Shown here: in pieces, positions 1 to 64,000 of the stretch
How positions within the stretch are numbered: position 1 is the first letter of the stretch
Layout: each line of letters opens with the position of its first letter
Assembly (NCBI RefSeq): GCF_019649055.1
Contig: NW_026570310.1
Span: 310,001 to 374,000 of the forward strand
Length of the DNA stretch: 64,000 bases
Reading direction: 5' to 3'
From: Paramacrobiotus metropolitanus
Lineage: Eukaryota > Tardigrada > Eutardigrada > Parachela > Macrobiotidae
Made by a program: the position numbers and the translations under genes
The notes under the pieces: model-generated
The model's database searches: none
Told to the model about the DNA's origin: nothing
What the model saw: the letters and a program-made list of their open reading frames with translations, nothing else

Positions 1-354
1 GTTGAGCGTATCACAGTCGGCGAGTTTTTTGAAACTGTGCCGATGCGTCAAAACAACATTGGATCCGTTGCGTATGCGCACTCGCTGGATGCTGAAGAAC
101 TTGGTCTTTTGTTGAACCACTACAGCATGTCCCTGGCCATCGTTTTCTAGGATGGCGTGCGCAAGTATATCAAGCGCGACGTGGGTGCCTCCGAGTCTCC
201 GACAGCCCTCTGGCTTCTTGAACGAGAAACTGAATTTGTTCTGCTGCCTGCAGTTTGTCACTTCCACCGGAACAAACGTTTTGCGTTAAGCCACATTGTC
301 GAAAAGATACCGTGCAGCGAAACGACGGTTTGCATTGGCGACACGAACAAATAA
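1..354 (+). pseudogene. Unknown protein, partial frame broken by one TAG
   Basis: Frame 1 is open from the first base of the window to a stop at 352-354, except for a single in-frame TAG at 148-150. The frame therefore spans about 117 codons with one nonsense codon, and its start lies outside the window. Both halves have a protein-like mix of residues: acidic and amphipathic before the stop, mixed with aromatic and cysteine residues after it. I recognise no domain. It could be the 3' part of a decayed gene or mobile-element ORF. The lone stop may also be a sequencing error. Confidence 0.3.
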
Positions 355-1004
355 TTCGCACATTCTTTGCTGTCCTGTCAGTTGCCATTGCCGACCTGGC
401 GAATAGTAATAAAGGCGGCTTTCACTTACAAATTTACTATGATTGCATCCTGCAGGTAAAGTTTCTAAATGCTGATGTGCTTGTAGGAATCCAGTAGGCC
501 AACGAGAGTGCGAACCAGCGGAACATCGTAGCAGTATAATCAGTACACACAAAGCAGGCTCACATTATGCACGCTATTTGCAAACCTGTTCACGGAGAAG
601 CAGTGTATTGCACTATTTTCTATATCATATTCCCGGGGATTATTTCTGCTGATCCTGCCGATATGACCTATGTGGTGTAGCAGTGCCACGTGCAACGGAG
701 CAACGGGTCGTAATTTTACTGCCGATAATCATATAATGAACCAAACTAATCAAAAATTGATCCATTAGGGACCAACCGTGTTGGTATCGAAGTCGACAAA
801 AAAGCGGACATTTTTAACATCCTGCGCATACCATATGCACAATTGCCGTTTTCGCGCCGGCTTAGTACGGTATTATTATATTTTCTTGTCCGCGAGTCAG
901 ACCGAATTCTTGATAGACAAGTAAAGTAGCGGACATGCCGATGCTGAGGAGAAAACGTATCTACCACTGCCGGATTCACAATTTTCAGTTCTACGGAAGA
1001 ACTA
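355..1004. other. No gene recognised
   Basis: This stretch carries only short overlapping frames on both strands and no motif that I can support. It is moderately AT-rich, and I see no long repeat. Confidence 0.5.
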
Positions 1005-1280
1005 ATGCAGCCTCCCAATATACGAGTAGAGGTTAATGAGGAGTCACCATTACCACTGCTTCCTCCTCCGGAGCTTCTCCTGCCGTCGGTAAGGCAAAAC
1101 GTAATGGCAAAAACCGTTGAACAAGATGTACGGGATTATATATTTAACTATGTCCCCGCAACAGGCTTAGATGTTGGCGATCATGAGACAGCAGATATAG
1201 TCGAACGAGGCGTAGAAGTACTTGGTATGAATCCTGATGTTTTCCAAACCAATGGGGCTATCTCTCGTAGAAAAGGTTAA
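1005..1280 (+). pseudogene. Possible retroelement fragment upstream of an RT fossil
   Basis: This 91-codon frame starts with ATG at 1005. It has a proline/leucine-rich N-terminal third and a more ordinary C-terminal part containing the string VEVLGMN. It ends about 155 bases before a Ty3-type reverse transcriptase fossil on the same strand. In Ty3/gypsy elements a protease lies just upstream of RT, and the protease C-terminal motif is an ILGxD-like string, so this could be a worn protease end. The catalytic DTG/DSG is not visible, so the assignment is weak; an unrelated ORF is equally possible. Confidence 0.2.
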
Positions 1281-1434
1281 TATAGAACAAGTGCCGGGAA
1301 CACGGCCTACATATATCGAAAAGACAGTACCGGCATTCAACTGAAGAAGTGGCTTTCATAGAAGCGGAGGTGAAAAAGACTTGAAATATAAATAATTTAG
1401 GATTCACGGAGTGCTTGGAGTACTCCTATTGCAA

Positions 1435-1816
1435 AACAAAAGGATGGCGGAAAGGCACGCCGTTTTTGTAATGATTTCCGCGCAGTTGACGAAGTCACAG
1501 TAAGTGACAAGTTCCGCTTCCTAATGTGGATTACTGTCTGAACGTACTTTTTTGAAGTACCAATTTTACGACATTAGACTGTCTGTCGGGTTATTGGCAG
1601 ATGCCATTAACCAACATCGCTAAGCCAATTACAGCATTCCAGGCCGGGAATGCTTTTTACGAGTATCAGGTGCTGTCGTTTGGCTTGAAAAACGGACCGT
1701 CCGTTTTCCAGCGGATGATATCGGAAGTCTAGCTGGACTATTATGGATTAACGTTTTCGTATACATTGAGGATATCGTGATTGGTGGTACAAAAATAGCC
1801 TACGTTGCACAGGAAG
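1435..1816 (+). pseudogene. Ty3/gypsy reverse transcriptase fossil
   Basis: Pieces of a Ty3-type RT fingers-palm region can be read in order on the plus strand. First comes a KDGGKARRFCNDFRAVDE segment, matching the KKDG..R..VDYR..N block. Next is LDCLSGYWQMPL, matching the LDL.SGY.QI block. Then YEYQVLSFGLKNGPSVFQRM matches the Y.F...PFGL.NAP..FQ block. Last is a YIEDI remnant of the catalytic YxDD. In-frame stops fall between and after the blocks, near 1548 and 1728, and the second catalytic Asp block is altered. It is an old dead copy, unlike the intact RT at 57.6-59.1 kb in the same window. Confidence 0.75.
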
Positions 1817-2304
1817 TTGGTTATAAATAGACTCGACATGCAATAGCAAAAATCTTGCAGGCAATCACCGTTTTAGCTGTTCAATGGCTTTGGCGGTCGC
1901 TCATCCAATCGGTCATCACCAAAACGATCCAATAAATCTGGATGGTTGCGCGCTTCTTCACAGCCAGACTGAACCAGAGCGCTGACAATCACTTCGTGTC
2001 CGTGGCTTTCGCCACAAGAGTCAAAAACGTAACATTTGACTATCGCGTCTGCAAGCGCATTATAAACTGGTTTAATTTGTGAAATTAGGTAACTTACCGG
2101 CTAATTCACCCTTTAAACATAACGGGTATACCTCCAAAGTAGTAAGTTCTAAAACTGTCGTATCACTCGAAGAAATTGTTTCAATCGCCGACAATGTAAA
2201 TACGAATACCGTCTGTTTTCTGGCGGTCCGAGAAAGAACAGTCTGCCGCATACAGCTCGCATTGCCATTGTTGCCTGAACGTCGCAAAAAGAAATCCGTT
2301 ACTT

Positions 2305-3067
2305 ACAAGCTAAATATTTCCATTGAGTTATTCGCCCAAATACCAGACGGATATCGTTTTTTAGAGAAAAATCAGCTCTGTTAAGCAGTATTTTTTATAG
2401 CGGGGTGGTTTTCATAGTTATCGTTTAAAATACATTTAAAGTTAGTATTGCAAAACGTCCAGTGACGTGCCTATGCGCACTTCAAAGATGCCGCGCATCG
2501 CGCATCCGAGATATCGATCTTCTGCAGTGCACTGAGCGCTGACCTGCCTGTGCGAGATCTACGTTAGCGGTAAATAATTTTTTTTTATTTGCTTTTGTTT
2601 GGAGTTCACAAAGAGCGTCAACGAATTTTTTTATATTTTCACGTGCATTTAGCGTTCAAAATCATAATTTAGCGTTCAAAATCAAGTCATAATTTGCTAG
2701 GTTGTAGAACCAGAAACAAATATTACACCGGGTTGAGATGTTCAATGCTCAGAACATACAGCGTACCATATACCAGCTCCCACTGAATCCGGATATGATC
2801 TGCCGAGCTGATAACCACGCGATGCAGCATATCCGCGATCAGCGCGGCAGAAGATCGGTATCTCGGATGCGTGATGGGCGGCATCTTTGAAGTGCGCATA
2901 GACACGTCACTGGACGTTTTCCAGTACTAACTTTAAATGTATTTTAAACGATAACTATGAAAACCACCCCGCTGTTAAAAATACTACTTAAAAGAGCTGA
3001 TTTTTCTCTATAAAACGATATGCGTCTGGTATTTGGGCGAATAACTCAATGGAAATATTTAGCTTGT
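2305..3067. repeat. Foldback with 221-bp inverted arms
   Basis: The left arm at 2305-2525 and the right arm at 2847-3067 are near-perfect reverse complements, with only scattered mismatches, separated by about 320 bases. Weaker similarity (an ATCCG-like stretch) continues a few bases outside both arms. The spacer contains a direct repeat of TTTAGCGTTCAAAATCA at about 2649 and 2668. No transposase frame is present between the arms. Either a non-autonomous foldback DNA transposon or a recent inverted duplication would explain it. Confidence 0.85.
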
Positions 3068-5929
3068 TAATTCGGATGTGTACAAAGAGTAACACCTTAG
3101 TGGCCCAAACACCTCCTCCTTGTCCGGTAAATGAAGAAAATCCTGGAAATTCATGCGAACCGGTGACACTCGGTAAACGCGGTATGTCATAAGAAACAAA
3201 TTGCTTAACAATTAAAATCGTAAAAAGCTATTGACAATTTCCTTAACTTGTACGATACCGGTTTACTTCCGTACAAGTTCATAGCATCCCCAAACCATTT
3301 TCACCAGCTATTTATGGCAGAAATCTTCTTTGCTAATCGATGGACTTGATATAATCTGGCAAGTTATTACGAGGTGCAGATACTGCTCCAACTTTTTTTA
3401 AACACATTTAATTCCAGTGTTAACCGTAATACAGCAAAAAACTCCAAAACTCATTTGCTTTCCATTTGCCAACCATCCCCACCTTCCTCGCGAGACCGGG
3501 GAGCGGCTTGGGTTGGCGAGGAGGAAATACTGCGCGCATTTCTGATGCAAAAAGCGACCAGTAACATATCTGTACTTTTCACGACGACAAACGATGGCTT
3601 ATAATTCCCTTTTCGTCGTTGTGCAGTTCACTGCTGCCAGTGTAAGGCGACGACCCCGTAAGCCACGACTCTTTGTCGTCCCTTTGGGCACCTACACCAA
3701 ATCAGCCGGAAGGGCATTAGCATATTAATTTTTATGACAACAGAGTAAACACGAGAGGTTAGCACACGTGTTTGCGATGGCTGCTCCTTTTCTCACACAT
3801 AGGAAAAGGAGAGAAGCCGGAATAGGCAATGAAGAAAGTGTATACATTGCAACTAGATAAAGTCAACAAAAATTTATGGCGAGTGATATACAGATCATCC
3901 AGGACTTTCCAATCATTTTGTTTTCTTATTTAATATCAGCAACGCGCAATTCTGCTATAAAACATACCAGCGGATTGATGTTGTCGGCGATGTCTTCAAT
4001 TTTTAACTAAGGGGTAGCACCGGCCGATGCAACCACCAGTTAGTTCCCGCCGCAAGTCTAACATAGCCTCGACTTGTACGATCTGTTCTACGAAATGCGT
4101 TCGCACTGCATTCGTTTCTTTGCATTCATTTTCAAAGTATCTGTCTACCTATCTATCTTATGGTTGTCTGGGCTTGCTGCCCAGCCTGATGTATTGGAAT
4201 TAACCACGTGATCATACTGCAGCGCATGCACGGCTAGAGGACCAACGGCCATAAACTGCCCAGTTTCGCAGAATGAGTACAGCGAGCGTATTATTGAAGT
4301 ACATAACACGTACTAGATTCTTCAAGTTCCAGCAAATGCAGTCACAGCTTTGCTTCGACACACTTTTACAAAAATAGTTTTACAAAAATGTTTGACCGGA
4401 ACTCGAAGAATCGTGAACTTCTTGAGCAGGCTAGACCACCATTATGGAGACGCCAGTCATCCCGCGAATCCGTCGGAGATGACGACCATAAGGTCTTCTC
4501 CTCTATTGCAGTTAAACATGCCTGGAAAGGCACGAGGTGCAAAAGCGTAGTGGACGGTTATCCACCCAAGGCCTCAGCATGCCCAGCGGCGGGCGAATTT
4601 CCCCCATCCGTTCAAACTGCTGTTGCGTTATGATGGCTTCCATTTGGATTAGGTGAGCCTAGGTCAATAAAACCCAGCCGATGGTCCAGAAGGATTACCC
4701 CATAGTATCACTCCCACTGGGCAAAAGCAGGCTTTATTATGCGGAATCTACCGATCCTGGACTACTGCTACCCGGTCCCTTAAAAGACAGTGACCTTGGT
4801 CCTTCCTTAGTAAATGCACCATGGCACTTATTAGCTGCATCGCAATGGTTTGTGTATCAGTAACACTCAAGGTTCGTATTGAACACAGATCGATCCATTT
4901 TTGCATATATAGAGTTAATAATTTGATCAGATGCATATTATTCAAAAAATCGTTTCTTAACCATCCAAAACACCGTAAAGAAAGCCCAGATTAGGCCACC
5001 ACGGAGCTCACCGGCAATCCTAAACTTAGAATCTTCGACACAACTGCAACCGCTCGATCAAGAAATCCAGGTATATCGTGATAAAATCCTTTCCATCACA
5101 TTTATACTGACGGTTTTTTCGCGCGTCTGCTGGGCTATGGCCGATTCGCAATCAGCTCGCCTTGGAACTGTGCCTTGGGGCAAACGGAGTCAGGGTGATG
5201 CATAATGGCAAAGGTGATTGGGGGAATGGGATGATTGCATAGTGAGGGATTTTCTCCAAGAAAAATTCTCATTACTGAATTTTGACTACTTTTGACAGTC
5301 ATCGCGCCGTAAGCACTTTGCTCTGAACTTCATTGCCAGTTCCATTTTAGAAATGGCAAAGTAGACAGTTTTGGAAATCGCTAAAACCACAAGCCAGCTC
5401 AGATTGATGGGGCCTGCACTCAAAGGACCACCTTTAAGTGATGCGCTATTAGAAAACCTTTGCGGTGCTAAGAAAAACAAGAATTAGCCGCTCCAAGTTC
5501 AAAGTGCTCGTCTCTTGTAGTTAGACGTTAGCAAAACAATGAAACTTGCTCCCATATTTGACAATACGAAAAATCAACAAAATTAATAATTTTTATTAAT
5601 TGTTTCGATATTGCAGATTGAACAATCCAGGAAAAAACCGCTTGTTTGTTTCTCGTCCGTTTTCCGCTACTGCTTGTTGCACAGACGCTTCCTTTTATTG
5701 CTGAATATTATCGTCATAAAGGTGCTCCTTCGAATACTCACACTGTAACCTGAACGATGTAAGAACATTTTTTTGATATTGCACCAAAATAACATGAAAA
5801 AATGTTTCTTATTGTATTATTCACGTACGTATACGGTGTATTTATGTCTTCAGCTTTTTAAAGTATGCTACAGCCTACGCATCTTATTGTTTGTAGTAGT
5901 ATAAAAATGCCGTACGCAATTAGTTAATT
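3068..5929. other. No gene recognised (2.9 kb)
   Basis: Frames here are short and mutually overlapping, with no recognisable domain. The GC-richer part at 4390-4630 has two overlapping frames of about 65-80 codons that I cannot identify. At 4360-4390 a short direct repeat of TTTTACAAAAATA is seen. The stretch looks like degenerate non-coding or very old repeat DNA. Confidence 0.5.
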
Positions 5930-6620
5930 TCGTAAGCTTTTTGGAGCATATACAGTGTTAGATATTTTTCGTAATAATTATGAAATCAGCTGTTTTAATT
6001 TGTACAGAAATTACATGTTCGAACAAAAATTTATTTTCTAGTGTAGATATTTAATACTGAACGCTCCTCAGAGCATGTGCGTTGTTGGATATATTTGTAA
6101 TAATTATGTTATCAGTTTTTTTATTTTTTTTCGCAAATTACACGTTAAACAAAAATTCTAACCTGTAGTGTAGATTTTAAATACTTTACGCTCCTCGGAG
6201 CATATGCGGTGTTGGATATTTTTGTATAATTATGTAATCAACATTGTTATTTATACGCATCTCAGATTTTTAAACAAAAATCAAATTGGTAGTGTAGATG
6301 TTTAATACTGTACGCTCCTCGGGGCAGGTTCGATGTTAGATATTTTTGTATTAATTATGTAATCAACTTTTTTATTTGTACGAAAATTAAATGTTTAAAC
6401 AGAAATCTAGTCGGTAGTGTAGTTGTTTAATACTGTATGCTCCTCGGAACATGTTACGTGTTAGATATTTTTTGTAATAATTATGTAATCAATTTTTTAT
6501 TTTTACGCTAATTACATGCTTCAGCAGAAATGTTTACTGTAGTATGGATATTTAATACTGTACGCTCGTTTGAGCATGTACGGTGTCGAATGTTTTCTTA
6601 ATAAGTACTTTCAGTTTTTG
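5930..6620. repeat. Satellite-like tandem repeat, about 125-bp period
   Basis: About five and a half diverged copies of an AT-rich unit lie head to tail. The anchor TAATACTGTACGCTCCTCGG recurs, with its ACGCTC core near 6061, 6188, 6312, 6437 and 6562. Spacing is 124-127 bases. Each anchor is followed by a GTTAGATATTTTTGTAATAATTATGT-like stretch with substitutions. No coding frame runs through the array. Confidence 0.85.
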
Positions 6621-6637
6621 TACCGATTTCACCGACA

Positions 6638-7207
6638 TGCATGAGCCTCGACCAAAGGTCATTAAACGCGACGCCGTTGATATTGCGGAATTCGTTTCTG
6701 CCAGTGGAGTTTTAGTTGATTCAGATTCCGAGGGTCGAATTTTTCTTGGGGCTGACATATAAGCTCCTGATGGACAACGCCATCTACGTACGAAAGTTTC
6801 CTTACGGAGAGAGTGTTAAGGGGATGCTCTGTTTGCGTCAGGACGGAAAGAGGCGCAAGAACACCTGCGGTTCTAAACAGCAGCAGACTCTTACTATCAG
6901 CTGGCGGTCCGAAGAAGTTCTTTGTAATAATGGCACGAACTAATGACCTTCAGGAAGTCACAGTTGAACAAGGTGCCACAGCATCATCGGTGAACAACCT
7001 AGCACAAACATACATAGGAAATCTTACAGAAGTGAAAGATTTGGGAAAGAACATTGCAAGGGATTGGTCATCGTCTCTCTCCCCACATTTTCTAAAAGCA
7101 AGAGCTTTCCATGGCAGAACGTGGAATACCTAAACTAGACCTAGTTTTGTTCGACGAGCGCAAGACGAACACAACTAATTTAGAACTCGTCCGCGCCATC
7201 ACATAGA
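6638..7207 (+). pseudogene. Coding-like remnant of unknown identity
   Basis: Three protein-like frames follow one another on the plus strand. The first has ATG at 6638 and about 41 codons, ending VDSDSEGRIFLGADI before TAA. The second starts with ATG at 6770 and has about 57 basic codons. The third starts with ATG at 6930, runs about 67 codons, and is overlapped near its end by an ATG frame (MAERGIPKLDLVLFDERK) ending at 7207. The switching of the good frame suggests small indels in one older gene, or very small exons. No family is recognised. Confidence 0.25.
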
Positions 7208-7476
7208 CGGTCTATGGAGACCAGGTATCCACATAGTGGCACTTAGCGTTTCTGGATGTCTTCTATTATTGCAAACCGTTAACTGTAATGCAAAAATTCG
7301 GTTCAGAACAACACGCGTCATTTAACAGCAGGATTAATAATAAAACGACCTACCGAAACACGAAAATTTGAGAGATGATAGGTGTTGAAACGGATGTCAT
7401 GCGAATCGCGAAAGGAAAATTGCATCTGCAAAAGCAGTTTTAAAAACAATTTTATATGACTTAACGAGAAGTTATT

Positions 7477-7623
7477 CTGTAGCCGCTAGATGAAATGGCA
7501 CCACTTTTAGATCCGGCCGCTGCCTGCCCCCTGGCCCTGACAGACAGCGCACACGTTACAGCAGCGTGTGCGCTGTTTTCTTTACACCAGACTCTGTGGT
7601 GCCATTTCGTCTAGCGGCTACAG
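7477..7623. mobile_element. MITE with 28-bp inverted ends, copy 1
   Basis: CTGTAGCCGCTAGATGAAAT begins a 28-base arm at 7477-7504. Its reverse complement, with one mismatch, is at 7596-7623. Inside lies a second short hairpin around 7546-7575, with GCGCACAC pairing with GTGTGCGC. The outer 38-40 bases of the right end closely match the right end of the element at 35524-35694, including CTCTGTGGTGCCA and a terminal TACAGTAC. The two are therefore members of one non-autonomous family. No clear target-site duplication can be fixed by eye. Confidence 0.75.
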
Positions 7624-8075
7624 TACTGTGTTCATGGTCGGAGCGGCAGCATCGCCTGTGCTTGGTGCGCACAACGTTGACAGCAGAACCATTACAGCTT
7701 ATAACACTCAACTCATCAAGAAAAAGGCAGTAATAATATGCTATAGCAAAAATATGTCCTCTAGTTTCTCGTGATCCGGTATTGTGCCCATCACGCACAA
7801 AGCGTTTCCTCTCTGAATTTGTATGGAGATCCCCTGCCGGAAAATTCTCCTGCGCAATTCGCCCGGTAGCGGCGAAGCGAATCGTAAGAAGGAAGAGCTG
7901 TCTATTTCTCGCACGTAGTAGCAGTAAAAACATACTCTCCATAGAATGTCCCAGTCAGAACATTAGTGGTTCTATTGGTATGAACTATAGACAAGGACAG
8001 AAGTGGTTCACCAGGTTTTGAACCAAATAAAATTCAAACACCACTGCGAAATGAAAACTGGAACATATAAAACAA

Positions 8076-8229
8076 CATAGAACCACCATTGAACCACAAG
8101 TGAACCATGTACACAGTCACTTGCAGATACACCGTCACACTACCGCTTTACCCCGTGAACTAGGTGAACCTATAGAACCACATAGAACCACCATTGAACC
8201 ACCAGTGAACCATGTACACAGTCACTTGC
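8076..8229. repeat. Two direct copies, 105-bp period
   Basis: A block starting CATAGAACCACCATTGAACC and running through GTACACAGTCACTTGC occurs at about 8076-8124 and again at about 8181-8229, nearly identical. The surrounding sequence is also rich in GAACCA and GTGAACC units. It is non-coding in appearance. Confidence 0.8.
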
Positions 8230-8603
8230 CGACTCACGGGGAATAATAACCAGTACTAAAAGCACAGTAGGCAAAGCTCTCGCACAGGTACAAAAACAAA
8301 AAAAAACACCTCGCTCCTGCCAGAACATGCATTATGGGTTGCCGTAACTTCAAGTTCAAGTGTATACACCTTGAATAGGTGTACTGTATTTTCACAAGTT
8401 TAAGAGCTACCAAAAGGGCGGAAGCGTAAACAATAGAGCTGGGCTTCTTTAAAGTTGAAAGAAGCCGTCGGATATTTTGCGCGCACACGGACTTTTTTGT
8501 GGCTCTTAAAATTGTGTAAATAAAACTGTGTAAATAGTAATTTGTAAAGTACAACGAATACAAGCATATTTTCGGCCAGTTGCTAAAGTAACTTACGGAA
8601 GCA

Positions 8604-9080
8604 TTATTTTACCACCTTATGAAGGAAATCCAAAATAAAACAATGTAAACAATAAATTTTGTTAAATGTCGTCAAAATTTCGCCATAACCGTCTTCCGTT
8701 TTCAAGCGAAGAAACGCGTCGTTAACGGCATCATGTATTTTATAATCCAAGCGACCGGTCGGAATATAACTACAGGCGGGAGAGACAAAGTTGAATACAG
8801 TCAAATCGCAGTGAAAATGATAATTTTCGAATATTTCCCGATTGAAACTATGCAAGAACACTCCGAACTCATGACGACTCCTATGTTAGTTAAACTGAAA
8901 TATATCATTCACGAAGAATTCACATTCTTTACCCAAATAACCAGCCATGATAAAATAATGTCAGAATAGATATTTGTGTTTTAATGATTTTTAACTCCAA
9001 CGTCGTCAGATTCAAGACTTCCCACCGGAAAATCATTAAGTATTTCCGACCATTGATTTATAACATCACTGTCAGGTTCG
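8604..9080 (-). other. Possible minus-strand exons, unknown gene
   Basis: On the minus strand, 8604-8800 reads as a plausible protein segment with IHDAVNDAFLRLKTEDGY in it. About 8990-9078 reads as an acidic segment containing EPDSDVINQWSEIL before a stop. Neither has a recognisable domain, and I could not link them through convincing splice sites. They could be two exons of one decayed gene or chance frames. Confidence 0.2.
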
Positions 9081-9440
9081 AAAAAAAAATTCTAAAATCA
9101 AATTTAAAGGACGTTTCCTGATAAAGATGATAAATCTGTGATGATAGAATAAATGACGAGATAACTCACGATCCGACTCGAATATATAGAAACAGGGATC
9201 GAAATCGCATAAAATAGGAGGTGTATCCCAGGTAAGACGTGACTGAATTCTGCCGCGCTGGTGGTTTTCCAATGTGAAAGAAAATCGAAGTAACAGTTAA
9301 TCAAAGATCTGCACACGCATACATATTTCCTCAGGTAAGGTAAATATGAAGGGGTAATAAGAATTGGAGGAGTGGGCCTATCAACAAAAAACAAAAATAT
9401 TTATGTTACTTTTAAGAGAATTTATAGGATATAAGTGAAC

Positions 9441-10002
9441 TTAATACACTTCTTTTCCTGCCCATGGAAGACGGCGCATATCGCCCAACTTCTTCTGATC
9501 AAATAATAAATAATACTGCAGGCGTTTCTTCAGGAGAGGACGACTGTTAATATTAGGTGCGTTGGAGCAGTAATGATGCCAAACGTCGCGCGCTAAGAAC
9601 TCCGGCAACACCATGAGCATCACTTATCAAAATGTACGCTGATGGGCGATCTTGCAGGAAAAGTTTCTCATAAGTTAAGGGTGCATAAGTGGCATTTAAA
9701 GGTGTCTCTGTTGCATCTGCTTCCCAGGCTACCGGTTTACCGACAAACATTCCGAAATTTTTAGGTTTAGGCATTTTGGCTGCTTCAAATGCCTCATGTA
9801 TTAAGAAAAACTTTCTGTGGAAATGACGATTTTCTTCATCACTCAACTCATCTGCCATTGCCTGAGTGAGATTCACGGTTTTAGGATGAATATAAGGAAT
9901 AAAGAGTAAAGAAAACACACAAACTGAACAATAATTAAATAATTCATGATAAAAAGAATTTATGTACAATGAAAGTTCATCACCAACTGAGACTAACCTC
10001 AC
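9441..10002 (-). pseudogene. Unknown minus-strand gene with a frame break
   Basis: The main frame has a likely start at the internal ATG near 9862, beginning MADELSDEENRHFHRKFF. It continues through an alanine- and proline-rich middle to about 9625, then runs out of frame about 75 bases further on. A second minus-strand frame overlapping this end continues to a stop at 9441-9443 and is protein-like, with LPEFLARDVWHHYC and LPWAGKEVY in it. The good frame changes near 9600-9630, so there is a one-base indel or an unrecognised short intron. The product would be about 140 residues, mostly helical. I do not recognise the family; it might be a small host protein. Confidence 0.35.
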
Positions 10003-10893
10003 AATCTTTCATAGAGATTCGTATTATTAAACCTCCTTGAAGGGTTAGGCATAGTCTGAAACTCCGCAAGAATAGCTGCATAATAAATAAACCGGTACTG
10101 CATACATTTATGCAACACCTGAGGATGATTTCCGGTGAACTTGATCAAATGGCAAAGCTCAGCATATCTCACATGGTTTAAGTATCGAGCAACTTATTTT
10201 AGGTCCAGGATTGTCGACAGAGGTGTGCGGTACGTTCGATATAAGGATGCATGCTTTTTGACTTGACGCTGTTTAGGCGTCAAGTCGGAAAAGTGCCGTG
10301 AAAAAGACTGCCCATAAAAGGAAAATTGGGCGGCGGGCATTTATGTTGATCGATTCACGAATCTACGATGCGATTATAGTCCGCAAAGTAATGCGTCATA
10401 TTAATACCAGCCATAAAATGAGATAATTCGTCTGACTGGATTGTTCCACCGGAATCTGGGAGACAGGCCAACATCACGCGTCCTTTCCCGGAGTTTCCCC
10501 CGGTTGGCAATGGGCATTGCACACGTTACCGGTAAAATATCGAACAGCGTGCGTGAGTTTGTCCGTTCAGCGGACTTTGTTCCACTGTTTACACCAACAT
10601 CAGCTGTAGAGTAACCGTATCGCCACAAGTTTTCAAGAAAACCTGACCAGACGATAGTAGTCAGAAACATGATGCTTATGCCACAACATTATCCAACGAA
10701 ATGTGTAGCAGTTGTTATACGTGTTATGGAACGTTGAGTGCCGGTTAGGTGTCTGTATTTATATATCCTGCAGTTGCATGCTGCATCGCCGTAACCCGCG
10801 ATGCATATACAGTATAACGAAAGATCGACCGGAACTGGCTGTTGTAAAACTGGCAATGATTTTGAATTTATTTTGTTAAGCAACTACACAGCT
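10003..10893. other. No gene recognised
   Basis: I see only short frames. A minus-strand frame at 10401-10670 has no recognisable motif. No repeat longer than a few bases is evident. Confidence 0.45.
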
Positions 10894-11568
10894 TTACTTG
10901 CTTTTCAAATAAAAGTCATGGAGATCTTGAGGTTCTAAATAAGCAACAATTTTTAACACTTCTCCCGACAATTCCTCGGTTAACTTGTCTGCCTTCTCTT
11001 TCTGGGTAAAAGTCTTTCCTAACTCGTCCAAAATGTCGAAAACGCCAAGCAGTTCTTTATAATATGTGGGCAAACTTTCATCAGCCTGAAACTTTCTTCG
11101 GTTTATTACCGTGAGCTGATGTTCAAGATATCCCGGAGGTCGAAACTGATTTAACAAAAGTGTTTTCAGATCATTCCATTCTATACCATCAGGCACTTCT
11201 GCCCTTTTGCTCCACGCTGACGCTACCTCTCTCAGATAAAGCGGTAATCGTTTAAGCATTTGCGTCCTCGTCCATCCCTGGGCCTTAGACGTTACTTCAA
11301 AGTCTCCTAAAAACACTTCAATATCTTCATTTGCATTATCCGAGAATGTCGTTGGCGCTATTAGTGGCGGTCCTTTAGGCGCACTAGTTAACGCGTCTTC
11401 AAGACTTTTCGCAAAGCGAGCTTGATTCAAATTAATCAAGCATACATTATATGAGGTATGAAACTGACTTTTAGACGGTTTTTGAGATCCGAACAGGTCA
11501 TGAAAACCGCAAACTGAACTACCTTGCTGTCGTGAGCTGCAGCAGTATAGTATTTTGTTGCTGCGCAT
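10894..11568 (-). pseudogene. Retrotransposon Gag fragment, family related to 44-45 kb copy
   Basis: About 175 residues of a Gag capsid-type protein are open on the minus strand, from about 11430 down to a stop at 10894. The alpha-helical pattern is typical of LTR-element Gag: EVTSKAQGW, LYLREVASAWSKR, LLNQFRPPGY, then TYYKELL...LDELG and KADKLTEELSG. The AQGW, FRPPG and KAD.L..LSG blocks recur in the Gag fossil at 43.95-45.03 kb, so both belong to one family. The first 50 residues of the open frame look unrelated, so the true start is probably lost. No zinc knuckle, protease or RT follows, so it is a truncated copy. Confidence 0.7.
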
Positions 11569-11806
11569 TCGGTTGACTCAATTGAAGGTATATCTGAATC
11601 CATGCAGCCAGTGTACAGACCACAGTGAATAAGGCCGAGACGGATATTCGTTTGTAATACAACGTTCACGCACTGAATACTATGTCGGGCGCAATGCGGA
11701 AAAAAGCACAACATGTGGACGGCCGTCGGTATATGAAATAACCTTCTCGGAACAGTATTGACAAAGTATCTGGTAATGTGTGTGAAGGCAAACCAGTTCC
11801 TTAACA

Positions 11807-13136
11807 CACATTCACTTGGTTCTTAGAATCAGATTCTGGGCATCACATTGTCAGGTAAAAAATTATGTAATCTGTTCGGGATTGCCAGCGGCAACTAATC
11901 GGCAAAGAACTTGTGCAGAGTGGGGAGCTTCCTAAACTGTCCTGAAATTGTCCGGATAAATTCAGCAGAATTTGGCTCGGAAATCGAGTGATATCAACCA
12001 CTAGGGTCAAAAACCGAAATGTTGATTTTGGTTCCTGTTCACAAAAAAACCACACAAAAATTTTCGTCATTAAACAAAGGCTAAATTTGGAATTAAGTTA
12101 AATTTGTTACTAAAGAGCGGAAAGGCTGCCTCTTCAACATTTTCGCCACTCGATTTCAATAAGCTCATAAAATCGCCCTTTTCCGTAAACGCTTGGAACA
12201 TCTTAAGGACGCTGGCAAATCCAAAGGAAGTTGCAAAATTTTTCTAAAATCCAGTGGTCGCCAAACAAGCGACCAGGGATATCCAAATTGCTGAAATTCG
12301 GGTCGTACATATTTGAGCATCTTATCCTGGAACGGCGTGGAAGAACTTTGGCTATTGATCCTGTCAGCTTACTAATCCAAAACTGGGGCAAGAAAGGTCC
12401 TTCAGAGCTTTAACGCTGTATTAGTCTTCAGAAGGGTTTTCCGTACAAAATGATCGAATAGGTCTGACAGCTTAGCTGTCAGACGTATTCGATCATTTTG
12501 TACATAGTCAGTGCCAGCACTGCCAGGTTATCGATCATAACTTTAACTGATACGCAGACGGTTAATACAGCCACCTTGCGTGAAATGGTATTTTCGCAAT
12601 CGACTATCTTGAAGGTTAAGCGAATGCACTGTTTTTCTTATAACAGGCAACCTTCGTTTGCATGTAGTGGGCTATTTAAGCGAAGCACAATTCAATTTCT
12701 GAATATCAGTGTGCGACACTTTGCTAGGCATGCTACGCTGGCATTTTAATTCTTAAGTTTTAATGCTACTAGTGCCAAAAGGTTTTAAAATTGTAATTCG
12801 ATAACGTTTTTTGGTACGGAGTTTGGTTGCGTCTTGAAACGGTTATGAGTCTGGTTATGCTGGAATGATCTTCGTAGGTATCGTATGCCTGTTCTATGTT
12901 GATCCTGATTGCGTGAATGCGATCGAGGAACCCGCCTACCAAACTTCTCCGTGGGCGAAGGCTTAGGCGAGTTTAAATCAGAAACTGATGATGACAGAAT
13001 CACTTTGTTCTTTATTGCGTGCAAAAAATGTATGCATACCGTACCGTAAAGGAGCAACCGTGTTTAAGCCTTATGGGATAACAATTAATATAGGAAAACA
13101 CCGATTTCCTCACACAAGAATTGCTGGAAGATATGG
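11807..13136. other. No gene recognised; contains a hairpin
   Basis: Apart from the hairpin at 12443-12503, I see only frames of 60-90 codons on both strands with no domain. Nothing here can be supported as a gene. Confidence 0.45.
12443..12503. repeat. 29-bp-stem hairpin with a 3-base loop
   Basis: The arm at 12443-12471 starts GTACAAAATGATCGAATA and pairs with 12475-12503 with a single mismatch, around the loop TTA. The stem is long for so small a loop. It is either a tiny foldback element or a precursor-like hairpin. Confidence 0.85.
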
Positions 13137-13556
13137 TTAACGATCCACAAAAAATTCATTATTTTCTCTATCCGTACAAAATTTTTCTTTCATATAGCTT
13201 TTGGCAGCTGACAACGTGGAAGAAGAGCAAAATGGACCGGATGCACATTCGACAAGCAAAAGATTGTGAATTCCTCTTCGAATTAAGAAAGCATCCTTTT
13301 TGGATGCAAGCTTCAAAAGGAATGTTTGATTCCTCACATAGGCAAAGTTCATCCACATAGAATGTCCGAAGCCGTACAGAACTGAAGCCCGCTCTTTCTT
13401 CACCCATTCAATCTGGTCTGCAGCTGCCGCAACATTTTGGATATGCCGGTTACTCGAGCTGCGCAAAATTACCCCTTTCCCAAGAAAGCGAACTTCATCT
13501 GCTTTTATGAATCGCCTGTTTTTGAAACTGTCAGCAAACATACCTAAGAAACCCAA
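13137..13556 (-). other. 139-codon frame, unknown
   Basis: A minus-strand ATG frame of 139 codons is open here. A second minus-strand frame of 79 codons lies inside it, which lowers confidence in either. The composition is mixed and moderately basic. I see no motif, transmembrane segment or signal peptide. It lies downstream of the copia fossil on the same strand, but I cannot match it to an integrase or RT. Confidence 0.15.
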
Positions 13557-13753
13557 GAAAATTTTGGTTTTTTAAAAACGTTCCGAAGATATTGCAGAAG
13601 ATTGCTTTATTAATAAAAACGACCTTTCCGTAATCATCCTTGACGATCAGGTGCAGGAAATCAACCACAAAATCTAGTGTTCCTTTTTACACTAGGAACT
13701 CACCATTTAAATCGCTCTGTCATTCTGACAGTGCAGAATGTATTTTTGTAAAA

Positions 13754-15003
13754 TCAGGTTTGTGCGTACATTTGCTGAAAATTTCTCAGAGCGCAGAGAA
13801 CCTTATGACGATTTACTTGCCAGCAGCGCTGTTGTAAATCGGTGGTGCGCTTCAGCGCACCTCCACTTGGCCACACCACACGTATGAAAGGTTGGTACGA
13901 TGCACCGTCACCTCGCACCCCTCCGAGAAACGGCTTGCAATCTTTGCTGATTGTCGTCTTCCTTTTAGCGTGAAAAAATGCGAATCTCTTTCGCTCCAAT
14001 GTCACCGTGGACAGCAGCGTAGTGTCGCATGCATCAGGTGCATAGTACACATTTTTCCGTCGACGTCCAGTGACGTCGTCGACGACATTTTTCCAGTGTT
14101 TTCCGTCGACGGACATCTCGATATCGATCGTGCCAATATGGGTGGCCTGGATACACGCGTTGCTGCCAACCACAAAATGCTTGGGAACGTCTAGCTTAAC
14201 TAGAGTTTTGAACCAGGTATCCTTATTCGTGATATGGTCGCCTGCCCCACTATCAGCGACGATCGCATCGGTATTTCCGGCCACATGCATAGCTGAAACC
14301 ATTAAGGATTCCTTCCTATAACCGTGACCGGACTTGTCCTGTCTCTTGTTGGTGCCTGGATCCCATTTTCGCTTTGACCAACAATCTGCTTGTTTGTGAC
14401 CGACTTTCACGCAGTTACGGCAATTCCCCGTAAACTTTTTCGTTCCGCTCGGTTGCCGCTTACCTTTAGTGTACAGCGACTCACAAGCTGGACTTGACTC
14501 GCTTCCTTCGCTTTGTCCCTTCATCGTCTTTTCCGCTAAGAGCCGCTTCTCCCGGAACGTGGACATTTTTGGATCAGACCGGCCATCATGTTCCACGACG
14601 ACACAAAAGGGGCGTACAGTTTGGGCAAGCAAGCAGGCGTCTTCCCGATCAACCAAGATTTGGCAACTTTCTCCGGCTTCCCGCACGCATGCATCTTGGC
14701 CGCTAGAACATACAATGATGCCATGAATGTATTTGCGTCGTCTACCTCATTCCAATTGACTACGAAAAACCCGGTCATCGCCGACAACAAGTCGTTAGCA
14801 GTCTTCGGCTCTTTCAGTTCCTTAATCCTCTTTAGAATCTCAGCGGACGTCTTGCAGTCTCGACACTGATTGAAGGTGGGATCACCCACAGTAGCACGCA
14901 ATATACTTCTGGCTTTTCCATCGGCAGCTGTCCACTTCAGGTGGTGCTCATGCGCTGCTTTATCCGTTACCGAATCTAGGGGCATCGTCAGTGTCCCATT
15001 CAC
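13754..15003 (-). pseudogene. Ty1/copia gag-protease fossil
   Basis: The minus-strand reading starts with ATG at 15003. The first frame (15003 to about 14580) is a copia-type Gag of the UBN2 kind, with a helical AEILKRIKELKEPKTANDLL segment. A one-base frame break near 14575-14595 moves the good reading to the frame ending at 13754, where STFREKRLLAEK continues the Gag. Next comes a CCHC zinc knuckle, CRNCVKVGHKQADC, in the canonical CX2CX4HX4C form. It is followed by an aspartic protease with the catalytic string ADSGAGDHIT. The protease C-terminal region fades out near 13880. No integrase or RT follows downstream, so only the 5' part of the element is left. Confidence 0.85.
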
Positions 15004-16480
15004 AACGGACTAAAAAGACTCACCAGTGAACACATCCTCCGCCTGTACCCTCCATCGCGAGTAACAGCAGTCGTTCAACTCGGCGACCTATATACTCTTC
15101 AACTGCGCCGTTGTAGTATGCACACAACAATGATAGAACAAACTGAACCCTGCTTAGAGACAAGCAGGTCTCATAATGTGATAGAATTAATGCGGTTTTG
15201 GTGGTTTGCTTTAATAAAGAGTAATCCTGCACACCGTAACATTGTAAAAGATTTTCTTATATACTCAGTAAAACAGTCAGGCTGACTAAACTTCTGAGTG
15301 ACAACGTCTAAGTAACTCCTTCGAGGTTGGTTTATGACAAAGGTGTTGGGTGTACACAAATGAGTAACATTATGATTAACCGGTAAACTTATCATTATTC
15401 TTAACAGAAAGTGGTGGATGACATTTATAAAGAGATTGGTTGGAAGATGGACGTACATGCCCACAGAAAACAATCGGCCAAACATATGTTCCTTTGCCTG
15501 GAGTGGACACACTGGGGAGGCCAAGTGTGCGCCAAGATTTGTTTCTTTGTATCTTTATCACCCTTTTTAAAGTACGAACCTGGTCTTCATCAAAATCCTG
15601 TAGATCGGCGGTCTTTGAAGCTTGCCCGCTCGTAACCCTTGAAATGGTGTCATAGATCACTACCGCTAATTCCACCAAAAACGGAGGTTTTCTTCGGGGG
15701 TTGGGTCTGTATGATCTGCTAGTAGTGGTTTTTTAGAATTTCCATCCCCTAGTACCAGTAGTACAAGATATTGATATGTACTGTGTGTACAGTACGGATA
15801 GTTGTTGACCGTGATTGTTTAAAGCTCCAAATATTTTAAACTTTGTTTTAAGATGTTGGTAATCACATTTACGTTAATTATTACACCGATCAGATGGAAG
15901 CAAATTAAGATCAACCGTTGACCTTGGAAGTAGCGCTTTTCTTCGACGAGGGCTTAATGTTTACGAAGAAGCGGCGCTTTATCTAGCACGTAAGTTACTA
16001 ATAAGCATAAAAAAACAGCAAAAAGTGCGAATCCAATTCACATGCACGTGGATCATTGCCACAGCGAAGGAGTACTATTTAAACGTAAAAAGTTATTAAT
16101 TTTTCAAGGAAATCATGTGTATGCACGAGTAAACGGTTTTCTGTAAAACTTTTATCCTAATGCAACGGAAGGTCGCCAGTGAGGCATAGCGTGCCATTGA
16201 CAAGGACCAGAATTATTTGCCACCATTTTTTTCGGATCATCGTGGTGAACTTTATCACCCCAGCCTATGATAACCTTTCCACAATCTCTTGGATGACTTA
16301 TGGATGTAACTGTTCGCACGAACGAAATTTTTTGCCCAAATCTTGTCTTAATCCAGAGGGACGGATAATACGGCAACTGTTGTTTGAGAATGGATTGTCA
16401 TCAGGGAATTTCCTTTGCCACTTCCGGTTGTTCCGGCAAATTTGTTGTTTGACAAAATATGTGACACAGGCAACCGAAAG
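15004..16480. other. No gene recognised; possible remains of the copia 5' flank
   Basis: This lies upstream of the copia gag on its own strand, where its leader and LTR would sit. I found no matching LTR elsewhere in the window. Several overlapping frames up to 117 codons exist, none with a domain. Confidence 0.35.
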
Positions 16481-17245
16481 GTCTGAAAGCCTTTCAGACT
16501 TGTTCGCAAAATTTGTGCCGCGTCATTTTTCAGGATTTAGTAAGGAAACAACTTCAGCAGCTGCTGGTGTCCACATTTGGAGAACGGGATGTGTGGGAGC
16601 AGATATCAGTGATTCCGTTAATGGCTCGGCTTGTAGCAGTTTCAAGCGAAACCTGGTTGTATTCAATAATTCAATATTTACGAAGGAAGTTTAAGTTATC
16701 GATCATGAAAGCCTAACTGCTACTTTGGACAGCGCGATTACGGCTGAAATCGATAGTGGACGCAATCTCGGGGACGATTTTGATCCTGTAACAAATACGG
16801 TGTACGAGTATAATGACGCGTGTAATGATGATCATACAAATAAACGCACTTCACATAAAGAGAAGGAACACATTTCACTTGATGCCTTCCGGAAGTGGTG
16901 CACGACTGTTACACAGTCTGGGAAGCATTCTCCGAAAATGCAGAGCTTTTAGCCTTCAAATACAGCGCAAAGATATAATGATGTTGTCAATCAGTAAGTA
17001 AAACTGCTTACTCACGAATTGGGAAACCGAGTGTAACATTTTCAGTTCATACCGTTCACAAAATACCATGGGAGTGCCGAATACTCCCATGTTGGCCATC
17101 GTGTAGGGCGCAGTAATTCTCCACTGGTAGTGCAGCGTTCCTTAAACAATTTCCGCACTGCTAGGGACGCTCAACTCGCTTTGGCTGAAAAGAAGTTTGA
17201 CCCATATCGCAGGTCCAAACGTTTTAGAAATATTTAGTAAATGAA
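16481..17245 (+). pseudogene. Coding-like segments upstream of a PolB fossil
   Basis: Three protein-like plus-strand stretches occur between stops. The frame at 16513-16716 has an amphipathic segment including LLVSTFGERDVWEQISVIPL. The frame at 16690-16952 is acidic, with DSGRNLGDDFDPVTN. A third from about 17115 to a TAG near 17235 is basic and ends KKFDPYRRSKRFRNI. They sit just 5' of the duplicated PolB region on the same strand, so they could be other genes of the same dead Polinton-like element; I recognise none of them. A 9-bp stem (CATGGGAGT with ACTCCCATG) lies at 17067-17091. Confidence 0.25.
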
Positions 17246-17389
17246 CCTCCAATAAAAGATGGTTAAGTTGCGAGACTTCTCGACCAAAAGGGCAGTCCGC
17301 TATTGAATAGTGCTGCTAAGACTGCATCGCTGCATTGAATTGAAAGCTTCGCGGGAAGCCAGTGAAATCTCGCTAAAGCCGAATTAGCC

Positions 17390-17870
17390 ATTTTCGTTAT
17401 ATGATATACTTCTTTCATTATGTTTGACACATTCTGGCTGAATAGTCCGGCTGACCGTCGTCGAGGTTTACCTGGTATCTAACAACTACACTTAGAGAAG
17501 CAATCATACGATTTTACTAGAAGCAGGGAAGCAATCGTACCCAATGCCTTGTACTGAGGACAACATGAGATTTCTTCAAACCAATGCCAACCGCCGGTAT
17601 AAACAGGTCTTCTTAATGGCCGAACAGGCCACATTCGCCATTTTCGTCATTTGATGTTCTTCTTCCATTATGTCAGAGAGATACTGGCTGAATGGGCCCG
17701 GCAGACGAAGGTCGAAGTTACCTGGTATCCAAATAGAGAAGCAATCATTACATACTGTTTTCTTTGTTATTATGGGCGCTCAATGCCATGTATTGAGGAC
17801 CACAAGAGATTTTCCCAAAGCTATGCTGACCATCGATATAATCCAGTCTTCTCTTAATGGTCCCTTTTTC
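17390..17870 (+). repeat. Diverged tandem duplication, about 245 bp per copy
   Basis: Copy 1 (about 17390-17635) and copy 2 (about 17636-17870) share many blocks in the same order. Examples are GCCATTTTCGT, the TTCTTCATTATGT-like stretch, CTGGCTGAAT, TACCTGGTATC, AGAGAAGCAATCAT, AATGCC.TGTA.TGAGGAC, GAGATTT and GTCTTCT.TTAATGG. Copy 2 runs straight into the PolB-like coding frame, so the unit probably includes its 5' coding part. Confidence 0.75.
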
Positions 17871-18418
17871 TCTAGCAAGCTTCAGTTTGGCTTTGCTCGA
17901 TACGACCAGGGGTCCTACAGGTCTTTGATTTGCCACTTTTTAAGCAACAATCACGGGCGGTTGCTATTGAGCTACCATACAAATGTTATCGGCCACGAGA
18001 GGAAAGCCCGGAACTTGTGCCAAAAGATCGTTTGTTCTGCCAGAAACGCAAACGGCAGTTCAGCGACAACGATTGCTTCGACATTCACGACAAGCGGCGT
18101 CAGAACGGAAGAACCTTCTGTCAGGACTAGTTCATATGCCTAAAGAGGGGGGGTGTTGTCAGTTTCCTTACCCGTAATTTCAAAATTAACGAATGCGGTT
18201 GTATTTTTTGTCAACCTTGCCGAGAGTGGGTAGAACAGGCCACCCAGAAGAGTTACCTGAAACCGTTGGAAACGCGCGTGCACGGCTCGCAGAACCGTTT
18301 TATTTTCTTTGATTACGAAACGTATTTGCACACGGAAAGAATCCACAAGCCGTTCAAGATCGTCATAGTTCAAGATCTGAATTCCTTGAAACAGCGTTAT
18401 TTACATCGAAATGCTTAA
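17651..18418 (+). pseudogene. Polinton/Maverick-like DNA polymerase B, N-terminal fossil, copy 1
   Basis: Frame 2 reads, with a few stops, through zinc-finger-type Cys pairs into the exonuclease I block of a protein-primed family B DNA polymerase. Key strings are FCQKRKRQFSDNDCFDIH, then CGCIFCQPCREWVEQ, then FIFFDYETYL followed by HKPFKIVIVQ. FDYE supplies the D-x-E metal-binding pair of the ExoI motif, and the H(K)P...V.VQ context is typical of Polinton polymerases. Stops include TAA near 17855 and TAG at 18128-18130; the frame is otherwise continuous from 17930 to 18418. The polymerase palm domain is missing. A paralogous fragment sits at 31.77-32.23 kb. Confidence 0.7.
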
Positions 18419-18454
18419 GCCGTACTCTCTGCGCGAAGAGCCATAGCCATAGCG

Positions 18455-18744
18455 ATGACAAAGCTGGCTGTTCTCGGCCTCATCATCTCTTAATCCAAAT
18501 CGTCGTTGCCGCGCCGACATGCATTTCCATACTTGGCGTCGAGGACGTCATGCTTGGCCTCACCTTGGGTGCAAAGGTTGGCTTCCAGTTCCTCAACGTT
18601 TACATTCTCAACTCGACATCCGGCACCAGTGCCTCGCTGGTGTCTGCTGGTGGCATTAATTATCAGTCCATTGGCATTCCAGATGTTCTACCAAAAACTA
18701 GTTCAAAACGGACCATAATTGTCCTGTCAGACTGGATTACATAA
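18455..18744 (+). pseudogene. Small secreted protein, signal peptide split from mature part by one base
   Basis: ATG at 18455 opens MTKLAVLGLIIS, a classic signal peptide start, then meets TAA. Adding one base near 18491 would continue the hydrophobic run into another frame, which reads IVVAAPTCISILGVEDVM and on to a stop at 18742-18744. That second part is about 75 residues, rich in Ser, Gly and Ile, with a plausible cleavage site after VAAP. No homologous family is recognised. The break could be a real deletion in a T run or a sequencing error. Confidence 0.45.
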
Positions 18745-19910
18745 CACTAGTTAGTCAAGCCAGCTGTTCCAAGCGCCATTTTTCCGCCATGTAGAAGCCA
18801 GATGGTTTTTGCCGAATCTTTTCGATTCAAACGTGTTCTAGAGCGCGTAATTTTGGCAATGGACGCGACTGGAGCGGCGTGCGAAAACTGACCACGTTGC
18901 TTGGATGCGTGGGTGTCGCAGTTTTAAAAAAATCAGCAACATAGTTATATTATATTGTCGTATTTATTTTTGTCGGCACCGTATGTTGTGATCACGGTGA
19001 TAGAATCGTGGATGATGTCTGCAGTTGGAGTGGAATCGTCGTCGACGGATCCGGTATCGCAAGTTTAAAATCGTACCTTCTGTCATATCTCTCCACACGA
19101 AGCCATATCAGCTACAACTGTATGGAGCGAAAAAACTGTTGGTTTAGATAACTATCTTCATAGTTATATTTAAAGTTAGATTGCAGGAATGTCGCCCTTA
19201 TCGTCCAGGCACAGCCGTCCCGGCATCCCGTCCTTTGTCCCGCGCTCGGCCCTGTCTACCAATCACGCTATCTCTCCCGCGCGCGAGCTCCCGCCCGCAT
19301 TTCGAGTAGGTGACGGAGCATGGCAGGTCGGACATCCAGGAGTGTGCCTGCTTTGCGGAGGCTGTGCTAAATATCTGTGGTAAATATCTGTGTCCCCGGG
19401 ACGGTCCACTGAAGCGGGCAAGTTTTTTAACACAGCGCGTTTTTATTTTCAATTTGTGCACAGTAGCAACGCCGCACTACATCGGCTTTTCACGTTTCAA
19501 ATACCCGGTGTAAACGTGACTAAACTTCACGTGACTTTGCCGACTTCTGTTGTCAGCTTTTCCATTCCGGTCGAGGTCGGCTGTTCGACCTCCTGGGTTG
19601 GTGGTAGGTCGACCTTCTGTTAATCGACTTGGCTAGCCGGTTGTTGTTCACCGGCTTGCCTGGTCGGCGATTTTCGTCCGACTTCTTGGTTAGTTGCCGT
19701 GTCCTTTTCGCTCCATTCTCGATTTGAAAGTGGTATTAAAGGTAGAAAATGGCGTAGTGTCTGTTCATAATACGTACATAATCAGCACGCCAGTATTCAT
19801 CTAATCGTTACAACCATTTACTGTTACGTAATTACCGTACGTTATAGACATTTTCCACTTAGCTGCTGTAACTGTTTGCTCCTTCGATATAACGGCAATC
19901 GAATAGCTCT
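18745..19910. other. No gene recognised
   Basis: A GC-richer piece at 19190-19400 has overlapping frames on both strands with no motif. At 19540-19700 the words GGTCGA, CCGGT and TCGAC recur, which looks like old repeat sequence. Confidence 0.4.
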
Positions 19911-20195
19911 GTGTTTTTATTTCAGAGAATGTTAGAAGAGAACGATATCGTTGATAAACTATCGCTTCCAGTTCGTGTGGACATAGAGAGTTCGTCCTTT
20001 TGGAAAGACTTAGAAAATGTCTTGTCTATTTTGGAACCGTTGGTACAAGCGCAATCTATTTCCGAGAGCAACAGCTGCACGTTGTGTGATGTGATGTTGG
20101 CGGTAAAAAATCTGTATGATAAGTTCGAGCAATTGGATCAGGAGTACAGCGGTTATCTGCTAGAAAAGCCGGAAAGTAGGTGGAGTGTTTTTTGA
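19911..20195 (+). pseudogene. hAT-type transposase-like exon fragment
   Basis: A splice-acceptor-like TTTTTATTTCAG at about 19912-19923 precedes a frame that reads about 80 residues of hAT-transposase character. The frame contains SFWKDLENVLSILEPLVQ, then a polar region, then DVMLAVKNLYDKFEQL. hAT transposases have this arrangement of long helices just before the C-terminal dimerisation domain. The catalytic core and the C-terminal domain are absent, and the frame merges into unrelated sequence near 20175. It is probably one exon of a dead or domesticated copy. Confidence 0.45.
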
Positions 20196-21370
20196 CGCAC
20201 TTACACGTAACGCAAGGTCACCACACCTTTGCATGGTCTGACTTTGGCGTAGCCGATGTAGGTTGCCGAGTGAATAAGATGCCAGAACGTTCAGGCAAAC
20301 TTTTCGTCGAAAAAGGTGTTGTTCGGATCCGCGACCAAAACAAACAGGTTGACTTTCTTCTGGCCGAAAGTAGTAACTACACCACCTGTCCGAACGTACC
20401 ACCGGGAGCTCACGCAGTGATAGGTGAAAAGCAGATGTATGTGCAAATTACTCAGCATTTACAAAAGAACGGGGCCAAAAGTCGCAACAAAAGGCTACGA
20501 GTTCGATCTCGATCACAGGAAACGGAAATAATGACAGAGGAGCGGTTCCTACCTCATCATCTTCAATGGATCATGGATACGTTCGAAACACAAGAAAATG
20601 CCGCAGCGGACGCGCTTAACTCTTTAGGGTGCAAGTTCTCAAAAATCCATGTACAGTCTATGTACGCCCTTTCCCGCACTTCCGGGATACTCGCAGCGAG
20701 AGCGGCTCATTACAACGACTGTCACAGCTTAGAGTCGTTCCACGAAATGGCTGTGTTACGTAAATGCCGCACAGTGAACGTCGACGTCACCGTAGATAAC
20801 GACTTGCCATGTGGACCGCAACCACGTAGCGGAAAGTATGGAATCGGACAAGACGGCTACCTGTTATTGCCGTACGCACCGTGTTTATGGCGGTACAGCA
20901 TAATCAACTTGATGGGCCAACCGTAAACCGCCCGTGACAATGAATGGATCAAGCTGGATTCGACAATACATGCGGAACACAAGTGGATTAATATACACTT
21001 TGACAGTCACATCGATAACTCAGCGCAATACTTTCCTCATCATTGGAAAAAGAACACTCGTACACCTTTAACCTGTTGGCGCAACTCGGAAGCGCAATGG
21101 AAGTGCACGGCCTAATCAGTGTTGGACAGCTAGCACAAGGCGCCACACGCATACCTGAACTGCCCGATTTTTTTCACCGGCTTTCGGCTTTTCCGAAACG
21201 GCGTTTATATTGGTGCAACTTTATTGGTGGTGGCTGCATTTGGCTTTGCCACTTGGTTCTTTAGGTCGACGATTTTAACGTTCTTCCGATGCTGCAGTAA
21301 ACGGAAATCCAAAGTGTCAGCAGCCGAAACACAGGCTTCCCCTTCTGCCCCTTTACAACCGGAAACATAG
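20180..21370 (+). pseudogene. Viral-type membrane glycoprotein remnant (env-like)
   Basis: A plus-strand frame from about 20198 to a stop at 20926 encodes an ectodomain-like protein. It has many spaced Cys, a basic RVRSRS site and a conserved-looking LPCGPQPRSGKYGIGQDG stretch. Two frame changes follow. About 20938-21115 reads in another frame (NEWIKLDST...), and about 21167-21370 reads in a third. The last piece encodes a hydrophobic anchor containing GATLLVVAAFGFATWFF, then a short basic tail with a CC pair, ending in TAG at 21368-21370. Ectodomain, single anchor and short tail together resemble a viral fusion glycoprotein. The Cys/Pro pattern reminds me of chuvirus-like (gB-class) proteins captured by invertebrate genomes, but I cannot confirm the class. 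It is not functional as read. Confidence 0.5.
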
Positions 21371-21419
21371 CCTTCTACTGAAACAATTCCTTGTGACACT
21401 TGATGAATACTACCCAATC

Positions 21420-23570
21420 TACTGCCATGAGGGGCGCCCCTGCGCCAGGGGCAGTACTGACCGCTGGCTACTACTGCCAACGCGGTGCTGTGTCTGACCC
21501 ATGGCCTGTACTCGGCAGCTATCCTCTTCGGAGTGCAATCCGAAGCGATAGCGCCGCCATGCATACTTAATATTGGTTAAGTACTGCATGGGTAACACAT
21601 CCGGGTGCTGTTGCCTAGTAGCGCACTGTGTGTATAACTTCAGTCAATAGAGTGTGCTGCCAAGAAAAACAACACTTCAGTTAAACACGGCGTGCTCATA
21701 CCGCATTCAGCACTTTCAGTGCAACGGTTTGCCGATAGTTCTTCACCGATTGCACTAATAAATCATCCAGCTCCTTCTAAGGTTTGATTTATTGCTTTTA
21801 ATTTGAAATCTCCGATATTGTTGCGCCATTTGTGGATGTTATGAGCCTTTTGAATGCGCGGATCAATGCGGGTTGGCATACAGCTTTAGCAGGTAAGTAC
21901 TCTGCACTGTTCTCGTATGTAAATTGGTTGCAGGATTGTGTTTCGTTGGTTCGGGATTATTTTATGCTGTGCAGTGTAAAATAATTTAATAATATTATGA
22001 TTTACAGATTGTGCTGCTGTCGTTGGACGTTTATACGATACCCTGGGTTCCCTTCAGGCTGCGGTTCTGCAATGTCAACTTCCAAGTAGATGAGGAAATT
22101 ACTAGTGGATTAAATACAGTAAAAAAAATTTAAATCGTGCCTTGTAATTAAAATAAAATATATTTGATGTGCTTTCTGAGTCTTTCCGCTGAAAAGTGTT
22201 TGTCTGTGGATATTTTTAGTATGAAAAAATATTAAAAAACAGTATTAGGGTGAGTTTTGCGTTTTGTTTTTTAAAATATATTTGAAGTATTTTATTGTTA
22301 CGTACTACAGTACTGTCGTATACTTTCACTGTACAGTTTGTTGTATACGCAATACGTAGCTGGCCTCTTCGAATTACAATCCAAAGTGGCCAACTGCTAG
22401 CTGAAATAATTATGTAATTATTGTACTGTGTATTCGGTAATACTGAACAGTACAGCAGTGCACCGTTACACTCATCGGATTGCAATCCCAAGAAGTAAAG
22501 TAACTGCGTATTTCTCCAACCCGCCTTAGCTGCAGCTAGCCACTTCGGATTGCAATCCGATGAGTGTAGCGGCGCACTGCTGTACTGTTCAGTATTACCG
22601 TATACACAGTACAGTAATGAGATATTTCGGCCAGCAGCTAGCCACTTTGGATTGTAATCCGAAGAGGCTAGCTACGTACTGCGTATACGGCAGTACTGTA
22701 TGGCTAAGCAGTACGTAGCCGTAGTGAAAATGGCGGTTTGTCTCTTTGGTTAGATAGCCTCTTCGGATTGCAATCCGAAGAGGGCAGCTACGTACTGCTA
22801 TGCTGTACCGTATTGTCGTATGCGCAGTACACTAATTACGTATTTGCGCTAGGTGCAGCTAGCCACTTCGGATTGCATGTTATGCCTACGTACTGCTGTA
22901 CCGTGCATTACTGCCGTATACGCAGTACGTGGCTGGCCTCTTCGGATTGCAATCCGAAGTGGCTAACTGCAGCTAGCGCAAATACGTAATCAGTGTACTG
23001 CGCATACGACAATACGGTACAGCATAGCAGTACGTAGCCGCCCTCTTCGGATTGTAATCCGGAGAGACTAGCTATACGAACTTCTGAAGAGACTGACCGA
23101 TTTTCACGACGGTTACGTACTGCTTAGCCATACAGTATTGCCGTATGCGCAGTACAATAATTAAGTATTTGCGCTAGCTGCAGTTAGCCACTTCGGACTG
23201 CGATCCGAAGAGGCTAGCTAAGTACTGCGTATACGGCAATACTGTATGGCTAAGCAGTACGTAGCCGTAGTGAAAATTACGGTTTGTCTCTTTGGATAAC
23301 TAGCCTCTTCGGATTGCAATCCGAAGTGGGCAGCTGCTGTTCGCAGGGTAACCGAAATACGTATTTAATGTACTGCGTATACGGCAATACGGTGCTGGAT
23401 ACCAGTACATAGCTGACATCTTCGGACTGCAGTGCGCAGAGGCTAGCTATCCAAAGAGAAAACCACCCATTTTCACTACGAATGCGTATGAAATACCGTG
23501 CAGTACTGTCGTGTACGCAGTACGTAGCTAGCCTCTTCGTATGGCAATCTGAAGAAGCTGGCATCCGGCG
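21420..23570. repeat. Palindrome array: CTTCGGATTGCAATCCGAAG family
   Basis: The perfect 20-base palindrome CTTCGGATTGCAATCCGAAG occurs at 22761-22780 (part of a 26-base palindrome, 22758-22783), at 22940-22959 and at 23307-23326. At least eight degenerate versions occur from about 21525 to 23550. Between them a second motif, GTACTGCGTATACGGCAATA, appears in both orientations together with AGCTAGCC blocks. The ordering alternates direct and inverted, with palindrome centres roughly 90-130 bases apart. No gene is encoded. It could be nested foldback elements, a satellite or a replication/recombination hotspot. Confidence 0.9.
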
Positions 23571-23810
23571 CATCGAGTGCCGCGCTTAACATTATTGCAT
23601 TTTGGATGCATTAATGTAACCGCTTTTAAAATTAATATTATTATCAGTAATGGTATTGTTAAAATTAAATAATTGTTTGTTGAGTAGCTAAGCCAGATAA
23701 AATTCCGCACTCTCACGCATATTAAAAATATTGGTTTTCATGATTGTCAGGCAATTATTTCTTATTGTGAATATCATGGTGATGAAGGTTTGTCTTTTTT
23801 TACCTTACAG

Positions 23811-24048
23811 AAGCAGTCACTGAATCATCCTACCAACAGCCTGGCCGCGACCGCTTCCCATCACCAGCAGATAACGCTCCAGCCTCCGTGTCTAAGCCGG
23901 CGCCAGCCATTTTCTTCTTCAGCGGATTCCCACCTGGAACTGCTACTCGGTTCGGTGTTATCTAACTCGAGCCGAAAGCAACATCCGCAGTTAGTTCTGG
24001 TGTTACCTTCGGGAAACTCGGAGCCACTGTGGGCCTTGTGCGGGTAAT
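23811..24048 (+). other. Possible Ser/Gln/Pro-rich terminal exon
   Basis: A good splice acceptor, TTTTTTTACCTTACAG, ends at about 23810 and is followed by a frame rich in Ser, Gln, Pro and His, ending TAG or TAA depending on frame. Two of the three frames stay open for more than 60 codons, so the reading frame cannot be fixed. It may be the last exon of a host gene whose other exons I do not see. Confidence 0.25.
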
Positions 24049-24747
24049 TCGTACTCGAGCAAGTAAAACTAGGAGGTAAGCAGAATGCCAGTTGTAATGC
24101 GCGTCTGGATCGCGTCTGTGCTGTGTAGTTCTTGTTAATCTATCGTCGGACTAGCTGGAAATAACAAACCGATCGCGAATTTTTATTGCATAAGGATATA
24201 TTTGCATATGTATTAATGATTTATTTATTCGCGCAAGTGTTACACGTCACAGTAAAGCACATGAATTTTACACGTTATATTTTTTACTGCTTTAACATAA
24301 TTGGTAAATTCAAATAGATTGGGTTTAGAGGTTGCTAGCGGTATTTCAAAGCTACTTCGCTGTAGAAATCGACTAGAAATTATGCTGCTTCAATAAACTA
24401 AATGTTCTAAGAGTTGCTTATTTTTTTATTTTTTTTGTTTTTAAAAGAAACCAGAGCGCAATTAACAATGATTAGAATCTGGAACGGCGCATCTGATTTT
24501 AAGTTTGTGCAGGATCAGAGGAACGGTAAACCTAGAAAATTAGCCAGGCGCGTGAGTCAAGGTAGTGTAGAATTTTATGTAATTTATAGATAGAGTGGAC
24601 TTGGAAGAAAGAGAGATAGAGAGAAAGAAGGAGAGGGCGCACTACCAGTTTACCAAATTTCAAATAGAATTTCTGTAGATGTGTATATGTACATAAGCGT
24701 GTATGCATGTGCGCTTACCATTCACCGGTAGGAGTTTGCACGGCGCC
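24049..24747. other. AT-rich gap with a purine tract
   Basis: No gene is seen. A GA-rich stretch (AAGAAAGAGAGATAGAGAGA and more) lies at 24605-24640, about 110 bases upstream of the SGNH-like ORF start. It could be a promoter-proximal GAGA-type element or a simple microsatellite. Confidence 0.45.
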
Positions 24748-25878
24748 ATGGATTCACTACGCCATCCTATCCTCCCTGCTTCCGACTTTCCACCGCACTT
24801 CTACGTTCTGCGAAAGAATCCCGATTCGAATGTGGACATTGTGGGCACCCTGATGTTCGCTAACGTGCTGATCTTTGGCGACTCGGAGCTGCGCGAGGTC
24901 GGCTTCTGCGCAGCCATCGATCCGGATTCATCATCAGAGCCCGGCTACCGTGCTCCCGGCACTGTTCCCGGCCGTGCTTTCATCAGCACCAACTGCCGTA
25001 GCACATACATGCATAGCATTTCGGGGGCCAAGATGCAGCGGATTCTGCTGGCGCTGTCCGAGGCGCTTTGGCGCGAATATTATCCCCATATTGCCAAGCC
25101 GGACTTCCGTCGTGGCTTTCCACGCCGTTCCCGCAATGTCCCCAAGAAGCGTCTGGTCCTGATGGGAGGCACCAACGATTTGGACCTGTTTTGGCATCAC
25201 GGTGGTCACATGGGGCAGATCGATGGGCGCGTCAACGAGGTCATTAAGACTCTCCGGGACTTTCGGCACGATCTGGAGGAATGGTTCTGCCAGATTCACG
25301 TCGTTAGCGTCCCTCACTTCCGGGATTATAAAAGCGGGAAAATCGGTCCGGAGAGGCGCAATCTCCACACCTGTACGGCGGCTGTGAACAGCCTTAACAA
25401 GAAGCTGCTGAATTACTGCTGCGAGCGCAGATTTGAATGGGCCTTCGTCCAGCTGCCACATCCTATGAAAATGCGCAACGACGGCGTCCACATCGCCCAC
25501 AAGAATTACCAAGAATTCTACCGTTGTCCGTCGCGATCATTTACGGCTGTGGATGACGTCTTCTGCGAACGCCAGCTTGCCCTGGAAGCTGGAAAGGAGG
25601 CTGCTCGCCAGGAGCAGGAACGGGCGGACAAGAAGCGGGCTGAGGAGGAGGCTGAGCGACAGCGAAAGCGGGATGAAGAGGACGACCAGCGCAAGCGACA
25701 GCGCGACGCGGACGCCAAGCTGCTGTCCGATCAGGAGGCTGATCGAAATCGCGCGCGCAGGCGGAAAGAGCGGCGAGATCGCAAGGAACAGGGGAAGCGC
25801 GAGAAGGCCAAGCAGGCGCTAATGCAGCGGGAACGCGTGGAGGATGCGGACAGGGGTGCGGAAGGAAATCCGCAATAG
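24748..25878 (+). CDS. SGNH/GDSL-hydrolase-like protein with charged coiled-coil tail
   Basis: I chose the ATG at 24748 because its context, GGCGCCATGG, is optimal; an upstream in-frame ATG at 24703 adds 15 residues. The 376-residue protein has the signatures of an SGNH-hydrolase fold in order: IFGDSELRE (nucleophile Ser about 46), LMGGTNDL (Asn about 143) and NDGVHI (Asp 245 and His 248). Residues from about 275 to the end are a highly charged Arg/Glu/Lys coiled coil. The ORF is uninterrupted, has no intron and is clearly GC-richer than its flanks, which suggests arrival by transfer or transposition. SGNH domains are known as accessory ORFs in some retroelements (CR1 ORF1, Ngaro/DIRS), but no RT or recombinase lies beside it. 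A basic frame continues in another register to 26089, so the tail may once have been longer. Confidence 0.7.
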   Translation: MDSLRHPILPASDFPPHFYVLRKNPDSNVDIVGTLMFANVLIFGDSELREVGFCAAIDPDSSSEPGYRAPGTVPGRAFISTNCRSTYMHSISGAKMQRILLALSEALWREYYPHIAKPDFRRGFPRRSRNVPKKRLVLMGGTNDLDLFWHHGGHMGQIDGRVNEVIKTLRDFRHDLEEWFCQIHVVSVPHFRDYKSGKIGPERRNLHTCTAAVNSLNKKLLNYCCERRFEWAFVQLPHPMKMRNDGVHIAHKNYQEFYRCPSRSFTAVDDVFCERQLALEAGKEAARQEQERADKKRAEEEAERQRKRDEEDDQRKRQRDADAKLLSDQEADRNRARRRKERRDRKEQGKREKAKQALMQRERVEDADRGAEGNPQ

Positions 25879-26089
25879 GCGTACCCACGAGCACCGCGCA
25901 GAAGATCGGAAGAATCCGGCCCGAAGAGAGCACTATCGGGCACAGGGGAAGGGACAGAAGGAGCGTTCCTGGAAGAACATACACCAGTTAGTCCCGCTAA
26001 CGTATCGCTACCAAGTGTCCTCTCAGAAGAAGAATTCGCGGTACGCGCTGGCAGCAGTATTGTGTATCGGGCAGTGCATAGCTAATTAA

Positions 26090-26731
26090 ACGGAAAATTT
26101 TACTACAGGCTCCTGATAAATTATTCATCGACGAAGTCGGCGCCTTGTTTACTGAAAGGCTGTTGAACTATTGTAAACATGAACTATGGAATAAAAATTA
26201 CATCAATACGGTAGTTGAGCCTTCCCTTGGGAAATACAGCCCGGAATCCAGATAAAAACTGCTCAAAAGAAGCGGCCAAGTTGCCGGTTGCCTGTAGACT
26301 TCTTAACGGTCGTCTGACGGATTATAAAACAGGAATGTTGAAGTGTCTTACAAAACAAAGTTCTATCTTGCTGTTAATGCGTTCTTGTATTCAAAAACAT
26401 CACCGGGTTTGTGAGTTGCATTATCAAAACTTCTGCTGGTCTGCACCAATAACCACCAATCATTTTCCGAAAGGGGAGCAATCTTTTACTGTTAATTTTA
26501 TTGCTAAAGATCATATACTTGTGTTCGTCGTTGAACGGGTACTAACGATTGTGTTTTATACTTTGTTAAAATTTGGCGAATGCGCTTAATGTGTGCGGAC
26601 GAGTGCTCTCAAGCGAAACGGAATATTTACCAATAATTTATTCTTTATTTTAGTCCCCTCTTATTCCTTATTATCCTTACCGCCATTATCATTATTATCT
26701 TTTCTTACGGAGTGATGTCACAGTCCATCAA
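26090..26731. other. No gene recognised
   Basis: A 124-codon plus-strand frame (26215-26589) is open but starts on a non-ATG codon. It has neither a motif nor a protein-like pattern that I can defend. Confidence 0.4.
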
Positions 26732-26887
26732 TAGTGCATTAGCGCTGCAACTTGTATGTGTACAAATCACGCATACATACATACAACTAAGACGTTTTCG
26801 CAATTGCCATTGCCCGGCCTACTTTTGCCTACTTGTATAGATGTATGCGTGATTTGTACACATACAAGTAAGAAACGCAAATGCACT
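26732..26887. mobile_element. Short MITE/foldback hairpin
   Basis: ACTTGTATGTGTACAAATCA and the bases after it (26750-26778) pair perfectly with ATGTATGCGTGATTTGTACA and the bases after it (about 26841-26869). The pairing resumes outside a short mismatch with AGTGCATT...GCG against CGC.AATGCACT. The loop is about 60 bases. There is no coding capacity. It looks like a non-autonomous inverted-repeat element of about 155 bp. Confidence 0.8.
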
Positions 26888-27706
26888 AATACAATTCGTT
26901 TAACAATAAGTTCAACAAATTTACCTGGGATCGGCTGTCATTGCCGAACTCAGCAACACCAAAAATTGGCCGCGCTTCTGCAACCTACTCGCCATTAGTA
27001 AATCATGAAACGAAATGAGACGAGCCAATTATCACCATATATGGAATAAAATCACTCCAAAGAGTACAGAGAATCGATGTTCGGATGGTCAGAGAGAATA
27101 GATAAGTGGGTGATTCTTCTCCCGTTCTTCCTCTTCAGTACGGATAGCAAATTGCTGGGATCGAATGTATAGCTTTTATTTACGCAGACCTGTTGCACAG
27201 GACCAACGGTCATGAAGATAAATAAAAAAACCGCATATGTCATTCATGGCATGTTGTCCCATCAGCACGATGGAGTGATTCAGATTCCACATTCCCATAA
27301 AACATTCATAATGCAAAATGTAGATTGAAGAACGCAGTCATAACACAGACTGTAGAATGTTCTTTGATGACGGACACTCTCGTATACAGAGCGGCGTAGG
27401 TGGACTTTGCGACTAAAAAAAGGAAGATCGACCATTCGTGAATGTGACCGACAGTCGTATATTGCGGCAGCAATTACGGATACATATGTACGAGAGCTCG
27501 TAATACGCTGCAAAGAGCAAATGTGCTACAATTAAACGACAGATGTAGATCCAACGGACGACATTGACAAAGAGGCGAAAGTGAATCAAGTGGATGTTCT
27601 GCAGCATTCGATTGCCGCTACTGCGATACGATATCCGTCGTGTTGCCGTATCGTTGTCAGTTCCCGCTCATGAGCGTCACATTGTCGGTGTCCGTTTCGA
27701 AGACCT
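26888..27706. other. No gene recognised
   Basis: Short frames on both strands only. Minus-strand frames of 60-77 codons at 27052-27607 overlap each other and carry no motif. Confidence 0.4.
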
Positions 27707-27709
27707 ATT

Positions 27710-28232
27710 GTGGATACGGCATTGAAACTAAGACTTGCCAAGACGACCGCTGATGAAACCAGCTGGATCCTTACCGGCTTCGTTGACAAAGTTTCGTTAG
27801 CCGGACGCCAAATGAGCGATGCTCTATTGGAAGAAACCGGCGAAGATGCACTGCGCATTTTTATTACTGATGGTAAATATTTAAATAAGTTATACATTTT
27901 CTCCTATTTGCTACATTGTCTTCAGTCTAACTTTGATGCTATAATTAGAGATGTGCAGCGAGTGGCAATTGCCGTCAAGAGGAAGTATTCTCATCTTATG
28001 GTAAGAACTATATGTAGCAGAGAAATCACTAAGCAAGTTAGATGCCGATATTAGCTGTAATAATGAATGAATTATGTTACGATTCTCATGTAACAACAGC
28101 CAGGATTGTTTAATTCACTTTACACATAACTAAAGGGATTTTTAATTGTTCTAGGTTGACTTATATGTGAACTGTACGGATGATGATGAAAATGCGCTTT
28201 GGCAGAGGTTCATTTTAAACACGAACCCATGA
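27710..28232 (+). pseudogene. Unknown spliced gene fragment with a phase-0 intron
   Basis: The frame open from about 27674 reads an acidic-helical segment (SLAGRQMSDALLEETGEDAL) and reaches RVAIAVKRKYSHLM at 28000. A clear donor GTAAGAACT at 28001 and acceptor TTGTTCTAG ending at 28154 define a 154-base intron. Splicing keeps phase 0 and adds VDLYVNCTDDDENALWQRF before a stop at 28230-28232. A second possible intron (GTAAATATT to TTCAG, about 27873-27925) would break the frame, so it may be read through. The family is not recognised. The next block (28311-28971) may belong to the same gene. Confidence 0.4.
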
Positions 28233-28310
28233 AAATCTCCAGCAGACGGGTTATCCGCTGTTTTGCGAAATGCGACGGATGCGGAAGACAGCCATGAATT
28301 TGCCGGCTGA

Positions 28311-28971
28311 ATACAACGTGTTTGCGCCGAATCATGGTTTGACCGAAGCACGGGACATACCGGCTAACATTGGCATGCTTGATCCCGATATTAACCGTCA
28401 TGAATATCGGCCATTACGTCTGGACAACCCGACACGAACGTGGATTCACGTCTAGATGGCGTCGTACTTCTCTTCTTTGAAACTCGATATTCTCTCGGAT
28501 AATCTGGTTAAACCCCATCAGGAGGATCAGAAGAAAAATATGAAACGTGCATTGAATTCCTTGCTAGAATCAGCATTGTTCACCAGTGATCAGCAACCGT
28601 TGTGGGACGAAGTTTGGCGGCTGGTTAATACATACGACCAGACCGCGTGCCTCGGCTTGCGTGGGTCAAACCTAACTGCCAGTGAAGATTTTAACGTATT
28701 ATTAGGACCCCGGAAGCTAAGGAGTATTTACGGAAAACGCCTTACTGCACTGGGGTATAATAACGTTGACCCGATCGCCACATGGCCGTGGACACGAGGA
28801 CAAAAAGTGCTGGAGTTCATTGTAAAACGAAAAATTAGTGTGCATGATGCGTTTTGTAACGGTACCGCTTTGGTGAGTTTCCTGCTGCTGTTGGTCATTT
28901 TTTCCTACGCAACGTATCTGACACCAGTCGGTTGTTTATATAGGCACGGGGACTGCCAAAAGAAGCAGTGA
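28311..28971 (+). pseudogene. Unknown protein with C-terminal membrane segment, split by TAG
   Basis: A frame from ATG at about 28297 reads NHGLTEARDIPANIGMLDPD and ends at a TAG at 28453-28455, directly followed in frame by the ATG of a 171-codon frame (28456-28971). The two are contiguous apart from that stop. The second part is helical, contains WPWTRGQKVLEFIVKRKISV, then a hydrophobic run, ALVSFLLLLVIFSYATYL, and a short Cys-containing tail. Such a single C-terminal anchor would fit a membrane protein. It could be a host protein or a gene of the nearby Polinton-like element; I do not recognise it. Confidence 0.35.
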
Positions 28972-29169
28972 CTGAGAAAAAGAAACGTGATGGACATCAA
29001 GAGCCGGATGAATATGCTACACTTGGCTAGGATCATCAGCACACTGAAACTGGCGATACCACTGATACTGGCTTACCCCCGCCCGTCGCGTTGGGGTCCA
29101 GCGCATGATCTTTATATGCGTGGATCCGCATTTCAAGCCCCGTAGTGTAGTGTTCTCGTTACCCTTTGG

Positions 29170-30600
29170 ATGTCGGGTCTTTGTTCGAGTCGCACAGGAC
29201 AGTCAGCCAGACAACGATGTGCACTGAAGTTGTTGATAGTAAAAATGAAAGACGCTTCCACTGCGGATGCGGATTCGCAGCAGCGCGCTCTAACGGATTA
29301 TTTACAGGCATTCACAGGAACGCTTTCTCCGGTTAATGTCTATCGTAACGGTAAGTGCCCGTGCTGTTTTACACAGAGCACTGTGATCATGTCAGTCTAC
29401 TTAATAACCCAGAAATTCTTTTCTCAAGATAATGAACGAGGATGTGATAAGATACCCAGGATGTAGGTTTTGCAGATGCGGATGATGTGTTCATCAACAG
29501 TGTTCCCTATAATGTATTATCGGAAATTCTACAGCAGCCGGATGTGGTGTCTTGTCTGCGGATGCAACGGTATTCGCAAATTTGGCAAAGTCTAGTAGCT
29601 GGTTCTTTGTACATGAATAATCTGTTGTCTTTGTATTTAGCGTTTGTATCCTGTGGATGGATCTGCTTGTGGTGGATCGCGTTGATAGCCAACATATAGT
29701 GCTGGATTTACGCTGGCGACATCATAGTTCCCTGTCAGACGAGAACGGAGAAGCAGAAGCGTAAATGGACGCTACAGAGTTTGCCTACTTAAATGGACGA
29801 ATGGGGGATGGTACTCGTGTGTTAACACTGTCCCCAATAGTCGCGACAACCTTGTTGTTCGAGTGTGGTTGGTAAAGCTGCGTTTTCGGATAGAGAAATT
29901 TGCCTCCACCTTCTTATCATAAAGCAGGACAGTCCGAGCGTGGCTGCCCCACCATTGACTGCCTGGTTTTCACTCGCACCTTTACTTACAACCGAGTGCG
30001 AGTTTGTTCAGTGCCGTGGTACAACGACCGACGATAAGCAACCATGGAAGCAACTGCTGCCTATCAGTTATGACTTTTCAGCGGCGTTGTAACAATCCGT
30101 GAAAAGGGTGTTGTCGCATGGAGAGGATCAGGTCCTGGGTAGCAAAAAATGTTCGTTTATGCATGGGTTCGGCGTGCCGGCACCCCATGATCCGCTGATT
30201 GTTCCGGCTATGCGCATTGATAGTTGCGGTCTACCTGCCCAGCGCATTCAAGCCTACTTGGCAGCGGCAAATTGTGGGGGCAGAGAATGTCGTGTGAAAT
30301 GTGGAGAATGTCGTTACGGGGAATATCATGCAAGAAACGGAAGCGCTGTACAAGCGTTGGATGGAGCAGTACTAGATCAGTGGCAAGGCGGTACCCGCCT
30401 GCTTCTCCAGTTGTAAGTGCTGCTGTTGTAAAGGTCACATAGACAAAATGTAAACGCTAACAGACCCAATTCTCGCACCTCAGGTATGACACACTGCATC
30501 AGGATGACGACCCAAACAGATTTGAGACAGCAGATCTGCATATACCGAATCTGCCAGCGCTTAGCCGATTGACCATTGCAATCCTAGCCAATTGCTATTA
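29170..30600 (+). pseudogene. F-box/LRR-type gene, decayed copy A
   Basis: An upstream exon ends SPVNVYRN before a donor GTAAGTGCC at about 29352. The acceptor near 29466 keeps phase 1 and leads into DDVFINSVPYNVLSEILQQP followed by CLRMQRYSQIWQSL, an F-box (VP..VL.EIL ... W). After this the frames shift; a piece near 29660-29760 reads LWMDLLVVDRVDSQHIVLDL. A last exon at about 30485-30600, after CGCACCTCAG, reads LHIPNLPALSRLTIAILANC, leucine-rich-repeat-like, and ends TAA. F-box proteins are SCF ubiquitin ligase substrate adaptors, and the LRRs would bind the target. Related pieces are at 40.2-40.6 and 41.4-42.9 kb. Several frame breaks make this copy dead or badly assembled. Confidence 0.5.
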
Positions 30601-31770
30601 AAAAAATATGCGGTACTCACTCCAGTCGCTGTGTTTGTATTGGCCCCTCCAGTTGTTGTATTTGTAAAGGATTCATTTTATTATGAATAGGGGGATGGTA
30701 CTCGAGCGAAATAGTAATTTCGCTCGCAGTCTAATTTTTGCCGTTTTTTTGTGCATCTTTCGGCAATTTTCAGTCAAATAATGGTAGTAGTCTGTTTTCT
30801 TTTGTTCGAATCGTCCCTCTCACGGTTTATCTTGCCCATAAATAATGGTTTGGATTCCGCTCTTACAATTTTACAATTTTTTGTTTTCCATTAAACCTAT
30901 GTACGCCTTTTCCATGTACGCGAATGCTTATAGGATCGGAATTCTTCTGAGACACGCGTCAGTTGTTGTTGCGAATCTTGCCAGAAAAGACATGAGCGGA
31001 AAATAAAGTGTACCGCTGTGTTGAAAGAACATTATTTTGGCGCAACCTAATGTCTATAGTCACCAGGATAGACTGCGATAGTAAAGTACATCCTGTAATT
31101 CCTATGCAATGATTGTTTTAACACGTATTTTCTACCAATACATCCACGCACCCGAAAAACGTTTTCGCACCAGGACGCTATACACAGAATCGTATTCAAG
31201 CATCTAAAGAACATGGTATGCCCTTCCAGTGGCCAGAGGGGGTCAGCAAGAATTTTTCAGCGGAAGTAATCAGGTTCTGAGACTGTCTCCCAACCTACCA
31301 GCAATATGATTCAGGTCAACACTAAACAGTCGTTTGAATAATGTCCCTTCATTTGTAGTGGAATTGTATTCTGAAGCGGTGGAGCGTCTATGCGCGCCAT
31401 ATAAAAATATTGCGGTGTCGCGGAGTGTGAGTTTGTGAGTCGTAGAGTGTGAAGTAGAGTGGCACCGTTAATCCGTTTTAATTTAATGGGATAGTAACAA
31501 AAAAACCCCTTGCGTGGAATATTCGCATTACATTGCATGGGAGCAGGGTGTTAGCATAGTGCCCGGTAGCAGCTACAATTGCGTCCATTATGGCGCAGGT
31601 TTCAGCCAAATCAGCACTGGCTAGGGCTAGGGCCCTTGCAGTAATATAAAGTGTTGGAGAATTCAGAAAGTCCTCGTAAAATTTACAGCAAGGTAGAATT
31701 TGGCGTGGGCGAAGAAGTGCGCTTATTTTCTCCATCTACCTAGGAAGTGTCACAAAAGCGTTTCAGAATA
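30601..31770. other. Gap with possible element remains
   Basis: Mostly AT-rich. A frame of about 45 codons near 31140-31280 (with FAPGRYTQNRIQASKEHG) looks coding-like and sits 5' of the second PolB fossil, in the same relative place as the KKFDPYRRSKRF segment at 17.2 kb. I see no clear similarity between them. A minus-strand 85-codon frame at 31478-31735 is unsupported. Confidence 0.3.
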
Positions 31771-32231
31771 AATATGAACATCGGTTAAGCGGCTTTTGTC
31801 GTTTCTGTTATCGGTCCACGGACATTTGTGCTCCAGAGGATCCTTTATTGGATTGTAAAGACTGTGGACGACGATTTACTAATAAAGATTGTTTCAAGCT
31901 TCATTAGAATCCCCGAAAAACCGGAAGGGGCCTTGCGATGATCTTTTGATCTGCCAAGCATGTAATACGCATCAACACGACAAGAAGGAACGGTGGTGAA
32001 CACTTTTGCGATGAAATGTACTGTGCGCTATGTCGAAAATGGGTGCCTCAATCGACACATGCGTTTTTCATTAAGCCGATGGAACCCAAAAGTTTCTCGG
32101 AAGTGCCGAAACATATCTGTTTTGGCTACGAAACGTACCTTGGAGAAGACAGTGTCCACAAGCCTTGTTTTATAGTGGCACAGTATCCGGATGAATCGAG
32201 TTTAGGTTTCCTTCTGACGGAGTCGCAATGA
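31771..32231 (+). pseudogene. Polinton/Maverick-like DNA polymerase B, N-terminal fossil, copy 2
   Basis: Frame pieces read CRFCYRSTDICAPEDP then LLDCKDCGRRFTNKDCFKLH, then TAG, and after a gap CALCRKWVPQ and HICFGYETYLGEDSVHKPCF, with stop at 32229-32231. This is the same order as the copy at 17.65-18.42 kb: a Cys-pair zinc finger, a second Cys pair before W, then the ETYL...HKP exonuclease block. Here the ExoI aspartate is replaced by Gly (FGYE instead of FDYE), so the exonuclease site is dead. The palm domain is missing. The shared truncation point suggests that both fossils derive from similar partial copies. Confidence 0.65.
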
Positions 32232-33410
32232 TTGGACATGACTGTAGGCCTGCGCCTAACTTATTACACTTACAACATACACGATCAGCCCACACACTGC
32301 AACTTAAAGACCAAAACCTTTATTCATATCTAGCATAAACGGACTGCCGCTCGAGTGGTCGCTGCCACTCGATATATACCATGCACAAACACAAAGTGCC
32401 TGCAACGACCGGTGACAACCGGCAAAGCCACTCGAGAACTGGCAAGGCCACATACCACTTGACATATTGCACATAATGTGCGTATACGGGCAGAATATAC
32501 CAACTTGACGTTGGTACAGAATTTGAAAAATGGGCATTTTCGGAGGCGCAACGCGGATAATCGCCCATAATTTACGAGGTCACCACGGCCATTTCATCCT
32601 CGCTTACTTCCTGGAACGAACGGAACTAAAGCGCAAACGGTGGACGAATCTAAGCGCAAGCTGCCTCAGCGCGTCCCCAATTAGGTACATTTATCTTTGC
32701 AGTTATTGCTGTTCAACTACAAAAATAAAAATATGCTATAAGTGCCCTTGATTATCTTCAGGGTGACAAGCAGGTTTTCTTTTTTCATGGCCAACGGAGT
32801 CATTCGAAGAATGAGGAACCGATTGTCGAGCAACAGGGGGGCTTCAGAAAAATTCGGATTGGCGATAACGGTAGTTTTACAATTCATTGATCTCATTGAT
32901 TGGAGAAATGACCTTTTGTGTTCCAAGATGGGCGTTAATAAACAAAGTATTGTAAGGAATATTGTTGTACTGTTTGACATAGCGATTACGTTTAAAGCAA
33001 GCATAGCTGGCCATGAATGGTAATGAAAACAGAAACAAACGTTTCGCTTTCTTCACTGACAATCACAACTAAAATTTATATCGCCACTGGTGGAAAGTAA
33101 AACGACACTGATGCATGAGTCGCAGGTATATAGCGCACTGTACACGTAAAGGTAATAGATGATGAAAAATTTCATTCATACTTACCGGCGCGTGAAACTC
33201 GCCAAGCCTGGGTGGCTGCTTAAGTGATATGTCCCTCAATCTGATGAGGGCGAAGAATTCCGTTAGGCATCGGTATTGAGGCCAAATGCATAGCACTGGT
33301 TTTGTATGGAATATTTGCTATCAGGAAATATCAAAGGAAGTTGACTTCCACCGGCTCGTCAAATCCCGATTTCACTAGGTCCGCAAAGTAGGCCATGGTA
33401 CAGCGATCGT
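32232..33410. other. No gene recognised
   Basis: Overlapping frames of 60-95 codons occur on both strands, for example three frames sharing 32304-32568. None has a domain. The sequence is AT-rich towards 33 kb. Confidence 0.45.
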
Positions 33411-33560
33411 CGGGCTTACAATCGTGATGGTCAGTCGTCATAGAGTTATGGCAATAATTATCATAATCGCAATAGTACGCGGACTTATGATAATAATTAT
33501 TTAAATGGTCGTGGTTTCTATCTAAGAAACAATGGGTATCGAGGTCGCGGTAAAGTTTAA
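33411..33560 (+). pseudogene. Gag nucleocapsid-like Asn/Arg/Gly remnant
   Basis: The plus-strand frame reads about 50 residues dominated by Asn, Tyr, Arg and Gly, with YGNNYHNRNSTRTYDNNY and NNGYRGRGKV. It has one in-frame TAG at 33441-33443 and ends TAA at 33558-33560. Asn-rich RG-repeat tracts like this follow the capsid in Gag of the intact element (53.75-54.3 kb) and of the 44-45 kb fossil. It is probably an isolated nucleocapsid-region scrap. The longer opposite-strand frame here is a shadow. Confidence 0.4.
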
Positions 33561-35167
33561 CAATACGTTCTCTCGACATTCGCGTGGTTAATAAGGAGGA
33601 AGAATTCATGAGGTTTCAGGTCGATTACTTTTCAAATCAGCGGTATGACAATAGAAGGCTTGATGATAATTCCTTAAATTTGCGAAGTATGGCAGCGAAA
33701 TTCCCAAATCGCTCGATAGTGAAAGGATATACCCGACGCCTAAATTAGGTTGGCTGTTCGTAGTTTGGGCATCATGAAATGCAAGCAATTTCGAAACTCC
33801 ATACTAGAAATTTCTGTGGAAACCTTCTAACTTAGACAGTTTCGGAAGAGGGCTAAATGCCAAATGAAACGTAAATGTTTGTGGTGATTTCATTGGAATA
33901 CAATTAATACTACTGTACAAGCGTCTAGGATGACGACTGGCTGGTGATTGACACCGTCGGTCTTCGACCGCACTAGCAGACGGGTTCAGGCACTCCAGCC
34001 AGCGCTAACAGGACTGTTGCGCTGCGCCTGCTCCTCCAGTGTTAACGGTATAGTAATTTAAAAAATTTCTCCGCGCAGAAAGGCGCCGAAAATACTTTAG
34101 GGCGCATTTTTTGTCGCACTGACTTTCAACACCGACGGACTGCAGGTTTTCAAAAGCTCGACCCAGGCTGTCTGGCCATTGTTTGCAACACTGTGTGAAC
34201 TGCCGGCGCATCCCTGTTTTTTACGGACAAAATCACAAAAATCGCTTTTTCGCAAGGACGGAACAAGCCGCCCATGGATCGTATTGTGGAGGAAGCGAGG
34301 TGCTGTTCTGGCTCGCATTTGTAGCTGAGCTTATGGAAATCTTTCGCCAAAACTATATTTGAACAACCAAACTAAAGTGCCGTTTTTGATCCAGACCGGG
34401 AAGTTCAACCGCTTTAAGAAAGTTGAACAGCTTGGTCGCCACAAAGTTGCTCAAGTAAATTGTGGGCAGTGTGCGTCAGACCGAGGATCATCTAACATAC
34501 TCCACGTGAGAGCCAAAGTAAACCAAAAAATCGTGTCCGTATATGTGGTAAGAATGTAAGCATTTTGCGCTTTCCAGTACACATTCTGTAGAGTTGCAAA
34601 GGCATATTGGTTTTCGCTAAACGTGCAGTTATGCACGATATTGTTACACCACCAAGAAGTTACATAGCTAATAAGAACACTTACAAGGTAGAGGTAAAAA
34701 CATAAACATATCTAATGACAAGTATTTAAGTATTTGGTAAACCGCAAGTTAGATTGCCAAGAGCGATTTTGAACAACAAGGAAGTTACCATCACCAAGTT
34801 ACATAAATAACACAGAATAGAAAAATTATACCGGTAAGATAGGCCTGCCGCAACGCGGTCTTTTTTTTATTTGCGCTTTTTTCTTTATAATAATAAAATA
34901 TCGCCATGGAAGTAGGGTGGTATTTTTTCTCTCCCACTGTTTAACTTTTTTATTGCTGTCGCAGCTGCGATTCTTTTAAAATAGATTTATAAACTATTGG
35001 CGCTTTTGTATTTGGCGATTTGTAATCTTATTTTGTTAGTGTCGCATGCTGTGATTTTTTGTTTGCTAATAAAACTGGATAATAATATAAAGAAGTACGA
35101 GAAAATATATAATGTGTGACTGATATCTGAAACCAATAGATACATGTAGGATCGCCTTTTCTAATGA
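33561..35167. other. No gene recognised
   Basis: Short frames only. A T-rich run after GCAACGCGGTC at 34850-34870 resembles a Pol III terminator context, but no tRNA-like fold could be built upstream. The remainder is AT-rich. Confidence 0.4.
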
Positions 35168-35472
35168 TCACCTTTCTGTATGAGCTGACCCTTCGTCTTC
35201 GCATAACTCACAGTGTTCTGGATGTACATTGAGGTCGCAATTCGTACATGTTAAGTCATTTTCGCAATCTCCTATAGAATCAAATGGTTGGTCGCACTTG
35301 GGACAACATTTCCCGAGTGGACAATTGTCGTCTTCGTCGTAGGCATCACAATATCCGCAAAAGTAGTTGTAGCAGTCCCGGGCGTAATGCCCGGGCTGAT
35401 GGCAATTAAAACATAACTGAAATGGTGCCCGATGTCTCCACAGTTAAGGCAAATGTTGTCAGCCATAGTCAA
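35168..35472 (-). pseudogene. Cys-rich zinc-knuckle protein with one frame break
   Basis: The minus-strand start at 35472 or 35466 (MADNICLNCGDIGH) begins a first CCHC-type knuckle and then slips out of frame near 35420. The other frame continues CFNCHQPGHYARDC, a canonical CX2CX4HX4C knuckle, followed by at least four more Cys pairs (CGYC, CPLGKCCPKC, CTNC, CELC) to a stop at 35168-35170. Knuckles followed by closely spaced Cys pairs suggest a nucleic-acid-binding protein, either CNBP-like or a retroelement nucleocapsid relative. It ends about 50 bases from a MITE. A one-base indel, rather than an intron, best explains the shift. Confidence 0.55.
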
Positions 35473-35523
35473 GGGAGAAGCAAAGAAGCTTAAGGCTAAT
35501 CGAGAAAAGTTTTAGACTGATTT

Positions 35524-35694
35524 GTACCGTAACGGCTAGATCAAGTGGCACCACAGAATTTGTGTACGGGAAATCAGCACTTGCAAAGTGTGCACTGATC
35601 GTGCTTGCGAGCGCATGAGGATGCACACGCTGCACGTCTGCTGTTTCCCCGTACACAAACTCTGTGGTGCCACTTGATCGAGCCATTACAGTAC
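35524..35694. mobile_element. MITE with 47-bp inverted ends, copy 2
   Basis: The left arm (35524-35570) starts GTACCGTAACGGCTAGATCA and the right arm is at 35648-35694; they pair with a few mismatches. The right end, CTCTGTGGTGCCACTTGATC through TACAGTAC, matches the right end of the 7477-7623 element, while the interiors differ. It is non-coding. Shared ends with different middles are the usual pattern for MITE subfamilies mobilised by one transposase. Confidence 0.8.
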
Positions 35695-36930
35695 CCCAAA
35701 TCTAAAAAATCGCATGGTAGTTGGCGCTAATTATTTGTTGTGATTACAGCATTCAACGTCAAAAATGTCACCACAATGGGTACTTTGACTGCCTCACAAA
35801 AAAAGCTCTTATTCTGAGATTGCCTTGAAGAATAAGACTAAGTTTAAAGAGGCCGGTACTTCCCGGTGTTAGTTCAAAGCTATAGATGAAAAATCCGTTT
35901 GAATAATCGTCTCGGGCAAATAGTAAGGCTCCGAGAAAAGCTATTGCGACGGCCAAGCGTATCCAACAACCGTCATAGCAATCAAAGTATTTTCCTTCCG
36001 TATATGCGGGCTCGTCAAGTCGGCTTGGAAATGACTGGTCATCGACGTATACACTGATTTGCGACGGGTCGAAATGGATTGGATTTAATTTAATTTTTCT
36101 CTTTTAAGATTTTCCTGTCTTAAGATTTCCTGTTTTAAGGTTGAATCACGTAGCAAGTTGTGGATACTCGCACCAAAAACGTTCTCTCCTAAAAACGTTT
36201 GTTTATATGATTAAATAGGCATTGTTCTGATCCAAGCTCCTAGTCTTTAACTTTCGAAACTGCGCGCACATTAACGAGCTGTGGGCTCAGTGCATTCCGT
36301 CTTTGCGCAGACACCTAATCCACGGACAAATGGATAAAGCGCTACATGGTACCATGGGATGAGGTGTTAAGGTGGCAGAAATCCTGCAGTTTGTCGTTCA
36401 GTATTGCCTGCCATTCAAAATTGCGTTGTGTGGGACTCTGGTTTCCAGGACATCATTATCATACCTTTGATTATCCGGCCCGTCAAACTGACATAACCCT
36501 TTTCCAAAAAAGGGAATTTTCTCAGATACAGCGCCAACACTTCGTTGTATTTATACTCCTCAACCAGTTACATTTAGTCCTTGTTCACCTATAAATTTGG
36601 TTTATTCACCTTGCGTCAGGTCAAGAAAGAAATGTGCTTGCCATAACTCCCAGGCGACAATTGCACCATGAATGAATTCTGCTACGAGATTTAAATCTTC
36701 ACCTTCCTCTGTTACAGTATGGAGTGACGTTCACGCCAGAGTGACCCGGACCATCGCCGGCGTCACTATTATGCCTTATAATATAGCGGTTCACATCAAC
36801 GATTATGCAACTACTATGTAGTACGGGAAAAACGACGAAATTGTGGAATATTGTTAATTCCAGAATATTGGTAAACGTTTGATAAATTTGTAAATTTATT
36901 GAAGAAAAAGAACTGGATTGTTGGATTTTT
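35695..36930. other. No gene recognised
   Basis: A CTTTTAAGATTTTCCTGTCTT stretch at 36100-36145 repeats TTAAGATTTCCTGT twice. The other frames are short and unsupported. Confidence 0.4.
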
Positions 36931-36936
36931 TTTTAG

Positions 36937-37336
36937 TATTTACGGACGAACACGCGAAGGATGTCAAAAAGGCTGGTAAGGTTATTCTGGAAAACTGGAA
37001 GCGTCATGTTGATTATCTGTTCACGTGTTTCTACAATTGTAGAGAAAACATGGCAGAAAAGATACCATCCGTATACACATGCATGGAATTCCGGGTACGA
37101 GAAGAGGACCATGTCCGAAGAAAGCCGATTGCGAATCAGCTCAGGATGAAGAGGAGTTAGTGTTTTTGCCCAAAGTTCCTCTGACTTTAGAGGAATGTCT
37201 GCAAGTGATGAAAGGAGAGGATGAAACGATAATATGTAACTGGTGGAGGAGGAGTATGTTAACATGGTGGAGTAGTATAAAACGCACAAACTGGCATGCG
37301 AGGTCGATTTACGAGTTTTCAGACTTGCATTGCTAA
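36937..37336 (+). pseudogene. Coding-like exon, unknown gene
   Basis: A strong acceptor (TTTTTTTTTAG ending at 36936) is followed by a frame reading FTDEHAKDVKKAGKVILENW and on through a Cys-containing helix. Around 37080-37100 the better frame changes to one reading EEELVFLPKVPLTLEECLQV, which runs to a stop at 37334-37336. The two halves look like one exon with an indel. No domain is recognised. Confidence 0.3.
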
Positions 37337-38008
37337 CTGAGACTGGAATTATACAGTGCCTCGGATTACACCATCGGACCAACATTCAACCGACACCTTG
37401 TCGTTTGTGCCGAAAAAGGCCATGTATGTAGGCTTCCAAGCTTTCGAGCTTCGGAAAGGCTGTCCTTCATTCTATTCGCTCTCGTTTTCTATGTGGGCTC
37501 GGAAAGCAGTATCCCTTGCCTGTTGCCAGATTGACGCGTATATAATCCCGATCTCGACGTTTTGTTGACGTTTAACTGTAACCTGGATATTCATGGATAT
37601 CGATGATTGGAAATTCATCATGCGCACAGTCGCGCTTAGGCTATACGTTCTTACTGTAAGTTGTACAAATTCATTGTCATGGGCCATGTGCAGTTCGTTC
37701 AAAGTGCCACGCAAGTTTCCTATAGCGCCGTTATGAGTGTTAATCGCCCCATATTGTGCATTCAGGACATGCGCTCAAAACAGCAATAATGTTGGTTCAG
37801 ACTAGGTTTTAATCGCATTATCGCGAGACATTAAAATCTGGTACGTCAGTGACAGGTGTACAATATACGTATGTTGCGGCTACCTACCGGGTTATATCTG
37901 CCGCCGCTAAGTAATAGAATACATGGCTCAGTATGGTGGGCGGACTATGTGAGTAAAGACTAATGTGAGTATTTATACTGGTCACTGATCTTTATACTGG
38001 CCACTGAT

Positions 38009-38404
38009 AGTTCGTGGCCTCGTGGTGGCTCCAGTTGTATCGGATCGCTCGGACAACAACGACACTTCCTTTCCGTGGCACACGCATGGCTATACGGTCA
38101 ATGTAAAACACCAGGTCTATATTGTCATTGTCGGGACCCGTTTATTCCGACCCATCATTTTTCCGGGACAAAGCAAAACTGGTAACAATTGACAACATAT
38201 GATGCTGTATTCACCAGTGTAATTACCCAAAAATTGGAGAAAAGTGCAAATACTTATCGATTCGAAGTTGAACTTCGCTTGCTCGTACGGGTACCAGATG
38301 ATTGTTCAGTTAGGATGTTAATATACTGCTCGAATGATAATCCCAATAAGTCAGCTAGTATCTTCGGTGGCGTATGCAAATTTGCGAGACTCTTGGATGA
38401 ATAA
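38009..38404 (+). pseudogene. Coding-like fragments, unknown gene
   Basis: From about 38009 a frame without ATG reads SDRSDNNDTSFPWHTHGYTV and then a beta-rich segment (VYIVIVGTRLFRPIIF) to TGA near 38177. The next frame (38189-38404) continues with YRFEVELRLLVRVPDDCSVR. Both are beta-strand-like and on the same strand, so they may be one protein with a frame shift. The family is unknown. Confidence 0.25.
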
Positions 38405-39169
38405 GAAACTCAGAGAAAGATTAAAGTCACAGAAACAAACTAATTCCAGATGCTAAAATGGTGTTCTGAGTGAAGACATTCGGGAATGGCGATCATTCCA
38501 AGTGCGTGAGCAGTGAGCACAGACACGCATTCGATAATTTTTAAGCAACATGGCTAAACTGTGCTGAAAGCTTCAAACAGATTTCCAACACCAGGTAAGA
38601 AATGGAAGCCAGCCACTAAAAACTAAATATCGGTTGTGCTTGCAATCAAATTAAAACTGGAAGGTAACCAAATGGCAACGCATTCTACAATGAAATTCAC
38701 AGAAAACAGTGGAATGCAACAGCAACCGCACCTGGAGCGGCGGTGCGATTGTTTTAATTAAATTTAAATTTTCAATTGATGTATGCGAAACCTATCTTTG
38801 CTCATTGTGCAGCGCAGTGCTTCCACCGTCGATGGAGTCAGCAGGTGTGAAACCGTTTCGTTCTACTTTTCCACGCATTGTTCACGACCGATCTGCTTTT
38901 CTCAAAATGCTTTGAAAAATATTTCGAGAATGGCTGCTTGCATTATTGAACATGGATGGATTGGAGCTTGCATTATTGAATTTAGATGGATCGGAATGGA
39001 TTGGCTATAGTAGCAGAACTGTCAATCGTTGGATTCTTCTCAAACAATCCTTTGCGGGTTGAATTGGCAGCTGAAAAGTAAAAGACATGCGTCGTTGGTT
39101 TTTTATTTGTCTCCTTAAAGAATGGTCAATTTTTGTATAGGGTGATTTGTTGTTTATTTACTCACGCAG

Positions 39170-39357
39170 ATTGTACCCTGAATGGTACCTCCTCGGTTGG
39201 GCTGCAGGATGGCAGTGGCGTAGAGAAAACCATCCCGAGTACCACGGGTCAGGCCATGCAGGCTTCCGCTACCCGCGGAAGCGGCACGAATGTTTGCGAG
39301 AATCCCTTTAAAGCAGTAAACAATGTCTCCGATCTTGCTTCGAACGGTTCAGGATGA
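39170..39357 (+). other. Possible Ser/Thr/Gly-rich terminal exon
   Basis: TTTATTTACTCACGCAG is a good splice acceptor ending at 39169. The following frame reads about 62 residues rich in Ser, Thr, Gly and Asn (GSGVEKTIPSTTGQAMQASA) to TGA at 39355-39357. It is likely a last exon of an unidentified gene. No other exon is placed. Confidence 0.3.
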
Positions 39358-40177
39358 TTTTTAATTATGCAATGTTGCATAATCCAGGGGAATCCAACCG
39401 TAAACTTTAACGAGCCAGCAAATCTTCGTGAGGCGTTCTATGGAGGTTTGGCAGTTAAAAATTTACTGACATGCGGTATACAGATCGCGCACTTTTTTGT
39501 TAACTTAGATAGTTTTTATCTGTAAAGTGAGAATAGATGGCGTTGTAGATATGCTTATTCGCAAGAAAACTAAGCGAGAGCACTTTTAGCCTGCGGAGCG
39601 TTCAGTTTTAGAATCGTCGTGTAAAAAAAGCGTTTTTATTAAAAAGAAATCCAAGAGAATGGTGCTCAAATTGGAGTATATGGTGAAAACGGAGAAATTC
39701 GTGTACGCACGTGGCTGAAAATTGAACGGGGGACGCAGAAGAAACGGGAGTCTATGGGATTTATCGTGGCGGGCTCCTCGAGTACAATATTCTGCCAGTT
39801 TATTCACTGGCCCCGGCAATCCCTACTATGCCGCTGACGCTGACTATGACTGAAGACCAGACTGCCACGGTATACGAATAGGTTATCCTGAAATGGTCGT
39901 TCATGAAAGTTTGACGTAAGTGCACCGATCTATAATTTCATCTGATCCATAATTTTACTGAGACCAATGCTTGTAATGGGGTTCGCAATGAACGTCGCAA
40001 GGCAAGCGACCTCCGGAATTTATCCATATGAAATTCTCCACGATGTAGGTTTTTTGTTCAACTGTGGTTTCAACTGCGATTTGATGTCTTGTTCCGCAAA
40101 GATCAATAGTGCTTACGAGCGTTTATTATCGCTGCCATTAACCGCCACAGCCATCAATCCAGACTTCGGCGTATTAA

Positions 40178-40588
40178 ATTCGTGAACGGGGTGGTGAGAT
40201 TGCAACGTTGCCGTGGTTTCCGAACTTACATACTCTCAGGATGAGGAACTGAGAGTTGTACAACCTGAGTGCCTCACCACCCCTCCCGAATCTGCGCACC
40301 TTGGTGTTGAGTAACAAAAACCATCTGATGCACGGCTGCCTGTCCCGTTTATTCGAAATGTGCCCCAATCTGGAAAAGCTGTCCCTGGATAGGCCATTGG
40401 TTCGGCGAGAACCATGCGTTCCCACTGCTAATGGACTTGCAGTACCGGAAACCTTTTTGAAAACCCACTGTGGGAGCGCTATTGGCACGGTAAGCGTCAC
40501 AACTGTAATTAATGTATTTTTTTGTAGACGTTTGGAATCGTACAGTGTTGATCTGCGAACAGATTTAGACTTCGAGATTTCTAACTAG
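40178..40588 (+). pseudogene. Leucine-rich-repeat fragment (F-box family copy B)
   Basis: Frame 2 is open from 40178 to 40588 apart from one TGA at 40250-40252. It reads LPWFPNLHTLRMRN before the stop and LPNLRTLVLSNKNHLMHGCL then MCPNLEKLSLDRP after it. These LxxL.L.N and CPNLEKL.L strings are typical of the LRRs of F-box/LRR proteins. A GTAAGCGTC donor at about 40491 and a TTTTTTTGTAG acceptor would define a 38-base intron, but splicing it shifts the frame, so the unspliced reading is used. The F-box is not found upstream, so this is a C-terminal fragment. Confidence 0.5.
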
Positions 40589-41405
40589 GCAGGTCGGGGC
40601 ATTCCGGCGGAATGGTCGTTGTTGTGGACATCATCACAAACGCTGTTTTGATACCTGGTTACTGCAATTTTACGATATATGCAATAGTGCGTTTGTTCAA
40701 CATCTTCACTGCTTACGCATGTAATGTAAAGCGACAACGCACATAATGCGAGCCAGAACATCTTTGGCCTGGACCAGCACATCCTTCCTCATCGACGAAC
40801 CAAAAACCAAAAATCGTCTCGGATGAACAATGCGTCAACCCCTGACCATACAGTCGAACTCGGGGGTGTACACTTTCTATCAACGCCCCCAAGAGAACTG
40901 TTCGTACTTGAAGGAAGCAAACACCACAAAGACCTGATGCACGTTGGAATCAGTCACGCTAATACAAAAGGCCTATGACACTATGATCATATCAGTGGTC
41001 GGTGTAATGTGCAACAACAGGAAGAAAGGAACAGCACAAAAAGGACTTTAAACATTCGTCTAGAGTACCTTAGAACTCCTCGAGAGCAAAGAATGTGAAT
41101 ACGACATCCTGGTTTAGTTTGAAGCTCAGCTCTCCCAAACGGAAAACGGTTGGATAAAATGAAAAAGATAACCAACGACAAGCTACCATCATATCATCAT
41201 ATTGCATCACCATCTTACCGCACTTTAGAGGCACAAATATTTGGCCGCGAACTAGTAACATGAGTTGTCGTCATTTCTTTGTCTGACTATTGTACTGTTT
41301 CATATTGTTTGACCGTGGAATTCCCCAGATTTTCCTTTAATGCGTACATATTTGCATCGCAAATTATATTCTGTAAGGACCTATGTAGTGCCGCTCAGCA
41401 CAATA

Positions 41406-42879
41406 AATCTGGTATCCGGGACGAAGACCCGAGCAACCTTGTTTTGAATGTGGTGATGTCGAATTGCTGGAAGTGCAGTTAGCCAATGACGCCACACAAA
41501 AATGGCAGATTATTTCCGTGGATCAGATCCGAATATATTTGCCAGAGTCAAAGAAACAGGCGTGCTGTATTCCGAAGGGGGCTTATGTAGTCCGTACCTG
41601 CCGCCTACCCACTGAATACTGGTCAGAAGATTTCCCGATTCTTGGACGTATATTCAAACGCAATTTGAACCGAAGACACCTAGTTTGCAGTCTCACTTTG
41701 CTCAGTCAGACTATGGAGCATGTACTGTGTGCGATTGCGAGTCCAATAACGGTACTGAATTTGGTAAGTATGGCCTGTATCAATTATTGTTAATTGTATT
41801 AGTTTCTGATTGTATGGTTGTGGTCTATCTGCTACAAATTGGACATTTGGCTGATTTTTTAAAAAATATTACGTGTGACGATGTATACACCAAGATAAAT
41901 TCGTAAAACCCATGTAGTCTTAACGACTATTACTACGAAGGATTCGCTGATAATTCTAGCGGGGTTTTATTTCTAACCATAACTGTAGCAGATCACCCAC
42001 GTTATTGCCTAAACGGATCAAATGTACTTAGCTCTAATCTCATATTTCATTTTACTATGTGTTTTTCCCATATTCAAGGATAAGATTTATAAGAAGTCGA
42101 AAGAAGAGGTGGAAGCGGGGAAATCCTTCCATGTACATTTACTGTAACATCAGCTGAACACAGCGCATAAGAAACCACGTGAAGTGTCTGACGGTATGAC
42201 AATAGGACGGCCGCTGCCTATTGAATTGTTAGCGGAGATATTCCGCTCGCTGGATTCTATTGCCCGCATTTGCTGTCGGCGTGTTTGTTCCTTATGGGAA
42301 GGTATCCTTATCACGTAAGCCTATTTTCCCGATGTACGTGTTTCTATCGGACATCCGGATCATGGTGTCTTAACGGAATCATATAACGGAATATATTGGG
42401 CCGCATCTTGTTTATACTAGTGCCGTAACAGCCTACGAAACAATACAATCATTCTTGTTGAAATAAACGACGAGAGGTGCAAGTATATATTTGAACTGAT
42501 CTTGAAAATCTTGCATGCGACGAATAGTTTCCGTCTGCTGGTCTTGTACGAGTGTCGGTGGGTTTCTAATATCGGCCACGTTGGAAATGTTATATACCAT
42601 AGAGTACTGGAGATTTTCAATCATTGTTCCCTTTGTGAAAAAGTGATGTGGAAGAATTGTACCACGGAAGATCATTATCTTATTGCGTATATAGCAAAGC
42701 GCACATTCAGCGTTAAAAATGATTGTTTGTCGCCACGAGAACTGTGGGATGCTTTTGAGAGGAATCTTGTCTTGGTAACGCCGATTTATCGGTCACTTAC
42801 GGAGAAATCCGTTACAGCATCCATTGCTGATCAAGAAAGTGAACTGACGAAACTGCAGATTATCAAGGCAAGTACATGA
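41406..42879 (+). pseudogene. F-box gene with three exons and one internal stop (copy C)
   Basis: Exon 1 (about 41406-41764) reads CFECGDVELLEVQLAND, then QKWQIISVDQIRIYLPE and KGAYVVRTC, and ends at donor GTAAGT in phase 0. Exon 2 starts after TATTCAAG at 42079 in phase 0, has one in-frame TAA at 42145-42147, then the F-box GRPLPIELLAEIFRSLDS...CCRRVCSLWEGIL. It ends at donor GTAAGC at 42315. Exon 3 resumes after GCCGTAACAG at 42432 in matching phase 2. It reads about 145 residues of LRR-like sequence (FRLLVLYECRWVSNIGHVGN, FELILKILHATNSF) to a stop at 42877-42879. The F-box would bind Skp1 in an SCF complex. Phases agree at both introns, so apart from the single TAA it is nearly intact. Confidence 0.6.
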
Positions 42880-43557
42880 AGACTGTCTAAACAGTATTAA
42901 CAAAATGATGAATATTCACAGTATATTTACAGACGTACAATTTGTGAATTAACATTAGACCGACTTCGTTTCTGGAAAGAAGATCCCACTATTAATTTGG
43001 CTTGAGATTCCTTCCCGTTTTCCACAATGGACTGACTCTCGTCAAAGATCTATCACGCAGTTTGCTGATTGATAATTTTTCGCACCTTTTTAGGTGAGAT
43101 TTTCTTATCCGTTGCTATGTAACTCACTGGCACTGTCATACTCTCTGCCCTCCAATGCCTCATATTCGGGCGAGTCCCTGGTCGGTTGCTTTGATGTCCG
43201 AACAGCCGGTATATTTTGTCCGTCCATGTTTACGCCCGGTTTGCATCGCAAAAAAGGAAATTCAAACGACTCGCTCACTTGTAAAGAATATTAGGAAAAG
43301 TGAAAAAAGTAAATGTAAATTAATGCATGAATGCCGAACATGATCCCACATTAAGAACGGAAACTACACGCTGCGAAATGTATCTGCTAGAGAAGTACCT
43401 TGATGCGGCATAGGCAACAGCTCTACCAACTTCCATCTATAAAAATCGATAGGAAACATAATATGGCAACTAAAAACTTCCATGAAAACAAGATTGAAAA
43501 ATCTGCATAACATGGCATATTACATCGACATCAAAAGCTGCCAGAAAAGACAGGCAA
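42880..43557. other. Possible last exon of the F-box gene, otherwise nothing
   Basis: A TATTTACAG acceptor near 42930 is followed by a short reading TICELTLDRLRFWKEDPTIN that ends TGA near 43004. It could be a terminal exon of copy C, but I could not match its phase. A GC-AG donor-like AAGGCAAGT lies at about 42867. No other gene is seen. Confidence 0.25.
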
Positions 43558-43860
43558 TTGCCTATCCACTCAATAATATCCTATCTCAACGCGCATTTAG
43601 GTCTGGAGAATGACCCCGTCCACACCAGCGGTAATTCGACCGACGTTTCCACAAAGACCACGAATAACGCGCGTCTGATCAGCGCGACGTCAAACTCCAG
43701 TAGCAACCAAACGACCAGTGACTCCCTGTGCAACAGCTCAACGCAGGGTCCGAACACTTCCAATAGCGGACCAAGGTCACCTGCCAAAGAATACGACCGC
43801 AGCTTGAATGGAGAATCTGAAAACCTCGAGCACATACTCCAGACGACCTACCGCCGTTAG
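43558..43860 (+). other. Ser/Thr/Asn-rich frame, doubtful
   Basis: A 100-codon plus-strand frame is dominated by Ser, Thr and Asn (SNSSSNQTTSDSLCNSSTQG). It abuts a minus-strand Gag fossil whose Asn-rich nucleocapsid region lies just beyond, and two minus-strand frames overlap it. It may be a disordered protein tail or simply the reverse side of retroelement DNA. Confidence 0.2.
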
Positions 43861-43949
43861 TGGATGCAGAGACGCCATCATCAGCCTCACGATGCCCGTC
43901 ACTTTCGCCCATATCAGATATACCGGCAAATATAACAATCCCATATCAT

Positions 43950-45025
43950 TATGGAGAATGGCCCATTTGCAAGGAGACATGAACCGAACAGCAAGTAGGC
44001 ATCATCTCATTAGGGTGTACACACAAAGAACTTCGGTGATCCAAAGAACCGTACAGAACGTTATTCTGACGGTAGTTATTGTTGTTCTGATTCCCGTAAC
44101 CGCTACGGTTATTATTATGATTATTCCGCAAATTATAGACCGGTTGGTAATTATTTCCCTTCTATCCCCCGTTTTAATTATTCCTGTTGCCTTAATTACG
44201 GCTGTCGGATTGATTATTTCTACCGTTGTTTCGGTTAAACTGGTGATTCTTTTGATTAAGGAACGAACGCTGATTATACTGATCGGTTGTAATAGGAAAA
44301 GAATCCGATTGAGGTAAACTCAAGAAACGTTTTGCGCGGATAATATCGCGAAGATCAAATTCCTCTTCTAGGCTAAGTGCGTTAGCACTGAGTTTCTCTG
44401 TCCTGAGAATCGGATTTAATGTAATGTTTTTCAAACTCCGTCGCCGCTTTTACTCTATCTTGAAGCTCGATGGCTTTTGCCACTGTAACTAGGATTACTT
44501 GCGGATCAGCGGGTGCTAGACTGGTAACATCTCGAAGTAGTTGACCTGAGAGCCCATTAATTATTATGTCGGCCTTTTTTTCTTCAGTGTATTGCTTGGC
44601 TAATGATAAAAGCACGTCAACGGTTTGCATCATATCCGTATAATACGTGTTAATTGACTCGTTTGGAAGTTTCTTCCGTTTATTTAAGTATCGGGTCATG
44701 TAGGTCGTGCAACCCGGAGGTCGAAAATTGTTAATAAGTTCCATTTTAAGATGCTGCCATGTTTGATTTGGCACAGCTTGACGTCTGGAATACCTGGCCA
44801 AGGCCGGACCATGTAAATAAGCGAGAGACGGTTCACTCGTTCGTTATCATGCCAGCCTTGTGCTTTGGAGATGAACTCGAGTTTCTTTAAGAACAAACCA
44901 GTATCATCTTTTATGTTACGGGAAAATTTAGGAGCCTGGACTGGATCAGGGCGAGTTGGTGCCCTAGCAATCGCGTCCCTTATAGTGTTCCCCAAACGTT
45001 GAACCTGCTCCTCCGATAGAGCCAT
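43950..45025 (-). pseudogene. Retrotransposon Gag fossil with nucleocapsid region
   Basis: The minus-strand start is ATG at 45025 (MALSEEQVQRLGNTIRDAIA). The capsid blocks KLEFISKAQGW, WQHLKMELINNFRPPG, YYTDMMQTVDVLLSLAKQ and KADIIINGLSGQLLRDV follow, spread over two frames. Breaks lie near 44800-44815 and near 44390-44435. A third frame reads an acidic SLEEEFDLRDIIRAKRFLSL segment, then Asn/Arg-rich nucleocapsid sequence (NNHNNNRSGYGNQNNNNYRQ) to about 43960. AQGW, FRPPG and KAD..I..LSG are shared with the fossil at 10.9-11.6 kb. No protease or RT follows. Confidence 0.75.
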
Positions 45026-47932
45026 TGCTTCAAAGAGAATGAACGGCTGATCACATGGTATATCCGCCAGTTATGCGAGTAATTCAAAGATAAAGCACAC
45101 GTATACAAACGATTTGTGATGCGGGATCAGTTCACGAATAATTTAGGGAGGGCTGGTATAACAAGTGCCTTGTCTGTATTTGCAAAACAAAGTACAAGGA
45201 AAGAAACTGCTATTCCTATTTGGAACTTCCTGATGGATCGCTTTACTATCATGATAGAATATTTTTAAGGATAAATGAAGTTGTATTTAGAGGTAGGGTA
45301 TGAAGATGAGGGGAGTTCACAATTGTGTATAACAGAAACACAACGACTAAAATGGCAAGTGTTATAGTTGCAATTTGCACGCACATGGTGTGCCTTTCAC
45401 CAGTATCCAGTGAAGTCTTACCTGTAGGGTTTCATGGTGCTTTGTCCTGACGGTGATGTGTATTGTGAACAATGAACTGATTCCGCGACAATTTCAGAAA
45501 AATTAATTAACTAACAGAGTATCAAAATTTAGAGACGCCATCAGGAATGATGCGGGATATCGAATTGAAACCAAAAGGTCCAAGCAACGTAGAGGGTTTA
45601 TTCAAGCTCAATGATCAAACCTTCTAAACTTGTAGTGTCTGACAATGAACAAAAGGTCGCTGCCAGTAAGTTGGTCTAACCAAAGGTTGGGATGTTTCGA
45701 AAGGTCAGTGACAAAAAGTTGTTCGGTAATTTAGGTACTATTGCCAAAAGTGTTGAAAGTTTTGAGAGAACTTAAGACTGAAGGATGGTGTGCAGTTATG
45801 CGTGCAAACTGTTGTCTTATATATTTAAAGTTACTGCTACACGCAACTGAATCAGGTATCCAACTGTTTTTAAAATTTGCTAGTGCGAGCAATTTTACTG
45901 CCAACCTGCTTGAAGGACGTGACAAATTTGAAGGGGTTGCAAGTCATTTGGAGCAATAGTGGAAAAACAAACCACTTAGAAACCTTGTTTTTCTGCTTTG
46001 TAAGCGCATTATTTGACGCCAGTTATCAGTTCTATTAAGTTGACCGTAAAGTATTTTTTTGATCAGTAAGACGAAAATTAAGTTGAGCTACGCGATTTTT
46101 GAAGTTTTCTTTTTTCAAAAAATAGGAATCATGCCACTCTTGATCTCATAATCCAGCCTGTTAGGCGTTTTTCAAATGCCTACAGCATTAATGTGTCACG
46201 CATCTTTAAGTGTTTTCGTGATCAGTTAAATAAGAATTCAACTGACTAAGCATTCATAAAGCGTTTTGTTCTCCGGAAACGGAAATTTCACCACTCCTTT
46301 TCTCAAATTTAAGCTTGTCCGGCATTTTTCAGATACCGACAGCGTTTAATAATCACGGATCTTTGAGTGTTTTCGTGCCTTCCTCTTGGCAAATTATTCC
46401 AGTAAGCAGTTAATAACTGAGTGCCAGTGAGTATCATCATCGAGTTTCTGGTTCGTGTGCCAGTAATATCAGCAAAATAATAATTGATTGAATGACCAAC
46501 CGTGGTAAACATTGTTTTTACTTAAAGCGCATGCAACTTTGAAACGCGTATATAAATGAAACGCGTTCCTTGAGAAAACTAATAAATATCATCAGAGAAT
46601 GACCAGTAATAGCGGACCAGCCGCTATGCTGCAGCTACCAATCATTACTTAACAGTAGCTATCCGTATTTTCTGGTTTTAATGACGTCAATTTAGCGATT
46701 TTTTGTAAAGGTTACTTTTTTCTAAAGGTCATTTAAAGGTCATTCAGAAGTCACCGAAAAAGGTCTTCGAAAGGTCACAACAGGTCACCGGGGGGTCCGT
46801 AAGTTATCCCCTGGGTGGAAATTTACGTGCGGCATTATTCAGAAAATAAAGTGGATATGTTAAGTCTACGAGACTATATATAGTCTGGTAGACAATACAT
46901 TAGTATTTTAGAGTCATGTAGAGTCGAAAATTATATTTACCGCAATTTAACGTTATTTTTGTAGAAACCGTTACAATACTTATATTTTCAGTAGAATTTT
47001 CGCCTGCCCAACGTTTCCTCTCTTCTGTCCGTTATATTTAGACGGTTTCTCCGGTTTCTGGTCTCTTGTCGACGACTTGGCGTTTGAATTGGTGCTCCGC
47101 ACTTTGGGCATTGTGTGGCGTTCTGGCGGTTCGAAGAAGCGAGGGAATTCGGAAAATATCAGTTGGGCTATGGAGATGCGTTTCGGTGTAAAGGAGGTGG
47201 GCTAAGGAGATGCGAGTAAAGGAGGGATAGGAGCGATGCTGGAACGAATAAACGATTCACGTAATAATTGTCTCATACACTCAGTGGTCCATCAATCGAA
47301 AAGGGATCTGCTACCAATGTACTATGCACTACTTCCATGACCAACTTTGCCGTGAACTAGAAGCAAGCATTACCTCCGCATATACGACCGCGATTATATT
47401 TTTCCACTGCCAAACAAATCAAGAAAAATTCAGGAACACCTAGAAGTCGATCCCGTCCTGTTGCCCTTAGATTATGCTATATATGTCGCGACCTGGACAT
47501 CTTGCTGCCAACTGTTGGAAGAGCCGCGAATGACTACGGTATCTGCATGATGAAAATATTTGAGGTTTCAAACATGAATAAGGGAAACGGGCTAGGTGAA
47601 CGTGACCGCAATAGCAACTTAAGTGAATGCTAAAGTGAGACGCTATATTATTTCGTTCTGAACTTTGTTGAGAAAATGGAGATATTTTTGCAATTCCGAC
47701 TTCCAACATGTCCAGCTATACAAGTACTTCGAAAACCGGATCTACTGACGGAACTCTGCCATGAGATTTCATCATCAAAACTATGCCAACAACACTTAAA
47801 GACTGAAGTGAATTACCAGGAAGTTAACTTAGCGATCATTATTGTGTACTTAGTTATGTGTGTGCCATCTTTTTAGAAGAAGGAGGATAGTGTGGTAGAT
47901 ACAGTGGTACGCTGTATCTGCACACAATGAGG
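45026..47932. other. Gene-poor gap with minor repeats
   Basis: No gene is recognised. A diverged direct duplication is present: about 46150-46220 and 46310-46380 share GGC.TTTTTCA.AT.CC.ACAGC, then ATCTTT.AGTGTTTTCGTG. At 46682-46689 a perfect TGACGTCA lies close to four AGGTCA words (46726, 46737, 46772, 46782). A 66-codon frame at 47676-47876 is unsupported. Confidence 0.45.
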
Positions 47933-47984
47933 TTATGTAAGACCATGCGTGGTCATGCTTATGTAAGACCGTGCATGGTCATGC
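47933..47984. repeat. Two tandem 26-bp units
   Basis: TTATGTAAGACC followed by ATGCGTGGTCATGC is repeated directly with two changes (GTGCATGG in copy 2). Each unit also carries the dyad GACCATGC/GCATGGTC in part. Confidence 0.85.
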
Positions 47985-48290
47985 TTTGTCAGCAAGTAGT
48001 GAAGTAGCCGCCGACATCGTGTAGAGTCTTCTAGATTGTTCTAGATGCTATGTTGTCATGCTGTTGTTTGTGAGGGCGAAACTTGTTTTCCGTCGAACAC
48101 CATTTCCGGTGTTTGGGGGCTCAGCTTGCTAAATAAGTTGCGGTAAGCTACCTCTTTGTGAGCGAGAAAAGTTGTAGGCATTTTTAGTGATTTATCGACT
48201 AAGAAAAACAGGTAATTTGAAAAACAGACTGCAAGGAACGCAGTGCCAGCTCTACCTTATATACTGAACAGGGTAATCCGATTTGGGAAG

Positions 48291-48439
48291 GATAATCGTT
48301 TCTGATTATCCTAGTACTCTATGGTAACGGTAGTACGTATAATCGGTTCTGATTATCTGACGTACGAGTTAAAGTAACCAAAATCGATGATCCTTTCAAA
48401 GATAATCGTTTCTGATTATACCCAAAATAATATATAAAG
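48291..48439 (+). promoter_or_regulatory. Candidate promoter of the BIR gene: three GATAATC dyads and a TATA box
   Basis: GATAATCGTTTCTGATTATC occurs at 48291-48310 and, ending in A instead of C, at 48401-48420. A one-base variant is at 48338-48357. Each is a dyad with arms GATAATC and GATTATC. TATATAAAG follows at 48431-48439, and a 5' UTR exon with a strong splice donor (TCG|GTAAGT) ends at 48558. TAATC cores suit K50 homeodomain (Otx/Bicoid-like) or GATA-type factors, though the factor is inference. Confidence 0.55.
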
Positions 48440-48459
48440 CAGCCAAAAAGATCGACAAA

Positions 48460-49444
48460 GGTCAGTAACGCAATGTTTTTTCAGTGAATTACTGTGCACG
48501 ATTTAACATGACCGTTCGTGATTGTCATCCTACCTGATTCTGTTCCGCCGTTACATCGGTAAGTTATGATGTACCATTCCGTAAAGTTTTATTCCAGTGA
48601 TCAGTTTGTAGAATTTTCCCAATTCCGTCCGTAACAATAAATGTACCGAAAACAATAAAAAACAAAACGTACAAAATAATTAAAAGAACTTTTTCGCATT
48701 TTTGCTCGACATTGCGACCCAAGCACGTCATATGCTGCAAGTTAGCCATTGTGAAGGCGATAAAGTACGAGTACGACCGTAGTCCTTAAATAGACATTTA
48801 TGTGCAGGCTGCCGAACGACAGATGAGTTTGGAAGATCGCCTAAAGACATTTGACAAATGGCCTTTGTCGTACGTTTCACCGCAGTCCCTTGCGGAAGCT
48901 GGTTTCATCTACACAGGAGAAGGGGACGAAGTAAAGTGCGTGCTGTGCCGGATGGTCCATTTCAATTGGATGATCGGTGACCTGCCGAAGTTTGAGCACC
49001 GTCGCATCAGTCCCGAATGCCCGTTCGCAGCTCTAGTGGCGGATGGTGAGGTGTATGTTCCGGCCATGAAGGAATACCGCGATCGATTTGCCACGTACGT
49101 TAAATGGCCGGGGCAAGTCATTAGCCAGCGCCCAATGGAAATGGCCAATGCCGGGTTTTTTTTTCATGGAGGGAATGTGGGATTAGGTGCAGTGCTTTTG
49201 TTGCGGCCGTAAACTGATGCAGTGGACACGCGATGACGACCCGTGGATCGAGCACGCCAAATATGAACCGCGGTGTGAATCTTTATTGGAGAAGAAAGGC
49301 CTGCAATTCATTCAGGAGGTTCGACGGTTTCACAACATGGATAAACTGAAGTGGGCAGGTAGCCTGCGCAAGAATCGAATGGATTTTTTGGTGGCGCTTG
49401 CCAGGGACGAAGGTTTGCATTACACGTACCTAATAAAGGTGACG
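48460..49444 (+). pseudogene. BIR-repeat (IAP-like) gene cut by an LTR insertion
   Basis: Exon 1 (about 48460-48558) is untranslated, with two short uORFs. The 249-base intron ends TTATGTGCAG at 48807. Coding starts at ATG 48823 (MSLEDRLKTFDKWP). The first BIR is complete: W, AEAGFIYTGEGDEVKCVLC (CX2C), W, then FEHRRISPEC (HX6C). A second BIR begins YRDRFATYVKWPGQVISQ, but a small indel near 49160-49190, around a nine-T run, moves its zinc-binding half (CFCCGRKLMQW, then EHAKYEPRC) to another frame. The protein then stops making sense where the retrotransposon LTR begins (about 49445). BIR domains bind caspases or chromosomal passenger partners. No RING is visible, being lost or never present. 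An opposite-strand 61-codon frame with a membrane segment (48564-48749) lies in the intron. Confidence 0.8.
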
Positions 49445-50009
49445 TGTGGGAGTAGGATCACACGCCGGTTGTACATACTGATGCTGACTGTCCGCCTTCC
49501 ACCTGCAACACAACGAATAATCTAGTCAATCTCTTCTGTGATTTGTTGTCCTCTTTTACTAGCGATGTATATGATGTCATAACGCGAAGTCTATATAAGT
49601 TTTGGTTGTCACTAATATCGGAATTAGTAGTCTGAGATTTACTTCTGAGACTGCTTCTAATTACAATTTCCTAGCGTTGTGAACTGTGTTGTGAATTGGA
49701 CAAAGAGACAGCAATACTTGTTCCTACTGAAGTGCATAGTTGTTCCCGGATTATCGCTTAGTATACAGGTTTGCTCGTGACACAATCGTCCTAGCTCTTG
49801 CCGATCCTCACAGGACTTACGACCGGAGATTGTAGTTGGACCTTCGTTAGGGATTCCTGACTCGTGTTTCTGAATCGTTCGTCAGTTCTCCACCATAGAT
49901 CTTCTGTTACAGTTTGAGAGTACGAGTGCCTACCGACTGACAATTACAGGCGTGGAAGAGTAAAGATTGTTCATGGAGCCTTAAACGGCGTGAACGCTTA
50001 TACACGACA
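49445..50009 (+). repeat. 5' LTR (left edge approximate)
   Basis: The right edge is set by TACACGACA|TGGCGCC, LTR end followed by primer binding site. The left edge is uncertain. TGTGGGAGTAGG at 49445 coincides with the loss of BIR coding sense, but TGTCCGCC at 49489 would pair better with the terminal GACA. A TATATAAG box at about 49592 fits the U3 promoter. Confidence 0.6.
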
Positions 50010-50026
50010 TGGCGCCCACCGGTGTC
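50010..50026 (+). promoter_or_regulatory. Primer binding site
   Basis: TGGCGCCCACCGGTGTC starts exactly after the LTR end CGACA. The initial TGG complements the CCA of a tRNA 3' end, as in nearly all LTR elements. The TGGCGCC start resembles Lys- or Asp-type sites; the exact primer tRNA is not determined. Confidence 0.7.
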
Positions 50027-50176
50027 TTTTAATTTTCCCGATGTAGCAGAAAATTAATGGTGGAAAGTTTGATGGTAATTTATTGGTAAAAGTGGTCCGT
50101 TTTTGAAAGGCGTCGAACCGCAAAGGTACGCCGAAGGAGGTCAGCGTTCCAGATCTGGCCTAGTTAATTTATTTCA

Positions 50177-50226
50177 GCGAGCTTCCTCGCAATTGTGAGC
50201 TTCCTCACTGGTGAGCTTCCTCACCA
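50177..50226 (+). ncRNA. Three leader mini-hairpins with a common CTTC loop
   Basis: Hairpin 1 (50177-50190) is GCGAG-CTTC-CTCGC. Hairpin 2 (50195-50208) is GTGAG-CTTC-CTCAC. Hairpin 3 (50209-50226) is TGGTGAG-CTTC-CTCACCA. The loop and the closing GAG/CTC are constant, while outer pairs change in a compensated way. They lie about 170 bases after the primer binding site, where retroelement RNA dimerisation or packaging signals usually sit. That role is inference. Confidence 0.6.
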
Positions 50227-50800
50227 ATTAAAATTTAATCTAATTAAATCGGACCGTAGGATTAAATAGTCGAAACCTTAAAGGTCGGCTGTGTAATTAA
50301 TCGGTGTCTGTGTGGGTAATTTCCGGGTTGTCTGCGCAAAGCAGTAACCGCGGCGAATTAAAGCGTAATCTGCAGTGTCAGTGTACCTGGCCTGCAGATA
50401 GATCAGATAGTAAGCACCGAGCCATTGTCAGTGGCCAGGTGAGATAACGATCTCCAGCAGACTGATAAAGGCAAGCCGCAAGCGGTAGCCAGAATCAGCA
50501 GCTAGAGAGAGTTGACCGTGAAAAAGGTAAACACCGGCAAACGGTGATTGACCTGTGAATCTTAAAATTATAGCGGCACGCAAAGTGCAGCAGTGTAATT
50601 TTAGGAATTATTTACAGTCGAAACCGCAAAGGTCGACCGTCTTTAAACTAACACTGAACAATTCAAACCTCAAAGGAGGATTGGGAAGTGATTGTTATTG
50701 CACAATAGCAATAACGATACTTGTCGAAAACGGTAGCACAATCGCTACTGTGGGTATTATTTTAATTAGCCGCAAAGGTTAATTTAAAATAAAAAGGAAA

Positions 50801-53800
50801 ATGTCAGGTGGTACAGTCGCAAAGACTCGCCCGCCACCACGTAAAGTACCGGAGGACAGGGTAATAATTGGTGCTTACGAAGGAGCACAAGCCCAGACCA
50901 GATTCCGGTTCAAAACTAAGGATATACCGTTGGGTTTAATGTATTTAGCTCTGAATGTTGAACCACCAGAAGCGCTAGAGGCATTCTGTGGAAAGGAGTG
51001 GGTTGAATACCAGGAAATCAAACGATTTTTAAATTCAAGAATAAAGCAACCCAAATATTATAAGACGTGGGGAAACCACGAGGAGTGTATTCCAGAAGCT
51101 TACCTGGATATCACAGACGAACAGTTTGAAAAGGCGGTCAATGATGCGTATAACTGGAAAGCAGGCTATATGGAAGATTTGGGGAAGCGCAGGCAAGCAG
51201 CGCAAGCAGCTCATTTAGCAGCCAAATCATCTGGAAAAACCCCAAAAAAGCAAGCCGCAAATGAGAGAGTCACGCGAGGTACTAAGGAGAAAAATCCAGC
51301 ACAGCCGTCTGGTGCGATATTGGATGAGCCCATATCGGAAACTCCAAGCGTGGCCGAGAGCCAGACAGAACCCCAGTCGTCCCAGTCGGACAATAACTTG
51401 ATAGCATTGTCGGCTGCGGATAAAGTGGATATTTCCGAGGGATCTGAAACAAGAGCAAGTAAAAGCATTCGCGGTGGAACGATGACATTCCATCCGGCAC
51501 AGATGAAACTTCACAGTTTTGTGTCCGAAAAGGACTTCGAACAACCTGATGAGGACTTCCTGGCTCAAGCTATGGAAGTAGATGAACAACTTGCAGCGGC
51601 TGAAACGGATCAGGATGTGGGGTTAATTGCACGGAAAACCATGCCGGTGTTGCTTCAGGGCCTTCGTACTTTAATTGCGTCTACAAAATCAAAAGTAGAT
51701 GAAATGGGTAATACTATGTCGTTAGACGCCCGCGTCGATGCAGAACGAAATGAAAAGCTGAAATTCCAAAACGATTTCAATGAAATGCGTATTAAATTTG
51801 AAAATGAACAAATAGAAAATGATAGATTGGCCAACGAAATACGCATTGCGAATGATAATCTGCATGGTTTAAGACAAGCCAACAGAAATGCGGAGGCCGC
51901 GTTTAATGCAATTAAAGATGAGCGCGATACTTTAACTGACACGAATCGTAAATTGGAAAAACAGTTGGAAGACGCCCAGAGAGATTTTTCAAATGCGAAA
52001 GCTACGATTGATAGTCTCCGTGCTCAACCAACACCGGACACAGCAAAACAAATTGCGGATCTAGACCAAAAACTGAATAAAGCACTGAGGGATTTGTCCG
52101 CCGAAAAAGATGCGCATAAAGTCACAAATAAAAAACTGACTGATGAGCAGAATTTGTCCACAAAACTCACCAAAGATCTGGACGACGAAAAGAAGAGGGC
52201 TAAAGACGCTGAGGAATCCCTCCAACGGGATCTCACGCACGCGAGAGTCCAGCTCAATAACAAGTCTTCAGTCGGCCCGATGCATATTCCTAAGGAAAAG
52301 GATGATTTGTCCCAAAAGGAAATTGAAAGGTTACAGGGCCTGTTGAGCACAGAGCGCGAAAATGTACAGAAGGCTCAAAAGGAATTAAATGATTTGAAAG
52401 GTGATAAAAGATGTGGTAATTGCGAGAAAGCGATTCAAGCGAAGAATAAAGCACAAGCTGACGCATACGAAAAATCTGAAGCGTGCAACCGGCTCTATGC
52501 GGAAAATGCACAGTGCCGAAAAGAATGGCACGAAAAACATGATCAGCTTACCAAGATGGAAGTGGATTTTAGGGAAGCATGCAATGAGCTCCTTCAGCTT
52601 CGAAATCCGGATACTGCTCTTGGTGGCGGTGAGAGACACTTTCAAAGGGAAGCGCCGGTGGCAACAGGAGACGTATTATGTCCTCCCGCTTTTACACCAT
52701 TTAATCCCCAAACTTTCTCGTCATACGTGGATCAGCCTTTAGCTACTGGCAGTAATCCGGCTGGTATCTTGCGGAGGCCTAGACAGGAGTCGCGAGTCGA
52801 ATTTTCGGAGGCTCACTCCATGCCACGCTCGTCTTCAGAGAGTCAGATTCCCAGGGAAACGGTCTCATCTAAACAAAAGAAAAACAAACCAACAGATTTA
52901 CGCCAAGAGGTATTCAAAAGAATATCTGACGATACTAGCCGCCAGATGCGCGGAACAGAAAACAGGGATAGTTCCGACACAGAAAATGAACTGATGGATG
53001 ATGCCCTGATGGAGGATGAACACCGTCGCCCTAGCAGCACAGCCAGTAATGAGTCGGCTTCTAGAAATCCTCAGCTGGAGGAATGGCTGATTAAGCAGAC
53101 CCAAATCTCGGATAGAACGACGCTTACACAGGAAAGCGTGGTCGAACTTTTATCGAAATTTGCGGAAAAGGACAGCGATAAAACAGTGAGAGGCATGAAG
53201 TTACTTGCCTTTGATGATGCTCACCCGGAAAAAATTCAAAGATGGCTCATGAATGTTGAACAATGTAGAGCCACGAATAACTGGAATGATGAAACAACGT
53301 GTCGCAGAGTAATTGGTGCATTCACCGGTCCGTCCTTTCAATGGTTTGAAAAATTCTGGAAAGACAATAAAGGCAAATCATGGTCTGATTTCTTTAAGCC
53401 CGCTATTGTAGAGCACTTTAACGGCTCTTTGTCTAAAGCCGATATTCGTCGAAAAATGAATAATCGCAAATTGGAGTTTTATGAGCCTGTCCGTGCTTAC
53501 CTGGATAGCTTTCTCCCGTGGTTTGAAGAATTAAAAGTATCTGATGAGGAGCAAGTCGAAGCACTCCTGGAGGGCGTGCAGGAGCACAGACCGGCGTGGT
53601 TTCGTGAAATCTACAATGCAGCGCCTAAAAATTATACCGAATTTGAAAAGAAACTACAAGAGTGTGAGAAGCTATGGAAGCGTATGAATAAAGATAAAAA
53701 GGCTCCCGAGTCAACTCAGAGAAATGCTCCTGCTGAACCCAGAAGCGCCGGCAATAATAATAATAATAATTCGAATTATGAAAATCGAGGCGGCCGCGGT

Positions 53801-55813
53801 GGCTCGTCTCAGAGAGGAAATTATTATTCAAACCGGGGAGGCCGCGGAAATTATGGCAATAATCGCGGTGGATACTCCCGCTCGTACACGGAAACGGTGA
53901 TTCCGCAGCCGCAGAATACGGTGGCTCCAATCCAACCTGTCCTGAATGTTCCCCAGCCGCAGTTTGTTCCAGTTCCGGTGTATTCACAGCCACCATTCGT
54001 TGAACAACACCCGGTACAATTTGCGCAGACCTTCTCACAGCCAATTCCTATGCAGGCTCCTATGCCTGTTCCTATGCAGATGATGAATCCAATGATACCG
54101 GTTATGCAGCCGCAGTTTCAACAACCGGTACAGAATTTCGATCCGCAGTACCAACAGGATGGCCCTGCGAATAACAACAAATATAACGGTGGCAATAATC
54201 GTGGAAATTACCGAAATAATAATAATAATTATCGCGGACGAGGTGGCTTGAACAACAATAATAACCGCCAGCAAAATCAGAACCAAAATTATCGTCCGAA
54301 TCAGCAGGCCGGTAGTCAGCCTCCGTTCGATGAACGAAATATCCTGAAAGATAAATGGCGAACAAATCGCGGAGTCGAGATTTGCTTCCGCTGTCATGGT
54401 CTGCATCCGGCTGCAGGCTGCACGAATCAGTTTGTCCTGCCTCGACAGTATGAGCCGTCTGCAGAATTGTTGGCTCGATACAACAACCCGCAGCAACAAA
54501 TTAATATGATGGAGTTGGATTTACCTGCCGGTTTGTCTTCTCCGACGCCCCAGTGCAACAAAATGGAAGTCCAAGATTTTTCGCAGTATCCTCTAGCGGA
54601 TCACGTGTGTCTGTTGCCGACGCTTGTTGCCCAGGCTTGGTATTCTGTAATCGACATTAACTATCAGAAAGTAAAAACCATGCTGGATACTGGTTCTAGC
54701 ATTTCTGTTATGTCTTTAAAAATGGCTAAAGATTTAAAATTAAATATTCATCGTTGCCCGGATCACATTAAAGGCAGGGTTGTACATACGGCTTACCAGG
54801 GAAGACAGTTAATCGAGCCGCTCTCGGTAGTGGTCACCATCCATGAGTTCGGGATGGCTTTTGAGCACGCAGTCCTTGTGAGTTCCACTTTTGATAGGGA
54901 CCACGTTGTTTTAGGTTTAGACTTTTTAGCTACAAAGCCTTTTATTTTAGATATGAATACTATGACGTGGCGTCTCTCGCGTAGACAGCCTAATGCTCCG
55001 GCATTCTTTCGTCGCGAAACTCACCTGATGTCGGATGTTATCCGCTCGCACGATTTTGATCCGCTAATTCCAGTGGGAGTTAAGCCGTCACCCGCAATTC
55101 CCGCGTTGATGCTAACAGAGCGCATTGGTGTCGCTAAAGAAGCAAAATTTGTACCATATGAGTCAGCTCACTTAATTCTAGCAAAGGCTGATCCAGAAAT
55201 CTGTATTCTGCATTTACAAAAGGCTAAACAGGAGTGGCCGCGTCCAGTCCCGTCGCCACCAGTGACAAAAGTGGCTGATGCCCTGGTGAAAACGGAAGTT
55301 AAAGAAATTACACCAGTTCACGTAGCTCCGATTAAAAAGGGATCTGATCAGCGTGATGAGGAATTTGTGCGAAGTGTAGTCCAGGAAATGATCAGGCAAT
55401 ACTTGCCGAGAGCGGCCTCGGTAGCAGAGGAACCGGTCAAACCTGTAATTAAAAAGGAAATTAAGACGGAGAAAAACCCTGAACCAAGTCAAGTTCGTGG
55501 GGGAGGCGGTGAGACAATTGTAAATAGTATGCAGTCAAGTTCGCGGGGGAGAGAACAGGCGTCTTCCCAGCCGCCAATTAAAAAGGAAAAAGTTTCACAA
55601 CCGTCCCCGGCAAGCAGTTCAAGTACCTCGTCTTCGGCATCGGTTAGTCCCGTGCCTAATTCTGGCTCCAGTCAAGTTCGTGGGGGTGACGACTCCCTGC
55701 CAACTTCCGATTCAAATTTCGTCAGTGGACGCAGTGCTGAAGCAACATCCTGCGGCGAAGTATCTCTACATGGGCGTTTTAGAGAAATCAGCAAAGGTTG
55801 TCGAATGTCTTAG
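50801..55813 (+). CDS. gag-pro: ORF1: coiled-coil Gag, zinc knuckle and aspartic protease
   Basis: ATG at 50801 opens a 1670-residue protein, very long for a Gag. Residues about 300-600 are a predicted long coiled coil (many LxxE/K heptads, for example LEKQLEDAQRDFSNAKATID). The capsid region is about 757-967, with MKLLAFDDAHPEKIQRWLMN and FQWFEKFWKD. Two Asn/Arg/Gly-rich RNA-binding tracts (about 980-1030 and 1120-1175) flank a Pro/Gln/Met-rich linker. A variant zinc knuckle, CFRCHGLHPAAGC (CX2CX3HX4C), is at about 1195. The protease follows: MLDTGSS with catalytic Asp about 1296, and VVLGLDFLA. The last 270 residues are a disordered Lys/Ser/Pro tail with several psi-K-x-E motifs (VKTE, IKKE, IKTE). 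Gag packages the RNA and the protease matures the polyproteins. ORF2 follows in another frame, with overlap. Confidence 0.9.
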   Translation: MSGGTVAKTRPPPRKVPEDRVIIGAYEGAQAQTRFRFKTKDIPLGLMYLALNVEPPEALEAFCGKEWVEYQEIKRFLNSRIKQPKYYKTWGNHEECIPEAYLDITDEQFEKAVNDAYNWKAGYMEDLGKRRQAAQAAHLAAKSSGKTPKKQAANERVTRGTKEKNPAQPSGAILDEPISETPSVAESQTEPQSSQSDNNLIALSAADKVDISEGSETRASKSIRGGTMTFHPAQMKLHSFVSEKDFEQPDEDFLAQAMEVDEQLAAAETDQDVGLIARKTMPVLLQGLRTLIASTKSKVDEMGNTMSLDARVDAERNEKLKFQNDFNEMRIKFENEQIENDRLANEIRIANDNLHGLRQANRNAEAAFNAIKDERDTLTDTNRKLEKQLEDAQRDFSNAKATIDSLRAQPTPDTAKQIADLDQKLNKALRDLSAEKDAHKVTNKKLTDEQNLSTKLTKDLDDEKKRAKDAEESLQRDLTHARVQLNNKSSVGPMHIPKEKDDLSQKEIERLQGLLSTERENVQKAQKELNDLKGDKRCGNCEKAIQAKNKAQADAYEKSEACNRLYAENAQCRKEWHEKHDQLTKMEVDFREACNELLQLRNPDTALGGGERHFQREAPVATGDVLCPPAFTPFNPQTFSSYVDQPLATGSNPAGILRRPRQESRVEFSEAHSMPRSSSESQIPRETVSSKQKKNKPTDLRQEVFKRISDDTSRQMRGTENRDSSDTENELMDDALMEDEHRRPSSTASNESASRNPQLEEWLIKQTQISDRTTLTQESVVELLSKFAEKDSDKTVRGMKLLAFDDAHPEKIQRWLMNVEQCRATNNWNDETTCRRVIGAFTGPSFQWFEKFWKDNKGKSWSDFFKPAIVEHFNGSLSKADIRRKMNNRKLEFYEPVRAYLDSFLPWFEELKVSDEEQVEALLEGVQEHRPAWFREIYNAAPKNYTEFEKKLQECEKLWKRMNKDKKAPESTQRNAPAEPRSAGNNNNNNSNYENRGGRGGSSQRGNYYSNRGGRGNYGNNRGGYSRSYTETVIPQPQNTVAPIQPVLNVPQPQFVPVPVYSQPPFVEQHPVQFAQTFSQPIPMQAPMPVPMQMMNPMIPVMQPQFQQPVQNFDPQYQQDGPANNNKYNGGNNRGNYRNNNNNYRGRGGLNNNNNRQQNQNQNYRPNQQAGSQPPFDERNILKDKWRTNRGVEICFRCHGLHPAAGCTNQFVLPRQYEPSAELLARYNNPQQQINMMELDLPAGLSSPTPQCNKMEVQDFSQYPLADHVCLLPTLVAQAWYSVIDINYQKVKTMLDTGSSISVMSLKMAKDLKLNIHRCPDHIKGRVVHTAYQGRQLIEPLSVVVTIHEFGMAFEHAVLVSSTFDRDHVVLGLDFLATKPFILDMNTMTWRLSRRQPNAPAFFRRETHLMSDVIRSHDFDPLIPVGVKPSPAIPALMLTERIGVAKEAKFVPYESAHLILAKADPEICILHLQKAKQEWPRPVPSPPVTKVADALVKTEVKEITPVHVAPIKKGSDQRDEEFVRSVVQEMIRQYLPRAASVAEEPVKPVIKKEIKTEKNPEPSQVRGGGGETIVNSMQSSSRGREQASSQPPIKKEKVSQPSPASSSSTSSSASVSPVPNSGSSQVRGGDDSLPTSDSNFVSGRSAEATSCGEVSLHGRFREISKGCRMS
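55487..55813 (+). promoter_or_regulatory. ORF1/ORF2 overlap with a thrice-repeated 17-mer: recoding region candidate
   Basis: ORF2's frame is open from 55524 although ORF1 only stops at 55811-55813. ORF2 lies in the +1 (or -2) register relative to ORF1. AGTCAAGTTCGYGGGGG occurs at 55487-55503, 55533-55549 and 55670-55686. Copies 1 and 3 read SQVRGG in ORF1's frame, while copy 2 reads the same peptide in ORF2's frame. The G runs and repeats are a plausible shift site. The only ORF2 start-like codon in the overlap is a GTG at 55680, so frameshifting is likelier than independent initiation. Confidence 0.5.
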
Positions 55814-58800
55814 CATGGATAATAAACTGCTAAATGTCATACCTGTTGAACGCGATCGCAGAGACGTTGATGAAGTCCATGACTATCCGTCTTATATGGC
55901 ACGTAATCCAGAATTGAAGAAGTGGATGACGCCGATGGATAGGCCACAGGATAAACAGTTGTTTCCATCGGAACAACGTTTCAGAGATCCACAGTTTTGG
56001 CGCGAAACGCAACAGCAGTGTGTTGATAGCCGGATGTGGTACAAGATGTATAAAAAGCCGTCGCATGCTAATAAAAATTTTACGAAGTACGAAATTAATC
56101 GGTTTGTTATCTGCGAAGGTATATTGTGCAGAGTACCCGACCATAGTGGCGCTTGTCCACGGATTTACGTACCGCACCAATGGCGACAGAAATTAATTGC
56201 CTGCTTCCACGAAATCTTAATTCATAAGCAAGCGTATGGCCGGCATGAAAAACTATATCCGTACTTAGTGAAGTTATTTTACTGGCCTGACTGTATTATT
56301 GAAATTGAACGTTACGAAAGGAACTGCGATGTATGTCGAAACTCGATTAATGACCGTCGGCATTTTGAAACGATTAAAAGAAATGAACAGTTGGCCGCAC
56401 AGAAAGCTACACGAAAACGTAAGGTTACCTTTTCCGTGGACAACCCGGCGCCAGCAGGTGAATTCGAAAACGGTAGCTTTATTCCCGCTGACGGCATGAA
56501 GCCTATCAATATCGGCCCGTGTCCGACCTCCTACGAAGATAAACAGGCGGAGAAGCAAAGAGAAATAAACTCCCAATTAATTGGTAACTCACCGCAGGAG
56601 CATAAGTTGATCAGTGACCAAATGTCCGATTTGCTTCCTCCGACAGTCAGGGCATCTTACAACTCCCCTGTAGATGTCGACATCAACGAACAGTGGGAAA
56701 TCTGGAACGAAATTCAGAAACGGAAGGCATTGAGTGAATCTGCAGCTGCTAATCCAGCACAACCCACCGTGGGAAATTACGAACCATCACCGGAAGGTTC
56801 GGGAAGGAGTTCTCCCAGGCGTAAAAAGTCTAGTTACAGCCGTAGAATTAGACGCGAATACGCAGAAAGAGAAGCTGCAACGCAATTGTCCGCTGAGACA
56901 GTGCAGCCGGCACCGGCGCTACAACAACCGACGGCTAAAAACTTGCCAAAACGGTCACAGGACGTCCGTGAATCCACAGAGATCCCGGCATGTGTTTATA
57001 CGAAGGATGCTATTGAATTAGCATATAAAGAAGCTCACCTGAAACAAGCCCAAGCGCAGACAGAAATTAATTCGTTAGAACATGATATTTACCGCTTCGA
57101 GCCAGAACCTGGCCCGATCGACTGCTTTAAAATGGAGCTTTTCCCGGCCTCACCGGTGATAATTCAGCCCCATTCACAGGGAATTATTCGCGCTACGACG
57201 TCTATGTCCGATGAGCAATTCATGGAATTTCAGGATGAGTATCTATATACTCAACTTTTTCTCTATGAAGGAAAAATTCCCGAATCAAACAAAAATGCGG
57301 TATTACTGGACGGCGTTTTAACGCTAAACGAATACGGTAATTGCCGAGTCTGTGTAGTTAATGTTTCGGACAAGCCGCTGGTTTTAAACGAAGAAACGAA
57401 CCTTGGCGAAGTTGCGCTTGTTGATGCTGTGTACCAAATGGATTCTCCGGAGTTCCAGGAGAATTGTCAGGAAGCCATTGGTGGCATTCCCAGTGAGGAG
57501 GAAGGTGTCCCGGCACCGGAGAAAATTAACGAATGTGTGGCCATGCAGTTGCCGCCACCCGCCGTCAGTGCTGTTGATCCTGAAACAGAGGAAACTTTCG
57601 CAAAAATTAAAGTGGGAAATATTTGCCCCAGTAAGGATGAATTGAAAGCTATATTTTATCAGGCAAAATCAGTCTTACCGACTAAAGCGCGTCCTGTGGG
57701 ATGCTGTACCATTTATGAGCACTCCGTGGATACAGGCACAAGTTTGCCGGTTAGAACTCCTCCGTATCGTACATCGTTTGAAGATCGAAAATGGCTCCAA
57801 ACTAAAACACAGGAAATGATTAAAGACGGTATCATCGAGCCAACAAATTCGGCGTGGGGCAGTCCTATTTGCATAGTAAAGAAGAAGGATAAATCCAGGC
57901 GCTTAACCGTGGATTTTCGTAAGCTTAACGAAAGATTGATGGGCAGTAGTTACCCGCTTCCCAGGGTTGATGATATATTAAACGCCCTCGATAAAGCTAC
58001 GGTCTTTAGCAAGATTGACTTAAAGAGCGGATTTTGGCAAATAAAAATCAAACCAGAAGACCGGTGTAAAACAACGATGGTTGGTGAAGAATTCACTTTT
58101 CAATACAAAGTCTTACCTTTTGGGATGAAGGATGCGCCTTCGGCTTTCCAGCGCGCCATGGATTTGACGCTTGCAAACATGAAGTGGAGAAACGTGTTGG
58201 TTTTTATTGATGACATTATTGTCTTCAGTAAAAACCTGGCTGATCACATGCGGGACTTGCAGGAGCTCTTCTTGCGGCTCCAGGAATGCGGCTGGACCAT
58301 TAACCCTGAAAAAACAGAATTATTTGTTAATTCGATTACCTTTTTGGGTCATACGGTCGATCAGTTTGGTATAAGCACGGATCCAGAGAAGATCCAGGCG
58401 GTTAAGGAATTTGGCCCTATAAAAGACAAAAAAGACATATTACGGTTCCTAGGCATGGTTGGATATTATCGCCAATTTATTAAGAATTTTCAAGAGATTG
58501 CGGAGCCGCTTCAAAAATTAATTCCTAAAAAAGTTACCTTTGAATGGGGAACGGATCAGTGTAGGGCTGTCGAGCAGTTGAAGGAGGCCTTGGTGACGGC
58601 GCCGGTCTTGGCTCGTTATGACCCGGAGGCTTTGTCGCGTGTTGTCGTCGACGCCAGTACTATTGCTGTGGGTGCAGTCCTTATGCAATGTCCGCGGGAT
58701 AAACCGACTGATGTGCCGACGAACTGGCGTCCTATCGCGTACTTAAGCCGCAAGTTGACTGAAACACAGAAAAGGCTGTACTTCCCTACTGAGCTTGAAG

Positions 58801-59108
58801 CTTATGCGGTTATCTGTGCCTTAAAGAAGTGGAAACATTATTTGTCTGATTATCAGTTCGAAGTACAAACTGATCACCAAGCGCTGGTCTTTCTCAATAA
58901 TATGCGTGATGCCGCTGACCGCCTCGGGCGCTGGGCGTTGTATATCCAGCAATTTAACACCAAACCTGTTCACATACCTGGCAAAGAGAACGTTATTGCT
59001 GATGCCCTGAGTAGAAATCCAGGAGAGCAACCGGAACCCGACTCCGACGACTCGGATATCGAATTTGACTACAGGCAACTTACCCTTTCGCCGGCGATGC
59101 AGCGATGA
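55680..59108 (+). CDS. pol: ORF2: N-terminal HHCC-like module, reverse transcriptase and RNase H
   Basis: The frame has no early ATG; the coordinates start at a GTG, and translation probably enters by a frameshift from ORF1. Residues about 104-220 form an unexpected integrase-type zinc module: FWRETQQQC..D..MW, FVICEGILC, IYVPHQWR, then H...GRH...CDVC. A polar linker follows. At about 490-580 is the beta-rich segment usual between protease and RT (VIIQPHSQGIIRATT ... VCVVNVSDKPLVL). RT spans about 680-920: KKKDKSRRLTVDFRKLNE, IDLKSGFWQIKI, LPFGMKDAPSAFQ, and catalytic FIDDII with Asp 844/845. RNase H spans about 960-1110: VVDASTIAVGAVL, TELEAYAVICALK, VQTDHQAL and IPGKENVIADALSR, so D-E-D-D is present. 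It makes the element's cDNA. The stop overlaps the ORF3 start as ATGA. Confidence 0.93.
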   Translation: MGVTTPCQLPIQISSVDAVLKQHPAAKYLYMGVLEKSAKVVECLSMDNKLLNVIPVERDRRDVDEVHDYPSYMARNPELKKWMTPMDRPQDKQLFPSEQRFRDPQFWRETQQQCVDSRMWYKMYKKPSHANKNFTKYEINRFVICEGILCRVPDHSGACPRIYVPHQWRQKLIACFHEILIHKQAYGRHEKLYPYLVKLFYWPDCIIEIERYERNCDVCRNSINDRRHFETIKRNEQLAAQKATRKRKVTFSVDNPAPAGEFENGSFIPADGMKPINIGPCPTSYEDKQAEKQREINSQLIGNSPQEHKLISDQMSDLLPPTVRASYNSPVDVDINEQWEIWNEIQKRKALSESAAANPAQPTVGNYEPSPEGSGRSSPRRKKSSYSRRIRREYAEREAATQLSAETVQPAPALQQPTAKNLPKRSQDVRESTEIPACVYTKDAIELAYKEAHLKQAQAQTEINSLEHDIYRFEPEPGPIDCFKMELFPASPVIIQPHSQGIIRATTSMSDEQFMEFQDEYLYTQLFLYEGKIPESNKNAVLLDGVLTLNEYGNCRVCVVNVSDKPLVLNEETNLGEVALVDAVYQMDSPEFQENCQEAIGGIPSEEEGVPAPEKINECVAMQLPPPAVSAVDPETEETFAKIKVGNICPSKDELKAIFYQAKSVLPTKARPVGCCTIYEHSVDTGTSLPVRTPPYRTSFEDRKWLQTKTQEMIKDGIIEPTNSAWGSPICIVKKKDKSRRLTVDFRKLNERLMGSSYPLPRVDDILNALDKATVFSKIDLKSGFWQIKIKPEDRCKTTMVGEEFTFQYKVLPFGMKDAPSAFQRAMDLTLANMKWRNVLVFIDDIIVFSKNLADHMRDLQELFLRLQECGWTINPEKTELFVNSITFLGHTVDQFGISTDPEKIQAVKEFGPIKDKKDILRFLGMVGYYRQFIKNFQEIAEPLQKLIPKKVTFEWGTDQCRAVEQLKEALVTAPVLARYDPEALSRVVVDASTIAVGAVLMQCPRDKPTDVPTNWRPIAYLSRKLTETQKRLYFPTELEAYAVICALKKWKHYLSDYQFEVQTDHQALVFLNNMRDAADRLGRWALYIQQFNTKPVHIPGKENVIADALSRNPGEQPEPDSDDSDIEFDYRQLTLSPAMQR

Positions 59109-61363
59109 TCGAATGTTGCTTTGCGGTCTTGGAGAGAGATTATGTGGATATCCGGTTCGAAATGATGTCAGCGGAAGTGAAGGCAGTCTCCCAGGAGGAT
59201 ATGCAAGCCTTCGACGCCGATAAAGTCAAAAAGTTGATTACTGATGATAAAGCCTCACACTGGGCTGAGGAGCAGTCTCGTGACGCTCGCATTGTCCGAT
59301 GGCGATTGCTCCTAGAAAATAAAAAGGAAAAAATGTCAGAGCACGAGAAATTACATCTAAACAAATTTGTAGTGAAACAGGGAGTTGTATACTACAAGTT
59401 CGAATTAAACCGGAAGATCTATTACTGCATGTATGTACCTGTTCACTGGCGGCTTCAGTTCCTTCAGGATAACCATGATTCCCCGTTAGCGGCACACTTG
59501 GGTGTCCTGGCCACCTATAAGAGGATGTATAAATATTTTTATTGGCCCCGTATGTTCGAGTCTGTTAAAAGTTATTGTGCCTCGTGCCCGGCGTGCCTTG
59601 CACAAAATCCTCTTGCTACGGCACCGGCCGGTGCTCTCCAGTCAAATCCGACGGTTCCTCCCCGGTTAGTTTGGGCAATTGACGTTGCTCCGGCCCTCCC
59701 AACGACGGAATCTGGAAATAAAAACATAATAATCGCTGTCGATTACGGGAGCAAATATATAGTTGCGGAGGCAGTTGAGAGAAATGACGCCGCCACTTTG
59801 GCGTTGTTCTTTTATCGTCGTATCCTGACAGTCTTTGGCATGCCCGTACACATTACTTCAGACCGCGGCAGTAATTTTATGTCAGAAATGTTTCGGGAGC
59901 TTCTCGCTCTCGCTGGTGTTGCTCACGCACCGACGGCGTCAGGCCACCAGCAGGGTAATGGTCTTGTTGAAAAACGTGTAGGGGAAATCAAAAAAGCATT
60001 AGCCAAGTATGTTAATGAGCAGCAAAGTGACTGGGATATATTCCTCCCAGCACTTTGTGCGGCATTTAACAGTAAGGTTGTGGAGCGAACGTGCCGTTCA
60101 CCATTCTTCATGATGCACGGCACCAAGATGCGCTTACCGATAAATAACTTCTTGCCATTCGAAGAGGATTTCGTAATTCCCGCTCACGTATATGTACAGC
60201 AGATGCAGCGCGGTCTTGGTGAGGCCCTGGACTTGGTGAATGCAGAAGAGTTTCGCCATAAACTAAAGGACAAAATTCGCTATGACGCCAACATATCTCA
60301 CACCTCGTATAAAGCTGGAGATCAGGTTTTGGTCTACGTATTACATCGGAAAGTAGGGAAGAATCCATCCCTTATGCCTCGTTGGACTGCTGGTTGGGAG
60401 ATTGTTCGTCAGTCCGGGCCGGTTCACTACGTAGTAAAGAGTAATCGGCGTGGAAATGTTAAAACTGACACTGTACATGTCAGCCGTTTAAAGCCATATA
60501 ATTTCCGCGACGTCGATACTATTCTACAAGACGAGCACTTACCGAAATTGCTCGACTGTGTGGAGAAGGAATGCCCCGATGAATTGGTTGAGGCGCCCGC
60601 GCCGCCGCCGGTCATTCCGTCCGTTGGTTCAGCATCGTCGCGTCTTGATGCTGAGTATGCTGAATATTTGGATAATCAGATGGAGGCGGTCCCGCTTTTG
60701 AAGACCCGCTCCGGGCGTGTGCTGAAACCTGTGGAGAGATTTATTAATCAGATCAACGACAAAAAGCGTAAAAGAGACCCGTCGGTTGATGCAAAAAAGC
60801 GTATGGCTACAAATAACAGAGATCCGGCTATTCTGAATGTATCCCAGCCGGGAGGGGGCCAGCCTGAACCAGTTGCGCCGTTGGCTGGTGATTCCCCGCC
60901 CATTACCTGTAATGCGATGGAAATTGTGCCGGCGCAGCCATCGAAATCATCTCCAACTACAGTAGAGGACAGAATTCTTCCAGCCCCGGCTTGGGCACGT
61001 CCGATTGAGCAGTTCTGGCCTCAGGGTGTAATATCCGATGATGCCCTGGATAAACAGGAATTCTGGAAGTATCGACAAATGGAGTGTAGTGACATGATGT
61101 TGTGGGACGCCGTTGTTGATGGAGATTTTACTCTCGAGGAATCTGCATACGCGGCCTGGCATCTTCCTTTAGTTCTAAAAGTAAACGGCATTATTTGCCA
61201 TTATGGAGAAAAACAGGACATTGCAAAAAGAGTACCTAAAATTCTCATTCCTTATCAGTGGCGTAAAATCTCAGTTGAGTCTGTACATCGGCGGTTGTTG
61301 CATAAGTATAACAGTAATAGTACGCCGTATGACTACTTGTATAGAAGTCTTCGTCTCTTCTGA
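59105..61363 (+). CDS. int: ORF3: integrase with a C-terminal third HHCC-like module
   Basis: ATG at 59105 overlaps ORF2's TGA (ATGA), so it is read by reinitiation or a -1 shift. The N-terminal zinc domain has H124, H131 and Cys 158-164 (AHLGVLATYKRMYKYFYWP). The DDE core is WAIDVAP (D193), TSDRGSNF (D253) and NGLVEKR (E289), giving a D-X35-E spacing. A GPY/F-like C-terminal segment (AGDQVLVYVL, PRWTAGWEIV, VHVSRLKPY) follows. After a disordered linker with KKRKR basic patches, residues about 640-752 resemble the ORF2 module again (FWKYRQMECSDMMLW, VNGIICHYG, ILIPYQWRK). The frame ends in TGA at the position of the conserved Trp. After that TGA the same frame stays open to TAA at 61424-61426 and contains an ICTLC Cys pair where the module's CxxC belongs. 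Confidence 0.92.
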   Translation: MIECCFAVLERDYVDIRFEMMSAEVKAVSQEDMQAFDADKVKKLITDDKASHWAEEQSRDARIVRWRLLLENKKEKMSEHEKLHLNKFVVKQGVVYYKFELNRKIYYCMYVPVHWRLQFLQDNHDSPLAAHLGVLATYKRMYKYFYWPRMFESVKSYCASCPACLAQNPLATAPAGALQSNPTVPPRLVWAIDVAPALPTTESGNKNIIIAVDYGSKYIVAEAVERNDAATLALFFYRRILTVFGMPVHITSDRGSNFMSEMFRELLALAGVAHAPTASGHQQGNGLVEKRVGEIKKALAKYVNEQQSDWDIFLPALCAAFNSKVVERTCRSPFFMMHGTKMRLPINNFLPFEEDFVIPAHVYVQQMQRGLGEALDLVNAEEFRHKLKDKIRYDANISHTSYKAGDQVLVYVLHRKVGKNPSLMPRWTAGWEIVRQSGPVHYVVKSNRRGNVKTDTVHVSRLKPYNFRDVDTILQDEHLPKLLDCVEKECPDELVEAPAPPPVIPSVGSASSRLDAEYAEYLDNQMEAVPLLKTRSGRVLKPVERFINQINDKKRKRDPSVDAKKRMATNNRDPAILNVSQPGGGQPEPVAPLAGDSPPITCNAMEIVPAQPSKSSPTTVEDRILPAPAWARPIEQFWPQGVISDDALDKQEFWKYRQMECSDMMLWDAVVDGDFTLEESAYAAWHLPLVLKVNGIICHYGEKQDIAKRVPKILIPYQWRKISVESVHRRLLHKYNSNSTPYDYLYRSLRLF

Positions 61364-61426
61364 CCGGAAATGAGGCGTGATTGTGTTAATTTCATAAAAA
61401 TCTGTACCTTATGCAATAACGATTAA

Positions 61427-61769
61427 ACAAGCTGAGCGGCCGTCTAAATATGTACATTCCTTTTATTTTTAAATTTTACAGGGTTGAAATTTTATTCCTT
61501 AACGCATTAAATTGTTTGGAAAGTTCCCATTAAATCTGTGTGTACGTACGGATTGAGTAGTCGTATTCGTTATTGGACAGTCCGCAGTGACGTAGTCGCG
61601 TTCGTTGCTCTTTCTGCATATCAGCTGCGTAGGAAAGTTGCTCTTAGCCGGCTGCAAATGATATTCATACCTGCAAGATCAGTGTTAGTTGTTAATTCGC
61701 TTTTAGCCTCGCCCGAGTTTGCTCTTGCTTTACACTGAGTTCGTGGCTAAATTACTGTATATCGCTACA
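61427..61769. other. Spacer between ORF3 and ORF4
   Basis: This is AT-rich at the start (TTTTATTTTTAAATTTTACAG near 61460, which ends like a splice acceptor) and then GC-neutral. No complete gene is seen. If ORF4 is expressed from a spliced RNA, an acceptor such as the TTTTACAG near 61480 would serve. Confidence 0.35.
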
Positions 61770-62528
61770 ATGCATCGTCCGAAAGTGCCGTCACATCCTT
61801 CTTATCAGCATGAGGATACCACGAGTTCCTCGGAGGATTCAGTGCAGGTTTTGGCAGATGTCTTGGCCGATGTTCAGCCGCCAATGTATCCCGATCCTCA
61901 TGTTGGATGGCCTGAACCAACATTTGAATGGTCCCATCGCATGGTGGATTGTGGCCTTCGTCCGTCTCCGCACGACTACGCTCGTGGAGGAAAGAGTTAT
62001 ATTCCCCCGTCTGGTTTGATTCATAGTCCCTACAATCCGGACACCGATTATGTGGAGCTGCATCCCGAAACTCGATTGCGTTTCCGCGGCAAGATTTACC
62101 ATAATGGATCGGAGATGACGTTGGACAAATACAACCGCTTTGTTCACACTCTAGATTTGTCAAAGGACGCACATTATGCATTGTTGCGTTACCTGCGGGT
62201 GGACTTCCGCCAAGGATGGCTCATCGGGCAAATTGTTTGCGAACTCCGTCGCAAATTTGGATTATGTCCCGGGGAAACGGGAGACCATGGTGCCGTTGTT
62301 ACGCTCGTGGACGCGTATAATCAGCATATCGAGGAATTGGTTTCCAATATTGACGAGGATCACCGCTTGGAAGCAGAGCAGCGCTATTTCGATCGTTTGA
62401 ATGCAGCGGATCCGCGCTCGTCATCCCAACAACAGCAGCAATTGCAACAAACTCGTTGGCTGTTACAGAAGGATTTCGGGTTGCTGCAGCGGATCCGCTC
62501 GTCGTCCAACAACAGCACGCCGCGATGA
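61770..62528 (+). CDS. ORF4 of the giant element, unknown function
   Basis: The first ATG of the frame is at 61770 (MHRPKVPSHPSYQHED), giving 252 residues. The N-terminal 60 are acidic and Pro-rich. The centre looks folded (DTDYVELHPETRLRFRGKIY, SKDAHYALLRYLRVDFRQGW, IGQIVCELRRKFGLCPG, VVTLVDAYNQHIEELVSNID). The C-terminus is Gln/Ser-rich. A direct repeat of GCAGCGGATCCGC...TC.TC.TCC.AACAACAGCA lies at about 62403 and 62489, and the second copy is in another frame, so the end of the protein was altered by a duplication. No family is recognised, and it lacks the signal peptide or anchor expected of an Env. Base composition and strand match ORF1-3. Confidence 0.6.
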   Translation: MHRPKVPSHPSYQHEDTTSSSEDSVQVLADVLADVQPPMYPDPHVGWPEPTFEWSHRMVDCGLRPSPHDYARGGKSYIPPSGLIHSPYNPDTDYVELHPETRLRFRGKIYHNGSEMTLDKYNRFVHTLDLSKDAHYALLRYLRVDFRQGWLIGQIVCELRRKFGLCPGETGDHGAVVTLVDAYNQHIEELVSNIDEDHRLEAEQRYFDRLNAADPRSSSQQQQQLQQTRWLLQKDFGLLQRIRSSSNNSTPR

Positions 62529-63132
62529 TGATGATGATATGGGCGCTGCTGTTTAGCCGTTTCCCTTCAACACAGCCTTTAATAGCTTTTCACGTTATTG
62601 TGCCCTCTACTTCGCCATTATCTGGGGTTTTTCACGGTTTGAAATGAGTACCCTTTTCTTTCTTTGAGTTTACAAATTCGGTACAGCCTATTATCTGTCA
62701 GTTCTACAATTAGCTTTTAGTGTTGCTTTTCAATGCACAACTTCTCTATGTATTGGCTTACCGTTGTCGGCCTCGCACGATATTAAATTGGCGGTTTGGC
62801 AATAAATGGTTGAATAGTGTTTAAATCCGATTGTTTTAAATTACAATTCCCGGGAAATCCAAGCAAAACAGTACAGCTACACATAAAAGGTGTAAATATC
62901 ATTGCGTTCTGGAAAAACGTAAAGTCTACACGTTTGAACACGTAAATATTTATGTCACTGTAGCAACCGCCCGTATGTCGTGAAATGTTAGGGCAGTAGC
63001 AGTTTCAGTCTGCCAGCTGTTTCCGGTTTGCACAGCTGCAGTGTGTCAGCAGTTTTCATGTTTGGATCTGCAGCTCTCTCGTCTTTTCTCATTTACATTC
63101 TTTTCCGTTTAAATCCCTACTATTCTTTTAAA
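62529..63132. other. Spacer between ORF4 and ORF5
   Basis: A short ATG repeat (GATGATGATGATGAT) follows ORF4. The rest is AT-rich without genes. A TTG-initiated extension of ORF5 from 63028 would add a hydrophobic stretch (ALSSFLIYILF), but the ATG at 63133 has the better context. Confidence 0.4.
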
Positions 63133-63579
63133 ATGGAGATGGAATTTTATAAATCCGAGCGCGGGCGTATGATTTGTGCTGAACAAGACGAGAAGAAGCG
63201 CCGTAAGTTCGTCAGATTTTCTGATTCTGTTGCGTATGTTCTGGCGAACCAGGAACACATTTCCGAGTTGGTGTACTTTTGGCGTTCTTTGGATGGCCCG
63301 TATATTTCTATTTCGGAGCTTTGTAAACTCTCTACTTCCGAAATTATGGCCTTGAATTTTACAGAACCCGAGCCATTGGATTTTGAGGCTCAGGTGGCTT
63401 TAGAGATCGAGAAAGTTCGTGCGTCGGAAATGCAGATGTATTACTTGAAGATCGGTTTCATTCTGTATCCCGACACTCTGTCCTACGTGAAGCATCTGAA
63501 CTGCTTCGAAAGGAATTTGGCTTGCCATCCTTATTCAACCCGCCGGAAACCCCACGCGAGCGCCATCAGCGCATGGTAG
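63133..63579 (+). CDS. ORF5a, unknown, probably first part of a frame-split gene
   Basis: ATG at 63133 in AAAATGG context starts MEMEFYKSERGRMICAEQDE. The protein is helical and mixed-charge (KKRRKFVRFSDSVAYVLANQ, FWRSLDGPYISISELCKL, FEAQVALEIEKVRASEMQMY). After about 63480 the reading turns into low-quality basic sequence. At the same place the -1 frame becomes strongly helical (REASELLRKEFGLPSLFNPP), so the true protein probably changes frame within 63387-63500. No domain is recognised. Confidence 0.55.
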   Translation: MEMEFYKSERGRMICAEQDEKKRRKFVRFSDSVAYVLANQEHISELVYFWRSLDGPYISISELCKLSTSEIMALNFTEPEPLDFEAQVALEIEKVRASEMQMYYLKIGFILYPDTLSYVKHLNCFERNLACHPYSTRRKPHASAISAW

Positions 63580-63917
63580 AACACAACAAGCGTGTGATGG
63601 AGGAGGAACTCTGTTGTGTTGACTGCGAGAATAATGGCCCGGGTTCTTGTGGCCGTATTTTGTACACCTTGGATGATGACGAGCCTGTTCCAAATATCTG
63701 GGGATCTGGCAATCTTGAAGATTGGAAAGAGCCAGATTTAGACGTGGATGACTGGTGGGCAGAGAATAAGCTGGATTTTAAGGATCCGATGGAATTTTTG
63801 CCTGTGGACATGCTGTGGGTGGATGAAGACTTCGGCACGAATCAGAAACCGAAGAAAAAGCGTAAGCACTTTGTGCAGCGCCATTCCCTGCGCGGAATCC
63901 GTCTTTCCTCTTTCTGA
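63387..63917 (+). CDS. ORF5b, acidic protein with an SV40-type nuclear signal
   Basis: This frame is open from 63387, after TGA at 63384, to TGA at 63915-63917, and lies at -1 to ORF5a. From about 63490 it reads a helix (REASELLRKEFGLPSLF), a Cys cluster (ELCCVDCENNGPGSCG) and an acidic Trp-rich segment (DVDDWWAENKLDFKDPMEFL). It ends with a basic PKKKRKHFVQRH. PKKKRK is the classical monopartite nuclear localisation sequence. Joined to ORF5a it would give about 260 residues. The split may be a programmed -1 shift, an inactivating indel or a sequence error; no classic slippery heptamer is obvious. The function is unknown. Confidence 0.55.
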   Translation, partial: GSGGFRDRESSCVGNADVLLEDRFHSVSRHSVLREASELLRKEFGLPSLFNPPETPRERHQRMVEHNKRVMEEELCCVDCENNGPGSCGRILYTLDDDEPVPNIWGSGNLEDWKEPDLDVDDWWAENKLDFKDPMEFLPVDMLWVDEDFGTNQKPKKKRKHFVQRHSLRGIRLSSF

Positions 63918-64000
63918 TTAGCCGCCTGTATTTTTAAGAGAACCGCTTAATGATTTAAACTGTATAGGCTCCTTTTTTGTTTTAATCTCTCGCTGTTTCC

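What the first reader, a model, noticed from the sequence alone, without database searches (positions are those of the whole stretch)
55990..61426. Three integrase-type HHCC modules in one retrotransposon
Besides the normal HHCC zinc domain at the front of integrase (59260-59610), the element carries a related module before RT (55990-56345) and a third after integrase (60980-61426). Shared landmarks in order are W..xQ...(D)...W, a G-I/V-x-C/Y strand, a P-x-x-WR string, then H..H and C-x2-C. The outer two are closest to each other (FWRETQQQC/FWKYRQMEC; PHQWR/PYQWR). A pol flanked by duplicated zinc modules suggests extra target-site or RNA binding, or a module swap between integrases. I know of no described element with this layout.
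Basis: partly seen in the sequence, partly recalled or inferred. Interest (0 to 1): 0.9.

Follow-up and report, generated by a model that had tools for sequence, protein, structure and literature searches.

The report
Retrotransposon with three integrase zinc modules
A very large jumping element in a eukaryotic genome carries, besides the zinc-binding front end of its integrase, two extra relatives of that module placed before its reverse transcriptase and at the end of its polyprotein, and such modules persist even in sister elements in which no reverse transcriptase was found.

Summary
The window element is a 24-kb Ty3/gypsy LTR retrotransposon (5' LTR 49440-50009; 3' LTR beyond the window). 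It has an integrase-type NED-HHCC module between protease and RT (M1, 55896-56390), the integrase's own (M2, 59231-59662), and a third at the end of Pol (M3, 60980-61426; this copy has a stop inside it). Eight other copies hold all three in one open frame. Profile comparisons, Pfam, a 42-row tree (M1+M3 against M2+ordinary integrases, 100/99), a modest predicted fold (best matches PFV and Ty3 integrase) and low dN/dS agree. M3 is of the M1 type, not a copy of M2.

Beyond the finding: 89 of 99 related RT places have an M1 match just upstream; of the 10 others, 2 were read and have a divergent M1. No comparable module was detected in 120 diverse Pol proteins. A sister family (F4) keeps gag, protease, M1 and an M3-like module under strong purifying selection, but no RT was found at 14 of 17 such places; the other three carry RT and share F4's LTRs, suggesting a non-autonomous/autonomous pair. 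I favour a docking or assembly role in the particle or pre-integration complex; that step is inferred, not shown.

The parts
49440..50009 (+). 5' LTR (TG...CA); its partner lies outside the window at C90:383016-383587
   Evidence: the genome search; 572-bp aligned pair with 3 mismatches; TG/CA ends and AAGG target duplication read by eye from the flanks printed
50010..50022 (+). primer-binding-site-like TGGCGCCCACCGG directly after the LTR
   Evidence: sequence; TGGCGCCCACCG also follows the F4 LTR
50801..55813 (+). gag + aspartic protease open frame (ATG at 50801; Pfam gag-asp_proteas 7.4e-7; one CCHC-like knuckle at 54383-54421, read by eye)
55896..56390 (+). M1: extra NED-HHCC module between protease and RT; presumed zinc ligands at codons 56208, 56223, 56325, 56334
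57123..57440 (+). dUTPase-like/beta segment between M1 and RT (approximate bounds; name recalled, no Pfam match here)
   Evidence: position; related segments in F1, F2, F2b, F4, F5, F6, F8
57876..58955 (+). RT and RNase H
   Evidence: Pfam RVT_1 2.1e-34, RT_RNaseH 9.2e-29
59231..59662 (+). M2: the integrase's own NED-HHCC module
   Evidence: Pfam Integrase_H2C2 3.3e-17
59663..60496 (+). integrase catalytic core and C-terminal beta domain
   Evidence: Pfam rve 1.1e-10; below their cut-offs Integrase_p58_C 5.2e-4, SH3_Tf2-1 7.9e-4
60980..61426 (+). M3: extra NED-HHCC module at the end of Pol; stop codon at 61361-61363 before the C-x2-C pair in this copy
61707..62528 (+). open frame downstream of pol, region conserved to about 62470-62560 in many copies; no Pfam match above cut-off
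   Evidence: Pfam best 0.035

Best explanation
The element belongs to a clade of large Ty3/gypsy elements whose ancestor copied the N-terminal NED-HHCC module of its own integrase to a place between protease and RT (M1). A module of the M1 type was later placed at the end of Pol (M3). The copies no longer serve one integrase in cis. They most likely fold around zinc like an integrase N-terminal domain and act as docking or assembly modules: they pair with integrase (NTD-to-core contacts in trans) or with each other, and so hold Gag-side proteins, RT and integrase together in the particle or pre-integration complex. Shown here: homology, order, single-frame presence, selection, persistence in F4 where no RT was found. 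Inferred: zinc binding, the docking partner, processing of the polyprotein, the direction M1 to M3.
Confidence: 0.45

Rival explanations
1. M1 (and perhaps M3) is a nucleic-acid-binding module that helps package or chaperone the 24-29 kb genomic RNA, supplementing a weak nucleocapsid.
For: M1 basic, pI 7.9-9.3, in 11 of 12 rows; the window's gag shows by eye one CCHC-like knuckle and RGG stretches; M1 kept in F4 frames where no RT was found.
Against: M3 in F1/F2 is near neutral or acidic; integrase-type HHCC domains contact other integrase domains as well as DNA (established knowledge, recalled).
Confidence: 0.25
2. The extra modules are decoys that restrain integrase (copy-number control), by occupying the site of M2 in the multimer.
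For: Related to M2 in sequence and, with the limits stated, in predicted fold; strong constraint.
Against: A restrainer would be expected to be lost in some expanding families; M1 matches lie upstream of 89 of 99 related RTs and in F4 elements with near-identical LTRs at C46.
Confidence: 0.12
3. The modules are passengers: leftovers of recombination without a job.
For: M1 and M3 change faster than RT (RT 78%, M1 38% identity between L021 and L034).
Against: dN/dS 0.02-0.10 in unsaturated F1 pairs and 0.02-0.07 in F4; eight long single frames.
Confidence: 0.04
4. An assembly or nesting artefact put pieces of other elements beside this one.
For: Such things occur: among 120 Pol proteins, 11 hold modules not followed by an integrase core, each with an RNase H before the module, i.e. 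truncated or fused elements.
Against: M1 lies between protease and RT without an RNase H before it in F1, F2, F5, F6 and F8 loci; all three modules in one frame in 8 copies.
Confidence: 0.01

Closest known systems
Ty3/gypsy (Metaviridae) integrase NED + HHCC domain, as in the Ty3 (7q5b) and PFV intasomes
   Same: Sequence profile, ligand pattern and, with modest scores, predicted fold; only M1 was modelled
   Different: M1 and M3 are not followed by a catalytic core and sit before RT and after the integrase C-terminus
Gmr1-like gypsy elements (integrase before RT; name recalled)
   Same: An HHCC module upstream of RT: 9 of 120 Pol proteins have a single module before RT followed by an integrase core
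   Different: There the whole integrase is upstream; here the integrase stays behind RT and only its N-terminal module is extra
Burro giant gypsy elements of planarians (PMC6431247, passages read)
   Same: Giant LTR element, huge single polyprotein, dUTPase-like segment between PR and RT, accessory ORFs
   Different: The passages mention no integrase-type zinc module before RT or after IN; Burro's BIR, BCL2, ankyrin, MATH and env-like parts were not seen in the Pfam scans of this element
Zbtb11 / GIN1 / NYNRIN host proteins (PMC5384227, passages)
   Same: Integrase-type HHCC module outside an active integrase (shown to work for Zbtb11)
   Different: Host genes, no element context
Non-autonomous LTR elements moved by a partner with the same LTRs (general kind, recalled)
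   Same: F4: LTR and leader shared with RT-bearing siblings (C80, C292, C347), no RT found
   Different: F4 keeps a long selected gag-PR-M1-M3 frame

Membership tests
Ty3/gypsy LTR retrotransposon | paired LTRs with TG...CA ends and short target duplication | tested here: met
   572-bp pair, 3 mismatches, AAGG on both sides
Ty3/gypsy LTR retrotransposon | tRNA primer site after the 5' LTR | tested here: inconclusive
   TGGCGCCCACCGG at 50010 looks like one; the matching tRNA was not sought
Ty3/gypsy LTR retrotransposon | order PR-RT-RH-IN | tested here: met
Integrase_H2C2 (PF17921), M1 | score above curated cut-off | tested here: inconclusive
   10 of 10 members match at E<=0.1, window member 19.9 bits under 25.5; L031 29.1 bits above it
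Integrase_H2C2 (PF17921), M3 | score above curated cut-off | tested here: inconclusive
   6 of 8 members at E<=1, best 3.8e-4; window copy cut by its stop does not match; members' bit scores not shown
Integrase N-terminal domain | H-x-H ... C-x2-C ligand pattern | tested here: met
   11 of 12 M1, 7 of 7 M2, 6 of 7 M3 rows (pattern); failures F6 M1 and F4 M3; L020 M3, not in that set, lacks one His
Integrase N-terminal domain | fold | tested here: inconclusive
Integrase (whole enzyme) | DDE catalytic core joined to the module | tested here: not met
   no rve next to M1 or M3
Gmr1-like | integrase core upstream of RT | tested here: not met
   rve at 59663-59944, after RT
Non-autonomous partner (F4) | lacks RT and IN, shares LTRs with an RT-bearing element | tested here: inconclusive
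   no RT at 14 of 17 places, shared LTRs; 10.6 kb of the C46 element unread, 138 of 1452 RT candidates scored; IN core absent from the loci read but not surveyed across the spans
Zinc-binding protein | bound zinc | not testable with these tools
   -

The most novel reading that the evidence does not exclude
Integrase-type HHCC modules have been turned into portable 'tickets': Gag-side proteins carrying M1/M3 dock onto a partner's integrase or RT, so that giant elements that lost RT and integrase (F4, perhaps F3 and F7) are still packaged with, and integrated by, enzymes of siblings that share their LTRs. The triple-module Pol of the window family is the autonomous end of that system.
Probability: 0.2. 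Interest if true: 0.82.

Novelty: new variant of a known kind. Interest (0 to 1): 0.62.

Why it matters
Domain order in Ty3/gypsy Pol is usually stable (recalled); a selected duplicate of the integrase front end outside integrase suggests that this module has a function separable from catalysis. A natural set of families with M1 alone, M1+M3, and M1+M3 where no RT was found makes that function testable in vitro with small purified domains, and touches how retroelement enzymes are recruited in trans.

Tried and rejected
Rejected: (1) artefact or nesting: same order in many copies. (2) Gmr1-like rearrangement: integrase core is after RT. (3) M3 as a copy of M2: tree and hhalign put it with M1. 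(4) neutral leftovers: dN/dS. Many more distant pairs were saturated (dS undefined or above 2) and say little; 'M3' in its rows with L034, L036 or L031 is another module picked by score and was ignored, as was 'M2' for L031.

Paper searches (PMC open library only). I saw titles and starts of abstracts of the listed papers (capped lists); none describes an integrase-type zinc module between protease and RT. Only PMC6431247, PMC10309623 and PMC5384227 were opened, by passages. PMC10309623 (Cer1) gives PR, RT, RH and one integrase zinc domain in the usual order.

Full report
What is there. The window lies at C90:310001-374000 of an unnamed 170-Mb eukaryotic genome. The finding sits in an LTR retrotransposon whose 5' LTR is at window 49440-50009 and whose 3' LTR is outside the window, at C90:383016-383587; the aligned 572-bp pair differs at 3 positions, the ends read TG...CA and AAGG lies on both sides. 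The element is therefore about 24.15 kb. A primer-site-like TGGCGCCCACCGG follows the LTR. Pol reads PR - M1 - RT - RNase H - M2 - integrase core - C-terminal domain - M3.

This copy and the others. Here gag-PR, M1-RT-RH and M2-IN-M3 lie in three frames, and M3 has a stop before its C-x2-C pair. Eight other places report one open-frame length at all three modules: C78 3537, C50 3444, C52 3517, C76 3538, C9 3242, C13 3610, C72 2808, C3 2123 aa. So the layout is real and the window copy is a damaged one.

Homology. HMMER profiles of each module find the other two in the 20 fetched loci; at E<=0.01 every match in their six-frame ORFs of 25 aa or more lies at a module place already known. hhalign: M1-M3 99.6% E 1e-23, M1-M2 98.5% E 1.6e-15, M2-M3 97.3% E 2.5e-11 (E-values of a one-to-one comparison, few sequences). 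Controls: 90 shuffled-column comparisons reach at most 22.1; 14 of 15 other-domain comparisons at most 18.1, the 15th (M2 with the IN-core cut) overlaps M2 itself. The tool comparison of A1 (10 M1) with A2 (8 M3) gives 99.6%, E 3.5e-24. Pfam Integrase_H2C2: 10 of 10 M1, 6 of 8 M3. M1 and M3 further share a W-x-x-P stretch upstream of the FW...Q...D...W region that the M2 rows lack.

Origin. In a 42-row tree (14 M1, 7 M2, 7 M3, and the 14 control modules scoring best with the M2 profile) the split {M1, M3} against {M2, others} has 100/99 support and M2 is one group (98/94). The F1/F2 M3 rows join F7's module with weak support (89/68), and F4 M3 is unplaced. The tree is unrooted, so 'M1 first, M3 later' rests on M1's wider spread. 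P-x-x-W-R occurs in 10 of 12 M1, 7 of 7 M3 and 5 of 7 M2, and in 0 of 144 modules found in 120 diverse Pol proteins (116 of which had a hit), so M1 most simply came from an integrase of this lineage. Among the 120, 11 proteins have a module without an integrase core behind it; in each an RNase H precedes that module, so none shows this layout (protease was seldom found by the query used there).

Spread. Identity of M1 to the window: F1 83-100%, F2/F2b 58-63%, F3 41-43%, F4/F5 37-41%, F6 31-33%, F7 34%, F8 not listed there. F1-F7 were picked by their M1 matches, so 'all have M1' would be circular. The fair count starts from RT: of 99 RT places at 53% identity or more to F5 RT (some are fragments of one element), 89 have an M1 match at 0.5-3.2 kb upstream. 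Of the 10 without, I had read two (C39, C57 = F8, picked by integrase) and both have a divergent M1; eight were not read. Two more distant gypsy loci (L043, L044) have RT but no M1 in the 3.8 kb read. M3 follows the integrase in F1 and F2; it was not detected in F5 or F6 loci.

Selection. NG86 between L019 and L021: gag CA 0.02, PR 0.01, M1 0.02, dUTPase-like 0.02, RT 0.01, RNase H 0.03, M2 0.02, IN 0.01, CHR 0.05, M3 0.10. L021-L023 gives M1 0.03, M3 0.03 with dS above 2. More distant pairs are saturated. M3 changes fastest but is constrained.

Elements without RT found. F4 loci hold gag - PR - M1 - two dUTPase-like segments - M3-like module, in single frames of 1995 and 2168 aa in L031 and L032 and broken or cut in L033, L045, L046, with only a 29-73 residue RT-like remnant. 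F4 has LTRs: a stretch of at least 966 bp (the query began at the edge of the locus) recurs on C46 at 100% by the tool's rounding, with 3 bases of length difference, at least 28.9 kb apart end to end, and is followed by the same TGGCGCCCACCG. I picked by hand 17 M1 places of the 37-41% class (F5-type places C12, C13, C22, C98, C177, C182 left out): 14 have no RT match within 25 kb, 3 do (C80, C292, C347); 12 of the 17 have an M3-like partner listed at 2.6-3.0 kb, and C2 (L033) has one in another frame. The three RT-bearing places also match the F4 LTR plus leader at 93-96%. This reads as a non-autonomous family and its autonomous siblings. In F4, M1 dN/dS is 0.02-0.07 (10 pairs) and M3 0.02-0.07 (6 pairs), against 0.21 for the stretch between them in one pair, although F4 M3 has lost the zinc ligands. 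Limits: 10.6 kb of the C46 element is unread, and one search scored 138 of 1452 candidates; RTs of 53% or more mostly rank above the unrelated ones at 37-43%, but two fragments (C9:48612, C76:507780) rank among or below them, so a short RT piece could have been missed.

How it may work. Because M1, and M3 in F4, are maintained where RT was not found, their job is tied to the Gag side or to binding enzymes that come in trans. In solved intasomes the NED-HHCC part of one integrase packs on other subunits and DNA ends (established, recalled). A free copy could use the same face to dock. M3's neutral charge favours protein over nucleic acid; M1's basic charge leaves RNA/DNA binding open. That an HHCC module can work outside integrase is shown for Zbtb11 (PMC5384227, passages).

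Verdict. Observation confirmed; interpretation partly right; new variant of a known kind. 

Noticed in passing
window 49440-50009 and C90:383016-383587: The element is a giant (24 kb) LTR retrotransposon; the window holds only its 5' 14.5 kb. The 11.6 kb behind pol has open frames on both strands; the eight scanned have no Pfam match above cut-off.
   Followed up: partly
L031-L033, L045, L046, L047; C46:267200-296061: A family of roughly 24-29 kb LTR elements with gag-PR-M1-M3 in which no RT was found, sharing LTRs with RT-bearing siblings; the C46 pair of LTRs is nearly identical.
   Followed up: partly
L038:6689-9901 (-) and 5209-6057: gag-PR-HHCC frame of 1071 aa followed about 0.6 kb later by an F4-like LTR stretch (87% over 726 bp): perhaps a minimal element.
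   Followed up: no
window 61707-62528 and L039:6646-7230: Two accessory open frames share the string SPYNPD/APYNPD and look like relatives by eye.
   Followed up: no
window 48823-49161: BIR (inhibitor of apoptosis) domain, Pfam 6.2e-25, just upstream of the element's 5' LTR and outside it.
   Followed up: no
window 13757-14746 (-) and 10897-11577 (-): Pol beta-barrel domain (PF22936, 1.8e-11) and a weak gag match (0.0051, below cut-off): other retroelement remnants.
   Followed up: no
L031 nt 4331-4774 and 5198-5503 (aa about 1253-1401 and 1542-1644 of its frame): The dUTPase-like segment between M1 and RT is doubled in F4.
   Followed up: no
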